A stretch of DNA of 64,000 nucleotides from Isoetes taiwanensis (GCA_021234155.1 JAJEKV010000189.1:355706-419705); one strand, 5' to 3'. Positions 1 through 64,000 are shown, counted from the first letter of the stretch. Made by a program: numbers and translations. Notes: generated by a model from the letters alone, not told the origin.

Positions 1-2186
1 CTATCTAAACCCTTCCAATTGGGAACCTCGGTAACAAGGTATGGTGTCGGTGCCTTTGTGCTACATTCTCGGAAGAGTTGCATTAGTTCGAATAGTTAGA
101 GCATCCCACCTGCGCATTAACGTTGAATAGTTACGAATAGTACATCAATGTCATCATGAGTGTGGCCCACCATCATGAAGCTGTTCAGATTTGATCAAAA
201 GTACCCAAACCACACAAGATAGGATAGATAAGAGAAGAGATATATATTCTTGTCTCGCCGGCGAATTGTCTAGCTGCAAGTAGAGCCGCCTAGGTAACAT
301 CTTAAGGTGCCCTGGTTGCTTAGAAGGTGCTACAAAGTCTTGCCCAGTGCAATTGCTTTTTTTGGTCCTCAACCCGCACTATCGAGGAGTGCGCTGACCC
401 ACATGCCCTCAGCCGACCTTCTTCTCAAATGGCCCCAATTATCTTCGAAGTATCCTCCAAGTGTTTTGATAGCATGATTCAAGGAACCAACATGAAAGTT
501 TGAATCATCCTTCCAAAGGTCGAGTGAGAAATGTCCCAAGGCACTGTGTTGGCCATGCATCGCACCACCACACACTAACTTTCAAGCCGCTTCACCTCTC
601 TATACCGATTTTGCTAATTTCTCTAGTCTTGGAATCATAGTCTTGTTTTGGTCCATCTTATCATGTATGATAGTGAGCTACTGGATCCTGGATCGATGGG
701 ACAGAGCTCTCCATGACCAAGACAAGCTCCTACAAGAGATCCAAGGGGCCATGTGTGTCTTCCTTTCAATCCGCACTTCTCTTCTCTCCCGTGGATCTCT
801 CGCCTTATCCATTTTCTCTTTATTACAATACAGTTATTGCACTTAGAGAAAGCTATCCTCTTTGCTATTGCAACCTCTGCGTGATTTAGCTTCCACCCAT
901 GTGAGAGTGAAGAATGAGAGACGCGTGCTTTACTGTCATCTCCATCACATTAAGGCCCACCTCATGAAGAATGTCTTTTTGGTTAGGACGAGGGGGGAGC
1001 CTCTTCACATTCTCTCTCACCCCTTCAAAGAAGTGATTTTGGTCCAGGGGCATCGTCCTCAAAGATTCTCATCTATCTACATAGACAAAGACTACTTTCC
1101 TCGCTAGAGTGTGAGGCCTCCTGGCTTTTTTCGAGCCCGTGTTACCATGTTCAAGAACTCCTGGACCAGCAAGGAAAAGTCTTCGCCACTTATAGAAAGT
1201 GGACATTGGAATACCATAGGCTATATGACATGCTTTCAAATATACCTTGTTATTTAGCATGAGCATCTTGACCGGCCGCTCTTCTCAACAAAACGCCTAA
1301 CATGTTAAAAACAAATGTGGTCCCCGCTCAAGCACTCAAGTTCCAAAGAAACTCACGACGCACCTAATCCTTCGCTATGGAGAAAGTTTATAAAGATCTT
1401 CGCATGCAACAAAGCGAAGATGTAAAGTCTAAAATGGAAGCTGCGTCGATCTTTCTCACCTTTTTAGTGGTGACAAAAATTAGACACGTGATTGGGTTCA
1501 CCATTCTGCATATCCTCTTGGGTGCCTGCTCGACTTCAATTTGCATGGCATAGGGTTACGCTTCAATGACTATCTCTTACGGTCTTTTATGAGTGTCGAC
1601 ACAACAACATTGTCTACTAACACCAAAGCATTAGACCACCTCACCAAGTTGTGCAACTGTGGCATTTCACCTACGCTTGGCATCTCATTGACGGGTTTTC
1701 GGCATGGGGCATAGCTTCATCAAGGTGGCAGCCGTGAAGTCATCACCTAATCTAGTATCAGCAATAAATTGATTAGGGGTCGGAAAGATGATCACACCTC
1801 CCAAGCCATAAGGCATATCACAGCATTCATGCAAAAGTGTGCAATTCCTCTCAAGAAGTTCTTCCCTTGAAATGCCCTCTTGGCGATGTAGTGAACCAAA
1901 GGAGTCGTTGGGATCCTCTAACAACCAAAGGAGGGAGACGCAATGTTATCTTGAAGCTCAGATTACATCTCTCTCGGGCCACAAAATAAAAACTCCCTCT
2001 CCGACTCGCAAGTATTGAAATCTCGGGTTCCTGGATAAGGCAACGGAATGCTCCCATCAAGAATGACTTCCCTACAAAAAACCCCTGCAAGGGCAAGTTA
2101 TGGTGCTTTTGTGAAGTTGTGTAGACGAGCCTCCCCACCTTGGTCCCATTGAATAAAATAGACCTCAATTCGTCCCATCCTGACAT
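1..2186 (-). pseudogene. Gene D, long copy: DUF7869/DDE-like transposase, 3' end outside window
   Basis: Best view of the transposase half of the array element. Reading leftward from the start near 2,186 there is an N-terminal region (ISREELLERNCTLLHECCDMPYG and similar; 2,186-1,600) that I do not recognise, then an HTH-like segment containing MSTFYKWRRLFLAG (1,266-1,069). The region 575-150 matches my memory of the DUF7869 family of DDE-like plant and animal transposases: HGQ..ALGHFSLDLW then DSN (575-480), LYLQLDNSP (about 300-270) and VGHTHDDID (about 180-150). The frame changes several times and the 900-600 stretch has many stops, so this copy is broken as read, or contains introns or sequencing errors. 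It is transcribed away from the intergenic region at 2,187-4,173. The family assignment is from motif recall, not a search. Confidence 0.68.
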
Positions 2187-4173
2187 AAAAATATAATGGA
2201 ATGTTGTAAGAAATCGCCATGGCGATTTGGTGGAGCACTATCTGCCAATCTAAAGATGGGACAACTCAACGCACCTGGAAATTGCTGCGTTAGATCGCGA
2301 TCGCGATTTGGTTCAGCACTCACGGTCCACAGCGCAGAGGCACGCACTCATGGTCCAAGAAGAGCCGGTACTCCCAAGACAATTTTGCACTATATCATGC
2401 GACCTAACTGCTGTTGCGTGATTTGAAGCTCGATATAACCGAATAGTCCAATCTTCTATACCAAAAATTAGGAGTTTTAAAAAGGTCCCGTTATGATGCA
2501 AGTTCTCTAACAAAGATCAAGCAACGCGGCATTTCCTTTATGCAACAACGTGCATTTTCTTTATGCAGCAAGAAAGTTCATACAAAAGTAACAGACCTAT
2601 CAAAGGCATACAACAGAATGGAATCATTCTAGACAGACCTATTAAAGGCATATAACAATTCATGGAATAGAACAATGCAATGGAAGGTAAGTGACTTATC
2701 AAATTCATGCAACAAATCATCCAGAAGAATACTACTTGTCACAAAAACTAGGCCTAAAGCATCGGTAGAATGGAATTATTCTAGACAGACCTATTAAAGG
2801 CATATAACAATTCATGGAATAGAACAATGCAATCGAAGGTAAGTGACTTATCAAATTCATGCAACAAATGATCCAGAAGAATACTACTGTTCCTAAAACA
2901 ACAAGAATGCAACTAGGGATGGAATAGTTATGCACAGACCCTATAAAGGCATGCAACGATTCGAGAAACAGAATTCGAACAGTAAATTTTAACATGCATT
3001 TCAAATAATCGAGGTAGACAACGGTTCTTGCCTCATTCGCCATCACTATATATCGCCTAGTCATTAGATTATGGTGGCGCCACACCTCCCTTAACGCCTC
3101 TCAGAAATCTCTCGGCTTTGAGCTAGTAATTCCACAGGAACTTGTTTGGAATGAATTGCTCCAAACACGCATGGTATGGGCGGCAAATTTCTTTTCAAAA
3201 TTCAAATCAATGTCCCCATTTAATTCAAATTACAAATTCAAATTACAAGCACTATCCCCGCCGACATCTCCAACTATCTCACGCCCGCCCTTTTTATTTG
3301 TCGCATTATCGTATTACATTTTGTAATGGCATTTATGGCAAATACCATCCCAATTCTTGCCCCGACGGGAATATTTTCCGTGCGCCTTAATGCCGCGAGG
3401 CATTTCACGGGAAATTTATGATGTGCAATTATGACGGGGCTTTTATGGCGACGCATTTATGACAAAAGCATTTATGGCCGATGGCATTTAAGAGGGCACA
3501 TTTATGGCGGGCGCCACCGGCATTAAATTCGCACGTGCAATTATGACGTGCATTTATGATAGGGCATTTATGGCGGCATTTTATAGGATGCGGCGGCCTA
3601 CTTAAGCACATTTCAGCGATTTTTTTTCAATCTGATCTCCTTGCCCTTCCGAATATTCCAGCGCCTTCGAAAAAATTTCAGCGACTTCATGTCTCGATCA
3701 ACCCTCCTTAAAGAAGGTATTTGCCGCGCTATTTTTTAGCACTAGTCAATTCACACCATTAGCATCTTAGATTTTCAATCAAAAGAGCTCGAACAGATCG
3801 CGACACGATCTTTGTCGATCTCTATGTGTATAAGTTTAAGGTCTATAGTTCTCTCGAAATCGCGGGCAAATTCGAGAGTGGTTTATCAATAACGTATAGT
3901 CTATAGTTATCTCAAGGATCACGGCTGCGATCCTTGAGAACCTAACACAGGGACATTCTTGTTTGCATTGCTTCCAAGGATCGCAGTCGTGTTCCTTGAA
4001 AGGACTTTTGTTTTAACATGTTTGCTTACATATATCTTTATACGTTTGAGGTTTTCAAGTGCCCTCACCAATCGCGGCCGCGATTTCTTTGAGGGGTTGA
4101 TTTATAAGTAGTAGCATATAGTTATCTAAGGATCGCGATCCAAGCGTTCCTTGGAGGCTCTTTTTATATTAAG
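2187..4173. repeat. Intergenic control region of array element, copy 1
   Basis: Lies between divergent gene D (leftward) and gene A (rightward). From left to right: AT-rich subrepeats (2,580-2,960), a short TTCAAA array (3,221-3,250), a minisatellite of GCATTTATGAC-like monomers (3,370-3,590) and six GC-rich hairpins (3,787-4,154) next to the gene A start. The same order recurs in all eight copies in the window. Confidence 0.8.
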
Positions 4174-4703
4174 ATGTTTGTTAACTTAAAATTAGCTAAA
4201 CGTAAAAGCCATGGCGATGTCCTTAACCTTTTAATCATCTTCATGCGACTTGACCTCTTTGAGGGCCAAATGTTGAACCCATGCGCATAGTACTCGACAA
4301 AAGTCGGAAGTGGTGCATGGAAATTGCATAAACAATACCATATCAAAGGGGATCGCAGGAAAGACCTCTTCTTCTTGGGGACGGGGAAAGGGCCGATGAC
4401 TTTGAAACGGTTGGGCATCATGTGGGATGGCACGAAGAATAACGTGGTAAGATGCTATTATGTGTAGCGAGGACACGCAAAGAGTTGGCGTTTTAGGAAT
4501 ACATCCCCGCAATGGCGAATCTCACGACCCTTCCATCATGGTCTTAAAGCAAAACAAATGTTTGGCTAGTGGCAAGGGTGTACCAACCAGTGCAAAAGGG
4601 CTATGGTTGGATTCGCCATCATATGATTCTTTGTCTCTCTCACGGTATCAAGTGCAACGAAACCTTGTGGGCTTGACAAGTGCGAGAAAGGGATTGTCGA
4701 GAG
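4174..4703 (+). pseudogene. Gene A, truncated 5' fragment
   Basis: Starts with ATG followed by the MFVNLKLAKRKSHGDVLNLL segment shared by all A copies and keeps only the unrecognised N-terminal part. It stops at the common deletion junction (filler 4,702-4,717) and runs tail to tail into a gene D fragment. Frames are interrupted. Confidence 0.65.
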
Positions 4704-4717
4704 TTAATCATGGAATG

Positions 4718-5498
4718 GAAAGTCTAAATGGAAGGCGCCATGATCTTTCTCGGCTTTAGTGGTGGCAGCTACTTGTCACGTGGACTCCGGTTCACCATTC
4801 ATGCATCCTCTTGGGTGCCTTTTTCACTTCAATTTGCATGGCATAGGGTTCTGCTTCAATGACCTGTCTCTCTCACGGTCTTTATGAGTGTCGAAACCTG
4901 ACAACATTGTCTACTAACACTAAAGCATTAGACCACCTCACCAAGTCGTTAACTGCGGGCATTTCAAAGACAAGCTTGGCATCTCATTGACAGCTTTTTT
5001 ACGGCATGGGGCATAGCTTCATCAAGGTGGCAACCAGAAGTCATCACCTAATCTAGTATCGGCCAACTTCTTGATTAGGGTTGGTAAAGATGATCACACC
5101 CAAGCCATAAGACATATCACAGCATTCATGCAAAAGTGTGCAATTCCTCTCGAAGTTCTTCCTAGAAATGCCCCCTTGACGATGTAGTGAACCAAAAAAT
5201 TAGTCGTGGGATCCTCTAACAACAACCAATTGACTTTTTATCTCGTCGAGCAGAGTGGAGACAGCAGTGTTATCTTGAAGCCCAGTTACATCTCTCTCGG
5301 GCCACAAAATAAAACTCCCTCTGGACTCTGCAAGTATTGAAATCTCGGGTTCCAGATAAGGCAACGGAATGCTCCCGTCAAGAATGACTTCCATAGACAC
5401 TACAGCGAAACCCTCGGGCAAGGGCGCTTTGTGAAGTTGTGTAGACGAGGCCTCCCCACCTTGGTCGCATTGAATAAAATAGACCTCAATTCGTCCAT
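4718..5498 (-). pseudogene. Gene D, truncated 5' fragment
   Basis: Begins at the MDELRSILFN start (ATG complement at 5,496-5,498) and includes the segment around 5,421-5,200 (EPEISILAESRGSF, ILWPERDVTGLQDN). It ends at the shared deletion junction, so the HTH and DUF7869 parts are absent. Frameshifts are present. Confidence 0.65.
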
Positions 5499-7535
5499 CC
5501 CGACATAAAAATATAATGGAATGTCTGGGAGAACTACGCCGGTGGCATTTGGTGGAGCACTATCCGCCAATCTAAAGATGGGACAACTCAACGCACCTGG
5601 AATTTGCTGCGTTAGATCGCGACCGCGATCTGGTTCAGCACTCACGGACCACAGTAGAGGCACGTACTCACGGTCGAAAGAAGAGCCGTACTCCAAGAAC
5701 CCGCACTATATCGCGATCACGATCCGGGTTGAGCGCATCGGAAGCTCCCGATATCTTTAATCCGTCTAACCTTACATGCCAAAAATTAGGAGTTTTAAAA
5801 GGTCCCGATATGTCGCAAGTTCTCTAACATCATCAAGCAACGTGCATTTTTCTTTATGCGGCAAGAAAGTTCATACAAAAAGCAACCCTATCAAAGGCAT
5901 ACAACAGGGAATGGAATTATTCTAGATGTACCTATTAAAGGCATATAACAATTCATGGAATAGAACAATGCAATGGAAGGTAAGTGACTTATCAAATTCA
6001 TGCAACAAATCATCTAGAAGAATACCATCACACAAAAACTAGACGAAAGCATCAGTAGAATGTAACTATTCTAGACAGACCTATTAAAGGCATATAACAA
6101 TTCATGGAATAGAACAATGCAATCGAAGGAAATTCATGCAACAAATGATCCAGAACAATACTATTGTTCTTAAAACAACAAGAATGCAAAAGTAGAATGG
6201 AATACTTATGCACAGACCCTATAAAGGCATGCAACGATTTGAGAAACGAAATTGAGCAAGAAATTTTTAACATGCATTTCAAGTCCCGAGGTAGACAATT
6301 TCTTGCCTCAGATTCACCACTTATATGTCGTCTAGCTGCTAGATTATGGTGAGCGCCAGCAGACCGCCTCCCTTGCGCCTCTGTAGAAATCTCCCGAGCG
6401 GCTGAGCTAGTAATTCTCTATAAATTTGTTTGGAATGAATTGCCCAAACACTGTGGCATGGGTGGGCAAATTTCTTTTCAAAATCAAAATCAATGTCCCT
6501 GTCGAATTCAAATTACAAATTCAAATTCAAATTCAAATTCAAATTACAAGCACTATCCCTGTCGATATCTCCCGCGCTTTGGTTTGTCGCAATCATCGTA
6601 CATTTTGTGCAACGGCGTTCCTCGACAAATCGTATCCCGTCTTTTTAACGGGAATTTTCTACATCGGCGGGGAGTATTTTCGCCCGCCTTAATGCGGCGG
6701 GGCATTTCGGACGGAATTTTATGACAAAGCGTTTATGATGTGGCTTTTATGTCTGGGCATTTATGACAGGTGCATTTATGACAGGTGCATTTATGATATG
6801 TACATTTATGACAGGTGCATTTATGACAGGGCATTTAAGAGGGCACATTTATAAGGGCACCACCCGCAGGCATTAAATTCGCCGTGCAATTCCTGACACG
6901 CGTTATGACGCGCATTTATGACAAGGCATTTATGGGCGGGCGCATTTATGACTGGCGGCCATACCGGCCTACATAAGCCCATTTCGCAATTTTTTCATTA
7001 CAGTCTCCTTGCGCAATCGAATAATCCAGCGTCTTCGAAAAAATTCAGCGCCTTCATGTCTCGATCAACCCTCCTTAAAGAAGGTATTTTCCGCGTTTTT
7101 TAAGCACTAGTCAATTCACACCATTAGCATCTTAGATTTTCAATCAAAGAGCTCGGCGACAGATCGGGACCGCTGATGCTATCGATCTCTATGTGTATAA
7201 GTTTAGGTCTATAGTCCTCTCCAAAATCGGGCGTGATTTAAAGAGGCCGGTTTATCAATAACATATAGTCTATAGTTATCTCAAGGATCGCGTGCGCGAT
7301 CCTTGAGAACCTTCTGAGGACATTCTTTTTGCATTGCTTCCAAGGATCGCGCCGCGTTCCTTGAAAAGGACTTTGTTTAACATGTTTGCTTACATATATC
7401 TTTATATGTTTGAGGTTTCAAGTGCCCTCACTAATCGCTTGTAAAGGATTTCTTTGAGGGGTTGATTTATAAGTAGTAGCATATAGTTATCTAAAGGATC
7501 GTGATCGCGTTCCTTGGAGGCTCTTTTGTATTAAG
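5499..7535. repeat. Intergenic control region of array element, copy 2
   Basis: Same architecture as copy 1: 152-bp subrepeats (about 5,900-6,250), a TTCAAA array (6,505-6,550), an unusually regular minisatellite (6,690-6,960; several adjacent GCATTTATGACAGGT monomers) and the six-hairpin cluster (7,150-7,518). Confidence 0.8.
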
Positions 7536-8084
7536 ATGTTTGTTAACTTAAAATTAGCTAAACGTAAAAGCCATGGCGATGTCCTTAACCTTTTAATCAT
7601 CTTCATGCAGCACTTGACCTCTTTCGAGGGCCAAACGTTGAACCCATGCGCATAGTAACTCCCGACAAAAGTCAAAAGTGGTGCATGGAAATTGCCACGA
7701 GCAATACCACATATCAAAGGGGATCGCAGGAAAGACCTACGCCCTCTTCTTGAGACGGGAAAGGGGCGGTGACTTTGAACAAGGGCATCATCGTTGCCAT
7801 GTGGGATGGTGCGAAGAATAACGTGCAAGATGCTATTATATGTAGCGTAGAGGACCGCAGCCGATTGCGGTTTGTGGAGTACATCCCCGCAATGGCGTAA
7901 CTACGACCCTTCCATCATGGTGCGAAGCAAAATGTAAACAAGCCGACTAGTGGCAAGGGTGTGCCAACCAGTGCAAGGGCTATGGTTGGATTACGCCATC
8001 ATATGATTCTTTGTCTCTCTCTGCGGTATCAAGTGCAACAAAACCTTGGCCAGGCTTTTAAGTGCGCGAAAGGGATTGTCGGTA
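7536..8084 (+). pseudogene. Gene A, truncated 5' fragment
   Basis: Same N-terminal fragment as at 4,174, starting at ATG 7,536 and ending at the common junction (filler about 8,085-8,098). No ParB-like or methyltransferase-like part remains. Confidence 0.65.
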
Positions 8085-8098
8085 GCTAATGCGGCATG

Positions 8099-8645
8099 GA
8101 AAGTCTAAATGGAAGCTACCGTGATCTTTATCTCGAGCTTTAGTGGTGACCGGTATGCGTGGACTCGGGTTCACCGATACGTACATCCTCTTGGGTGCCT
8201 TTTCGACTTCAATTTGCATGGCATAGGGTTACGCTATTGACCGTCTCTCTCGGTCTTTATGAGTGTCGACACGGCAACATTGTCTACTAATACTAAAGCG
8301 TTAGACCACCTCACCAAGTCGCGGCAACGTGGCATTTGGCAAGCTTGGCATCTCATTGACGGTTTTTCTGGCATGGGGCATAGCTTCATCAAGGTGGCAA
8401 CCAGGAAGTCATCACCTAATCTAGTATCGGCAACTTCTTGATTAGGGTTGGTAAAGATGATCACACCCAAGCCATAAGGCATATCACAGCATTCATGCAA
8501 AAGTGTGCAATTCCTCTCGAGAAGTTCTTCCTAGAAATGCCCCCTTGGCGATGTAGTGAACCAAAGGAGTCGTGGGATCCTCTAACAACAACCAATTCAA
8601 ATTTTTTATCCGTCCGGCAAAGTGGAGGAGACGGCAGTGTTATCT
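8099..8645 (-). pseudogene. Gene D fragment lacking its 5' end
   Basis: Contains the segments MPYGLGVIIFTNPNQ, MKLCPMPEKPSMRCQ and NALVLVDNVAVSTLIKT (8,500-8,234). Its upstream side does not reach a gene D start: at about 8,645 it joins the middle of a longer gene D copy (8,646-10,037). The left edge is the shared D/A deletion junction. Confidence 0.62.
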
Positions 8646-10037
8646 TGAAGCCCGTGGATCTCTCGTCTTATCCATTTTCTCTTTTATTACAATACAGTTA
8701 TTGCACTTAGAGAAAGATATCCTTTTTGCTATTGCAACCTCTGCGTGATTTAGCTTCCACCCACGTGAGAATGAAGAATGAGAGATGCTTGCACATCATC
8801 TCCATCACATTGGCGTCCACCTCATGAAGAATGTCTTTTTTTTGGACAGAGGAGCCTCTTCACATTCCCTCTCACCCCTATTCCGGTGATTTTCGGTCTG
8901 TGGGTCATCGTCTCAACATTCTCATCTATGTACATAGACAGCACGGCCTTTCCTGCTAGAGTGTGAGGCCTCGGCTTTTTCGAGCCCGTGTTACCATGTT
9001 CAGCAACTCTGTGACCAGCAAGGAAAAGTCTTCGCCACTTATAGAAAGTGGACATTGGAATACAATAGGCTATATGACATGCTTTCAAATATACCTGCTT
9101 GTTATTTAGCATGAGCATCTTGACATGTCCGTTCTCTGAACAAACGTCTAACATGTTAAAAACAAATGTGGTCCTGTCTGAAGCATTCAAGTTCCAAAGA
9201 AACTACGCATGCACCTAATCTCGGCTATGGAGAAGTTTGCGCAGCATCTTCGCATGCAACAAAGCGAAGATGTAAAGTCTAAAATGGAAGCTGCCGTGAT
9301 CTTTCTCTCAGCTTTAGTGGTGACAACAGCTGTACGTAGACTGCGGTTCACCATTCTGTACATCCTCTTGGGTGCCTTTTCGACTTCAATTTGCATGGCA
9401 TAGGGTTCTGCTTCAATGACTGTCTCTCTCATAGTCTTTATGAGTGTCGACACAACAACATTGTCTACTAACACCAAAGCATTAGACCACCTCACCAAGT
9501 TGTGCAACTGTGGCATTTCAGCACAAGCTTGGCATCTCATTGACGGTCTTTCTGGCATGGGACATAGCTTCATCAAGGTGGCAGCCAGGAAGTCATCATC
9601 TAATCTAGTATCAGCAACAGCTTGATTAGGGTCGGTAGAGATGATCACACCCAAGCCATAAGGCATATCACTGCATTCATGCAAAAGTGTGCAATTCCTC
9701 TCAAGAAGTTCTTCCCTTGAAATGCCCTCTTGACGATGTAGTGAACCAAAGGGAGTCGTGGGATCCGCTAACAACCAGGCGGAGTGGAGACGGCAGTGTT
9801 ATCTTGAAGCCCAGTTACATCTCTCTCGGGCCACAAAATAAAACTCCCTCTGGACTCTGCAAGTATTGAAATCTCGGGTTCCGGATAAGACAACGGAATG
9901 CTCCCATCAAGAATGACTTCCACAGACACTATAGCGAAACCCTCGGGCAAGGGCAAGTTATGGTGCTTTGTGAAGTTGTGTAGACGAGCCTCCCCCACCT
10001 TGGTCCCATTGAATAAACTAGACCTCAATTCGTCCAT
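8646..10037 (-). pseudogene. Gene D, second long copy with HTH-like region, truncated before DUF7869 core
   Basis: Starts at MDELRSSLFNGTKVG (10,037). It holds the best-preserved N-terminal stretch in the left array: an uninterrupted 195-codon frame at 9,774-9,187 with EELLERNCTLLHEC, NALVLVDNVVVSTLIKTM and RETVIEAEPYAMQIEVEKAP. A second frame at 9,190-8,822 carries MLMLNNKQVYLKACHIAY, IPMSTFYKWRRLFLAG (HTH-like) and EHGNTGSKK. The catalytic-like DUF7869 part seen at 575-150 is missing because the copy breaks at about 8,646, where sequence also found at 790-830 joins another D fragment. The N-terminal half has no function I can name. Confidence 0.68.
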
Positions 10038-11991
10038 CCTGACATAAAAATATAATGGAATGCTGTAAGAAATCGCTCTGCGTTAGATCGCGACCGCGAT
10101 CTGGTTCAGCACTCACTTCCACCGATGAGAGGCACGCACTCATGGTCCATGAAGAGCCAGTACTCCAAGGCAAATACTATATCGCGACCGCCAATCGTTA
10201 ACGGTTGGAGCGACGGGAAGCTCTCGATATCTTGAAACAGGTCCTAATCTTCTATACCAAAAATTAGGAGTTTTAAAAAGGTCCCGTTATGCTGCAAGTT
10301 CTCTAACAACATCAAGCAACGTGCATTTCCTTTATGCAACAACGTGCATTTTCTTTATGCAGCAAGAAAGTTCATACAAAAGTAACAGACCTATCAAAGG
10401 CATACAACAGAATGGAATCATTCTAGACAGACCTATTAAAGGCATATAACAATTCATGGAATAGAACAATGCAATGGAAGGTAAGTGACTTATCAAATTC
10501 ATGCAACAAATCATCCGGAAGAATACTTCATCATCACAAAAACTAGACAAAAGCATCGATGGGAATGGAATTATTCTGCATGCAGACCTATTAAAGGCAT
10601 ATAACAATTCATGGAATAGAACAATGCAATCAAAGGTAAGTGACTTATCAAATTCATGCAACAAATGATCGAAGAATACTACTGTTCCTAAAACAACAAG
10701 AATGCAACAGTAGGATGGAATAGTTATGCACAGACCCTATAAAGGCATGCAACGATTTGAGAAACAGAATTCGAACAGTAAATTTTAACATGCATTTCAA
10801 ATCCTGAGGTAGACAACGGTTCTTGCCTCAGACTTACCACTTATATATCGCCTAGTTGCTAGATTATGGTGGCGCCAAAGAGCCATTGCCTCTTAGCCGC
10901 CAGAGAAATCTCGAGCGCTGAGCTAGTAATTCCCTCGCGGAACTTGTTTGGAATGAATTGCTCCAAACACCGGGCATGGGCGGGCAAATTTCTTTTCAAA
11001 ATTCAAATCAATGTCCCTGTTGAATTCAAATTACAAATTCAAATTACAAGCACTATCCCTGTCGACATCTCCAACTATCTCACGTCCCGGCCTTTATGTT
11101 TATCGCGATCATCGCACATTTTGTAATACATATTCGGCCCCGACCGATCCCATCCTTATGATTCGGGAATTTACTGTCGACGGGGAATATTTTACCATAC
11201 CTTAATGCTAATACGCCAGGCATTTCGGACGGAAATTTATGACAACAAGGTTTTATGACCAGGCTTTTATGTCGTGGCATTTATGACAGTGCATTTATGA
11301 CGGGGGCATTTAAGAGGCACATTTATGGCGGCGCCACCGTATTAAATTCGCGACGCAAATTATGACGCATTTATGATAGGGCATTTATGGCGGCGCATTT
11401 ATGATCGCTGACGCCGGCCTACTTAAGCCCATTTCGCGAATTTTTCAAGATAGCCTCCCTTGCGCTTCAATATTCCAAAGGTGCCTTGAAAAAAATTCAG
11501 CGACTTGTGTCTCGATCAACCCTCCTTAAAGAAGGTATTTTCCGCGGCCATTTTTAGCACTAGTCAATTCACACCATTAGCATCTTAGATTTTCAATCAA
11601 AAGAGCTCGACAGATCGCGGTCCGCGATCCCAGCCGATCTCTATATGTATAAGTTTAAGGTCTATAGTCCTCTCGAAATCGCCGGGCGCGATTTACGAGC
11701 CGTTTATCAATAACGATAGTCTATAGTTATCTCAAGGATCACGACGGCGATCCTTGAGAACCTAACTTCTGAGGATATTCTTGTTTGCATTGCTTCCAAG
11801 GATCGCGATCGTGTTCCTTGAAAGGACTTTTGTTTTAACATGTTTGCTTACATATATCTTTATCGTTTGAGGTTTCAAGTTCCCTCACTAATCGCTTGCC
11901 GCGATTTCTTTGAGGGGTTGATTTATAAGTAGTAGCATATAGTTATCTAAAAGGATCGTGGTCGCGTTCCTTGGAGGCTCTTTATATTAAG
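10038..11991. repeat. Intergenic control region of array element, copy 3
   Basis: 1.95 kb between gene D (leftward) and gene A (rightward). Subrepeats at 10,320-10,760, TTCAAA repeats at 11,022-11,050, minisatellite at 11,225-11,420, hairpin cluster at 11,603-11,974. Confidence 0.8.
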
Positions 11992-12535
11992 ATGTTTGTT
12001 AACTTAAAATTAGCTAAACGTAAAAGCCATGGCGATGTCCTTAATCTTTTAATCATCTTCATGCGGCACTTGACCTCTTCGAGGGGCCAAATGTTGAACC
12101 CATGCGCATAGTAACTCGACAAAAGTCTAAGTGGTGCATGGAAATTGCACAGCAATACCACATATCAAAGGGATCGCAGGGAAAGACCTCGCCCCTCTTC
12201 TTCGGGACGTGAAAGGGGCCAGGTGACTTTGAACAGTTAAGGGCATCGTTGCCATGTGGGATGGTACGAAGAATAACGTGCAAGATGCTATTATATGTAG
12301 CGTAGAGACACACGGCGAGTTGCGGTTGTGGAGTACATCCCGCACGGCGTAACCACGACCCTTCCATCATGGTCGCAAGCAAACAGAACAAGCCAGCTAG
12401 TGGCAAGGGTGTGCCAACCAGTGCAAAGGGCTATGGTTGGATTCTGCCATCATATGATTCTTTGTCTCTCTCTCGGTATCAAGTGCCTTAGCAACAAACC
12501 TTGTGGGCCAGCAAGTGCGAAGGGATTATCGCGAG
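11992..12535 (+). pseudogene. Gene A, truncated 5' fragment
   Basis: N-terminal fragment of gene A beginning at ATG 11,992 and ending at the common deletion junction (filler about 12,536-12,550). Frames are broken. Confidence 0.63.
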
Positions 12536-12550
12536 TTAATGCGAGGAATG

Positions 12551-12808
12551 GAAAGTCTAAATGGAAAGCTCGCCGTGATCTTTCTCTCAGCTTTCGTGGT
12601 GACAGCAGCTGTACGTGGACTCCGGTTCACCATTCTGTACATCCTCTTGGGTGCCTTTTCGACTTCAATTTGCATGGCATAGGGTTCTGCTTCAATGACT
12701 GTCTCTCTCACAGTCTTTATGAGTGTCGACACAGCAACATTGTCTACTAACACTAAAGCATTAGACCACCTCACCAAGTCGTTACAACTGCGGCATTTCA
12801 AAGACAAG
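12551..12808 (-). pseudogene. Gene D fragment cut by the array border
   Basis: Keeps the segment NALVLVDNVAVSTLIKTVRE through KAPKRMYRMVNRSPRTAAVT (12,807-12,570). Array similarity stops abruptly at about 12,808, the left border of the central spacer. Confidence 0.62.
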
Positions 12809-13160
12809 CTTGGGCCGGTGTTTTCACCGGATTTTTGCTTTGTGTTTTTAGCGGATCTTGAAGCCTGTCATTTGCCACGGATTTTTGAAGCCCTGCTATG
12901 TTTTTGAAGCATCTGAAGCTTCGCCAGATCTGCGGAGGAAAAAACGTCCCCAACTTCTATATTGTAGGGGAATGGAGGTTGGGGCCTCCATTCCGGTTTC
13001 CAGGTGACCCGCTCCCGGCTAACGTCGGTCGCGGGACCCCACTGAAACCCCGGAATGGAGGCCCCAACCTCCATTCCCCTATACATTGCCTTCGCAAAAA
13101 ACCACACCCGATCTAGGGCGTGATCTGGACCGTCTGGCATGTTAGATCAAATTTGGGCCC
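12809..13160. repeat. Border sequence with nested inverted repeat
   Basis: Immediately inside the array border. A 32-nt perfect inverted repeat lies at 12,965-12,996 and 13,050-13,081 with a 53-nt spacer, and each arm is itself a hairpin (GGAATGGAGG and CCTCCATTCC around a 6-nt loop). A small CCGGTG/CACCGG hairpin sits at 12,816-12,831. No protein is recognised. It could be a small foldback element. Confidence 0.6.
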
Positions 13161-16100
13161 TCCGATTTAGGGCGACAAACAAAACAGACAAACAGTAAAA
13201 TTTTATTATAAAGGATTAGTCAACATGATGGTCCCTTCATTATGGTATTGACTATGGACGTTGACTTATAAGGGATTGCAAGTAAAATTCAACTGCCAAA
13301 ACTAAAAGTAGCAAACGCGTGTTTTGGAGTATTATTATATAATTGCAGTGCAAGAACATTGTGACTGTGCCATGCAATTGCCAAAATTATAAATGGTAAA
13401 TGCAGTTCAGAAAATATCAACGGAATATACTTGCCCATCCATGTGATGTGCACACAAAGGAATAGAATAGAATAGAATACTAGAATATTTTTTTTTAACG
13501 TCCACGGAGACCAATAGGTCATGGGACCCATACAATGGGCTAGTACAATCATTACTACTAGGATTAAAAAACCCCTGCCTACAATTAGGGACCATGCCCA
13601 TCCTTAATAGAGGAACCACCAAACAAAACTAATCATGCACACAGAAATGACATGATGTTCTGGGATCAGAAGATGCACCATGGGAATCAAATACATAGTT
13701 GTCGAAATCATGGACTGTACCCTATTTTATCTTCAATTTAGAAAAGTCACTTGCAAAATGAATATAAGCAATCATGTAATCAGACATATGTGAGTACTGA
13801 GATACCAAATAGCATCTTGCCACTCATATTTGATTCGGGCATGAAAACCATGTCAATTTAATCTCAATCTGGTGAAATTTTCATGCTTTGAATAGCTATA
13901 GAAGTGAGACTCAATTTCTCAAATCACATTAAGATTTATATAGAGAGCTAAGGTTATACACAACGAGGTGCACCCTGAGCTATCACAGTCGTCAAATTCG
14001 TCGATCTTATGTCCCAGATCATATGTTGGGGCCTCTGGGCACCTCTCGTTTCGCTTATAGTCATTTATGATTGGAGGCACCTATGATTTTGAAATATGAA
14101 ATACGATTTCGCCTAAGGTCTTGACGGAATATCGAAACTTTATACGACTTTGCCTAAGATTTTAGAATATTCATACGGGAGCTCGAACCTCTACCAAAAT
14201 AATTAAATGTCCTAACTAAAACTACTTTAACCAATATACTTAGTGAGCTAATGCGATTAATTTTTTTATCTTGTTGTTCGATTGTTTTAGGGAGATATGG
14301 TCTATGGTTTCAGGATTGTTATTTTTACATCCATATCAAATCCCCTTAGAACCCCCTGTTATTTTGCTACATATTGAAGAGATTACAACTGGCATCAGTC
14401 TGCTCAGGGAGCAGGTACAACAAGTGATTTTGCCATATATTTAATTTCGTTTCTGTTTGTCACATCTCTTATCAAGCATGGAATGTACTACTGCATTTCT
14501 GTCATCCCATGACCAGTTAGATAATGGAAGAGTATCGGCAATGTCAAATGATTGACTAAGTTGTAGTATATTGCCAGCTTGAGAAATTCAAGCTCTAGTT
14601 CCTCCCTTATAGCAACATGCAACTAATGTTTTTCAAGTCAGTTCCATCATGCAAAAGGCAACATGCACAAATTATCTAAAGAAATATCTATTAACCTCTT
14701 CGGAAGACTGCTTGGGTCCATAAGACGAATAAAACAGTTGTAGTCCATGAAGCAGTGTAGGAAAAATAATTTAAATACAAAATGCAAACAAAACAGGATG
14801 GCTTTATATGGAGGAACATGTGAATCTGCCTACCAACATTTCAGCCAGACGAAGTTCTTGCCTTCCCCAAACCACATGTTTTGCACTATTGATACTTGGG
14901 GCGTTAAACTCCATCGCTTAGTACTAATTGAGAATGGCAGAATCTTCTCTTCACCACGTCAAGCTGTTAGGTCCAAGGAAGGCGATCTCTAAATATTGAC
15001 GAGCTATGAGCTATGTACAATTTGCAGCTAATACATGCAATGCTTGGTACCTGGAGGTTTTAATAGATATGTCCTAGTTTCTTGTAGATAGAAAAATGCT
15101 AGAGTAGACTTGGCGTGCACTTCCAACTCATTCAAAGTAGTTAGTTTAAAGCTCTCGTTCTTACCCGATGTTTCTGTGCACTTGTTTATCATAATGGAGT
15201 TGAGACCAGAATTGATAGATGATTCGCTATGTCTGTGGCACAAAATGATCCCAACAAAATGTATAGTTAATGGAAAGAAGCAATTGGAAAAAACTTTTAC
15301 CTCCATATATATATTGATTGCTTAACCCCACTCAAGAGATATGTTTATAGCAGCCACAAAACATACCAGAGAAATGAAATTCTTCTTTCAAATTCCAGCA
15401 TTTTGTGCCATACCTTGAACATTGTACAGTTTAATCTGCAACCAATTATGGCAATGCTAAACCATGAGTTAGCACTCCAGATCTTAGGTCCTCGAAAAAA
15501 ACTGTAGAGCTGCCAAAGTTGAAAAGTGTCATGGTGTATGGTCTACTGCTATTAGCTACCAAGGAAACACTAAAAAACGTAATAGAAAGCACTTGGAAAT
15601 CAACAACAGGTCTAGTAAAAACTCAGTAGTTGAAGATGGGTGAATCGTACAACAAACATCTTTTACGGAAATATTTTACTGATTTAATGAGCATGCAGAT
15701 ATAGTATATCTGTGAACCCATAATAAAATTTGTCTTTACATGAGAATATGAGCCTACATCATATTTTTACAGCATATTGAATCTAAAGCACGACGTCATC
15801 CCAAAACATGCAAGAAAAAAAAAATCGAGAAGATAGAGCCCATAGCTAGAGAATCTGCTCCCATGAAATCAGCAAAGATCTACTGATGTCTGCCTTAAGT
15901 GCAAATGAGAGTAATGAAAAAATTATAAAACAAAGATGAAATAAGAAAATTAGAATTGCAGGAAGAAAGAAAAGTCTATGCAAACTTAGAAGACGAATCA
16001 AAGAAAAACTTATCAATACAGAAGTCAAACTCATTCTGTCCTAAACCGTAGGGTTACCTGTTGGTCGGCATCTCAGCATCTGCCATAGTCGGTTCCTGTC

Positions 16101-17130
16101 CTTCAAACTGCTAGACAATCAATAAAACTCAGTCAAATATTTAGATCAGTGATGCCTACGGTAGTTACCTCTATGCATTATATGGCTAAGACCTGCTCTG
16201 GTAGTCATAACCTCATAGTTCATCTGGTCGAAATGCAACAAGAAAACTTCAAAGTTAGCCAGAACTACCGTCTAAGATACCAAAAATGCACACTCTTGAG
16301 ACGTGGTGCCTGTAAATAGAAAATAGGACCTCCAGTACCTGCCAATACATGCCAAAAAAATTGAGGATTAGAATGGGACTCTATACATCGAAAGCAACAT
16401 ATAAATCTGACCTATCCAAATTGACATAGTTAGTTCATGCATATTTGCAAAATAGAAGGAACTGATATGCGAAATGGGGCAGAGAAAAGGTCGAAAAAAC
16501 CAGTGGAACGACCAACATTTCAATAGAAACTCTCACAAGCTGACACATCAAATTACCAATTGCAGCCTGAGATGTCGTTTTGAAGGAGGGTGAAGCTAAT
16601 ATGAAGAAGAGCACCAAAAGGGTGGAATCCGATAGCATCGAAAGGAAGACTCGAATGCAGAGGAAAAGGGATGTATGGTTCAAAAAAAATGTACCGCAGG
16701 GGGAGAAGGAACGCCGCAGGCGGCGTTACATACGGCATTCCAGGCACATTTCCCAACCCCTTGCCTTTTTTAAAAAGAAGATATGAATTGTAACGGATTG
16801 TATATGCCAGTGATGACTTTTATCATCCTCCAAACACATCTAAATTATAAAAACAATAAATTTATAGTGGCCAAGGCGCCAAAGCCTAGAGTCGCACTAG
16901 GTATAGTGTTGTCCCATGACCCTTGGTGATCTCCATGGGTGTTAAGATATGATTTATCTATCGATCTTTACCAAACATTGTGTTCCGTACATTGTGTTAA
17001 GTCAAAATCAATCGAAACAATGTAAGTTCTAAGAAGAGATTTAGTAACAACATATTTTAGCACTTGGGCTTAGATTCATGAAGAAATAATAATTATCATG
17101 TTAAGCTCACACCTCAAATATCATTATATA
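13161..17130. other. Spacer without a supported gene
   Basis: AT-rich sequence. Short open frames here are short, unconserved and not recognisable. A T9 run at 13,488-13,497 next to TAGAA-type repeats (13,466-13,486) could be the A-tail of a short LINE fragment on the minus strand extending to about 13,620, but no coding part is visible. Two exon-like stretches on the minus strand (about 16,222-16,168 and 16,112-16,052, both with plausible splice borders) have incompatible phases and no recognised product. Confidence 0.45.
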
Positions 17131-17480
17131 TATAAACACACTTTGATGTGTGGGACACATCGGGTGCTCCTTTTCATCTGGGCCGTTGAATTTCAGGGGT
17201 TAAATCTCGGCCACATATTTAGATGTGTGCATATGCATGGGCATGCATGGGGGCATGCACCATATCTCAGCACCGTAGGATCAAAGGGAGAGATTGATCT
17301 TGGCCGTGGAAATTGGGTAGGAAGTTGCTAAGAAGATGCAAACTTGGGCAATTAGTGCCTCTGATGAGGTGGCAGTTGTAATTAATTTGCTGCATTTTGC
17401 ATAATTAATAAGACGTCATTTTTTATAGACGACGTGGCAGAAATCAATTGCGGGGCCACAATTCACCTATCTGATTTGGC
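17131..17480. repeat. Dispersed repeat with GGCCGTTG-type motifs
   Basis: Starts with a 22-nt string around AAACACACTTTGATGTGTGG that recurs at about 21,206. It contains palindromic GCATGC clusters (17,225-17,260) and motifs of the type common in plant MITEs. A similar arrangement, reversed, is seen at 28,580-28,800. No TIR pair was established. Confidence 0.35.
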
Positions 17481-17858
17481 CCTTCTCTCTCCGGCAACAG
17501 CTAGCCAAGCTTCTGGGAGTGAGGACTTCGAGAAACAAAATTTCTAGAAAAGCTCTGTTCCGTTCCCAACGTGCCTTTTTTCCATAGCCTGGAGTCCGCG
17601 GCCCAGGCATCGCAGCATTTCATTTCCCAGGACACAGTCACCCGAGGAAGAGCTGCCGCTCCCTCCATCGCCAATTTGCAGAAGAGAAAGCTGCAACAAA
17701 AACGGATTTGGAGGTGAGGCATAGATTCGAAGGTAGATTTCTTAAACCCATTGCCTCAATGTTCAGAAACCGTTTACCCAGTTCATTTTCTCTGTGATTT
17801 GAAGAATCCACTATTCAGTCAGATCATTTAAACTGTATTTTTCTTTGCCCGTGTGCAG

Positions 17859-18664
<806 letters not shown>

Positions 18665-19370
18665 GTATATGGTCTTTCTTTCCATATAAATTGCTTTTGT
18701 AGTTCGGTTATGCATCCTCTCTTTCCCTTAGTCTCTGTTCAAGCTTCCCTTTACTTAATCTTGGTGTGTAGTTATTGCTCTGTAGTTAGAATACAGGATT
18801 CGTGTTATTTGTTCTGGCTGTGACTTAAGTTTTACAAATGATACAGATTATTATGGGGTTTAATTCTATAGATAATATGACTATTTGGTTCTATTGTGTT
18901 GTTCTTAATTGTATGGGTATCTAATTAGCATGAAGGGATGTTGTACATTGCCTAGTTTCCAAGGTTCAAAACTATGTTACTAGCTGATTCTTCAGTAAAA
19001 GCTTCAACATGCCATATACTTCCACTAGAACGTTGTTATGCTTTTCCAGAATTTTGAGTACACATTGTCAAAGGTCATTCCGTATTAGTCTGCACAGGAT
19101 ATAAGCATTGCCATAAAATTGTCATTTCGTACAAATTCTCAGCCAGGCATGCTGATTTTAGCAGATGGAGACACATGTTTAAGCCATAAACAGTGTTCTG
19201 GCTCCCTTCCGTGTTTAACTGTAAAGAGAGTGCAATTGTTATTTGTGCAAAAGCAAGAGGTAATGTTTGATCTTATTCTTTATGATATGCAACTTTTTTA
19301 TGCATAATCTAGAGATAAGAATATAAAAGGTTTAGATCATGTGTTGTCACTTTTATAAAATTAGAGAGAA
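18665..19370. other. Spacer, nothing recognised
   Basis: Follows the last GH9 exon. I found no GH9 C-terminal exon here. Short open frames, for example 19,119-19,307, look accidental. Confidence 0.4.
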
Positions 19371-20080
19371 TTACAATATTGAAAAATGCAAAAGTAAGGT
19401 ATATGATCTTGTGGCATATGCGCATACATGCAATATTATAGATAAAATTTGTTGATGGAGTGTATTCACTTGGTGTTGATGAGGTTGAACAGGGAGCTCT
19501 AGATTCCACCACTGATTTAAAGTGCGGGCATTACTGAAGCCCTCATTGGGACCGAGATGATCACACACATGCACGATGGCATGGGGGATTAAGTGGTGAG
19601 GTATGGAACCATTAAACAGACCTCTAATAGTCTTATGGGGCATATGGCGGCTTCCCAATTTATTATGCAGATAAAAATGGTTCATTAAGTAATCAGCATA
19701 ACCCGAAGAAATAGGATCCCGAGAATGCACATATAAATTTGGGTACCAAGCCCCTAGCATATGAAACTCAGTTTTGGACTTGAGCTTGGATTCATCCGAT
19801 TTTAAGCATTGACAAGTCTGGCCTTAACAGTGCTGTAAACAAGGCTGAGTCTGTTATAAGAATGGGGCGACAAAAAGGACTAAAAAGGGGCGCCAGAGGA
19901 TGAAAGAGGAGGATTAAATAGTGGGTTTCTGTATATTTAATCTTTGTGCCCATCAATCTGGCAGAAACAAGTCCTAGAGCAGCACACAAGGAATGCCCAA
20001 TAATGATAATGCTTTGAATCCCATAGAATTTTGCAATTTTTTGCAGCACTTGAGCGAACTAGGTCATATGCATAAATAAA
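19371..20080 (-). pseudogene. At4g10955-like alpha/beta-hydrolase (class-3 lipase-like) fragment
   Basis: The upstream frame (20,049-19,792) holds the nucleophile-elbow motif IIIIGHSLCAALGLVSARLM (GHSL) and a LFHPLAPLFSPF segment like the family's FNPP region. After one frameshift near 19,797, the frame 19,760-19,371 gives LGAWYPNLYVHSRDPISSGY, then MPHKTIRGLFNGSIPHHLIP and ARTLNQWW. The family has corresponding AWIPxLYVNPxDPIC, RGLLLGA-PLHLLP and HxWW motifs (from memory). Such proteins are predicted esterases/lipases. Only the C-terminal two thirds is present, so I call it a pseudogene; a single frameshift could also be a read error. The real stop may lie soon after the WW motif. Confidence 0.8.
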
Positions 20081-20159
20081 AATTGTCATTTGTAAATATA
20101 GTAGATGGATATTCGTAATGTAATGATTTTCATCTTTGAAGCTAAGGATTATATTGGCT

Positions 20160-20449
20160 CCTTGATGCTCTTCAGTTGCCTGTATCGTGCAGTGGTGAGC
20201 TTCAGATGGCTACGATCTCAGATCTTAGAGTGACCTCTGCTTTCTTTCCAGCTGAAAAGAATGATACACTATCCTTGGATTTATAGTCTTGGACTAATGA
20301 GCTCCCATTGAGTATCTGGTAGACCATTGTACTTAAATATTTTCTATGTGGCCTATTGTGGAGCCTGCTCCAATAAGGTCGTGTACCATGTTTTTACTAT
20401 CAATAGAAAATGAAAAAAAGCTTGCCTACAAAAAAAAAAAAAAAAAAAT
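20160..20449 (+). mobile_element. Probable retroposed sequence ending in an A-tail
   Basis: A run of 19 A at 20,431-20,449 ends a non-coding stretch, as expected for the 3' end of a plus-strand LINE or retroposed transcript. The 5' limit is a guess and no target-site duplication was found. Confidence 0.35.
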
Positions 20450-20949
20450 ATTTTAAGTAATGATGGATACAACTCAAAGGCATGTTGCCCAAGAAGAACT
20501 AATTTAACAACAATGGGGCCAACTAGTTTATAAGATTAAGTAGAACAATAAGTGGAAAAAAAATCGATCAAGAAAGTAGAGTCAATTGCAATCTAATGCT
20601 AGCAAAAGTTTGTTGGTTGTTGAAGTGGTTCAAAGCTAAGAGTTCTAAACGTTTGGTTTAGAACATTTGGCACTTGAAAAAAAAAAAAAAGAACTATCTT
20701 GGGCAATAAGATCTTCAATGTCTTTGAATCGATTAAAAGCTCTAAAGAATTGCACAAGTAATAAAGGCCATGTAGTCATTCAAGGACTTTCTCGAAATCC
20801 CATTGGTGCGATCTGAATGTAATCAACATTTCCATGATTTTGTGAATGACTCAAAAAGTTCCATTATGAACTGCTCAACAAATGCGTGCTTCTATAGATT
20901 TCTATAGATTAGGCTAGAATTTTTGCACCATCGTACGTTCACTTTTTTT

Positions 20950-20971
20950 CTTCTTCTTCTTCTTCTTCTTC
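20950..20971. repeat. TTC microsatellite
   Basis: About seven TTC units. Simple-sequence repeat with no coding context. Confidence 0.85.
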
Positions 20972-21337
20972 ATCAATAGTTCACATGCTTTGAAAAAATT
21001 AATTAGTACTTAAGAATCTTATTATTTCTACCCGCTATTTTTATCGGCACAATTTAGATCTTCATGGAATTTTAACAAAAGGGGCTAAAGATATTTATAT
21101 CATTAAGCGCTGCATAAGGATGACACGCATAAATCATTTATAGTGCGTGCTTTTCATATAGTCAACTTCATGGATACCTATATAACAATATACTTGTGTA
21201 GAGATAAACACACTTTGATGTGTGGTGCACATAAATCCCGGTCGACTCAATTTGCAGTCATTTCGGATCTTGAAAGTGAGATCTTGACCATAGAATCTAA
21301 AGGAATGTAGGAGAATATACCACACTTGAATCTTGGG

Positions 21338-21728
21338 GAATCTAGAGGAATCTTGGGATAAACTCTCATAATCTGGAAGAATCTTAATGGAATCCTAGAG
21401 AATCTTAAGGATTTTTTCATATAATTTAAGGGAATCTAGGAGAATATACATAGAATCTTCGAAAACATATGCGAACCTTGGGATAATCTTTGAAATTCTA
21501 GGTGAAATGTGTAGGCCCTAAATAATAATAAAAAGGAATCTAGAGGAAACTTGGGATAAACTCTCATAATTTGGAAGAATCTTAATGGAATCTAGAGAAT
21601 CTTAAGGATTTTTCAGATTATCTAAGGGAATCTAGGAGAATATACATAGAATCTTCGAAAACATATGCGAACCTTGGGATAATCTTTGGAATTCTAGGGG
21701 AAATGTGTAGGCCCTAAATAATAATAAA
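21338..21728. repeat. Direct tandem duplication, about 196-bp unit
   Basis: Copy 1 (about 21,338-21,533) and copy 2 (about 21,535-21,728) are nearly identical, each ending in the same GTGTAGGCCCTAAATAATAA. Both are built from shorter GAATCT-rich pieces. Confidence 0.85.
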
Positions 21729-21839
21729 CTTGTATATATATACAAGAAAATTAATGCGTCCTACGGTGCGTGTTCCAATTTTAGCATGTTCTTATGATGC
21801 AAGACCCTGTCGTGCTTTAGGTAACCAACGATTCTACTG

Positions 21840-22620
21840 AGATTCTCTTGTGATTCCTCTATATTCTTCAACATTCTATGTACTATATTTAGCATTCATG
21901 AAGATTCCCCTAGATTCTCTTAGAATTTTCAATTTTGATTGAGGTGCTTACCCATGAGCATTTAGAACCTTCCAAAATAATCTATTTTGGATCTGTGCAA
22001 TATTTCTAAAACACTTTCTATTTTTAGACTGAGGCGCTTGCCCTGAGCATCTGGAACATTTTTTTTTCAAGATTTATATTGTACACCTTTATTATGAAAC
22101 ATTTTAGAACATTCTATTGTGGCTCTTTGCAAAACCTTAAAAAAACTCTAAGATTTCATAAGATTTTCTTAGATTCCCTTAGATATTACGAAGATTCTCT
22201 TAGATTCAACTAGATTTTAAGAGATTCCCTTAGACTTGTAAATATTTTCCTAGATTCCCTTACAATTCATGAAATTTCCTTATATTCCCTTTAATTCTCC
22301 TGGATTCCCTTACATTCTAGAAATTTCTAGAACATTCTAGAACTTTTTGGAACATTCTGAAACTTTCAAAACATCCTAGAACTATTTCCCTCTTCCCTCA
22401 CATTCCCGAAGATTTCCCTACATTCTAGAACTTATTAGAACAATTTGGGACTTTCTGGAAGGATTCTCTTAGATTCCCCCTAGATTCTCTTATATTCCAA
22501 AACATTCTAGAATATTCTAGAACTTTCTAGAACATTCTAGAAGATTTTAGAACTTTCTAGAGCCTCTAGAACATTCTAGAACTTTCTTGAACTATCTAGA
22601 ATGTTATATTCTATTTTATC
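21840..22620. repeat. Degenerate AT-rich repeat field (GATTCCCTTAGA and TTCTAGAA motifs)
   Basis: Many variants of GATTCYCTTAGATT (21,840-22,300 and 22,455-22,490) pass into dense ATTCTAGAAC/TTTCTAGAAC repeats (22,310-22,600). The TTCTAGAA core is palindromic and the spacing is irregular. No coding capacity. Confidence 0.75.
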
Positions 22621-22676
22621 TTAATTAGAATATTACCCTTAAGTATATTTGAAACATAAATCATTCATGGAATTAA

Positions 22677-22745
22677 TGGTTGGTCTAGTGGTTAGAGTGG
22701 GGGGTTTGGGGGGTTGAGGTCCAGGGTTCGAATCCCCCCAATAAC
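22677..22745 (+). mobile_element. tRNA-derived SINE-like head
   Basis: An A-box-like TGGTCTAGTGGTTAGAG and a B-box-like GGGTTCGAATCCC are spaced as in a tRNA gene. The acceptor and T stems do not pair well, so this is more likely a tRNA-derived SINE remnant than a working tRNA. Confidence 0.5.
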
Positions 22746-22784
22746 ATAAAAAATTTTAAAAGCCTTTCCTTAAGGGACGAGCAT

Positions 22785-23290
22785 TCAACATGAGCCTTAG
22801 GATCTTAGACTCGATCAACGATCAAGATCTCACCATATAAAAGCAATATGAGCCGTAGGATCTGTCGCATATAATTCCCAAAGCTATGTGGACCGTAAGA
22901 TATGTGCCAAGCCACCTGAGCCATAGGATCTCGGATCGACGGTCAGGATCAAATCAACATGGACCGTACGATCGTTACATATAGTCTATATAAGAACCCC
23001 CAAGCCATCTGGGCCATAGGATACGTCCCAAAGCCACGTGAGCCGTAGGATCTCGGATCAACAGCCGGATTCAATGGGACAAACATAAGAACATATATAG
23101 CCTATATATAAATGTCAGATCAAATCAAAGGCTATATAAATTTATATAGAATCAAATCAACCTTTGGGCCAGTAGGATGGATCTATATAGAATATATATA
23201 TGAACTCCCATCCCATCTGGACCATAGGATACTTCCCAAAGCCACGAGAGCCGTCGGATCTCGGATCAACGGTCGGATAAGCGCGACAAA
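22785..23290. repeat. Tandem-like repeats of GAGCCGTAGGATCT motif
   Basis: Variants of GAGCCGTAGGATCTCGGAT and GGACCATAGGATAC alternate at about 22,790, 22,850, 22,920, 23,010, 23,040, 23,220 and 23,250, often followed by an ATCAACGGTC-like string. Non-coding. Confidence 0.65.
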
Positions 23291-23399
23291 CATAAGAACA
23301 TATATATGATGATTGATATATACAAGTCTTTGTACTATGTAGGGCCTGTACGAAGTTGAATGAACATGTTTTAAAGATTGTAGATAATCCATTGTATGA

Positions 23400-24020
23400 G
23401 CCAATGTCACTAAGATTCGTGAGAGTACGCGTGAGATTCCATCAGATTTTGAAAACTATGTTTTTTAATTTCACTAGATTTTATAAAGATTCGTAAATCT
23501 TTTGATATTCCATTGATATTTCATAAAGATGAACATGGTTTTGATAGACTTTCTATACACAACGTCTTTGCGAATTGCGAAGGATCCATCTAGATTCCCT
23601 TATCATCATATTCCCTACATTCTTTAAGATTCCAATAGAATCTTCAAGGTTCTCTAGATTCCTTCAAGATTCTTTGAGATTTCATTAAGGCTTCCAAGGT
23701 TCTTTGTATATTCCCTTAGATTCCTTATAACTTACAAAGATTCTCCTAGATTCTCTGTGATTCTCATAGATTCTTCAAGATTCCTTCCAGATTTCTTGAG
23801 CTTCTAGCAATCCTCTATCGAATTCCATCAGATTCCCCTACATTCCCTTCTATTATATTCTAGAAGGTTCCCCTAGATTCCTCAATATTTTATGAAGATA
23901 TTTGATTCTCCAATATTTCCTTAAGATGCCCCTAGATCCCTTTAAGACACTTCTGGATTCTCTAAGATTCTACACAAGCTTCCATAGATTTCTTAATATT
24001 TCGAGCCTCTCCTATGAAAT
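23400..24020. repeat. Second field of degenerate GATTCC/AGATTC repeats
   Basis: Same style as 21,840-22,300: strings such as TAGATTCCCTTA and AAGATTCTCCTAGATTC. Probably the same expanded low-complexity family, interrupted by 22,620-23,400. Confidence 0.65.
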
Positions 24021-25680
24021 TTACAAATAGAATTTCTTTCTTTTCTGGCCCATAATGGCAATCAGTACACTCTTTATATTTGGTTCTTAAATTGCCACTA
24101 CATCATGACTGTTAGATCGTAGCTTCCGGATCTCTAGATATTTTACATGTCTGGTGTTGTTAACCCGAGGTGTGAAGCCGAGGCACGTGTTTTCAAATTC
24201 TCTTAAGATACACTCAACGTTTGAGATTTTGTTAGGGCAACCAAACGTCTGTCGTGATTCTCTTTAGTAGTGTTCCATAAGATTATATGCAACTGTTGAG
24301 AATTCACTCTGGTTTCCAGCCTTTTACACAGCTAACTCGTAGATTACCATGTTAACTCATAGATTCGCCTAACTCAAACTCGACATTCATCTACATAACT
24401 TGAAAAGAAAACAGATATAAGAAGTTTTCATGTAGAATTGCCTACAAAAAGCATGTATACTCATGCTTGCAATGTACTTAAAGTTGAAAATAATAGAAAG
24501 AGTTAGGCTAAAGGGAATCAACCTCGAAGTCCAAGTTCAATCCCTAGAGATTTTCATAGATTTGCATCTAGGTAAGTCGGATTCAATGTTTCTTTGGTAG
24601 GCACCATAAGCGTACTTATTAAGCATAAGCGTGAGTTTATATGTGTATCCCAACATCTAATAGCTTACTACATCTAATATCTTGAAACATGTATTCTTAT
24701 GTATTCTTGTGGAAGAATGCTTTATTTTCTGCAGATGAGCTTGTATATAAGTGACACGTAAGCTAACTAATAGTTAAAAGGTTTTTCATTGCAATATCAA
24801 TTTCATTTAATCCTGTCTGTCTTGCATCTAGCCTCTATATTTTTGCTTATTTTGATACTTTGATGAAGTCTATCCACTAAACATTTTGTTTGCTCGTACA
24901 TAATTCTTTTTCTACATCCGGATGCTTCATCATGTCAAGCATCTTACCATTATAAGGGACAAAACAATGCTGACAATGTACCCAGAAATGACACAATTCT
25001 AATAGGTCATTCTAGATGTGCAAAACCAACCCAGTAGAGGATGGTGCAGGTCATTCTAGACACTTGCAAGACTAGAAAAAAGAGCAAACCACACTAACAA
25101 ATGGTAACGCCATTTGATAGGATGACAAATGCAAAAAAGAAAAGGATGAAGCACAAACAAACCAATTTGTAAATTTGGATAAAGCACACCCTTCCCGATT
25201 GTTCACCGCTTGAGTTCAACCAATTGCCCTTGGGCAAGCACAACATACAATCGAACTACTAACATAGAGATTGTTGCAAAACAAAACTTGAAAGTCCTGC
25301 AATCTAAAACCCTATGCATGATTAGGGTGCGACAAAGTTGTTCTTGAATTTATCCCAAGAATATTCTCCAGTCCTAAGGTGCGCTAAGAAAAGCAACAGT
25401 GCCTATGGATACTAGCTATAGAAAAATATATTATTTAAGGCCAAAGCTCTTGGCATCTATGCATTTAGGATAAGTACACTGTCAAGCCAAACACCCGATT
25501 CGGACTCTTGCAAATGTGGAATTATGTTTGCCATCAACAGTGCCCAACATGAGCGATTACAAAAGGGTTGTTTTCCCTAGATCATTAGACAAATGGATTA
25601 CCATCACCACACCGACACCCCTTGAATCCGTTATTAATTTGGAGTTCCATTACCTCTAAACTTTGTTTGCGGTTCACGGT
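24021..25680. other. Spacer, nothing recognised
   Basis: AT-rich, stop-rich in all frames. No repeat, RNA or gene that I can support. Confidence 0.4.
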
Positions 25681-26345
25681 AATTCCAACTTAAACTTTTA
25701 AACCCGGGGCCAGACTTGGATTGTGGTAATGGTGAAGACAAACACAATAGCACGAGATGCTCCTGCATTCCAACCTAACCTATAGGCATCACTTTCACAA
25801 TAATTTAACGATTAAATTATATCGCAATTGATCGCGGCATAAAATTTTGCATTACCGATGATTGCATTGGTTGCGGGGCAACTTCACGATGGTCGCAAAT
25901 AGGAATTCTCATCCAACATTATAAAAGCGCAATTCTACTACTAAGTTCAAGATTTTAAGGAATTCTCAGTCAAACATTCAAGTGCGCAATTCTAAAATGT
26001 AGCACAATCCTAAAATGTAGCGCAATTCCAACTTAAACTTTTAAACCCCAGGACCAACTTTGGATTGTGGTAATGGTGAAGACAAACACAATAGCCCCGA
26101 GATGCTCCTGCATTCCAACCTAACCTATAGGCATCACTTTCACAATAATTTAACGATTGCAATGTATGCGCAATTGATGCGCGGCATAAAATTTGCATTA
26201 CCGGAGCAGATTGGTTGCCGGGGCAACTTCCACAGTTGGTCCGCAAATAGGAATTCTCAGTCCAACATTATAAAGCGCAATTCTACTACTAAGTTCAAGA
26301 TTTTAAGGAATTCTCGGTCAAACATTCAAGTGCAATTCTAAAATG
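25681..26345. repeat. Direct tandem duplication, about 345-bp unit
   Basis: Copy 1 at about 25,681-26,026 and copy 2 at about 26,027-26,345, both opening with AATTCCAACTTAAACTTTTA. Most differences are small indels at CG and CAG/CCGG sites, matching the pattern noted in the arrays. Confidence 0.85.
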
Positions 26346-26559
26346 TAGCACATAATCATATGTACCTATTCTCACGCGCCCGTTTTTACATTAAGACTTC
26401 ATAGCAATGTCTTGCCGTATTCATTATAAAACTGTGTTCATAGTTACAATGCTCTAATCTGAGAAAAAAGCAAATGCATGAATAACAAAACGTGTAATCT
26501 TGTTTAAAGTTCTCAACATGGACAAAAGCGCACCAAATGTATCGGTTTTAAGAATGCTT

Positions 26560-26830
26560 GCTGGACCAAATACCACGACAAAACCCTAGGCAAAGCTGTG
26601 GCTCTCTATTGGACGAATTAAAAAGCTTGAGAGAAAGAACCGCATGCTATACCTTGCTAGCAAGAAGAGAAATGTTATTCTGTTGGCCTCCAAAACTATT
26701 GATAAGCCAGCTTTGCACCACAAGTATGGTGGGAAACATCATACCGCTTATTAAAGCAATCAGTGTACCAAGGAACATTTGTAACATATCATACCTGTCA
26801 GCGTACTCAAACAACCTCTAGTATGGCAGA
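26560..26830 (-). pseudogene. Possible further exon of the ABCG fragment (weak)
   Basis: An open stretch MLQMFLGTLIALISGMMFPT (minus, about 26,795-26,650) is hydrophobic and lies downstream of the clear PDR pieces, where another transmembrane exon would be expected. The similarity itself is weak. Confidence 0.25.
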
Positions 26831-26994
26831 GAATCTGATTGCTTGATCCGCGGATTCAAACATCTGGGTTATTTACATTCAATATCTTAAGCTTGCTCTC
26901 TTGATTTCCTCGAAAATGAATTTGTTTTTGGTTGCAAAATCTAAGCTCTCTTCTTTGTCATATAAAATGGGAACGACTTTCAAATCAGAACTTG

Positions 26995-27597
26995 TACTGT
27001 ACATAAGAACTTGTACTGTACATAGTAAGTCATAACTACCCATACAAAGGCCTCAAATATAGACACAGGAAGGTTAAGAACAAAACGTGATAAACTGAAA
27101 GCCCATGCAAGGAGGAAAAGAAGATTGGCGCTACTTATAGAACACTAGAAGCCAGAAAATTGTCATTGACATTTCAGCGAATCCATTAAACATTACCAGA
27201 AGTATAGCAAGGAACAATGCATCCAGATAAAGATTCGCATCATCGATATTCTGGTGTAGTCTTGTTTGAAAATAGACAGTCATAGAAACAAACGCCACAA
27301 GTATGATCTGGAAACAGAAAGTGATTGTGAGAAGATCTGGTACATGCCCAACTTGGTTGCAATTTAGAGATGATTGCCAACCTGTGATGCCTTAAAAGCT
27401 TTTGGCCAAAAGTGATTATAGTCTGCTTAGAGATGGCAACGCATCTCACCTCTTGTGAAAAGTCAGCTACTCCCTTCCACTCTGGACACTTGAATCCACA
27501 GGAGAATACAATTGCAGAAGCTTTGTTATGGCCGCTAATTGTTGCAGGAGACAGAATAGCAATGCCACTGAGAAGTGCAAGCTCCATGAAACACGTA
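26995..27597 (-). pseudogene. PDR-type ABCG transporter gene fragment
   Basis: Exon 27,597-27,450 (acceptor before 27,597, donor GT at 27,449) encodes a diverged end of the first nucleotide-binding domain, with SCGFKCPEWKGVADFSQE matching the PDR signature GFxCPERKGVADFLQEV. Exon 27,307-27,131 encodes IILVAFVSMTVYFQTRLHQN and VMFNGFAEMSMTIFWLLVFY, the start of the first membrane domain, with its acceptor at the position I recall for PDR genes. After a frameshift near 27,130 it continues LLFLLAWAFSLSRFV and FEAFVWVVMTYYV (to about 27,010). PDR transporters export lipids, terpenoids and hormones across the plasma membrane. The coding part between the two exons and both gene ends are missing, so this is a decayed fragment. 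A 19-nt direct repeat lies at about 26,989-27,024. Confidence 0.82.
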
Positions 27598-28580
27598 CTG
27601 CACGAGAAATTGCCTTGTTTGTCTGCCAACACCACGATTTAAGTTTCTAATCTGTTGTGGCTTTATAGACATAAAAGGAAAAGTCTAGGAGATTGTCTGC
27701 ACTGCCGCTAGACAAGTTTGGACCACGTTAGCTTCCATACTTTGGAAAAACCTTGAAAGAAAAGCTCAGATATGTATGGTAAATTCAATGACCGAGCAAA
27801 ACCCAAGGAAAGGCAGCTCCAAAATCAGATTCGGAAAGACACAGATTTTGCTTTTCGAAAAACAAAATATCTCTGCCAACAAAAGCGTAAGCAAAGGAAA
27901 AAAAAAAAAAAAAAGAAAACCTTGAATGTGACTTACCAAAGAAGACCGCGAACTTTTGAAGAAGCAAGTATTCAGATCTGCGGTTCTGCCCAAATCCCAA
28001 GTTTAGACATCTACATTTGATGCGGAAGCTAGATGAATTTAACATCGCTTCTTTGCTTGATTGATGCGGTGGCCTTCGCATCAATTTCCTACAAAGAGAT
28101 CTATGGATGTAATTCTTAAGTCTTGAGATTTACTTTAACGATAGTCCGAGTGAGATTGGTGAGGGGAGAGCCACCGGAAATGCATGGCCGAACTCCAAGC
28201 TTTGCCAGATAGAATGCATGGCTGAACTCCTTCGCCATATTGGATTATAAAACCCGCCACATCAAGGCATGAAAAGTAGAATTTCCAAGAACAATCAAAC
28301 TATGGCAGTGTCGTAGCTAACTCCGTCACAGTTCGGCGGAGTAGATGTCGGAAGGAAAGAGGAAGAAGAGACCCTTACCACGCCAAGCTATGAAGCACCG
28401 CCACTAAAGCTTCTACAATACGAATTTAGGGGCAAATGTTTATTGCCACCTCATGTCGCATTCTGCAGGCATTAAATGCAATAAATATACTCAGCTAAAT
28501 CTGAGCCATTTCAAGCATTTTTAGCCACTTTTTTTTATTACACATTTTGCCACGTACTGCAAATAAAATTAAGTTGTCTT
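27598..28580. other. Spacer with possible upstream exon of unknown identity
   Basis: A minus-strand frame 28,084-27,940 (starts MMRRPPHQSSKEAMLNSSS; donor-like GTAAGT near 27,935) could be a 5' exon but resembles no part of PDR that I know. An A-run at 27,898-27,914 gives a lysine-rich spurious frame. Nothing else supported. Confidence 0.3.
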
Positions 28581-28800
28581 TTTCTGTTGACACCACATCA
28601 TCTAATAATAAATGTTAATACTATTTGTGAAATGCCTTAAACCTTGCACTATAATCAACGGATAGGATTTTGTCTCCCCCACCAATCTAACGGTAATGAG
28701 ATGGGGCTCATGGCCCATGCATGGCCATGCATGCTTCCCAAAAAGATCCAACAGTCCTAGCTTTGCCACCTCACCATATTTCAAACAAACGGCCCAGATC
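28580..28800. repeat. Dispersed repeat related to 17,131-17,480, opposite orientation
   Basis: Contains GGCCATGCATGGCCATGCAT-type palindromes (about 28,705-28,735) flanked by AACGG and GGTGAGGTGGC motifs in the same order as the 17.1-kb copy when reverse-complemented. TIR and TSD not shown. Confidence 0.35.
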
Positions 28801-28865
28801 GATTTGAATATATAGATATCTATTCCATGGGGGCATCCAAAGTAATTTTATATATATTATGATAT

Positions 28866-29600
28866 ATTTTTTTTTTGTTTTAAGGACGAAAGCCAAGAAA
28901 TTTATTAATCAGATAAAAAGTACAAAATTTACATGTCTCATCTAACTGTATAAGCACCAAAGGATGCCACAGGAGCACGAGCCTGGAGCACAATTACTTA
29001 CTCCAGAATAGGAGACTAATGATAAGAATCAATTCGAAGATACTGAATCCAGATGCATTCCATCATTTCTGATTCAAGGGAGGAACACTCGTAGGCTGTC
29101 AATATCTTTTTCTGGGCCACCGTGATAACACCGCGTGCAGAAGAATTAATGCCCTGAAAGATGTGGTGTCTGCGACGCTCCTATATCGACCATAGGAGCC
29201 AAATGGAACCAATATGGAATGCCTTTTGTTTAGCTGCAGGCCATGCGTTAGGATAGGACGCCAAAAGAATGCATCGGCAGTCCAATGTACTGTTAAACAA
29301 ACCTTGTAGCCGGGACCATGCTGGTTGAACCTCAGGACAATCAAAGAGACAATGCTCAAGAGTCTCGACATCTGAAAGACAGGGTGGGCATACTACAGAT
29401 ATGCGAGGATCATAGTGATGTCGGAAGGCATTAACCCGCAAGCACATGTGGATAACCTGCCACCACAAAGATGAGAGACTTTAGAGTGGAGCAACCCTAT
29501 CCCAAAGCCATCGCCATATGCGACACAAAGTAGGTCATTGGGAACTGGAAAAGGTGCCACCCATCCGCAACCTGGAGGGCGTGGTGCTAAAAGCGGGATT
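28866..29600 (-). mobile_element. LINE (non-LTR retrotransposon) 3' end, 5'-truncated
   Basis: On the minus strand a reverse-transcriptase zinc-binding (zf-RVT) tail is readable: VNAFRHHYDPRISVVCPPCL, then DVETLEHCLFDCPEVQPAW, giving the C-x2-C...H...C pattern, then IWLLWSI (29,468-29,181). Further upstream FQFPMTYFV and MAMALG (about 29,560-29,510) fit the preceding part in another frame. The element ends after a 3' UTR in an A-rich tail (T-run on the plus strand at 28,867-28,876). Plant LINEs encode an ORF2 polyprotein; only its last part is present, with frameshifts. Confidence 0.8.
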
Positions 29601-30146
29601 TAGTTAATTAGAGAAATTTGGTTTTCTCAATCGACAACGAAATAGGTCGCATTACCCTCTGAAAGGGAAAATTTGTTATTGTCAAGCAAATTGCAATGGC
29701 AGTGAGCACACTTTTGGCTCGCCATATTTTTATCCGCGGGAAAAGAACTCTATGGGCATGCCTTCATTGTGTTGGAACACAAAACTTAGAACAAGCATAG
29801 CGTCACCAGTGCTCGTGGAAATCGCCATGACTTGATGTTTTTGACCAGGTAGGCAAGGCGTGGGTCTTTGAAGTGCAAGCTTTATGGGAGGAGTTTAACA
29901 TCATTCCCATTTCTCGAACATGTCGAGAAGATCGCGATGGCGATCTTCCCGATAAGTTCAGTAATGCTATTTGGATATGAATACACAACTTTCGGATAAT
30001 AATACACAAGTTCAGTAATTCTAATCGGTAAAAAAAGTAACTAAATATACACAAGTTTAATAGAAGCACAAAACTTTTATAACATTTCAAAATGATTACA
30101 TGAGCTTTCACATCCAATAAAGTCAGAATACTTCACTAAGTCTGTT
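29601..30146. other. Sequence between LINE tail and gene A stop
   Basis: No gene seen. It holds one hairpin of the array type at 29,930-29,951 (GAAGATCGC..GCGATCTTC), suggesting it still belongs to the 3' flank of the gene A element. Confidence 0.4.
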
Positions 30147-33100
30147 CTATTGAGTCTCTGCAACAGAATCTGGAGTAATGCCAAGTTCCTTGGCCATTCT
30201 ATCTGCGTGTTCCTTTCCTAAGGCAAGGGTATGTGAGAGATTCATTTCGGAATATCCTATAATTGGAGGGGGAGGGATCTCTACGTCCATTGCATTGGCG
30301 ATATCCTGCATACGCCCTGAGCACTGTGTATCCATCAATTTCTCCTGTGGATCAATAGAGAATCCAGACATGTCCAGTAATTTCCTTCTCTTGATTCCTT
30401 CGATGTTTTTTGTGGTCTTCAGACTGAGAGTCCGCTTCAGACGTACCCACGTATTCAAACTGGGTAGATTGTTTGTTGAGCATACCACTTGTTCAGTACC
30501 TCGAGCTTTTCGAATATTTGATTAAGTGCAGCCGAGTCCTTTTCCGTATTCTCTAGCAAAGCCCGAGTTTCCTGTAGCCTCTGTTTCCAGAATCTCGTCC
30601 ATTTTACTCAGATCGGTCTCCTGAGTTATTTTGAGGTTCGGCGCATCTGCATCGTTAGGGACTTCTTTCTGAATTTCTTCTTCTTCTTCACACTTAGGCC
30701 TTGCCATTTTCTCTAATGTCTCGAAGAAGGATCTCAAAAACCTGCACACCTTGTCGTCATACTCCAAGGAAACGCTGCATTTCCCTTGCATCAGAGCCAC
30801 TCTAGAAGTTGTCCGCGCGGAAAAGAAGTCAAGAATAGAACCATCATCAGGAACCAACTCCTTGACCATGGCGTAAATATATGACGTTTTTAAGAACGAA
30901 ATCCCCTTCCATAGTTGCCCATGAGATCTTGGGCTTACCTGTGAAGTATTCTTGATACTTTTTCTTCGTTTTCGCGTCCACCTCCTCATTACCTGTGATT
31001 GGATACTTTGGAAGAGGTGTGCCTCTAGGTGCATTGGTCCCCTGAGTTAGTCGCAGCTCCAACCTGGGCTGCACAGGCAACATACGCGCCTCACTTCTAT
31101 TGATCGTTACGTGGGTGATGTAGTATTGAAATTCCTTAACCATTTTCTTGCTAACCCACCCCTGTTCTTCATAAGCACCCGTGGAGATATATGAACTCCT
31201 TTAGATCTGACTTTGGTTGTACAAGCAGTTTGGCAAGTGGATAGATCTCAAGAATATGATGATGTGATACACCTTTGCAGTTGTCATGTTTGCAATCCTG
31301 CTGAAAAGATCTGTATTTTTCACTTCCCGCATGTTGAAACTGCGCATGTCAATAAAAACCATTGTAGCATTTTCTGATACTTGCCCCCGCACAAGAATAC
31401 CAGATTTTGTTACTACTTGCACGATGTTTCTCTTTCTTTCTGTTTCCTTGCTTCATCTGGTTTGAGTATAGCTAGAATAGCTTCTAAGAAAACAAATCGG
31501 AAGATTTTCCTCGGGCGGATCCTTGTTATAGTTGGCCTTGATATAATCAAAATTCATACCGTTATATCAAGTAGCCTCTCTTCATTGAGTTCGAAATAGT
31601 GCCACAAGCTCCTCCATGCTGGCAGTATTTTTATCTAGCAAGCAATTGGCATATGATAGCACCTCACGGTGCATCAAGGTCGAGTTCCGGTTCTAAGACC
31701 CTCTATTTACTGATCATGCACTGTATATCCGTGTTGCACCTTCAAAAAATGTCTTTCCTTCCAAAATCTCGTCCATAAGTTGGGCTACCTCCGCATTATT
31801 CATGCCAAAGGTACACGAAAATGTTTTATTGAAAAAATCTTTTGTTGGCGTTTAAAGCAGGTTCCCCATGATCATCTGATAGCTTCCTGCCCCACTTATT
31901 TACAACCTCCATGAACTTTTTCCCATGGTTCGTCGTGCATAAACGTAAACCGCTTTTCGCCTTCAAGTTCTTTTGGCCTTCAATGTAGTGGTCGCCACTT
32001 CAACAAAATCCTGTAATGAAAAGCTGGTTAGGATCGCGGTCGCGATCAGTTTCAGCAAAAAGTGAATAGGCTAACCTTCCAAGCTGATGTTACTGCTGTT
32101 CACGTTGGTCCTTGTGGAGGGCAACCGAAAGCCTTGTGCTGATTACGCAGTTGTTGAAGCTTCTCTACTAGTGGCTCTCTGTACACAGTGTCCGCAATTA
32201 TGTCGCTGCATTGAATAGATAATTGGATGTACTCCCCGTTGGGCCGTGGTTTCCATTGAGCACGCGTTCTTCTCTTAAGGTAAACTTTAGCAAACTCCAG
32301 GCGTTGTTCAACGCTGCCCATCACAGAGCAAAGGATCTGAGCAGCAAATATGTTGTGGTTTCCAGAAATAATGTAGAATTTTTTGTTGTCAAGCTCCTCA
32401 GGTCGTGACCAAGTAATTATTTTCCTGAGAAAGAAAGTAATTTAGTATTTTAATACATAACACTAATGTATGTATAATGTATGTATACAAAGTACTTACT
32501 TTGTGATGGGGTCAAAAGGCACAACATCTGCCGGAGTAAGAACCTCTGTAGGGCACTTCTTGAAGCTCCTTATTAGAGTTTGCACATGATCGTTAGAACG
32601 AAATCTGTGCGTCATTATAGCTGGAGCTGTCTCACAGTCGAAGATACTTACTTTTGTGAACCAATTCACCCCCATTGGATAATATTTTTTAAACTCTTCA
32701 AGTTTTTTGTTTTTTTTTCTTACGCAGCTTTTTTTTCCTTAGCGGGATTGAACTTGAGTTCCTCGAGGCATCACAGTAGCGTGAAGGCCAAGTTATTGCA
32801 GTTGAAGTGGCTATTGCGACACCTGATAAGGTAGGCGTAGATGATGTAGAACGCTGGCTCTTATCATCTATATTTAACTTCCGAAGTTTAATCTTGAACA
32901 TATGTGTCTTCTTTTGTACTGGTTCTTCCTTTTCAGTAGAATGTACTATAGGGGGAGGCATGAGCAATTTCGTAGTAGTAGGATCCACAACTGCTGAAGA
33001 AATTGGATTAGCAGAGCGAGTCACATATGGTTCTTTCGGTGCAGATGATTCACCAACTGCAGCCCAATGGAACAACATCCTTTTAGCAATCGCATCGCAA

Positions 33101-33719
33101 CCAATTTGTATCCATACGCGAGGGTAGTTTGTTGTCTTTAGTAGCCTTTAAGGCACAAGAAGGAGGCTTCTTATCTACCGACAATCCCTTTCTGCACTTG
33201 CTGAAGCCCAGAAGAAGGTCTATGTTGCACTTGATACCAGAGAGAGACAAAGAATCATATGATGGCGTATCCAACCATAGCCCTTTTGCACCGGTTTGGC
33301 ACACCCTGCCACTAGCCGCTTGTTCGTTTGCTTGCGACCATGATGGAAGGTCGTAGTTACGCCATCGCAAGATGTACTCCACAACCGCAAACTGCTGCGT
33401 GTCCTCTACGCTACATATAATAGCATCCCCGCATTATTCTTCGTACCCGCCACATGGCAACGATGATGCCCAATCTGTTCAAAGTCATCCACCCCTTTCC
33501 TATCACTGAAGAAGAGGCAGAGGTCCTTCCTGCGATCCCCTTTGATATGTGGTATTGCACGTGCAATTTCCATGCACCACTTTTGACTTTTTGTCGGAGT
33601 TACTATGCGCATGGGTTCAACGTTTGGCCCTCGAAGAGGGTCAAGTCTTTGCATGAAGATGATTAAAGGTTAAGGACATCGCCATGGCTTTTACGTTTAG
33701 CTAATTTTAAAACAAACAT
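30147..33719 (-). pseudogene. Gene A, long copy: ParB-like plus degenerate N6/N4 DNA-methyltransferase-like protein of the array element
   Basis: Start MFVLKLAKRKSHGDVLNLL at 33,719; stop at 30,147; about 1,140 codons if spliced. Parts in order: unrecognised N-terminus (33,719-33,100; shared with all short units); a linker ending in a lysine-rich patch near 32,720; YYPMGVNWFT, HVQTLIRSFKKCP and TPADVVPFDP (32,690-32,500); then KKFYIISGNHNIFAAQ (about 32,385-32,335), resembling the ParB pattern of x-L-x-x-SI followed by GxH..AA. A 75-nt intron (32,425-32,499, GT-AG) joins these in frame. MHDEPWEKFMEVVNKWG and MNNAEVAQLMDEILEGK follow. MVFIDMRSFN (31,363-31,334) is where a DPPY motif would be expected, and SILDFFSARTTSRVALMQGK (about 30,839-30,780) resembles methyltransferase motif I (DFFSGxGTT) with its glycines lost. 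An acidic tail (EEEEE) and a coiled-coil-like end close it. Several frameshifts break the frame. The methyltransferase order (IV then I) fits the beta class. Activity looks lost as read. Confidence 0.6.
32011..32075 (-). other. Probable second intron of gene A with array-type hairpin
   Basis: GT donor at 32,075 and AG acceptor at 32,012-32,011, 65 nt. It contains a palindrome GATCGCGACCGCGATC (about 32,031-32,047), the same core as the hairpins of the intergenic region. A TGA lies just upstream in the exon (about 32,100), so this splice model is tentative. Confidence 0.4.
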
Positions 33720-35664
33720 CTTAATACAAAGAGCCTCCAAGGAACGCGCGACCGCGATCCTTTAGATAACTATATGCTACTACTTATAAATCAACCCCTC
33801 AAAGAAATCCCGGCCGCGATTAGTGAGGGCACTTGAAACCTCAAACATATAAAGATATATGTAAGCAAACATGTTAAAACAAAAGTCCTTTCAAGGAACG
33901 CAACTTGCGATCCTTGAAGCAATGCAAACAAGAATGTCCTCAGAAGGTTCTCAAGGATCGCTACCGCGATCCTTGAGATAACTATAGACTATATATACGT
34001 TATTGATAAACGCTCTCCGAAATCACGCGATTTAGGAGGACTATAGACCTTAAACTTATACGTAGAGATCGATAGCATCGCGGTCGCGGTCTGTCGAGCT
34101 CTTTGATTGAAAATCTAAGATGCTAATGGTGTGAATTGACTAGTGCTAAAAAAAAAACGAGGAAAATACCTTCTTTAAGGAGGGTTGATCGAGACATGAA
34201 GGCTGAATTTTTTCGAAGACGCTGGATTATTGATTGCGCAAGGAGATACTGAAAAAAATCGTGAAATGGGCTTAAGTAGGCCGGGCGCCAAATCATAAAT
34301 GCGCCCGCCATAAATGCCCCGGCATAAATGCCTCGTCATAATTGCGCGTCGTCCGAGAATTGCGCGTGGCGAATTTAATGCCGGTAAAGCACCATAAATG
34401 TGCCCTCTTAAATGCCACTCATCATAAATACACTGGCATAAATGTACATGTCATAAATGCACCTCATAAATGCACTCGCCATAAATGCCCCGACATAAAA
34501 AGCCTCTGTCATAAACGCACTGTCATAAAATTCGTCCCGAATGCCCCCGCCATTAAGGCGGTGCTGAAAAATATTCCGTCCGACGTAAAATTCCCCCGGC
34601 CATAAGGACCGGGGATACTACGGCCGAATATCGCTTTGTACAAAATGTAATGCGATGAATCGACAAACCCAAAAGGGCCCGGACGTGGAGGGTTGGAGAT
34701 ATCGGCCGAGGATAGTGCTTGTAATTTGAATTTGAATTTGAATTTGTAATTTGAATTCGGCGGGGACGATGATTTTGATTTTGAAAAAGAAATTTGCCCA
34801 CCCATGCCATGGTGTTTGGGCAATTCATTTCCAAAACAAATTTATAGGGAATTACTAGCTTCGATCCACTTTCGGGAGATTTCTCAGAGGCGCTAAGGGA
34901 GGCGGTGGCTCCACCATAATCTAGCAGTATCGACATATAAGTGGTGAATAAGGGCAAGAACCGCTGTCTACCTCAGGACTTGAAATGCATGTTAAAATTC
35001 TTGTTCAATTCTATTTCTCAAATCGTTGCATGCCTTTGTAGGGTTTTTGCATAACTATTCCATTCTACTTTTGCATTCTTGTCTGTCTAGAATAATTCCA
35101 TTCTACTGATGCTTTCGTCTAGTTTTTGTGACAGTAGTATTCTTCTGGATGATTTGTTGCATGAATTTGATAAGTCACTTACCTTCCATTGCATTGTTCT
35201 ATTCCATGAATTGTTATATGCCTTTAATAGGTCTGTCTAGAATAATTCCATTCTGTTGTATGCCTTTGATAGGTCTGTTGCTTTTGTATGAACTTTCTTG
35301 CTGCATAAAGAAAATGCACGTTGCTTGATGATGTTAGAGAACTTGCAGCATATCAGGACCTTTTTAAAACTCCTAATTTTTGGTACAGAAGGTTAGGACC
35401 GTTCAGCATATCGGGAGCTTCCGTCTGCTCAACCAGATCGCGGTCGCGATATAGTGCAAATGCCTTGAGTACCGCCTCTTCGGACCGGCCCAGTGATGCG
35501 TGCCTCTACCGTGGTCCGCAGAGTGTTGAACCAGATCGGCGGTCGCGATCTAACGCAGCAATTTCCAGGTGCGTTGAGTTGTCCCATCTTTAGATTGGCA
35601 GATAGTGCTCCACCAAATCGCCACGGCGATTTCTTACAGCATTCCATTATATTTTTATGTCAGG
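33720..35664. repeat. Intergenic control region of array element, copy 4
   Basis: Lies between the long gene A (leftward) and a gene D fragment (rightward). Six-hairpin cluster 33,736-34,100, minisatellite 34,292-34,560, TTTGAA array about 34,725-34,755, only one complete 152-bp subrepeat (35,090-35,240), then three more GATCGC-type palindromes before the D start (about 35,431, 35,528, 35,615). Confidence 0.82.
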
Positions 35665-36443
35665 ATGGACGAATTGAGGTCTATTTTATTCAATGCGACC
35701 AAGGTGGGGGAGGCTCGTCTACACAACTTCACAAAGCACCATAACTTGCCCTTGCCCGAGGGTTTCGCTGTAGTGTCTATGGAAGTCATTCTTGACGGGA
35801 GCATTCCGTTGCCTTATCTGGAACCCGAGATTTCAATACTTGCGAGTAGTCCGGAGGGAGTTTTATTTGTGGCCCGAGAGAGATGTAATCTGGGCTTCAA
35901 GATAACAACTTTATCTCCACTCTGGACGATAAAAAGCTGAATTGGTTGTTGTTAGAGGATCCCGACTCCTTTGGTTCACTACATCGTCAAGGGGGCATTT
36001 CTAGGGAAGAACTTCTCGAGAGGAATTGCACACTCTTGCATGAATGCTGTGATATGCCTTATGGCTTGGGTGTGATCATCTTTACCAACCCTAATCAAGA
36101 AGTTGCTGATACTAGATTAGGTGATGACTTCCTGGTTGCCACCTTGATGAAGCTATGCCCCATGCCAGAAAAACCGTCAATGAGATTCCAAGCTTGTGCT
36201 GAAATGCCACAGTTGCACGACTTGGTGAGGTGGTCTAATGCTTTAGTGTTAGTAGACAATGTTGTTGTGTCGACACTCATAAAGACTGTGAGAGAGAGTC
36301 ATTGAAGCAGAACCCTATGCCATGCAAATTGAAGTCGAAAAGGCACCCAAGAGGATGTACAGAATGGTGAACCGGAGTCCACGTACAGCTGCTGTCACCA
36401 CGAAAGCTGAGAGAAAGATCACGGCAGCTTCCATTTAGACTTT
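35665..36443 (+). pseudogene. Gene D, truncated 5' fragment
   Basis: Begins at MDELRSILFNATKVG. The first frame ends at 35,940; the next (35,946-36,305) has GISREELLERNCTLLHEC, GLGVIIFTNPNQEVADTRLG and RWSNALVLVDNVVVSTL. It ends at the common deletion junction (filler 36,444-36,457), so no HTH or DUF7869 part remains. Confidence 0.68.
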
Positions 36444-36457
36444 CCATTCTGCATTAA

Positions 36458-37011
36458 CTACTGACAATCCCTTTCTGCACTTGCTGAAGCCCACAAGGTT
36501 TCTGTTGCACTTGATACCAGAGAGAGACAAAGAATCATATGATGGCAGAATCCAACCATAGCCCTTTGCACTGGTTGGCACACCCTTGCCACTAGCCTGA
36601 AGCGATTCCCGCTTTGCTTGCGACCATGATGGAAGGGTCGTGATTCGCCATTGCGGGGATGTATTCCACAACCGCAACCCGCTGCGTGTCCTCTACGCTA
36701 CATATAATAGCATCTTGCACGTTATTCTTCGTACCATCCCACATGGCAACGATGATGCCCAACTGTTCAAAGTCATCTGACCCCTTTCCTGTCCTGAAGA
36801 AGAGGCAGAGGTCTTTCCTGCGATCCCCTTTGATATGTGGTATTGCCTATGCAATTTCCATGCGCCACTTCCGACTTTTGTCAGGAGTTACTATGCGCAT
36901 GGGTTCAACATTTGCCCCTCGAAAAGAGGTCAAGTCTTTGCATGAAGATGATTAAAGGTTAAGGACATCGCCATGGCTTTTACGTTTAGCTAATTTTAAG
37001 TTAACAAACAT
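36458..37011 (-). pseudogene. Gene A, truncated 5' fragment
   Basis: Starts at ATG complement 37,009-37,011 and keeps the N-terminal part only, ending at the junction with gene D. Frames are interrupted. Confidence 0.63.
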
Positions 37012-39052
37012 CTTAATACAAAAGAGCCTCCAAGGAACGCGACCGCGATCCTTTAGATAACTATATGCTACTACTTATAAATCAACCCCTCAAAGAAATC
37101 CCGGCCGCGATTAGTGAGGGCACTTGAAACCTCAAACATATAAAGATATATGTAAGCAAACATGTTAAAACAAAAGTCCTTTCAAGGAACGCTAATCACG
37201 ATCCTTGGAAGCAATGCAAACAAGAATGTCCCTCAGTTAGGTTCTCAAGGATGCGTCGCGATCCTTGAGATAACTTCTAGACTATAATGTTATTGATAAA
37301 TCGCTCTCGAAATCACGCCCGCGATTTCGAGAGGGACTATAGACCTAAACTTATACACATAGAGATCGATAGCATCGCGTCGCAATTGCCGAGCTCTTTG
37401 ATTGAAAATCTAAGATGCTAATGGCGTGAATTGACTAGTGCTAAAAAAACGAGGAAAATACCTTCTTTAAGGAGGGTTGATCGAGACATGAAGGCGCTTT
37501 TAATTTTTTCAAGACGGATTATTCGGGATTGGCGCAAGGAGATCAGAAAAAAAAATCGTGAAATGGGCTTAAGTAGGCCGGCGTCGCCAGTCATAAATGC
37601 GCCGCCATAAATGCCCTGTCATAAATGCACGTCATAATTGCACGTGTCGAATTGCATCGTATAATTTAATGCCGCGGGCATCCGCCATAAATGTGCCCTC
37701 TTAAATGCCTGGCTATAAATGCACTGGCTATAAATGCACCTGCTATAAATGCACTCGTCATAAATGCCCCGACATAAAAGCCCCCGGCTTGGCGCAAATG
37801 CACTGGCTATAAAAATCCTGCCGAAATGCCCCCGGCATTAAGATCGGCGCTAAAAATATTCCCCGTCGACAAAAAATTCCCGCCATAAGGACGGGGATAC
37901 GGCGGGGGGCGCCTGCATAAAATGTACGATGATGCGACAAACCGCAAAGGGCCCGGGACGTGAGGCAGTTGGAGATATCGACAGGGATAGTGCTTGTAAT
38001 TTGAATTTGAATTTGAATTTGAATTTGTAATTTGAATTCGACAGGGACATTGATTTTGATTTTGAAAAGAAATTTGTCCAGTGTTTGGGCAATTCATTCC
38101 AAACAAATTTATAGGGAATTACTAAGCTCACCGCTTCGAGATTTCTACAGAGGCGCCAAGGGAGGCTACTTTGGCGCTCACCATAATCTAGCAACTAGGC
38201 GACATATAAGTGGTGAATAAGGGCAAGAACCGCTGTCTACCTCAGGACTTGAAATGCATGTTAAAATTCTTTGCTCAATTATGTTTCTCAAATCGTTGCA
38301 TGCCTTTGTAGGGTCTGTGCATAACTATTCCATTCTACTTTTGCATTCTTGTTGTTTTAGGAACAATAGTATTGTTCTCGATCATTTGTTGCATGAATTT
38401 GATAAGTCACTTACCTTCCGATTGCATTGTTCTATTCCATGAATTGTTATATGCCTTTAAAAGGTCTCTCTAGAATAATTCCATTCTCACCGATGCTTTC
38501 GCCTAGTTTTTGTGATGATTAGTATTCTTCTCTCGATGATTTGTTGCATGAATTTGATAAGTCACTTACCTTCCATTGCATTGTTCTATTCCATGAATTG
38601 TTATATGCCTTTAATAGGTCTCGCCTAGAATAATTCCATTCATTGTATGCCTTTGATAGGTCTCATTGCTTTTGTATGAACTTTCTTCTTTGCATAAAGA
38701 AAATGCACGTTGCTTGATGATGTTAGAGAACTTTAAAAGATATCGGGACCTTTTTAAAACTCCTAATTTTTGGTACAGAAGGTTAGGACCGTTCAGCATA
38801 TCGGGAGCTTCCGTCTGCTCAACCAGATCGCGGTCGCGATATAGTGCAAATTTGTCTTGGAGTACTGGCTCTTCTTTGGCGACCGTGAGTACGTGCTCTC
38901 ACCGGGTCCGTGAGTGTTGAACCGCATCGCGGTCGCGATCTAACGCAGCAATTTCAGTGCGTTGAGTTGTCCCATCTTTAGATTGGCGGATAGTGCTCCA
39001 CCAAATCGCCACGGCGATTTCTTACAGCATTCCATTATATTTTTATGTCAGG
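37012..39052. repeat. Intergenic control region of array element, copy 5
   Basis: Hairpins 37,030-37,396, minisatellite 37,590-37,830, TTTGAA array 37,997-38,040, two 152-bp subrepeats (38,250-38,640). Confidence 0.82.
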
Positions 39053-39826
39053 ATGGACGAATTGAGGTCTATTTTATTCAATGCGACCAAGGTGGGGGAG
39101 GCTGCGTCTACACAACTTCACAAAGCACCATAACTTGCCCTTGCGAGGGTTTCACTTGTAGTGTCTATGGAAGTCATTCTTGATTTAGCATTCCGTTGCC
39201 TTATCCGGAACCGAGATTTCAATACTTGCGAGTCCGGAGGGAGTTTTATTTTGTGGCCCCGAGATGTAACGGGCTTCAAGATAACACTTTGTCTCCACTC
39301 TGCACTCGACGGATAAAAAGTCTAATTGGTTGTTGTTAGAGGATCCCGACTCCCTTTGGTTCACTACATCGTCAAGGGGCATTTCTAGGGAAGAACTTCG
39401 AGAGGAATTGCACACTCTTGCATGAATCTTTGTGATATGCCTTATGGCTTGGGTGTGATCATCTTTACCAACCCTAATCAAGAAGTTCCGATACTAGATT
39501 AGGGTGATGACTTCCTGGTTGCCACCTTGATGAAGCTATGCCCCATGCCGGAAAAACCGCCAATGAGATTCCAAGCTTGTGCCGAAATGCCACGGTTGCA
39601 ATGACTTGGTGAGGTGGTCTAATGCTTTAGTGTTAGTAGACAATGTTCTTTGTGTCGACACTCATAAAGACTGTGAGAGAGAGTCATTGAAGCAGAACCC
39701 TATGCCATGCAAATTGAAGTCGAAAAGGCACCCAAGAGGATGTATAGAATGGTGAACCGGAGTCCACGTCATAGCTTTGTCACCACGAAAGTGAGAAAAG
39801 ATCACGACGGCTTCCATTTAGACTTT
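39053..39826 (+). pseudogene. Gene D, truncated 5' fragment
   Basis: Same fragment as at 35,665 with more indels. Several changes are GCTG to CTTTG type (for example 39,429, 39,649, 39,775), which shift the frame and may be read errors. Confidence 0.62.
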
Positions 39827-39841
39827 CCATTACGCATTAAC

Positions 39842-40391
39842 TTCCGACAATCCCTTCTCGCACTTGCTTTGAAGCCCACAAGGTTTCGTTGCACTTGATA
39901 CCAGAGAGAGACAAAGAATCATATGATGGCAGAATCCAACCATAGCCCTTTGCACTGGTTGGCACACCCTTGCCACTAGCCTGCTTGTTCTGTTTGCTTG
40001 CGACCATGATGGAAGGGTCGTAGTTCTGCCATTGCGGGATGTATTCCAAACTGCAAATGCTGCGCGTGTCCTCTACGCTACATATAATAGCATCTTTGCA
40101 CGTTATTCTTTTCGTACCATCCCACATGGCAACGATGATGCCCAATCGTTTCAAAGTCATCGACCCCTTTCCCATCCAAGAAGAGGCAGGTCTTTCCTGC
40201 GATCCCCCTTTGATATGTGGTATTGCCTTATGTAATTTCCATGCGCCACTTCCAATTTCTTTTGTCGAGTTACTATGCTTGGGTTCAACATTTGGCCCTC
40301 GAAAGAGGTCAAGTCTTTGCATGAAGATGATTAAAAGGTTAAGGACATCGCCATGGCTTTTACGTTTAGCTAATTTTAAGTTAACAAACAT
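39842..40391 (-). pseudogene. Gene A, truncated 5' fragment; best open copy of its N-terminal part
   Basis: One uninterrupted 184-codon frame from 40,391 to 39,837: MFVNLKLAKRKSHGDVLNLL, AWKLHKAIPHIKGG, LGIIVAMWDGTK, AIICSVEDT and YGWILPSYDSLSLSGIKCN. This long frame across the whole fragment is the best evidence that the minus strand is the coding one here. I do not recognise the domain. In the long gene A copy the same segment leads directly into the ParB-like part. Confidence 0.66.
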
Positions 40392-42415
40392 CTTAATACA
40401 AAAGAGCCTCCAAGGAACGACCAGCGATCCTTTAGATAACTATATGCTACTTTATAAATCAACCCCTCAAAGAAATCCCGGCGCGATTAGTGAGGGCACT
40501 TGAAACCTCAAACATATAAAGATATATGTAAGCAAACATGTTAAAACAAAAGTCCTTTCAAGGAACGCGACCGCGATCCTTGGAAGCAATGCAAACAAGA
40601 ATGTCCCTGTGTTAGGTTCTCAAGGATCGCGGCCGCGATCCTTGAGATAACTATAGACTATACGTTATTGATAAACCGCTCTCAGAAATCACGCCCGCGA
40701 TTTCGGAGAGGACTATAGACCTTAAACTTATACACATAGAGATCGATAGCATCGCGGTCGCAATTCTGTCGAGCTCTTTTGATTGAAAATCTAAGATGCT
40801 AATGGTGTGAATTGACTAGTGCTAAAAAAAACGAGGAAAATACCTTCTTTAAGGAGGGTTGATCGAGACATGAAGGCGCTGAATTTTTTCGAAGACGCTG
40901 GATTATTCGATTGCGCAAGGAGACTGTACTGAAAAAAAATCGTGAAATGGGCTTAAGTAGGCCGGCGTCGCCAGTCATAAATGCGCCGCCATAAATGCCC
41001 TGTCATAAATGCACGTCATAATTGCACGTGTCAGAATTGCACGTGCGAATTTAATGCCGGTGGCGCCCGCCATAAATGTGCCCTCTTAAATGCCCTGTCA
41101 TAAATGCACTGCATAAATGCACATCATAAATGCCACGACATAAAAGCCACATCATAAATGCACATCATAAAATTCCCGTCACGAAATGCCCCCGGCATTA
41201 AGGCGGGCGCTGGAAAAATATTCCACGTCGAGACGAAAATTCCCGTCATAAAGGCGGGGATACGGTACATCGAGAATACGCCGTACAAAATGTCGATGGC
41301 GACGACAAAACCGCAAAGGGCCCGGGCGTGAAATGATTGGAGATATCGGCGAGGGATAGTGCTTGTAATTTGAATTTGAATTTGTAATTTGAATTTGACA
41401 GGGACATTGATTTTGATTTTGAAAAGAAATTTGCCCAGTGTTTGGGCAATTCATTCCAAAACAAATTTATAGGGAATTACTAGCTCAAACCGCTTTCGGG
41501 AGATTTCTCTGAGGAGGCAAAGGGAGGCGGTACATTTCGCGCCACCATAATCTAGCAGCTAGACGACATATAAGTGGTGAATAAGGGCAAGAACCGCTGT
41601 CTACCTCAGGACTTGAAATGCATGTTAAAATTTACTGTTCGAATTATGTTTCTCAAATCGTTGCATGCCTTTGTAGGGTCTCGTGGCATAACTATTCCAT
41701 TCTACTTTTGCATTCTTGTTGTTTTAGGAACAATAGTATTGTTCTGGATCATTTGTTGCATGAATTTGATAAGTCACTTACCTTCGATTGCATTGTTCTA
41801 TTCCATGAATTGTTATATGCCTTTAAAAGGTCTGTCTAGAATAATTCCATTCTACTGATGCTTTAATCTAGTTTTGTGCCGATGAGGTATTCTTCCGGAT
41901 GATTTGTTGCATGAATTTGATAAGTCACTTACCTTCCATTGCATTGTTCTATTCCATGAATTGTTATATGCCTTTAATAGGTCTGTCTAGAATAATTCCA
42001 TTCTGTTGTATGCCTTTGATAGGTCTGTTGCTTTTGTATGAACTTTCTTGCTGCATAAAGAAAATGCACGTTGCTTGATGATGTTAGAGAACTTGCAGCA
42101 TATCAGGACCTTTTTAAAACTCCTAATTTTTGGTACAGAAGGTTAGGACCGTTCAGCATATCGGGAGCTTCCGTCTGCTCAACCAGATCGCGGTCGCGAT
42201 ATAGTGCAAACCGCCTTGGAGTACTGGCTTCTTCTGACCGCGTGAGTACGATGCCTCTACCGTAAATTAGTGGAGTGTTGAACCAGATCGCGGTCGCGAT
42301 CTAACGCAGCAATTTCCAGGTGCGTTGAGTTGTCCCATCTTTAGATTGGCAGATAGTGCTCCACCAAATCGCCACGGCGATTTCTTACAGCATTCCATTA
42401 TATTTTTATGTCAGG
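40392..42415. repeat. Intergenic control region of array element, copy 6 (reference copy)
   Basis: Six hairpins: 40,410-40,433; 40,463-40,496; 40,559-40,583; 40,619-40,646 (a perfect 28-nt palindrome); 40,679-40,710; 40,744-40,771. They share an ATCGCG..CGCGAT core while outer stems differ but stay self-complementary (AAGGA/TCCTT, CTCAAGG/CCTTGAG, CTCTC/GAGAG). Then minisatellite 40,975-41,200, TTTGAA repeats 41,365-41,395 and two 152-bp subrepeats (about 41,690-41,840 and 41,845-41,990), one with a 17-nt palindrome GAACAATAGTATTGTTC. Further palindromes stand before the D start at about 42,184, 42,283 and 42,366. The region would have to hold both divergent promoters and possibly a replication or transposition site; that role is inferred from position only. 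Confidence 0.82.
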
Positions 42416-43201
42416 ATGGACGAATTGAGGTCTATTTTTATTCAATGCTCGACCAAGGTGGGGGGAGGCTCGTCTACACAACTTCACAAAGCACCATAAC
42501 TTGCCCTTGCCCGGGGTTTGGGCCAGTAGTGTCTATGGAAGTCATTCTTGACGAGCATTAGTTGCCTTATCCGAACCCGAGATTTCAATACTTGCGGAGA
42601 GTCCGGAGGGAGTTTTATTTTGTGGCCCGAGAGATGTAACCGGGCTTCAAGATAACATCTTCTTCTCCACTCTGCCACGGGCCGGAAAAAGTGAATTGGT
42701 TGTTGTTAGAGGATCCCACGACTCCCTTTGGTTCACTACGCCGCAAGGGGGCATTTCTAGGGGAAGAACTTCTCGAGAGGAATTGCACACTCTTGCATGA
42801 ATGCCGTGATATGCCTTATGGCTTGAGTGTGATCATCTTTACCAACCCTAATCAAGAAGTTCTTGATACTAGATTAGGTGATGACTTCCGTTGCCACCTT
42901 GATGAAGCTATGCCCCATGCCGTAAAAAGCCGCCAATGAGATTCCAAGCTTGTCTTGAAATGCCACCGGTTGCACGACTTGGTGAGGTGGTCTAATGCTT
43001 TAGTGTTAGTAGACAATGTTGTCGCGGTCGACACTCATAAAGACAAATGGAGAGAGAGTCATTGAAGCGTAACCCTATGCCATGCAAATTGAAGTCGAAA
43101 AGGCACCCAAGAGGATGTACGTAATGGTGAACCGAGTCCACGTGCATTTCCGGTCACCCGAAAGCCGAGAGAAAGATCACGGCGGCTTCCATTTAGACTT
43201 T
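42416..43201 (+). pseudogene. Gene D, truncated 5' fragment
   Basis: Same fragment as the other short units, ending at the common junction (filler 43,202-43,214). Frame broken at several CG/CHG sites. Confidence 0.62.
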
Positions 43202-43214
43202 CCATTCGCATTAA

Positions 43215-43771
43215 CCACCGACAATCCCTTTCTGCAGACTTGCTGAAGCCCACAAGGTTTCTGTTGCACTTGATACCAGAGAGAGACAAAGAATCATATG
43301 ATGGCAGAATCCAACCATAGCCCTTTGCACTGGTTGGCACACCCTTGCCACTAGCCGGCTTGTTCTCGTTTTGCTTTGCGACCATGATGGAAGGGTCGTG
43401 GATTACGCCATTGCGTGGATGTATTCCACAACCGCAATCTGCTTGCGTGTCCTCTACGCTACATATAATAGCATCTTGCACGTTATTCTTCCGTGCACCA
43501 TCCCACATGGCAACGATGATGCCCAACCTGTTCAAAGTCATCGGCCCTTTCCTGTCACCGAAGAAGAGGGAGGTCTTTCTGCGATCCCCTTTGATATGTG
43601 GTATTGCCTATGCAATTTCCATGCGCCACTTCCGACTTTTGTCAGGAGTTACTATGCGCATGGGTTCAACATTTGGCCCTCGAAAGAGGTCAAGTGCTGC
43701 ATGAAGATGATTAAAAGGTTAAGGACATCGCCATGGCTTTTACGTTTAGCTAATTTTAAGTTAACAAACAT
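43215..43771 (-). pseudogene. Gene A, truncated 5' fragment
   Basis: N-terminal part of gene A from ATG complement 43,769-43,771; a frame 43,541-43,059 runs from the A stump across the junction. Ends at the shared deletion point. Confidence 0.63.
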
Positions 43772-45804
43772 CTTAATACAAAAGAGCCTCCAAGGAACGC
43801 GACCGCGATCCTTTAGATAACTATATGCTACTACTTATAAATCAACCCCTCAAAGAAATCCCGGCCGCGATTAGTGAGGGCACTTGAAACCTCAAACATA
43901 TAAAGATATATGTAAGCAAACATGTTAAAACAAAAGTCCTTTCAAGGAACGCGACCGCGATCCTTGGAAGCAATGCAAACAAGAATGTCCCTGTGTTAGG
44001 TTCTCAAGGATCGCGGCCGCGATCCTTGAGATAACTATAGACTATACGTTATTGATAAACCGCTCTCAGAAATCACGCCCGCGATTTCGGAGAGGACTAT
44101 AGACCTTAAACTTATACACATAGAGATCGATAGCATCGCGGTCGCAATTCTGTCGAGCTCTTTTGATTGAAAATCTAAGATGCTAATGGTGTGAATTGAC
44201 TAGTGCTAAAAAAAAACGAGGAAAATACCTTCTTTAAGGAGGGTTGATCGAGACATGAAGGCGCTGAATTTTTTCGAAGACGCCGATTATTCGATTAAGC
44301 GAGGAGACTTGCTTGAAAAAATCGTGAAAATGGGCTTAAGTAGGCCGCCGCCAATCATAAATCTTGTATACATAAATGCCCCCTCATAAATGCACGCCAT
44401 AATTGCATCGCGGTCATAATTGCGTCGGGTGATTTAATGCCGGTGGCGCCCGCCATAAATGTGCCCTCTTAAATGCCACACATAAATGCACTATAAATGC
44501 ACCCGCCATAAATGCACCATCATAAATGCCCCGACATAAAAGCCCCGTCATAAATGCACTGTCATAAAATTCCCCGTCCGAAATGCCCCAAGATTAAAGG
44601 CGGCGAAAAATATTCCCCGTCAGACGTAGAAAATTCCCGTCATAAGACAGATACGGTTTTGTCGAATACGCTTCCATACAAAATGTACTGATGATGTGCG
44701 ACAAACCGCAAAGGGCCGGGACGTGAGGCAGTTGGAGATATCGACAGGGATAGTGCTTGTAATTTGAATTTGAATTTGTAATTTGAATTCGACAGGGACA
44801 TTGATTTTGATTTTGAAAAGAAATTTGCCCAGTGTTTGGGCAATTCATTCCAAACAAATTTATAGGGAATTACTAGCTCAGCTGCTCGGGAGATTTCTAC
44901 AGAGGCGCAAGGGAGGCGGCTGCTGGCGCTCACCATAATCTAGCAGCTAGACGACATATAAGTGGTGAATAAGGGCAAGAACCGCTGTCTACCTCAGGAC
45001 TTGAAATGCATGTTAAAATTTACTGTTCGAATTATGTTTCTCAAATCGTTGCATGCCTTTGTAGGGTCTGTGCATAACTATTCCATTCTACTTTTGCATT
45101 CTTGTTGTTTTAGGAACAATAGTATTGTTCTGGATCATTTGTTGCATGAATTTGATAAGTCACTTACCTTCGATTGCATTGTTCTATTCCATGAATTGTT
45201 ATATGCCTTTAAAAGGTCTGTCTAGAATAATTCCATTCTACTGATGCTTTCGTCTAGTTTTTGTGACAGTAGTATTCTTCTGGATGATTTGTTGCATGAA
45301 TTTGATAAGTCACTTACCTTCCATTGCATTGTTCTATTCCATGAATTGTTATATGCCTTTAATAGGTCTGTCTAGAATAATTCCATTCTGTTGTATGCCT
45401 TTGATAGGTCTGTTGCTTTTGTATGAACTTTCTTGCTGCATAAAGAAAATGCACGTTGCTTTGATGATGTTAGAAACTTGCGATATCGTCGACCTTTTTA
45501 AAACTCCTAATTTTTGGTACAGAAGGTTAGGACCGTTCAACATATCGGGAGCTTCCGTCTGCTCAACCAGATCGCGGTCGCGATATAGTGTGCCTGCCTT
45601 GGAGTACTTCGGCTCTTCATCGGACCGTGAGTACGCGGCTCTACCTCGTGGTCCGTGAGTGCTGAACCAAATCAGCGGTCGCGATCTAACGCAAAGACAA
45701 TTTCCGTGGTGCGTTGAGTTGTCCCATCTTTAGATTGGCGTGATAGTGCTCCACCAAATCGCCACGGCGATTTCTTACAAAGATTCCATTATATTTTTAT
45801 GTCG
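43772..45804. repeat. Intergenic control region of array element, copy 7
   Basis: Hairpins 43,791-44,157 (perfect 28-nt palindrome at 44,003-44,030), minisatellite 44,355-44,600, TTTGAA array 44,758-44,790, two 152-bp subrepeats 45,060-45,395. Confidence 0.82.
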
Positions 45805-46588
45805 ATGGGCCGAATTGAGGTCTATTTTATTCAATGCGACCAAGGTGGGGAGGCTTCGTCTACACAACTTCACAAAGCACCATAACTTGCCCTTGCAGGG
45901 TTTCTACCAGAGTGTCTATGGAAGTCATTCTTGACGGGAGCATTCCGTTGCCTTATCTGGAACCCGAGATTTCAATACTTGCAGAGTCCAGAGGGAGTTT
46001 TATTTTGTGGCCCGAGAGAGATGTAACTGGGCTTCAAGATAACACTGCTGTCTCCACTCTGCCTGGACAGATAAAAAAGCTGAATTGGTTGTTGTTAGAG
46101 GATCCCACGACTCCCTTTGGTTCACTACATCGTCAAGGGGGCATTTCTAGGGAAGAACTTCTCGAGAGGAATTGCACACTCTTGCATGAATGCTGTGATA
46201 TGCCTTATGGCTTGGGTGTGATCATCTTTACCAACCCTAATCAAGAAGTTGCTGATACTAGATTAGGTGATGACTTCCTGGTTGCCACCTTGATGAAGCT
46301 ATGCCCCATGCCAGAAAAACCGTCAATGAGATTCCAAGCTTGTGCTGAAATGCCACAGTTGCACGACTTGGTGAGGTGGTCTAATGCTTTAGTGTTAGTA
46401 GACAATGTTGCTGTGTCGACACTCATAAAGACTGTGAGAGAGAGTCATTGAGGCGTAACCCTATGCCATACAAATTGAAGTCTAAAAGGCACCCAAGAGG
46501 ATGTACGAATGGGTGAACCGAGTCCACGTCACAAACTTTGTCACCACGAAAGTCGAGAGAAAGATCACGCACTTCCCATTTAGACTTT
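45805..46588 (+). pseudogene. Gene D, truncated 5' fragment; best open copy
   Basis: A 205-codon uninterrupted frame (45,834-46,451) covers most of the shared N-terminal region: VSMEVILDGSIPLPYLEPEI, ILWPERDVTGLQDN, LLLEDPTTPFGSLHRQGG, LLERNCTLLHECCDMPYGLG and LVRWSNALVLVDNVAVST. Such conservation of an open frame over several copies supports real coding ancestry. Ends at the junction at about 46,589-46,603. Confidence 0.7.
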
Positions 46589-46603
46589 CCATTCTCGCAT
46601 TAA

Positions 46604-47158
46604 CCATCGACAATCCTTTCTACGCGACTTTGTCAAGCCCACAAGGTTTCAAGGTTGCACTTGATACCAGAGAGAGACAAAGAATCATATGATGGCGTAA
46701 TCCAACCATAGCCCTTTGCACCGGGTTGGCACACCCTGCCACTAGCCCAGCTTTGTTCTGGTTTGCTTGCGACCATGATGGAAGGGTCGTAGTTCTGCCA
46801 TTGCAGGATGTATTCCACAAACTGCAACTGCTGCGTGTCCTCTACGCTACATATAATAGCATCTTGCACGTTATTCTTCGTACCATCCCACATGGCAACG
46901 ATGATGCCCAACTGTTCAAAGATCATCCACCCCTTTCCCGTCCCAAGAAGAGGCAGAGGTCTTTCCTGCGATCCCCTTTGATATGTGGTATTGCCTATGC
47001 AATTTCCATGCGCCACTTCCGACTTTTGTCAGGAGTTACTATGCGCATGGGTTCAACATTTGGCCCTCGAAAGAGGTCAAGTGCTGCATGAAGATGATTA
47101 AAAGGTTAAGGACATCGCCATGGCTTTTACGTTTAGCTAATTTTAAGTTAACAAACAT
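46604..47158 (-). pseudogene. Gene A, truncated 5' fragment
   Basis: N-terminal part of gene A from ATG complement 47,156-47,158 to the shared junction. Includes LGIIVAMWDGTKNNVQDAII and YDPSIMVASK in the frame 47,016-46,633. Confidence 0.64.
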
Positions 47159-49152
47159 CTTAATACAAAAGAGCCTCCAAGGAACGCGACCGCGATCCTT
47201 TAGATAACTATATGCTACTACTTATAAATCAACCCCTCAAAGAAATCCCGGCCGCGGTTAGTGAGGGCACTTGAAACCTCAAACATATAAAGAGATATAT
47301 GTAAGCAAACATGTTAAAACAAAGTCCTTTCAAGGAACGCGACCACATCCTTGGAAGCAATGCAAACAAGAATGTCCTCAGAAGAGTTCTCGGCGATCGC
47401 GTCGCATCCTTGAGATAACTATAGACTATACGTTATTGATAAACCGCTCTCAGAAATCACGCCCGCGATTTCGGAGAGGACTATAGACCTTAAACTTATA
47501 CACATAGAGATCGATAGCATCAGCCGCGAATTGTCTGTCGAGCTCTTTTGATTGAAAATCTAAGATGCTAATGGTGTGAATTGACTAGTGCTAAAAAAAA
47601 CGAGGAAAATACCTTCTTTAAGGAGGGTTGATCGAGACATGAAGGCGCTTGAATTTTTTCAAGACGCCGGATTATTCGATTAAGCGCAGCGAGACTGTCT
47701 TGAAAAAATCGTGAAATGGGCTTAAGTAGGCCGGCCGCCCATAAAAATGCGCCGCCATAAATGCCCCCTCATCATAAATGCATCAGCCATAATTGCACGC
47801 GTCGAATTGCATCGCGGCGAATTTAATGCCGGTGGCGCCCGCCATAAATGTGCCCTCTTAAATGCTCTGTCATAAATGCACATCGCCAAAATGCACCATC
47901 GCCGAATGCCCCACATAAAAGCCTCCGTCATAAATGCACCTGTCCATAAAATTCCGCCGAAATGCCAAGATTAAGATCGACCGAAAATATTCCCCCGCCG
48001 ACGTAAATTCCCCATCCATAAGGACGGATACGGGTTGCCGGATACGCCATTATAAAATGTACGATGACTGCGACAAACCGCAAAGGGCCGAGGACGTGGG
48101 CAGCTTGGAGATATCGACAGGGATAGTGCTTGTAATTTGAATTTGAATTTGAATTTGAATTTGTAATTTGAATTCAGCCAGACATTGATTTTGATTTTGA
48201 AAAGAAATTTGTCCAAAGGTTTGGGCAATTCATTCCAAACAAATTTATAGGGAATTACTAGCTCACCGCTTCGAGATTTCTACAGAGGCGCTAAGGAGGC
48301 GGTCATCGGTCACCCACCAATCTAGCACTAGACGACATATAAGTGGTGAATAAGGGCAAGAACCGCCGCTACCTCAGGACTTGAAATGCATGTTAAAATT
48401 TACTGTTCGAATTATGTTTCTCAAATCGTTGCATGCCTTTGTAGGGTCTGTGCATAACTATTCCATTCTACTTTTGCATTCTTGTTGTTTTAGGAACAAT
48501 AGTATTGTTCGGATCATTTGTTGCATGAATTTGATAAGTCACTTACCTTCGATTGCATTGTTCTATTCCATGAATTGTTATATGCCTTTAAAAAGGTCCG
48601 TCTAGAATAATTCCATTCTACCGATGCTTTCGCCTAGTTTTTTGTGACAAGAGTATTCTTCTCTCGATGATTTGTTGCATGAATTTGATAAGTCACTTAC
48701 CTTCCATTGCATTGTTCTATTCCATGAATTGTTATATGCCTTTAATAGGTCTGTCTAGAATAATTCCATTCTGTTGTATGCCTTTGATAGGTCTGTTGCT
48801 TTTGTATGAACTTTCTTGCTGATAAAGAAAATGCACGCTGTTTGATGATGTTAGAGAACTTGGCAAAGATATCGTGGACCTTTTTAAAACTCCTAATTTT
48901 GGTACGAAGGTTAGGACCGTTCAAAGATATCAGAGAGCTTCAATACCAAATCCGGATCGCGGTCACATATAGTCAAATGCCTTGGAGTACTGCTCTTCTT
49001 GGACCGCGGAGTACGCGCCTCTACCGTGGTCCGTGAGTCTTTGAACCAAATCATGGGGTCGATCTAACGCAAAGAATTTCAGTGCGTTGAGTTGTCCCAT
49101 CTTTAGATTGGCCGCCAAATCGCCACGCGATTTCTTACAAAGATTCCATCCT
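47159..49152. repeat. Intergenic control region of array element, copy 8, at right array border
   Basis: Hairpins 47,177-47,545, minisatellite 47,740-47,990, TTTGAA array 48,132-48,175, subrepeats 48,420-48,770. Array similarity stops at about 49,152, just before the position of a gene D start. This outermost copy is the most diverged. Confidence 0.8.
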
Positions 49153-49900
49153 TGTAATAAGCCGGGTGGTGTGATTTGTCGGGCTATGGCGCATCATGCT
49201 ACCATGAATCCGGTGCTCCTAAACTATGGTGCTCTCTCTCTCTTTGGCTCAAGAATAATTGCCTTAAGCAAAGCCTTAGACATGCTGGGCTGCTCCTTGT
49301 CAAGGCGGTCTTTTTATATTCATTCCCGAGCATTGGCCTCTACTTGTTCTCCCAGTAAGGGTAAGAGGTGCTTTCCCTATTGGATTAGCTTGTGAGTCTT
49401 GGTGAGAGAGATAGAGGATGTGGGGTATGGGACGATGTCTTATATCTCGGCAATAGTCCTGAGGGCAAGTTGTCCATTGTGGAGCGATGCTCCACTGTTC
49501 CAGTATCTTGGTGATAATGGGATGAGCACAGTAAGTGTTACCTAAGGGAGTTTTATGCAGGGCATGATATTAGATGAGCGTGGCTTGTCTAAATAGGGAC
49601 AAAGGCACTTGTGAGGTAAAAACTTATCCATTTGGTATGGGACGGTGGGTATGAACCAACAATCGACTAGCCCTAATCCTTATAATGCTGCGGTTTCTCA
49701 CGACCTTTGGATCCCACCCGGTAGCGGGGGTCTAGGCGACGATGCCTCTGAGATATGGTGGGTGTGTCCGCCTTGGCGGATGCTATGAAAGTGCAGTGGT
49801 AGCCATATGTGTGTACTTGCAGTCCGTCAGTCGTTACTTGCTGTTGACACTATTGGATAACTATTATGCATGTTGGCGGACAAGTCTTCAACCCCTCAGG
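49153..49900. other. Unassigned sequence outside the right array border
   Basis: GC content is higher than in the central spacer. No coding frame or repeat is recognised. A GGTAGCGGGGGTCTAGGC-type stretch at about 49,720 looks like mobile-element flanking sequence, but I cannot assign it. Confidence 0.3.
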
Positions 49901-49910
49901 ATATTGAGAA

Positions 49911-50270
49911 TTAGTAGGCACGCCGACAAACGAGAGGTTCGGGACGCAGGAAATAAGCTGCCGCCGATAACAATGCGGTCATATGACCAATCCTCGAAGG
50001 GTATCCCACATCTTCTACCATGTCCTCTCCACTACCATCCTCGACATCATCTAAATCAATATCGGTTAATTCTTGAAGAGCGTGCAACATCTCGAGCATT
50101 GGCTCTTCACGAAAGACTTCGTTCTCGGGTTCGGCAATAGTTTCATCCTCTTCATATTGATCGTATGCAATATCTTCATATTGGTGCGCTTTCGGCTTGA
50201 AATTCACGACGATAGGTTTCCCTTGCAGAATCTCTTAGAACTAATGGATCGATGGAGACCGCTCGAATGA
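49911..50270 (-). pseudogene. Acidic protein fragment, probably transposon-derived
   Basis: Frame 50,207-49,911 has FREEPMLEMLHALQEL then DIDLDDVEDGSGEDMVED. The strongly acidic composition resembles N-terminal regions of plant CACTA-type transposon proteins, but that is an impression only. It sits downstream of the SET fragment on the same strand. Confidence 0.3.
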
Positions 50271-50422
50271 GTTCATTAAACGAGTAACGTATTAAACATT
50301 ATTTCAAATAATGTAATAAGTATAAAAATACATACAACCATCTCAGATAGACTCACGAATGACAAAAACATATTTAAAAAAAATGCTCTTTATTCCCTTT
50401 TTTTTTTTTTAGTACAACAATA

Positions 50423-50830
50423 CTATTGTTCCATCTCAAATGGGAGAGGTCTATCATAGCGATAGTTGATGAATAACTCATCTCCAATGTTTATGCTTTT
50501 AATAGCATACACCATGATAAATCGCCTTTTACATATCTTGTAAAAAAAATCTTTCCCCTCCTTGACACTCTAAAAATTCACAATTGCATCGCCACGGCCA
50601 AAATTCAATAGAACTGTTGATAAACCCCGCAATATTGCCATGAACCCCTGGCCGACCATCAATAAACTTCAACTCCTCATCACATGCCCCCATTCTATCG
50701 ACGCAAACATTGGAATTCATTCCATAAATCCTCATACGCCAAGCATATTTAGTCAAAGTTTGCCAAGTTTTCCAATCGTACCGGGACTCACAGATATGGC
50801 ATTAATGGAATGCGGGTTCCTCGCCCACTT
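50423..50830 (-). pseudogene. SET-domain protein fragment
   Basis: Minus strand: ELKFIDGRPGVHGNIAGFIN then SS (50,756-50,620), followed after frameshifts by RRFIMVYAIKSINIGDELFI, NYRYDRPLPFEMEQ and a stop at 50,423. This matches the SET core: GN-x-A-x-FIN, the C-terminal GDELxxxY motif and the hydrophobic strand between them. SET proteins methylate lysines, mainly on histones. The canonical NHS is NSS here, cofactor-binding residues upstream are not seen, and there is no post-SET cysteine cluster. A frame at 51,124-50,831 (starts MPLNVPLRERTRRATIMRTL) may be the upstream part. Whether this was a host gene or a transposon-carried SET is open. Confidence 0.65.
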
Positions 50831-51145
50831 CTATACACGCGTGCGTAGATAAGGCCAATCCACACGGACAAATGCGGCTCCGCGATAATGATGTATCTTC
50901 TTCAACAATAAGCAAATTCTTGATCCATAGGGATAGGTAAGTCTCGGCCACAAGCCAAATGTCTTGCGGTCTCTAACAAAGGGTCGGACTAATCTTTGCA
51001 ATTCTTCAGGAATTTCACGCTCGGGTAGTGAGGCCAAGCGTTCTTGGGAAATGTGCGACACATGCAATGTTCTCATGATTGTAGCCCTTCGTGTTCTTTC
51101 ACGCAGGGGAACATTGAGCGGCACCCAACGTTGAGGAGGCTCAGA

Positions 51146-51243
51146 ATTAAAACCAAAAGCAGAGGACTCCGGTCTTCGAATCCAAAAGCCTCGGAATTAA
51201 AACCAAAAGCAACGTCCTCCGTTCTTCGAATCCAAAAGTTTCA
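51146..51243. repeat. Two tandem copies of a 50-bp unit
   Basis: Each unit begins AATTAAAACCAAAAGCA and includes CTTCGAATCCAAAAG. Confidence 0.8.
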
Positions 51244-51549
51244 GAATTCAAGGTTAGTTTTCATTTAGTTTTAAGCTGCATCTCAATGGCAGGTTTAATC
51301 CAAGAAGACAAGCAGAGGAAGCAGATGATGTTTATGAAAACCAGAATAGTTTTTTTATAAACTTCATCTGCTTCTTTTTGTTTCGAGTAAATTCTTGAGT
51401 TTCTCTTCCTGAATTAATCATGCTGTTGCATACAAGTTTCTATTATGAATAGTAGATAGCATTAGAAAAATCTCAAAGATAATATTTGAAACACGCTAAA
51501 CGTGTTCCGAATATATGCTAACCTTAGCCCAACTTATGTATACATGCCC

Positions 51550-51814
51550 GGCGTATTTAAATTAGAAGTTGAAACTAAGGATAAAATTGTTTGACGCCGG
51601 TAAACTCAGAGGCAGGGTCTGAGGAAAAACGCAGCTGGTGCATTCGAGAGAAAAAAAAGCATGCATAGATAAGTAAATAGATGCATCTATCCGCATGCTT
51701 TTTTTCCTCTCATGCAATGCACTGAAATGCGGTATAGTTTTTCTTATATACTGCTTTACATCCGAAAGCGTAAACAATTTTATCCTTAGTTTCAACTTTT
51801 AATTTAAACATGCC
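51550..51814. mobile_element. Foldback element with nested hairpins
   Basis: 43-bp terminal inverted repeats at 51,550-51,592 and 51,772-51,814 (three mismatches) contain GTTGAAACTAAGGATAAAAT. Inside, a second hairpin (arms about 51,640-51,666 and 51,696-51,722; GCATGC next to A/T runs and GAGAG/CTCTC) encloses a third short palindrome. No coding capacity and no clear target-site duplication. Probably a MITE. Confidence 0.75.
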
Positions 51815-51918
51815 TCTGGCGGTTCTTTAGTTCTAAGTTTATAAATAAATAAATATAACACGCCGGGCATGAATACCGATACTTCCGCTAACTTCCTATT
51901 GATAGATGCCAAGTTATA

Positions 51919-52480
51919 TTAATCACCCCTAAGGTGACGAAGATGCATTGAATTACATTTGGGGCAAAGAATCACACAGCCCATCTCCATAAGGCTGCAA
52001 GCTCCAACCGGTTGAACCGCATCCGAAAGCACCAAAGGGCGGGCTGAGCACCAGTCTTGCAACCCCCGCAGCACATGGATCAAGTAATGTATATGAACAG
52101 GGGAGGGGGCCATTTTAAGCCCGGGCAATCGAGGCCCCTAGAGATCACACGGAGGTCGGGTTATTAAAGCGACCACTTCCGATAATGCGGTACATGCATT
52201 GATCGAGAGTGAATCTCGCAACCGCCAAACTCGAGATTCAAAATGAGGAGCTTCGTTGGTTAGTGGCTAGCCTCTATGCCCGGATGCTCAACACTACCAA
52301 GCAAAGCGTATACGATGCAATGGCTCAACCAATGGAGTATGACCAGGAGGTGGAGCAGAGATGGAGGTGGAGCAAAGGGGAGGTGGAGCCGAGCACAGGG
52401 TTTTTTTGGGATTTTACCGGAAGAATTCACTATGCCTGGAATGGAAATGGGAGAGATCGATAGCCCGGCTACTCGATGAA
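51919..52480. other. Unrecognised coding-like stretch
   Basis: A plus-strand frame 52,209-52,463 (LATAKLEIQNEELRWLVASL) has heptad-like leucine spacing and reads like the end of a transposon protein. A minus-strand frame covers 52,128-51,919. Neither is identified. Confidence 0.25.
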
Positions 52481-52589
52481 AATAATGAAGCGTGGCTGTG
52501 AAACAAAGGATTTTTGTATGTCCGGTTTACCCAGTTATATACAATTGTAAACTTTTTCCAATTAATACAACAAATTTTGTCTACTTCTA

Positions 52590-52790
52590 TATTTCTACAA
52601 TGTAATACATGTTATATACCTTTTTTAAGCGGTTTCTTGGCCATGCAACAAATGTTCCAACACTTTCTCCAACCGTATCCCCACCGGGGTGTCTCTGCGG
52701 TAAAGCTTCATCCATAGCGCGAAGATTAATCATCGTAACTTCGGACATACTTATCCCCGAGCGGAATTCCATGATATTTTTGGATCGGAT
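52590..52790 (-). pseudogene. Possible CACTA-type transposase C-terminal (DUF8039-like) fragment
   Basis: DTVGESVGTFVAWPRNRL (minus, about 52,680-52,625) resembles the GxAVGTFVxWPxxLI motif of plant CACTA-associated proteins. The rest is too short to confirm. Confidence 0.35.
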
Positions 52791-53369
52791 CGATAGAGTC
52801 GATCTTGCATAATCCTACTTTCCTTTTCTGATTTATAGTTAACATGAAACATTCATCTTCGACACTGCAGATAATTGCTATTCAGACACCTACTATTGGA
52901 AATTAATGTTCAAGCTATAGGAATGAGATGAGTACCAGAATTCTGTAGCCATTCTTGAGAAACTGATTCGAGTTCTCGAAATCACAGGCGCTATGGAAAC
53001 TCGGGCAGTCGGAAAAAATTCGAGTTAGAAGAAAGCTTAGGTTAATTACATTTAGGCGGGATAAATGCAATCAATGCAAGAACATGGTAGATTGCTTTTT
53101 AAAAACTCAATGAAAGAAGTCGGCGGACGGGTTCTTTTTTTTTTTATTTGAAAGTGAATCTTCGTCATTATTAATTTTTATATGTCAAGAAGAATATTTC
53201 GAAACTGCATATTGTGTTTTTTTGAAATTCAAATTTCTCTTGTACAGGTAGAAAAAGCTATTTCTTGGCAGCTATTTCTCGAACAGCTCGAGCAGCTATT
53301 TCTTTGAGCAGCTTCGAAGGCCAGATCCGAGCGACCTTCCGACTCTGTTACTAGGCGACTCCGGAGATG

Positions 53370-54140
53370 TCTTCTAAAACGAGAGGTGGTCGGCCCGACG
53401 GGGCCGAGGAAGCGGTGGAAGAGGAATCTCAAAACCCGGCACTTCTCAAGTTTCAAAGGACGTTGATCAGACCCCTATTCAAGGTATTTAATTTGCCACA
53501 GAATACACACTGTGTAGAGAGTATTATGCTTGCATGAATTCGAGTTATTTCCTTGCCTTCAGTTATTATGCTTTGCATGAATTTGAGTTATTATGCTTTG
53601 CATGAATTTTAAGTATTACCATCGCCAATGCTCGATTGTCCGTTTTTGTAGAACATAATTTTGCTCTGTTTTATAGAATATAGCAGTGTTAGACAGTTAG
53701 AGATAGCAGTGTTCAATGAGGTTAAATAGTGTGAAATATGGATTCATAAAGGGTATGTAGCTTAAAATGTGGATGCAAATAATTTAGTTTCAAATTCACG
53801 CATAGCATGGTTCATAATAGGAGCTACCAACATGCCGTGAATTGTACTAATTTAGGTTTAAATGCATGCCAAGCATGATCTCTTGTTCTAAAAAGTACTC
53901 TAAAAATGTTCATCTTCTTTTTGAAGCTTGCCCAAGAGGAAGAAAACCCCTAATAATTCGGGTTCTATTCCTGGAAAGAAACCAAGGGTAGACGACCCAG
54001 ATGCAGTACCATATGATCTCACCTTAGATGATGAAGGGCCGATTCTTATAGCAACCACCACCCCGCACATACGAAAGAGGAAATGGACGAGGGTGCCGAG
54101 TGGTACGTTGACCTTGCCAACACAAGGCCCCCAAAAATGA
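53370..54140 (+). other. Two exon-like pieces, unrecognised
   Basis: 53,370-53,485 is Arg/Gly-rich in one frame and ends at a GT donor-like site. 53,928-54,140 encodes PGKKPRVDDPDAVPYDLTLD and HIRKRKWTRVPSG with a stop. This could be the start of a transposon gene; no family is recognised. Three tandem copies of about 28 bp (TTATGCTTTGCATGAATT) lie between them at 53,540-53,612. Confidence 0.3.
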
Positions 54141-54199
54141 ACTTGCATTAAAAATCATCATAAGAACCAGTATGTATGTGATTTTTTTCTACAACAATT

Positions 54200-54560
54200 C
54201 AGAATGTCAACAAAAACCATGTGTCCTTTATGGTTTTGCAAAACCATTAGCAATTCGTATCATATATTTTGTACATACTATAAAATTTACACTAGTTTTA
54301 AAAAATCATCATTAGTTTATAAGATGGTTTTAAAGCCTACATTAAATTTGCAAAATCATTGCTAGTTCATATCATGTTTAGTTACCTGAATTTTATATCG
54401 TGCAATGGTTTTTTGAAACAATTACTAGTTTGAAGCAATGTGTCTTAATGACATGTTGGTTTTACAAACCATTGCTAGTTCATCCATATTTAACTATATG
54501 CATTTTAAATTTTACAGTGGTTTTCTGAAATCATCATAACTTTATGAGATGGTTTTACAC
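54200..54560. repeat. Degenerate tandem repeats
   Basis: Imperfect units of roughly 75-90 bp built on GGTTTTACAAACCATTGCTA and TAGTTCAT. Non-coding. Confidence 0.55.
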
Positions 54561-55957
54561 ATGTATTTTCAATATTACAAATTTGGATGCCTTCATATGC
54601 TAGTTGTCATTATCATATATTGTTTTTCAGTATCACTTCTTTTGTTTATCATATGTTGGTTTGTTTAGGAATATTACTTCTTTTGGAGTTAGAAAGAGAA
54701 ATCATTGAGATTGTCAAATAATCAATTGTTTGAATGTTGTGTTGAAAGAAGCCAATGGGCCTTCTTGGTGTTTAATCATAGAGCAATATGCCGCTTGCAA
54801 ATCCGGAAAATGCCGCGAGGCAGCCTCACTGAGAAGTTTTGATGTTGCTTGTAGCTTTCTGAGAACAGGGATGCACAGATGGTTTCTATTTGTGTATTTG
54901 CTTTTGCATATTATATACATGTAAATAATGTACCAGATTGATCAAGCAGACTAGGCTTTGGCATTTCATTTGGAATGTAGCAAGCGCTTTGAGCCTATTC
55001 CACTGAAAAGCTTTGGGTTTTTTTTCAGATGCATCGCTATGCAAAGTCCATTTGCAGTGGTCCAAGGGCCATGTATTATTCTATTCTATTCTATTTTCTT
55101 TTTTTTTAATAGATAGCTTTATAAGTATTACTTGTTGTATGGGGAGCATTTTAGAAGTTTTTGGATCTTGAGGTGTATATTTTTTGACCGTCGTATATTC
55201 TTGAGAATATTCTGGGATCCAATGATCAAAAAAAGGGGGGGTGTAGATAATGCCCTGGCCCGAGGGGTTACTGGAAAAAAAAATCGAGGGCCATGCAAAA
55301 TGGCAAGAGGTGCGCGCAGCGTTATCGGCCTTAACGCCCTGGTTCGAGGGTTGCCACATTTTCTACAACAATGTTGGTTTCTGTTGTAGTTGCATATCTA
55401 TCTTGGGAGCTCAATTTCTTCAGCTGGCGAAATGCCTTGCACTAGAGAATACAATTGAATCGTTGTAAACACTTAAAGTATTTAAGATGCTGCCGTACCT
55501 TTGCTGTTTTTCTTGGCGTGTCCAACATAATCATTTTGGATAAAACTTGATCCTGCTATTATTTGTGTTTTGATGTACAAAACACTGAAAAGCATATCTA
55601 ACATCAATGGATGGAACAGCCAACCCGAGTTGTCCTAAAATCCCCTGTTTTGTATGAGTTGATCAGCAAAAAAAGGACTGAAAATCGCTTAAATCATTAA
55701 AGCATCTGTTGTTGCTGCAAGTAAGCTCGGCATGGATGGATGCCCTTTAAAGAATGGATGAATTGCACTTCGGATAAGAATTTATGAAACACAAACCGTT
55801 GCAGAAAGCCAGGGCAATTATTTTTTCCACCGTAGGGTTGTTCTGCTGCCATTGCCAGATCGTCCAACTAGACCATCAAATTTTTAGATCAAATCTCACC
55901 CTATTAGGGCATGATCCATGACACACCCTGGTAACAGCTATCCATTCGACGGTCAAA
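54561..55957. other. Spacer without a supported gene
   Basis: Several short frames (54,730-54,924; 55,132-55,468) show no recognisable motif. A TTCTA microsatellite and T-run lie at 55,078-55,110. Confidence 0.35.
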
Positions 55958-55966
55958 TTAAATCTT

Positions 55967-56422
55967 GGGAAAAACTCTGAAATACCCTTATGTTTTGCTA
56001 AAATTGACAAAACACCCCTAGTTTTTAGGGTATTTTTATGGAAATGACCGTAACTTTTTTGAGTTACTCCAAATGAGAATGTGTCTTTCATATATATTGT
56101 AAAAGAGGATGAGATCTTTCCATAAAAGTTAAGATCGCCTGAATCGGATTCCAAAATCTCAAGTTATGGTCTCGTAAATCCCTCTGAAATTTCTACAATT
56201 TTCTTGTGTATTAAAAATACCATAACTTGTGATTTAAGACTCCGATTTATATGATATTACCTTTGATGGAAAAATCTCATCCTCCTTTACAAGATCTCTA
56301 AAAGACTCATTCCCATTTGGATCATCACAAAAAAGTTATGATCATTTCTATAAAACTACCCCCAAAAATAGGGGCATTTTGTCAATTTTAGCAAAACTTA
56401 AGGGTATTTCACAGTTTTTCCC
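55967..56422. mobile_element. Mutator-like MITE with 9-bp target-site duplication
   Basis: 456 bp bounded by TTAAATCTT at 55,958-55,966 and 56,423-56,431. The ends GGGAAAAACTSTGAAATACC are inverted, and similarity between the two halves continues for roughly 200 bp per side, so nearly the whole element folds back. A 9-bp duplication plus long TIRs is typical of Mutator-like non-autonomous elements. No coding capacity. Short frames across its right end are accidental. Confidence 0.88.
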
Positions 56423-56431
56423 TTAAATCTT

Positions 56432-58500
56432 ATGGTGTAAACACAAGAACCAGGGCGCTTATTGGACTCCCATCTTTTTAGCAAAAATACGTTAGAAATT
56501 TGCCGGAAATTTGCGGAAATTGAAACAATGAAGCAATGGCGGCCCGATCGGGCTATGGCGATCATCTGCTCCTGCATTTGTTTCCCTTTGGGCTTTCGCA
56601 TGCCAGCCTGAAGCTTTGCTATGCCGTGGATTAAAAGATAGATCCGTGGATCCCAGGCGATCGCCATGGCTACTGGTCTAAATCCGACCTCCAGCCCGGT
56701 AAAGCGTTTTGCTTCTAGAGAATTTTTTTGCATTATTCAAATCCATTGACCTCTCTTCTTGGTTCCTGAGAAAGCCATTCTAGTGATCTTTGAGCTTGAA
56801 CTTTCTTAGAGGATGAGAGGCAGGCTATTGGGATGTCGGCTTCGGCCCGGTATATGTCGTTGAGTTTCTTCCACATTTTTTACTTCTTTGTTCATACTAA
56901 GGTTCAACATCTACCATTCGATCGGGCAATGTAAAAAAATGTAGACAAAGGTTGTGAGATTCTCTGCCGCCGAAATAGGGCAAGCTTTAATGAGGAAAAC
57001 ACAGTAGCACTTGTCCCTCGGCACAAAATGATACAAAAGGCGAAGAGGATATTGTGTTTTTTTTTTTTTCATAGACCGAAAAAAGAAGTGGGCTTATTGT
57101 TTGCCGGTTGTTAATCTTGGATTTGGACCTTAATCGCCCCTTCCTTTGTGAGTTTTTTGTTTACAACATCAACACGGTTTTCCTCTGCTATAGCATATGA
57201 AGGCGATAAGGTCCTCGGCTTCTCGGCTTAAACTTTACGGTTTGCACTATATGTAGGGGAAGGTAGTAAGCTTGGGAGGCGGATAAGGTCCTCTGGTTCT
57301 ATTTGTTTAAGTGTCTGCGTTTGCTTCGAGGCTAACATTTTCATTTATGAGTTCTCCTTTCTGCCCAAGTAGAGTAATTGCTTCAGCGGATCTTCAACCC
57401 ATAGATCTTCTAGAATGCCGATTGCAGAGCTCTTTGGAGTTGCACAGCTTTTTCCAGCATATGTTCTATTTGGCCAGACACTAAATCCACAGAGACCCAA
57501 ATCCTGTGGGCTTTTCTACAACGGCTTTTTGCCTTTTTTTTGCATGCTATGTTGTATGCTGGAGCTACTGCATGTCCAACCAGCTATCAGATCATGAGCA
57601 TGTAAAGGTGTAAACATGTAAAAAGATTTTATGGGTTCAAACTCCATAGTTCTCACAATTGGGCAATTCATTTCTACACTCTAGAGTGGCTTTTCTAAAG
57701 ATTCCAGTATCTGGTTTGCTTTCTTTCCTTACTGCAGAGTGTAACCATTGAGTCTTTAGTTTTTAGGCATCACACGAAAGTGCCAGCGACACCAAGGCAG
57801 TTTTTATTGATACCAATTGGGAAGACCATTTTATAGTAGAAACCACATCGTTCCAAAATCGTATTGACTAACGTATTAATCTATTGATTAATCATGAAAA
57901 AAATATCATATTAACAAATTTAAAGCATGTCAATTTTAATTTTTCAGGATGTATCTTGTCCATTAGTTTCTACAAAATGCTTGAATGACTTACCGATTTA
58001 TATTGAGGAAGATAGAAGGAAGATAGAAGCCATCAAATACCATTCTATTAAACTTGAAATACTAAGCAATGGTTCGTATCAGACATTTTAAGTTGCTAGA
58101 AAAACTAAATGAAATAATTATATTTAAATACCATGGAGAAAAACAGGGTAAAAAAAGTCATATTAGTATATTTCAACCAAGATCTTTTACCACATTGTGT
58201 ATTGGTGATTAATCATTGTAATTATCATATTGTTTGCTTAAAATTACCATGTTAATATACTGAAGAAGATAGATGTGATCAAATACTACTCTACTAAACT
58301 TGACATACAAAATAGTAGTACATATTATATAGTTTAAGTTGTTACAGGGACCAACCAAAATTGTCATGATTCAATACCAGCTTATCACCATAGAAAAATA
58401 TATTGATGAACCATATTAGACAATCAGATATGGTTTGTAAACTTTTGAACCCACTAACATGTACTGATTTATGGATTTAGTTTTCACCAACAAACCATAA
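56432..58500. other. Spacer without a supported gene
   Basis: Contains short palindromes with GGCGATCGCC-type cores (about 56,520-56,690) and AT-rich stretches. Frames such as 56,666-56,746 and 57,415-57,597 show no known motif. Confidence 0.35.
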
Positions 58501-58535
58501 GAAAAAAACCATACTGGTTCAATTTTGGGGGCCTT

Positions 58536-60665
58536 GTGCAAGACAAATGGCAAGCTCTCGACTTAACTCTCTTCCCGAGGAAAAAGGAAGCAGACAAGAT
58601 GACCAAACAAGGGATCCTAATCTCTTGTGAGGAAGAGGACAACACCAAGCGCAAATTGCTCTTGGAGATTACACATAAGCGGAAGAAAGATCTTTCGGAC
58701 TTACTCCTTGTAGAACTCTTGCATACAAGGATACGTTCATGAAGACAGATGTGAACGTTGAGACATGTTTTAAGTATGGCTGGCCCACCAATGTAGCAGT
58801 TACGCCAATATCTATTTGCCAAGGGGTTACAGCTGTGCGTAGAGGCATGTTCAATAAACCGACACCAAGTCACTATTTGTAGCAAGCAAGGGAATTAGCT
58901 GACTTGAAAGCTTCTAGGAGGGTCCTAAATCTAGTGAAGGATGTTCTTCCTGCGGTTATCGAAGGCATGGAGGCTTCGTTTTTGAGAATGAAGCGGATGA
59001 GGTGGCGCGACTAGAGGCATGAACGAGTTTGAATAAGAATGCGACCATTATCCATTGGGTCTTAAGGAAACTTTTGCGATCCATGTGAAGTCCCTCATCC
59101 GTCCACCAAGCTCCATTTATGTTAGCAGAAGATATGATCCAGCACATGCCATGGAGATTGTTCAGAGCATGATTAGTAATCCAGGTCAAATGCCTATGCC
59201 AGCGGATGTGTTACCTTGGGATATGATCTCGAACAAGCCCGCTTTGTGTGGGCCGAACCGAGGAGTTAATGTTAAATGATAACATTAAATTATCATCATC
59301 GACCGGGCAAAGATACTCGTTGAGGCACAAAAGCCCTCATCGGGCGTGAAACAAACATGCCAAAGCGTGTTCTACAATCACTATGCATATAGGAGGTGTC
59401 GTCTCTTGGATGCCAATACTTCACTGCAGATTTGGCTGAGATTAGTGCAACTTTGAATGAAATGGGGAAGACATTTCTATACAAAAGGTAACTAACTGCA
59501 TTAGGATGTTAGCACTTTAATATTCACGCCAGGCGTGCTTTCAATTCAATTAAATTCACGCGTGGCGTGGTATCATTCCTAACTAATTCACGCCCGGTGC
59601 TTTCAAATCAAAACAATTCACGCCCGGGCGTGCTTGGAATGGTGTTTTTGATTTGAAAGCTAGCCGGGCGTGGAATTGGTTTGAGTTGAAAGCACGCCTG
59701 GCATGAGTGGAATGAATTCTGGGACGCTTATGCACAAGGGAAGCTGGCAGATACTATGGGTAGGGTGCCTCCTATTGATGTAAGCATCTTTGACTTGAAT
59801 GTGACAGAGATGAGAAAGACTCAGGGGACGCTGAGACCATTTGGGTTTTAGACCAATGCTTAAAGAAGGAAGTCTTATACAAGAAGAGTGCTTTCACTAA
59901 GGATAGGATGTCGTTTAGTTGAGTGTTTTGCAGCCATGTGAAGGATGTATGTACAATGAAGTCAATTTGTAGGAGCCGAGTTAGAAAGGCTATCGGGGGA
60001 TGTGGCATTATTGGATTGCTGGACAAATACAAGGTCAGTAATAATGACATTAAGAAGTTTGTATTCTAGTCAAAGGACTTCCTAAAGAATTGGAAGGCTA
60101 AAAATGCAAAACATAAGGAGACTCTACCCCCTAAGGTACTCGCCGAGTTGAGAAGAAAAGTGGCCCTTGTGAAGAAGATTCTTTGGAGAAGAAGACACAT
60201 CCAATATTAGGTCTCCATTGGGCACAAAGGTCTCTTGCGGAATCAATTTCTTGCCTTAAAAATATATCACTCTTTGTGTTGGACAACAGGGGTGGGAGAG
60301 GAGATATGGGCATGAACCAGAAGGACTACAGCAGCTTCTTTACCAGCTGTATAGGATTGACAACTGAGAGGTCCTTCACTATTGTCATCGTTTGTCCTTC
60401 AGGTGAGTCACATCTGCATGCACTATCCGCTGCTCATGATCTGGAGTGCCTCAAAGTTATTAGGGAGGGATGCCTAATATATGATGTTAAGGATAATGAG
60501 CTGCGAACAGAACGGAAGATGGCACATGTGATCTTTATTATGATAGCCATGCTGTCAGACGAGGAATATGATATTGCTAAGGCCAAGGGTGACAATAGCA
60601 GTGCATGGGAATGTTTTCTTCTAGATGATCCAGACTTAAGAACTATATTCTATCATACGGATTAG
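58536..60665 (+). pseudogene. Gene B: second ParB/methyltransferase-like mobile-element protein
   Basis: Parts in order: MQDKWQALDLTLFPRKKEAD and a basic stretch (58,536-58,742); HYPLGLKETFAIHVKSL, PPSSIYVSRRYDPAHAM and MPADVLPWDM (59,047-59,225), aligning with gene A's YYPMGV..PADVVPFDP; a probable intron from GT at 59,490 to about 59,690; HAWHEWNEFWDAYAQGKLAD (59,694-59,755), aligning with gene A's PWEKFMEVVNKWGRKL; then SLFVLDNRGGRGDMGMNQKD (60,268-60,327) at the motif IV position, a TIVIVCPSGESHLHAL strand and a stop at 60,665. As in gene A, no PP(Y/W) follows the Asp. No motif I was found. Several frameshifts and a TAG at about 60,069 also seen in the second copy show decay before duplication. 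Confidence 0.5.
59523..59705. repeat. Array of CACGCCCGGGCGTG-type palindromes in gene B intron
   Basis: Five to six variants (about 59,523, 59,557, 59,590, 59,620, 59,660, 59,692) separated by TTGAAAGC/TTCAATTC-like strings, all inside the probable intron. The core at 59,620-59,633 is a perfect palindrome. The downstream duplicate of gene B starts in the last unit of this array. Confidence 0.7.
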
Positions 60666-61390
60666 GATCAGTCAGAACAGGATGAGTCAGAAGAGGATGA
60701 GGATCGGGACCCCCTCCTAAGTGGTGAAATCAAATACGAGCTACAAACTAAGGAGAAGGGCCCCTTAAATAAAAATGGATTTCCCCCAGGGTTTTAACTG
60801 CAATTTCTTACAACCAGAATCATAATAACGAACAAAGGATGTGGAAAACGACCTTAAATCGCTTGCAAAATTATCATAACTTAGTTGCAGAATTGAACAA
60901 AAACATTCACCTATTTCCATAAAAACCTGTGTTGTGGCCTAAAACACTTCGATTCAAGAAAAACAGCAGCCTGCAACCGTTGCGTTAACTTCATTACTAC
61001 ATAAATCATTTTGACAAAGACGTTGAGGGAATTGAAGCTTCAAAATAGAGCCCCTGCCTTCAAGAACACAGGCTAAAGATGCGACATTCTCAAAATGATT
61101 GGAAAGCTGACCAAAACTTGTTGGAAACAAACGCTTCCAAAAAGCCGTTAATATGCTTTAAATCTTTCTGTATCAAACCAGAGGAAACAGGGAAGGCCGA
61201 AAACAGAGCAGACATGAAAATAAATTTGGGTTTCCTAAGAAACAAATTTAGCTTCGGTTCTGACTGGATAGAAAGCTTACGATATTAAGACCGAAGAAAT
61301 AGGGTTTGGAAATCTGGTGAAATCGGTGTTGATGGTGCGTGATGCGGCTGATGATCTTAAACACATGAAAGCATGATAAACCGATCTTTG
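60666..61390. repeat. 3' flank of gene B, first copy
   Basis: Opens with a run of acidic codons after the stop (SEQDESEEDEDRD in frame), then non-coding. The whole stretch recurs at 63,250-64,000, so it belongs to the duplicated unit. Confidence 0.7.
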
Positions 61391-62290
61391 GAACAAAGTC
61401 TGGCGATTAAGCCGATTTTTGGGACAAAGGGGGAAGACTCGAAACAAAGAAAATATGCCTTTCCTATGCGCTCATAGCACATCACGAAAGATTTGCCCAT
61501 GCGCGCATGGGCACTACCTACCAGGTACTTTTCCTACCTACCCATTCTTTTCCACAACCTACTGGTTTTTCTTTCGACCCTACTAGGTTCTTTTCCTATC
61601 CGCCCAATTTTTTCGACAACCTACTAGTTTTAGTTCCGACCCTGTACATGTGCATATATGGACCTCTCTTAAACCTGCGATATTTTATGAGCGAAATGTT
61701 ATCTTTTTATTTATCTTTTTACCTCTTCTGCATTAATAAGAAAGTTGCCATGCCATGCGCGCATAGCTTGACAATTTTTTTTTCTAAATGGCTATGTGCA
61801 CATAGCATGCTCAGTAACATTTTTAGCGATGGGTATACATGCACAATGTCTTGGTGTCTCTTGTTTGTCGCACATTTTAGCCTTTAGTTTTGGTCAAGGT
61901 TCTAGTGATTCTTCAATTTCTCCATTTTCTAGGTGCATCCCAAATTCACCTAAATGTGATTCTAATTTTACACCTAGTTTGGAGGTGTAAAATTAAGAAA
62001 ACGAAAAATTTCCAGTAACTTTGGACCCTAAAATGGGTCACGCAATTGTAAATTGAGAGCCATTTTTTGTAATTGACCCCCTAGAAGTGGCAAAATTAAG
62101 GTTTTTTTAGGAAATCTTTGAAAGATTCTTTTTTGTGGTGCAAATGCAGGTCATTAGTGCGTTTGCTAGGTCACCTTGTTTTATATATACGCTATATGTC
62201 ATTTGGATTATTCCATAATGTTGTTCCATTGATTTGTTGACTATTAGAGCTTCTGAATTTTATGGAGATCATCTTTTATGACATTTGAAT
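61391..62290. other. Unit-specific spacer between the two gene B copies
   Basis: Contains two imperfect 62-bp tandem units (ACAACCTACT...CGACCCT at about 61,553 and 61,615) and palindromic ATGCGCGCAT strings (about 61,500, 61,757). No gene. Confidence 0.5.
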
Positions 62291-64000
62291 TGAGTTGAAA
62301 GCACGCCTGGCATGAGTGGAATGAATGCAGGGCGCTTATGCACAAGGGAAGCTGGCAGATACTATGGGTAGGATGCCTCCTATTGATGTAAGCATCTTTG
62401 ACTTGAATGTGACAGAGATGAGAAAAGACTTCGGGGGACCGAGACCATTTGGGTTTTAGACCAGTGCTTAAAGAAGGAAGTCTTATACAAGAAGAGTGCT
62501 TTCACTAAGGATAGGATGTCGTTCGTTGAGTGTTGCAGCCATGTGAAGGATGTATGTACAATGAAGTCAGCTGTAGGAGCTGAGTTACAAAGGCTATCGG
62601 GGGATGTGGCATTATTGGATTCTTTGGACAAATACAAGGTCGATAATGATGACATCAAGAAGTTTGTATTCTAGTCAAAGGACTTCCTAAAAAATTGGAA
62701 GGCTAAAAATGCAAAACATAAGGAGACTCTACCCCTAAGGTACTTTCATTTGAGTTGAGAAAGAAAAGTGGCCCTTGTGAAGAAGATTCTTGGAGAAGAA
62801 GACAGCATCCAATATTGATCTCCATTGGGTACAAAGGTCTCTTGCGAGAATCAATTTCTTGCCTTAAAATATATCACTCTTTGTGTTGGGCGAGGGGTGG
62901 GAGAGGAGATATGGGCATGAACGAGGAAGGACTCACGGTAGCTTCTTTACCGGTTGTATAGGATTGACAAGCGAGGTCCTTCACTATTGTCATCGTTTGT
63001 CCCGGGTGAGTCACATCTGCATGCACTATCCGCAAGCTCATGACTGGAGTGCCTCAAAGTTATTAGGGAGGGATGCCTAATATATGATGTTAAGGATAAT
63101 GAGTACAAGCGAGCGGAAGATGGCACATGTGATCTTTATTATGATAGCCATCTTTGTCGGGGCGAGGAATATGATATTGCTAAGGCCAAGGGTGACAATA
63201 GCGATTGCATGGGAATGTTTTCTTCTAGATGATCCGGACTTAAGAACTATATTCTATCATCACGGATTAGGATCGATCGAACGGGATGAGTCGAAGAAGA
63301 GGATGAGGATCGGGACCCCCTCCTAAGTGGTGAAATCAAATCTGAGCTACAAACTAAGGAGAAGGGCCCCTTAAATAAAAATGGATTTCCCCGGGGTTTT
63401 AAGCGCAATTTCTTACAACGGAATCATAATAACGAACAAAGGATGTGGAAAACGACCTTGCTTGCAAAATTATCATAACTTAGTTGCGAAAATTGAACAA
63501 AACATTCACCTATTTCCATAAAAACACGTGTTGTGGCCTAAAAAACACTTCGATTCAAGAAAAAGCGGCTGACAGCGCAACCGTTATGTTAACTTCATTA
63601 CTACATAAATCATTTTGACAAAGGCGTTGAGGGAATTGAAGCTTCAAAATAGAGCCCCCTTCAAGAACACAAAGGCTAAAGATCGACATTCTCAAAATGA
63701 TTGGAAAGTCGACCAAAACTTGTTGGAAACAAACGCTTCCAAAAAGCCGTTAATATGCTTTTAAATCTTTACAGATCAAACCCGGAGGAAACAGGGAAGG
63801 CCAAAAACAAAAGCGGACATGAAAATAAATTTGGGTTTCGGTTAAACAAATTTAGCTTCGGTTCGACCGATAGAGAAGCTTACCCGATATTAAGACTTGA
63901 AGAAATAGGGTTTGGAAATACTGAAATTTCGAAATTGTTGATGGTCTCAGAGTAGTGGCTACGATGATCTTAAACACATGAAAGCATGATAAACCGATCT
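62291..64000 (+). pseudogene. Gene B duplicate, 3' half, runs off the window
   Basis: Begins at the palindrome and HAWHEWNE codons (62,296-62,330) and repeats 59,686-61,390 with about 2,610-bp offset. Frames contain VLDQCLKKEVLYKKSAFTKD and the VCTMKSAVGAELQRLSGDVA stretch in better shape than the first copy. The ParB-like part is absent. Differences from the first copy include the GCTG to CTTTG type (63,149 against 60,548). Non-coding flank from about 63,250 to the edge. Confidence 0.65.

Follow-up and report, generated by a model that had tools for sequence, protein, structure and literature searches.

A quillwort DNA transposon pairs a DUF7869 gene with a putative ParB-methyltransferase derivative and carries family-specific palindrome arrays

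The closest described relatives of the element reported here come from algae. A 2025 report on Ectocarpus (PMC12477816) describes Sola1-1_Ec32, a rare 21.5 kb element with 2 intact copies in Ectocarpus, whose transposase gene is accompanied on the opposite strand by one for a protein of ~1,100 aa with ParB-like and N4C/N6A methyltransferase domains; its authors propose self-binding and epigenetic self-modification. For the same pairing of ParB and methyltransferase in green and red algal transposons, that report cites Iyer et al. 2011 and Petroll et al. 2025. Two other systems bear on the question of how a transposon might recognize or modify itself. VANC proteins bind arrays of a short motif in the upstream regions and introns of their own element, with motifs that differ between families (PMC5735166), and KDZ and other fungal transposons carry TET/JBP dioxygenases (PMC12730594).

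An earlier note on a stretch of Isoetes taiwanensis DNA had proposed a eukaryotic element that pairs a transposase with a ParB/DNA-modification-derived partner, an idea that is mostly supported by the complete copies and the colinear profile alignment described below. The note's author knew of no plant element so organized. ParB-methyltransferase genes are published from transposons of brown (Sola1), green and red algae, so the kind is already known and the organization is not entirely new. The abundance of the element in a vascular plant, its catalytically dead branch and its family-specific palindromes were not found described in a literature search that was not exhaustive. Set against Sola1-1_Ec32, the quillwort element is 10.2 kb long, very abundant and resident in a vascular plant, its window family encodes a protein without the catalytic motif, and the passages of PMC12477816 consulted make no mention of palindrome arrays in the Ectocarpus element.

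The window, meaning the whole 64,000-nucleotide stretch that was analysed, is C1006:355706-419705, and the reference genome used for counts comprises 1,658,258,908 bp (~1.66 Gb) in 1,110 contigs. What the window holds is one copy, decayed and multiplied internally, of a cut-and-paste DNA transposon of ~10.2 kb with two divergent genes, A and D. Its repeats resolve into two tandem arrays with a unit of ~3.38 kb (the 5′ part of A, the intergenic region and the 5′ part of D), the units being mostly 85-90% alike. Five units lie in the forward array (33171..49149, + strand) and about three in a second array of opposite orientation (788..12813, − strand). The intergenic region is indeed flanked repeatedly by A and D, as had been noticed, but the repeats are these two arrays and not separate insertions. 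This region (33720..35664, 1.9 kb from A start to D start) has at least 40 further matches in the genome (40 scored among 88 first-look candidates).

Open reading frames confirmed that gene A runs leftward from ~33.7 kb (33,719) to a stop at 30,147, and that D starts with the ATG at 35,665 on the + strand, within an ORF at 35578-35940. The D 5′ part of the forward array's first unit, a DUF7869 transposase candidate, spans 35665..36436 (+; ORFs and element alignment). Two longer D copies, previously placed near 1-2,186 and 8,646-10,037, were located by the same means at 1-2,331 and at 8651..10076, both on the minus strand; the first is the longest (feature 7..2331), reaches the DUF7869 region and runs off the window start. 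All A and D copies in the window are broken by stops and frameshifts, and intact or near-intact copies were found outside it (e.g., L035). The right TIR of the window element is decayed (29591..29621, − strand, 3 mismatches in 19, from the end of the element alignment and the TIR pattern at 29591); the right-end match lies at C1006:385302-385490. The flank of this TIR is CTAA on the + strand, which is TTAG in element orientation. A perfect left TIR sits just beyond the window, at C1006:353481. An inversion might have divided a single element into the two arrays, but the flanks, TTTA at left and TTAG at right, do not match as a TSD.

A search for full-length copies containing A, the intergenic region and D, which the earlier note had recommended, was successful, and the copies have TIRs and 4-bp TSDs in common. 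The element is ~10.2 kb long with very many copies in the genome. In the complete copy E35 (~10.25 kb) the order is left TIR, two small ORFs, D, intergenic region, A and right TIR, with D leftward and A rightward. The two small ORFs are paralogous, have TATA boxes and are present in some subfamilies only. Comparison of flanks among copies gave TIRs of 19 bp, AAGCATGATTTCATTAATT at the left and AATTAACGAAATCATGCTT at the right. The 4-bp TSD is exact in 11 of 13 complete copies (AATT, AAAG, AACT, TTAG, AATC, AGTA, TCAA, ATGA, AATT, TGTT and AATA) and has one mismatch in the other 2. The right end first deduced from copies E34 and E36 was ruled out as the terminus, since other copies run ~200 bp further to the TIR.

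Sola1 transposons make 4-bp TSDs. The quillwort element has TSDs of this length, exact in most complete copies, together with TIRs, and we consider it probably of the Sola1 kind, likened by layout, TIRs and TSD, with D placed by its DUF7869 match alone. KDZ transposons have a KDZ transposase and an 8-bp TSD, and the 4-bp TSD and the DUF7869 match of D place the quillwort element outside that group. Its likeness to KDZ-type elements lies in having a DNA-modification gene on a DNA transposon; theirs encodes a dioxygenase, their transposases are different and they have no ParB.

The identification of D as a DUF7869 protein was borne out by its match to PF25273 (Pfam E=2.3e-42; 145 bits against a curated cut-off of 26). 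The open frame in L035 has 849 codons. Genome-wide there are 9,909 first-look DUF7869 candidates, of which the best 150 were scored, all over the cut-off. Alignment shows the motifs MDQ.KT and LQLDN in D of both families I and II (families are defined below), and GHTHD.ID is visible in both. From these motifs we infer that D may be a DDD-type transposase, with its catalytic aspartates predicted in MDQNKT, LQLDN and GHTHDDIDALF. In the Pfam search D had no match to the MULE transposase model, and here the element differs from VANDALs, which are MULEs.

Three DUF7869 loci, L085-L087, were selected because they score highly against the model and their open frames are long; in all of them both the family I palindrome and a match to A of the window family (A-I, family I) are absent. 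Two of them, L086 and L087, carry a divergent gene with a ParB-like part and a methyltransferase (GGNHSFKARRQL ... EEAKIVANTHNADNEY; ADLPYG ... DAFSGSGTT), which we designate family II, and L085 carries only the 5′ part of that gene. A third, distinct family (III) was found at L091. The methyltransferase motifs are intact in families II and III, ADLPYGF or ADIPYGF followed by DAFSGSGTT. This is the order of beta-class N6A/N4C enzymes, with motif IV (of the D/N-P-P-Y type) before SAM motif I, and of the three families only II and III show it. For the methyltransferase of family II there are matches to PF01555 (2.7e-16), phrog_67 (5e-17) and CcrM 6pbd (3.7e-9 as a single sequence, 8.6e-12 as a profile). 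Families II and III thus share with CcrM and the beta class (PF01555, PDB 6pbd) the order of motifs IV to X-I and the conserved motifs; unlike CcrM, the quillwort genes are eukaryotic, split by introns and fused to a ParB-like part, and family I lacks motif IV. For the ParB-like part of A-II the sole match is DUF6551 at E=0.001, below the cut-off, so the name 'ParB' in family II comes mainly from the motif pattern.

In the window, gene A (30147..33719, − strand) is a decayed copy of a gene for a protein of ~1,140 residues, reconstructed from ORF fragments and a spliced model from L035; near-intact copies L033-L038 served for the A and D models. The gene is made up of three or more exons, probably with an additional short one at the 5′ end, and encodes a ParB-like part, a helical linker and a methyltransferase-like part, and the introns in the coding part are 64 and 65 bp long with GT-AG borders. 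The ParB-like segment (RSNDHVQTLIRSFKKCPTEVLTPADVVPFD, then FYIISGNHNIFAAQ) is split by intron 1 and lies at 32100..32738 (−; ORFs and profile alignment to family II). Intron 2 (32011..32075, −) contains an exact palindrome, GATCGCGGTCGCGATC, found at 32032-32047 in the palindrome scan, and the methyltransferase-like segment follows at 30720..31460 (−; ORFs and profile alignment). In this segment the motif IV position reads IDMRS, not DPPY, and the motif I position ILDFFSARTTS. Nearly all copies have IDMRS or IDIRG at the first of these positions and the catalytic motif IV is absent, suggesting that the methyltransferase part of A-I is probably not an enzyme. Between L035 and L037, dN/dS for A is 0.18 overall, 0.12 in the ParB-like part and 0.08 in the methyltransferase-like part, indicating purifying selection. 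Since motif IV is lost yet dN/dS is low, the A-I protein probably has a function, but not a catalytic one.

Direct searches with A-I alone returned no match in Pfam, PHROG or PDB; weak matches to Cas9_PI, perilipin and ZAP-70 were judged to be chance. Likewise, A-I had no tblastn match to phage sequences, and scans of viral contigs gave no match with queries A1, A2 and A3. With A4 they gave a single 23% match, which is an ordinary distant methyltransferase and was set aside. ParB_N (PF02195) has nothing over its curated cut-off anywhere in the genome, and the pieces of A are unmatched by it. The ParB-like segment of A-I does align to that of family II (hhalign probability 84, P=7.4e-6), a match that links A-I to A-II and not directly to bacterial ParB, and the methyltransferase alignment taken by itself is weak (P=1e-3). 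When the full profiles of A-I and A-II were compared, they were colinear over ParB and methyltransferase; the scores were 32.3 and 38.7, none of 20 column shuffles exceeded 24.8, and a cross control of the profile alignments was null. These comparisons support descent of A from a prokaryotic-type ParB-methyltransferase protein. The earlier description of A as a ParB/methyltransferase-like gene is thus supported as to ancestry, through colinear alignment to the clear genes of families II and III. Two qualifications apply: the methyltransferase part, with motif IV lost, is probably not an enzyme, and every curated ParB model stays below its cut-off. The label 'ParB' is drawn from the motif pattern and weak matches.

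Methylase and DUF7869 genes are also paired elsewhere in the genome. PF01555 has 1,444 first-look candidates, the best 150 all over the cut-off, and between these and the best 150 DUF7869 matches there are 24 pairs within 15 kb (0.41 expected), a lower bound for the genome since both lists are top-scoring subsets. Orientation is divergent in 22 of the 24. These data bear on the reading that A and D are unrelated elements joined by nesting and that the resemblance of A to ParB and methyltransferases is fortuitous. The failure of A-I by itself to match Pfam or PDB would fit such a reading. Nonetheless, we consider it extremely improbable: A and D share TIR/TSD boundaries, a pair of this type recurs in other DUF7869 families and the colinear profile scores exceed those of shuffles. 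Chance nesting had been named as an outcome that would overturn the original proposal, and it is contradicted by the complete copies, in which both genes lie between shared TIRs and 4-bp TSDs. The other such outcome, a consensus A that resembles neither ParB nor methyltransferases, is likewise countered by the colinear profile alignment.

The elements carry palindromes of 16-22 bp that differ from family to family: RATCGCGNNCGCGATY in family I, AAGTGTATTCCGGAATACACTT in II and AGTATGAATTCATACT in III. In all three the palindromes occupy the intron that follows the ParB exon; families I and II have them in the promoter region as well. The window holds 44 family I sites (at most 2 mismatches), unmentioned in the earlier note, where 0.22 are expected, and 44/44 are inside element-derived DNA. 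Those in the intergenic region are at 33744, 33806, 33956 and 34076 on the A side and at 35436 and 35616 on the D side (palindrome scan). L035 has 9 family I sites (0.04 expected), located upstream of D, upstream of A in steps of 61-64 bp, in intron 2 and beyond A, and the intron 2 palindrome is present in 27/27 family I copies extracted. Family II palindromes, often in ~42-bp steps, lie upstream of A and also in the intron that separates ParB from methyltransferase exons. At the one family III locus, three copies ~115 bp apart lie in this intron too. Exact counts in the genome were 1361 for family I and 1810 for family II, against 5 and 0 for reversed-pattern controls. Palindromes of one family were not found in the copies of other families that were checked.

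We hypothesize, with moderate confidence, that this is a DUF7869 transposon of the Sola1 kind in which the ParB-methyltransferase-derived protein A binds the element's own palindromes, marks or shields the element, and sets expression of A and D. The palindromes that A would bind are those of the A and D promoters and of the intron that follows the ParB exon, and A would act by binding in family I and by binding together with N6A/N4C methylation in families II and III. The outcome would be a mark or shield against host silencing and control of A and D expression. The most likely role for A would thus be that of a self-recognition, anti-silencing or regulatory protein acting on the palindromes of its own element. 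Such self-marking may be likened to the action of VANC proteins on VANDAL transposons: both systems have a DNA-binding accessory protein, here a candidate, and family-specific sites in upstream regions and introns. VANC motifs, however, are short and in direct arrays, whereas the quillwort sites are palindromes of 16-22 bp and the protein appears to be ParB/methyltransferase-derived.

The main rival reading is that the transposase binds the palindromes. D, or a complex of A and D, would use them like subterminal repeats, with A a transposition cofactor and not an epigenetic factor. D could be the binder because family I sites also lie in the D promoter region and, 1-3 of them, near the right end of the element, and the linkage of A and D as a divergent pair in several families is in keeping with this. 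Subterminal sites should flank both ends, however, and the left 4.4 kb of L035 contains no family I palindromes; nor would this reading predict arrays in A introns of all three families. We regard it as unlikely. The clustering of sites upstream of both A and D also suggests that A might be a transcriptional autoregulator, a repressor or copy-number brake that acts on the promoter region common to A and D and has no anti-silencing role, and with spacings of ~42 and 61-64 bp many sites would fall on one face of the helix. To this we assign a similarly low probability, as it leaves unexplained both the full methyltransferase kept in families II and III and the arrays in introns.

Returning to self-recognition by A, we tentatively put forward a more specific version, which is possible though we would not bet on it: a rapidly diversifying self-recognition code, in which the ParB-methyltransferase of each DUF7869 family would read a family-specific palindrome in the A intron (in I and II also in the promoter region) and mark only its own copies. 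The methyltransferase of the window family would then be a catalytically dead, selected reader, while in the other families live enzymes would supply a vascular plant with 6mA or 4mC of bacterial type.

Few systems are understood in which a transposon recognizes itself against host silencing, and genuine enzymatic 6mA or 4mC in land plants is disputed. Here, one plant genome contains very many copies of an element that encodes either a DNA methyltransferase of bacterial type or a dead descendant of one. Because a transposase, a bacterial-style DNA-binding and methylating protein and the element's own palindrome arrays come together in one element, self-recognition and marking in a land plant become testable, and the family-specific candidate target sites are short enough to test directly.

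The module that joins the 5′ part of A, the intergenic region and the 5′ part of D is arranged in tandem arrays at two places in the window, 788-12813 and 33171-49149, in opposite orientations. Intergenic matches elsewhere in the genome appear to be single-copy, unlike these arrays. The two arrays may represent a single element divided by an inversion, but their flanks do not match as a target-site duplication.

The window also carries a MITE-like hairpin (55967-56422; an inverted repeat of 226 nt with a 4-nt loop and 81% complementarity), a 1.7-kb direct repeat with 90.6% identity (59681-61387 and 62290-64000) and two-copy tandem repeats with units of 196 bp (21337-21728) and 345 bp (25681-26352). 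On contig C85 of the same genome (G000), six exact palindromes of family I, the window's element family, cluster at 126900-127211, several at 34-bp spacing, a higher density than at other places. In the near-intact copy L033 (828-2370), a Copia-type polyprotein adjoins the end of the D 3′ part on the same strand, with one stop codon between them.

Between the left TIR and D, the near-intact copy L035 has two small paralogous ORFs of ~80 aa (352-594 and 949-1179), accompanied by TATA-like boxes; a family search with these ORFs gave no match. When copies on contigs C1041 (from 11329001) and C1067 (from 983071) are compared, the left 545 bp are 97.8% identical, whereas D is ~75% identical. With the element's left end as query, the best 40 genome matches were 98-100% alike. 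By these comparisons, subfamilies seem to have exchanged left ends.
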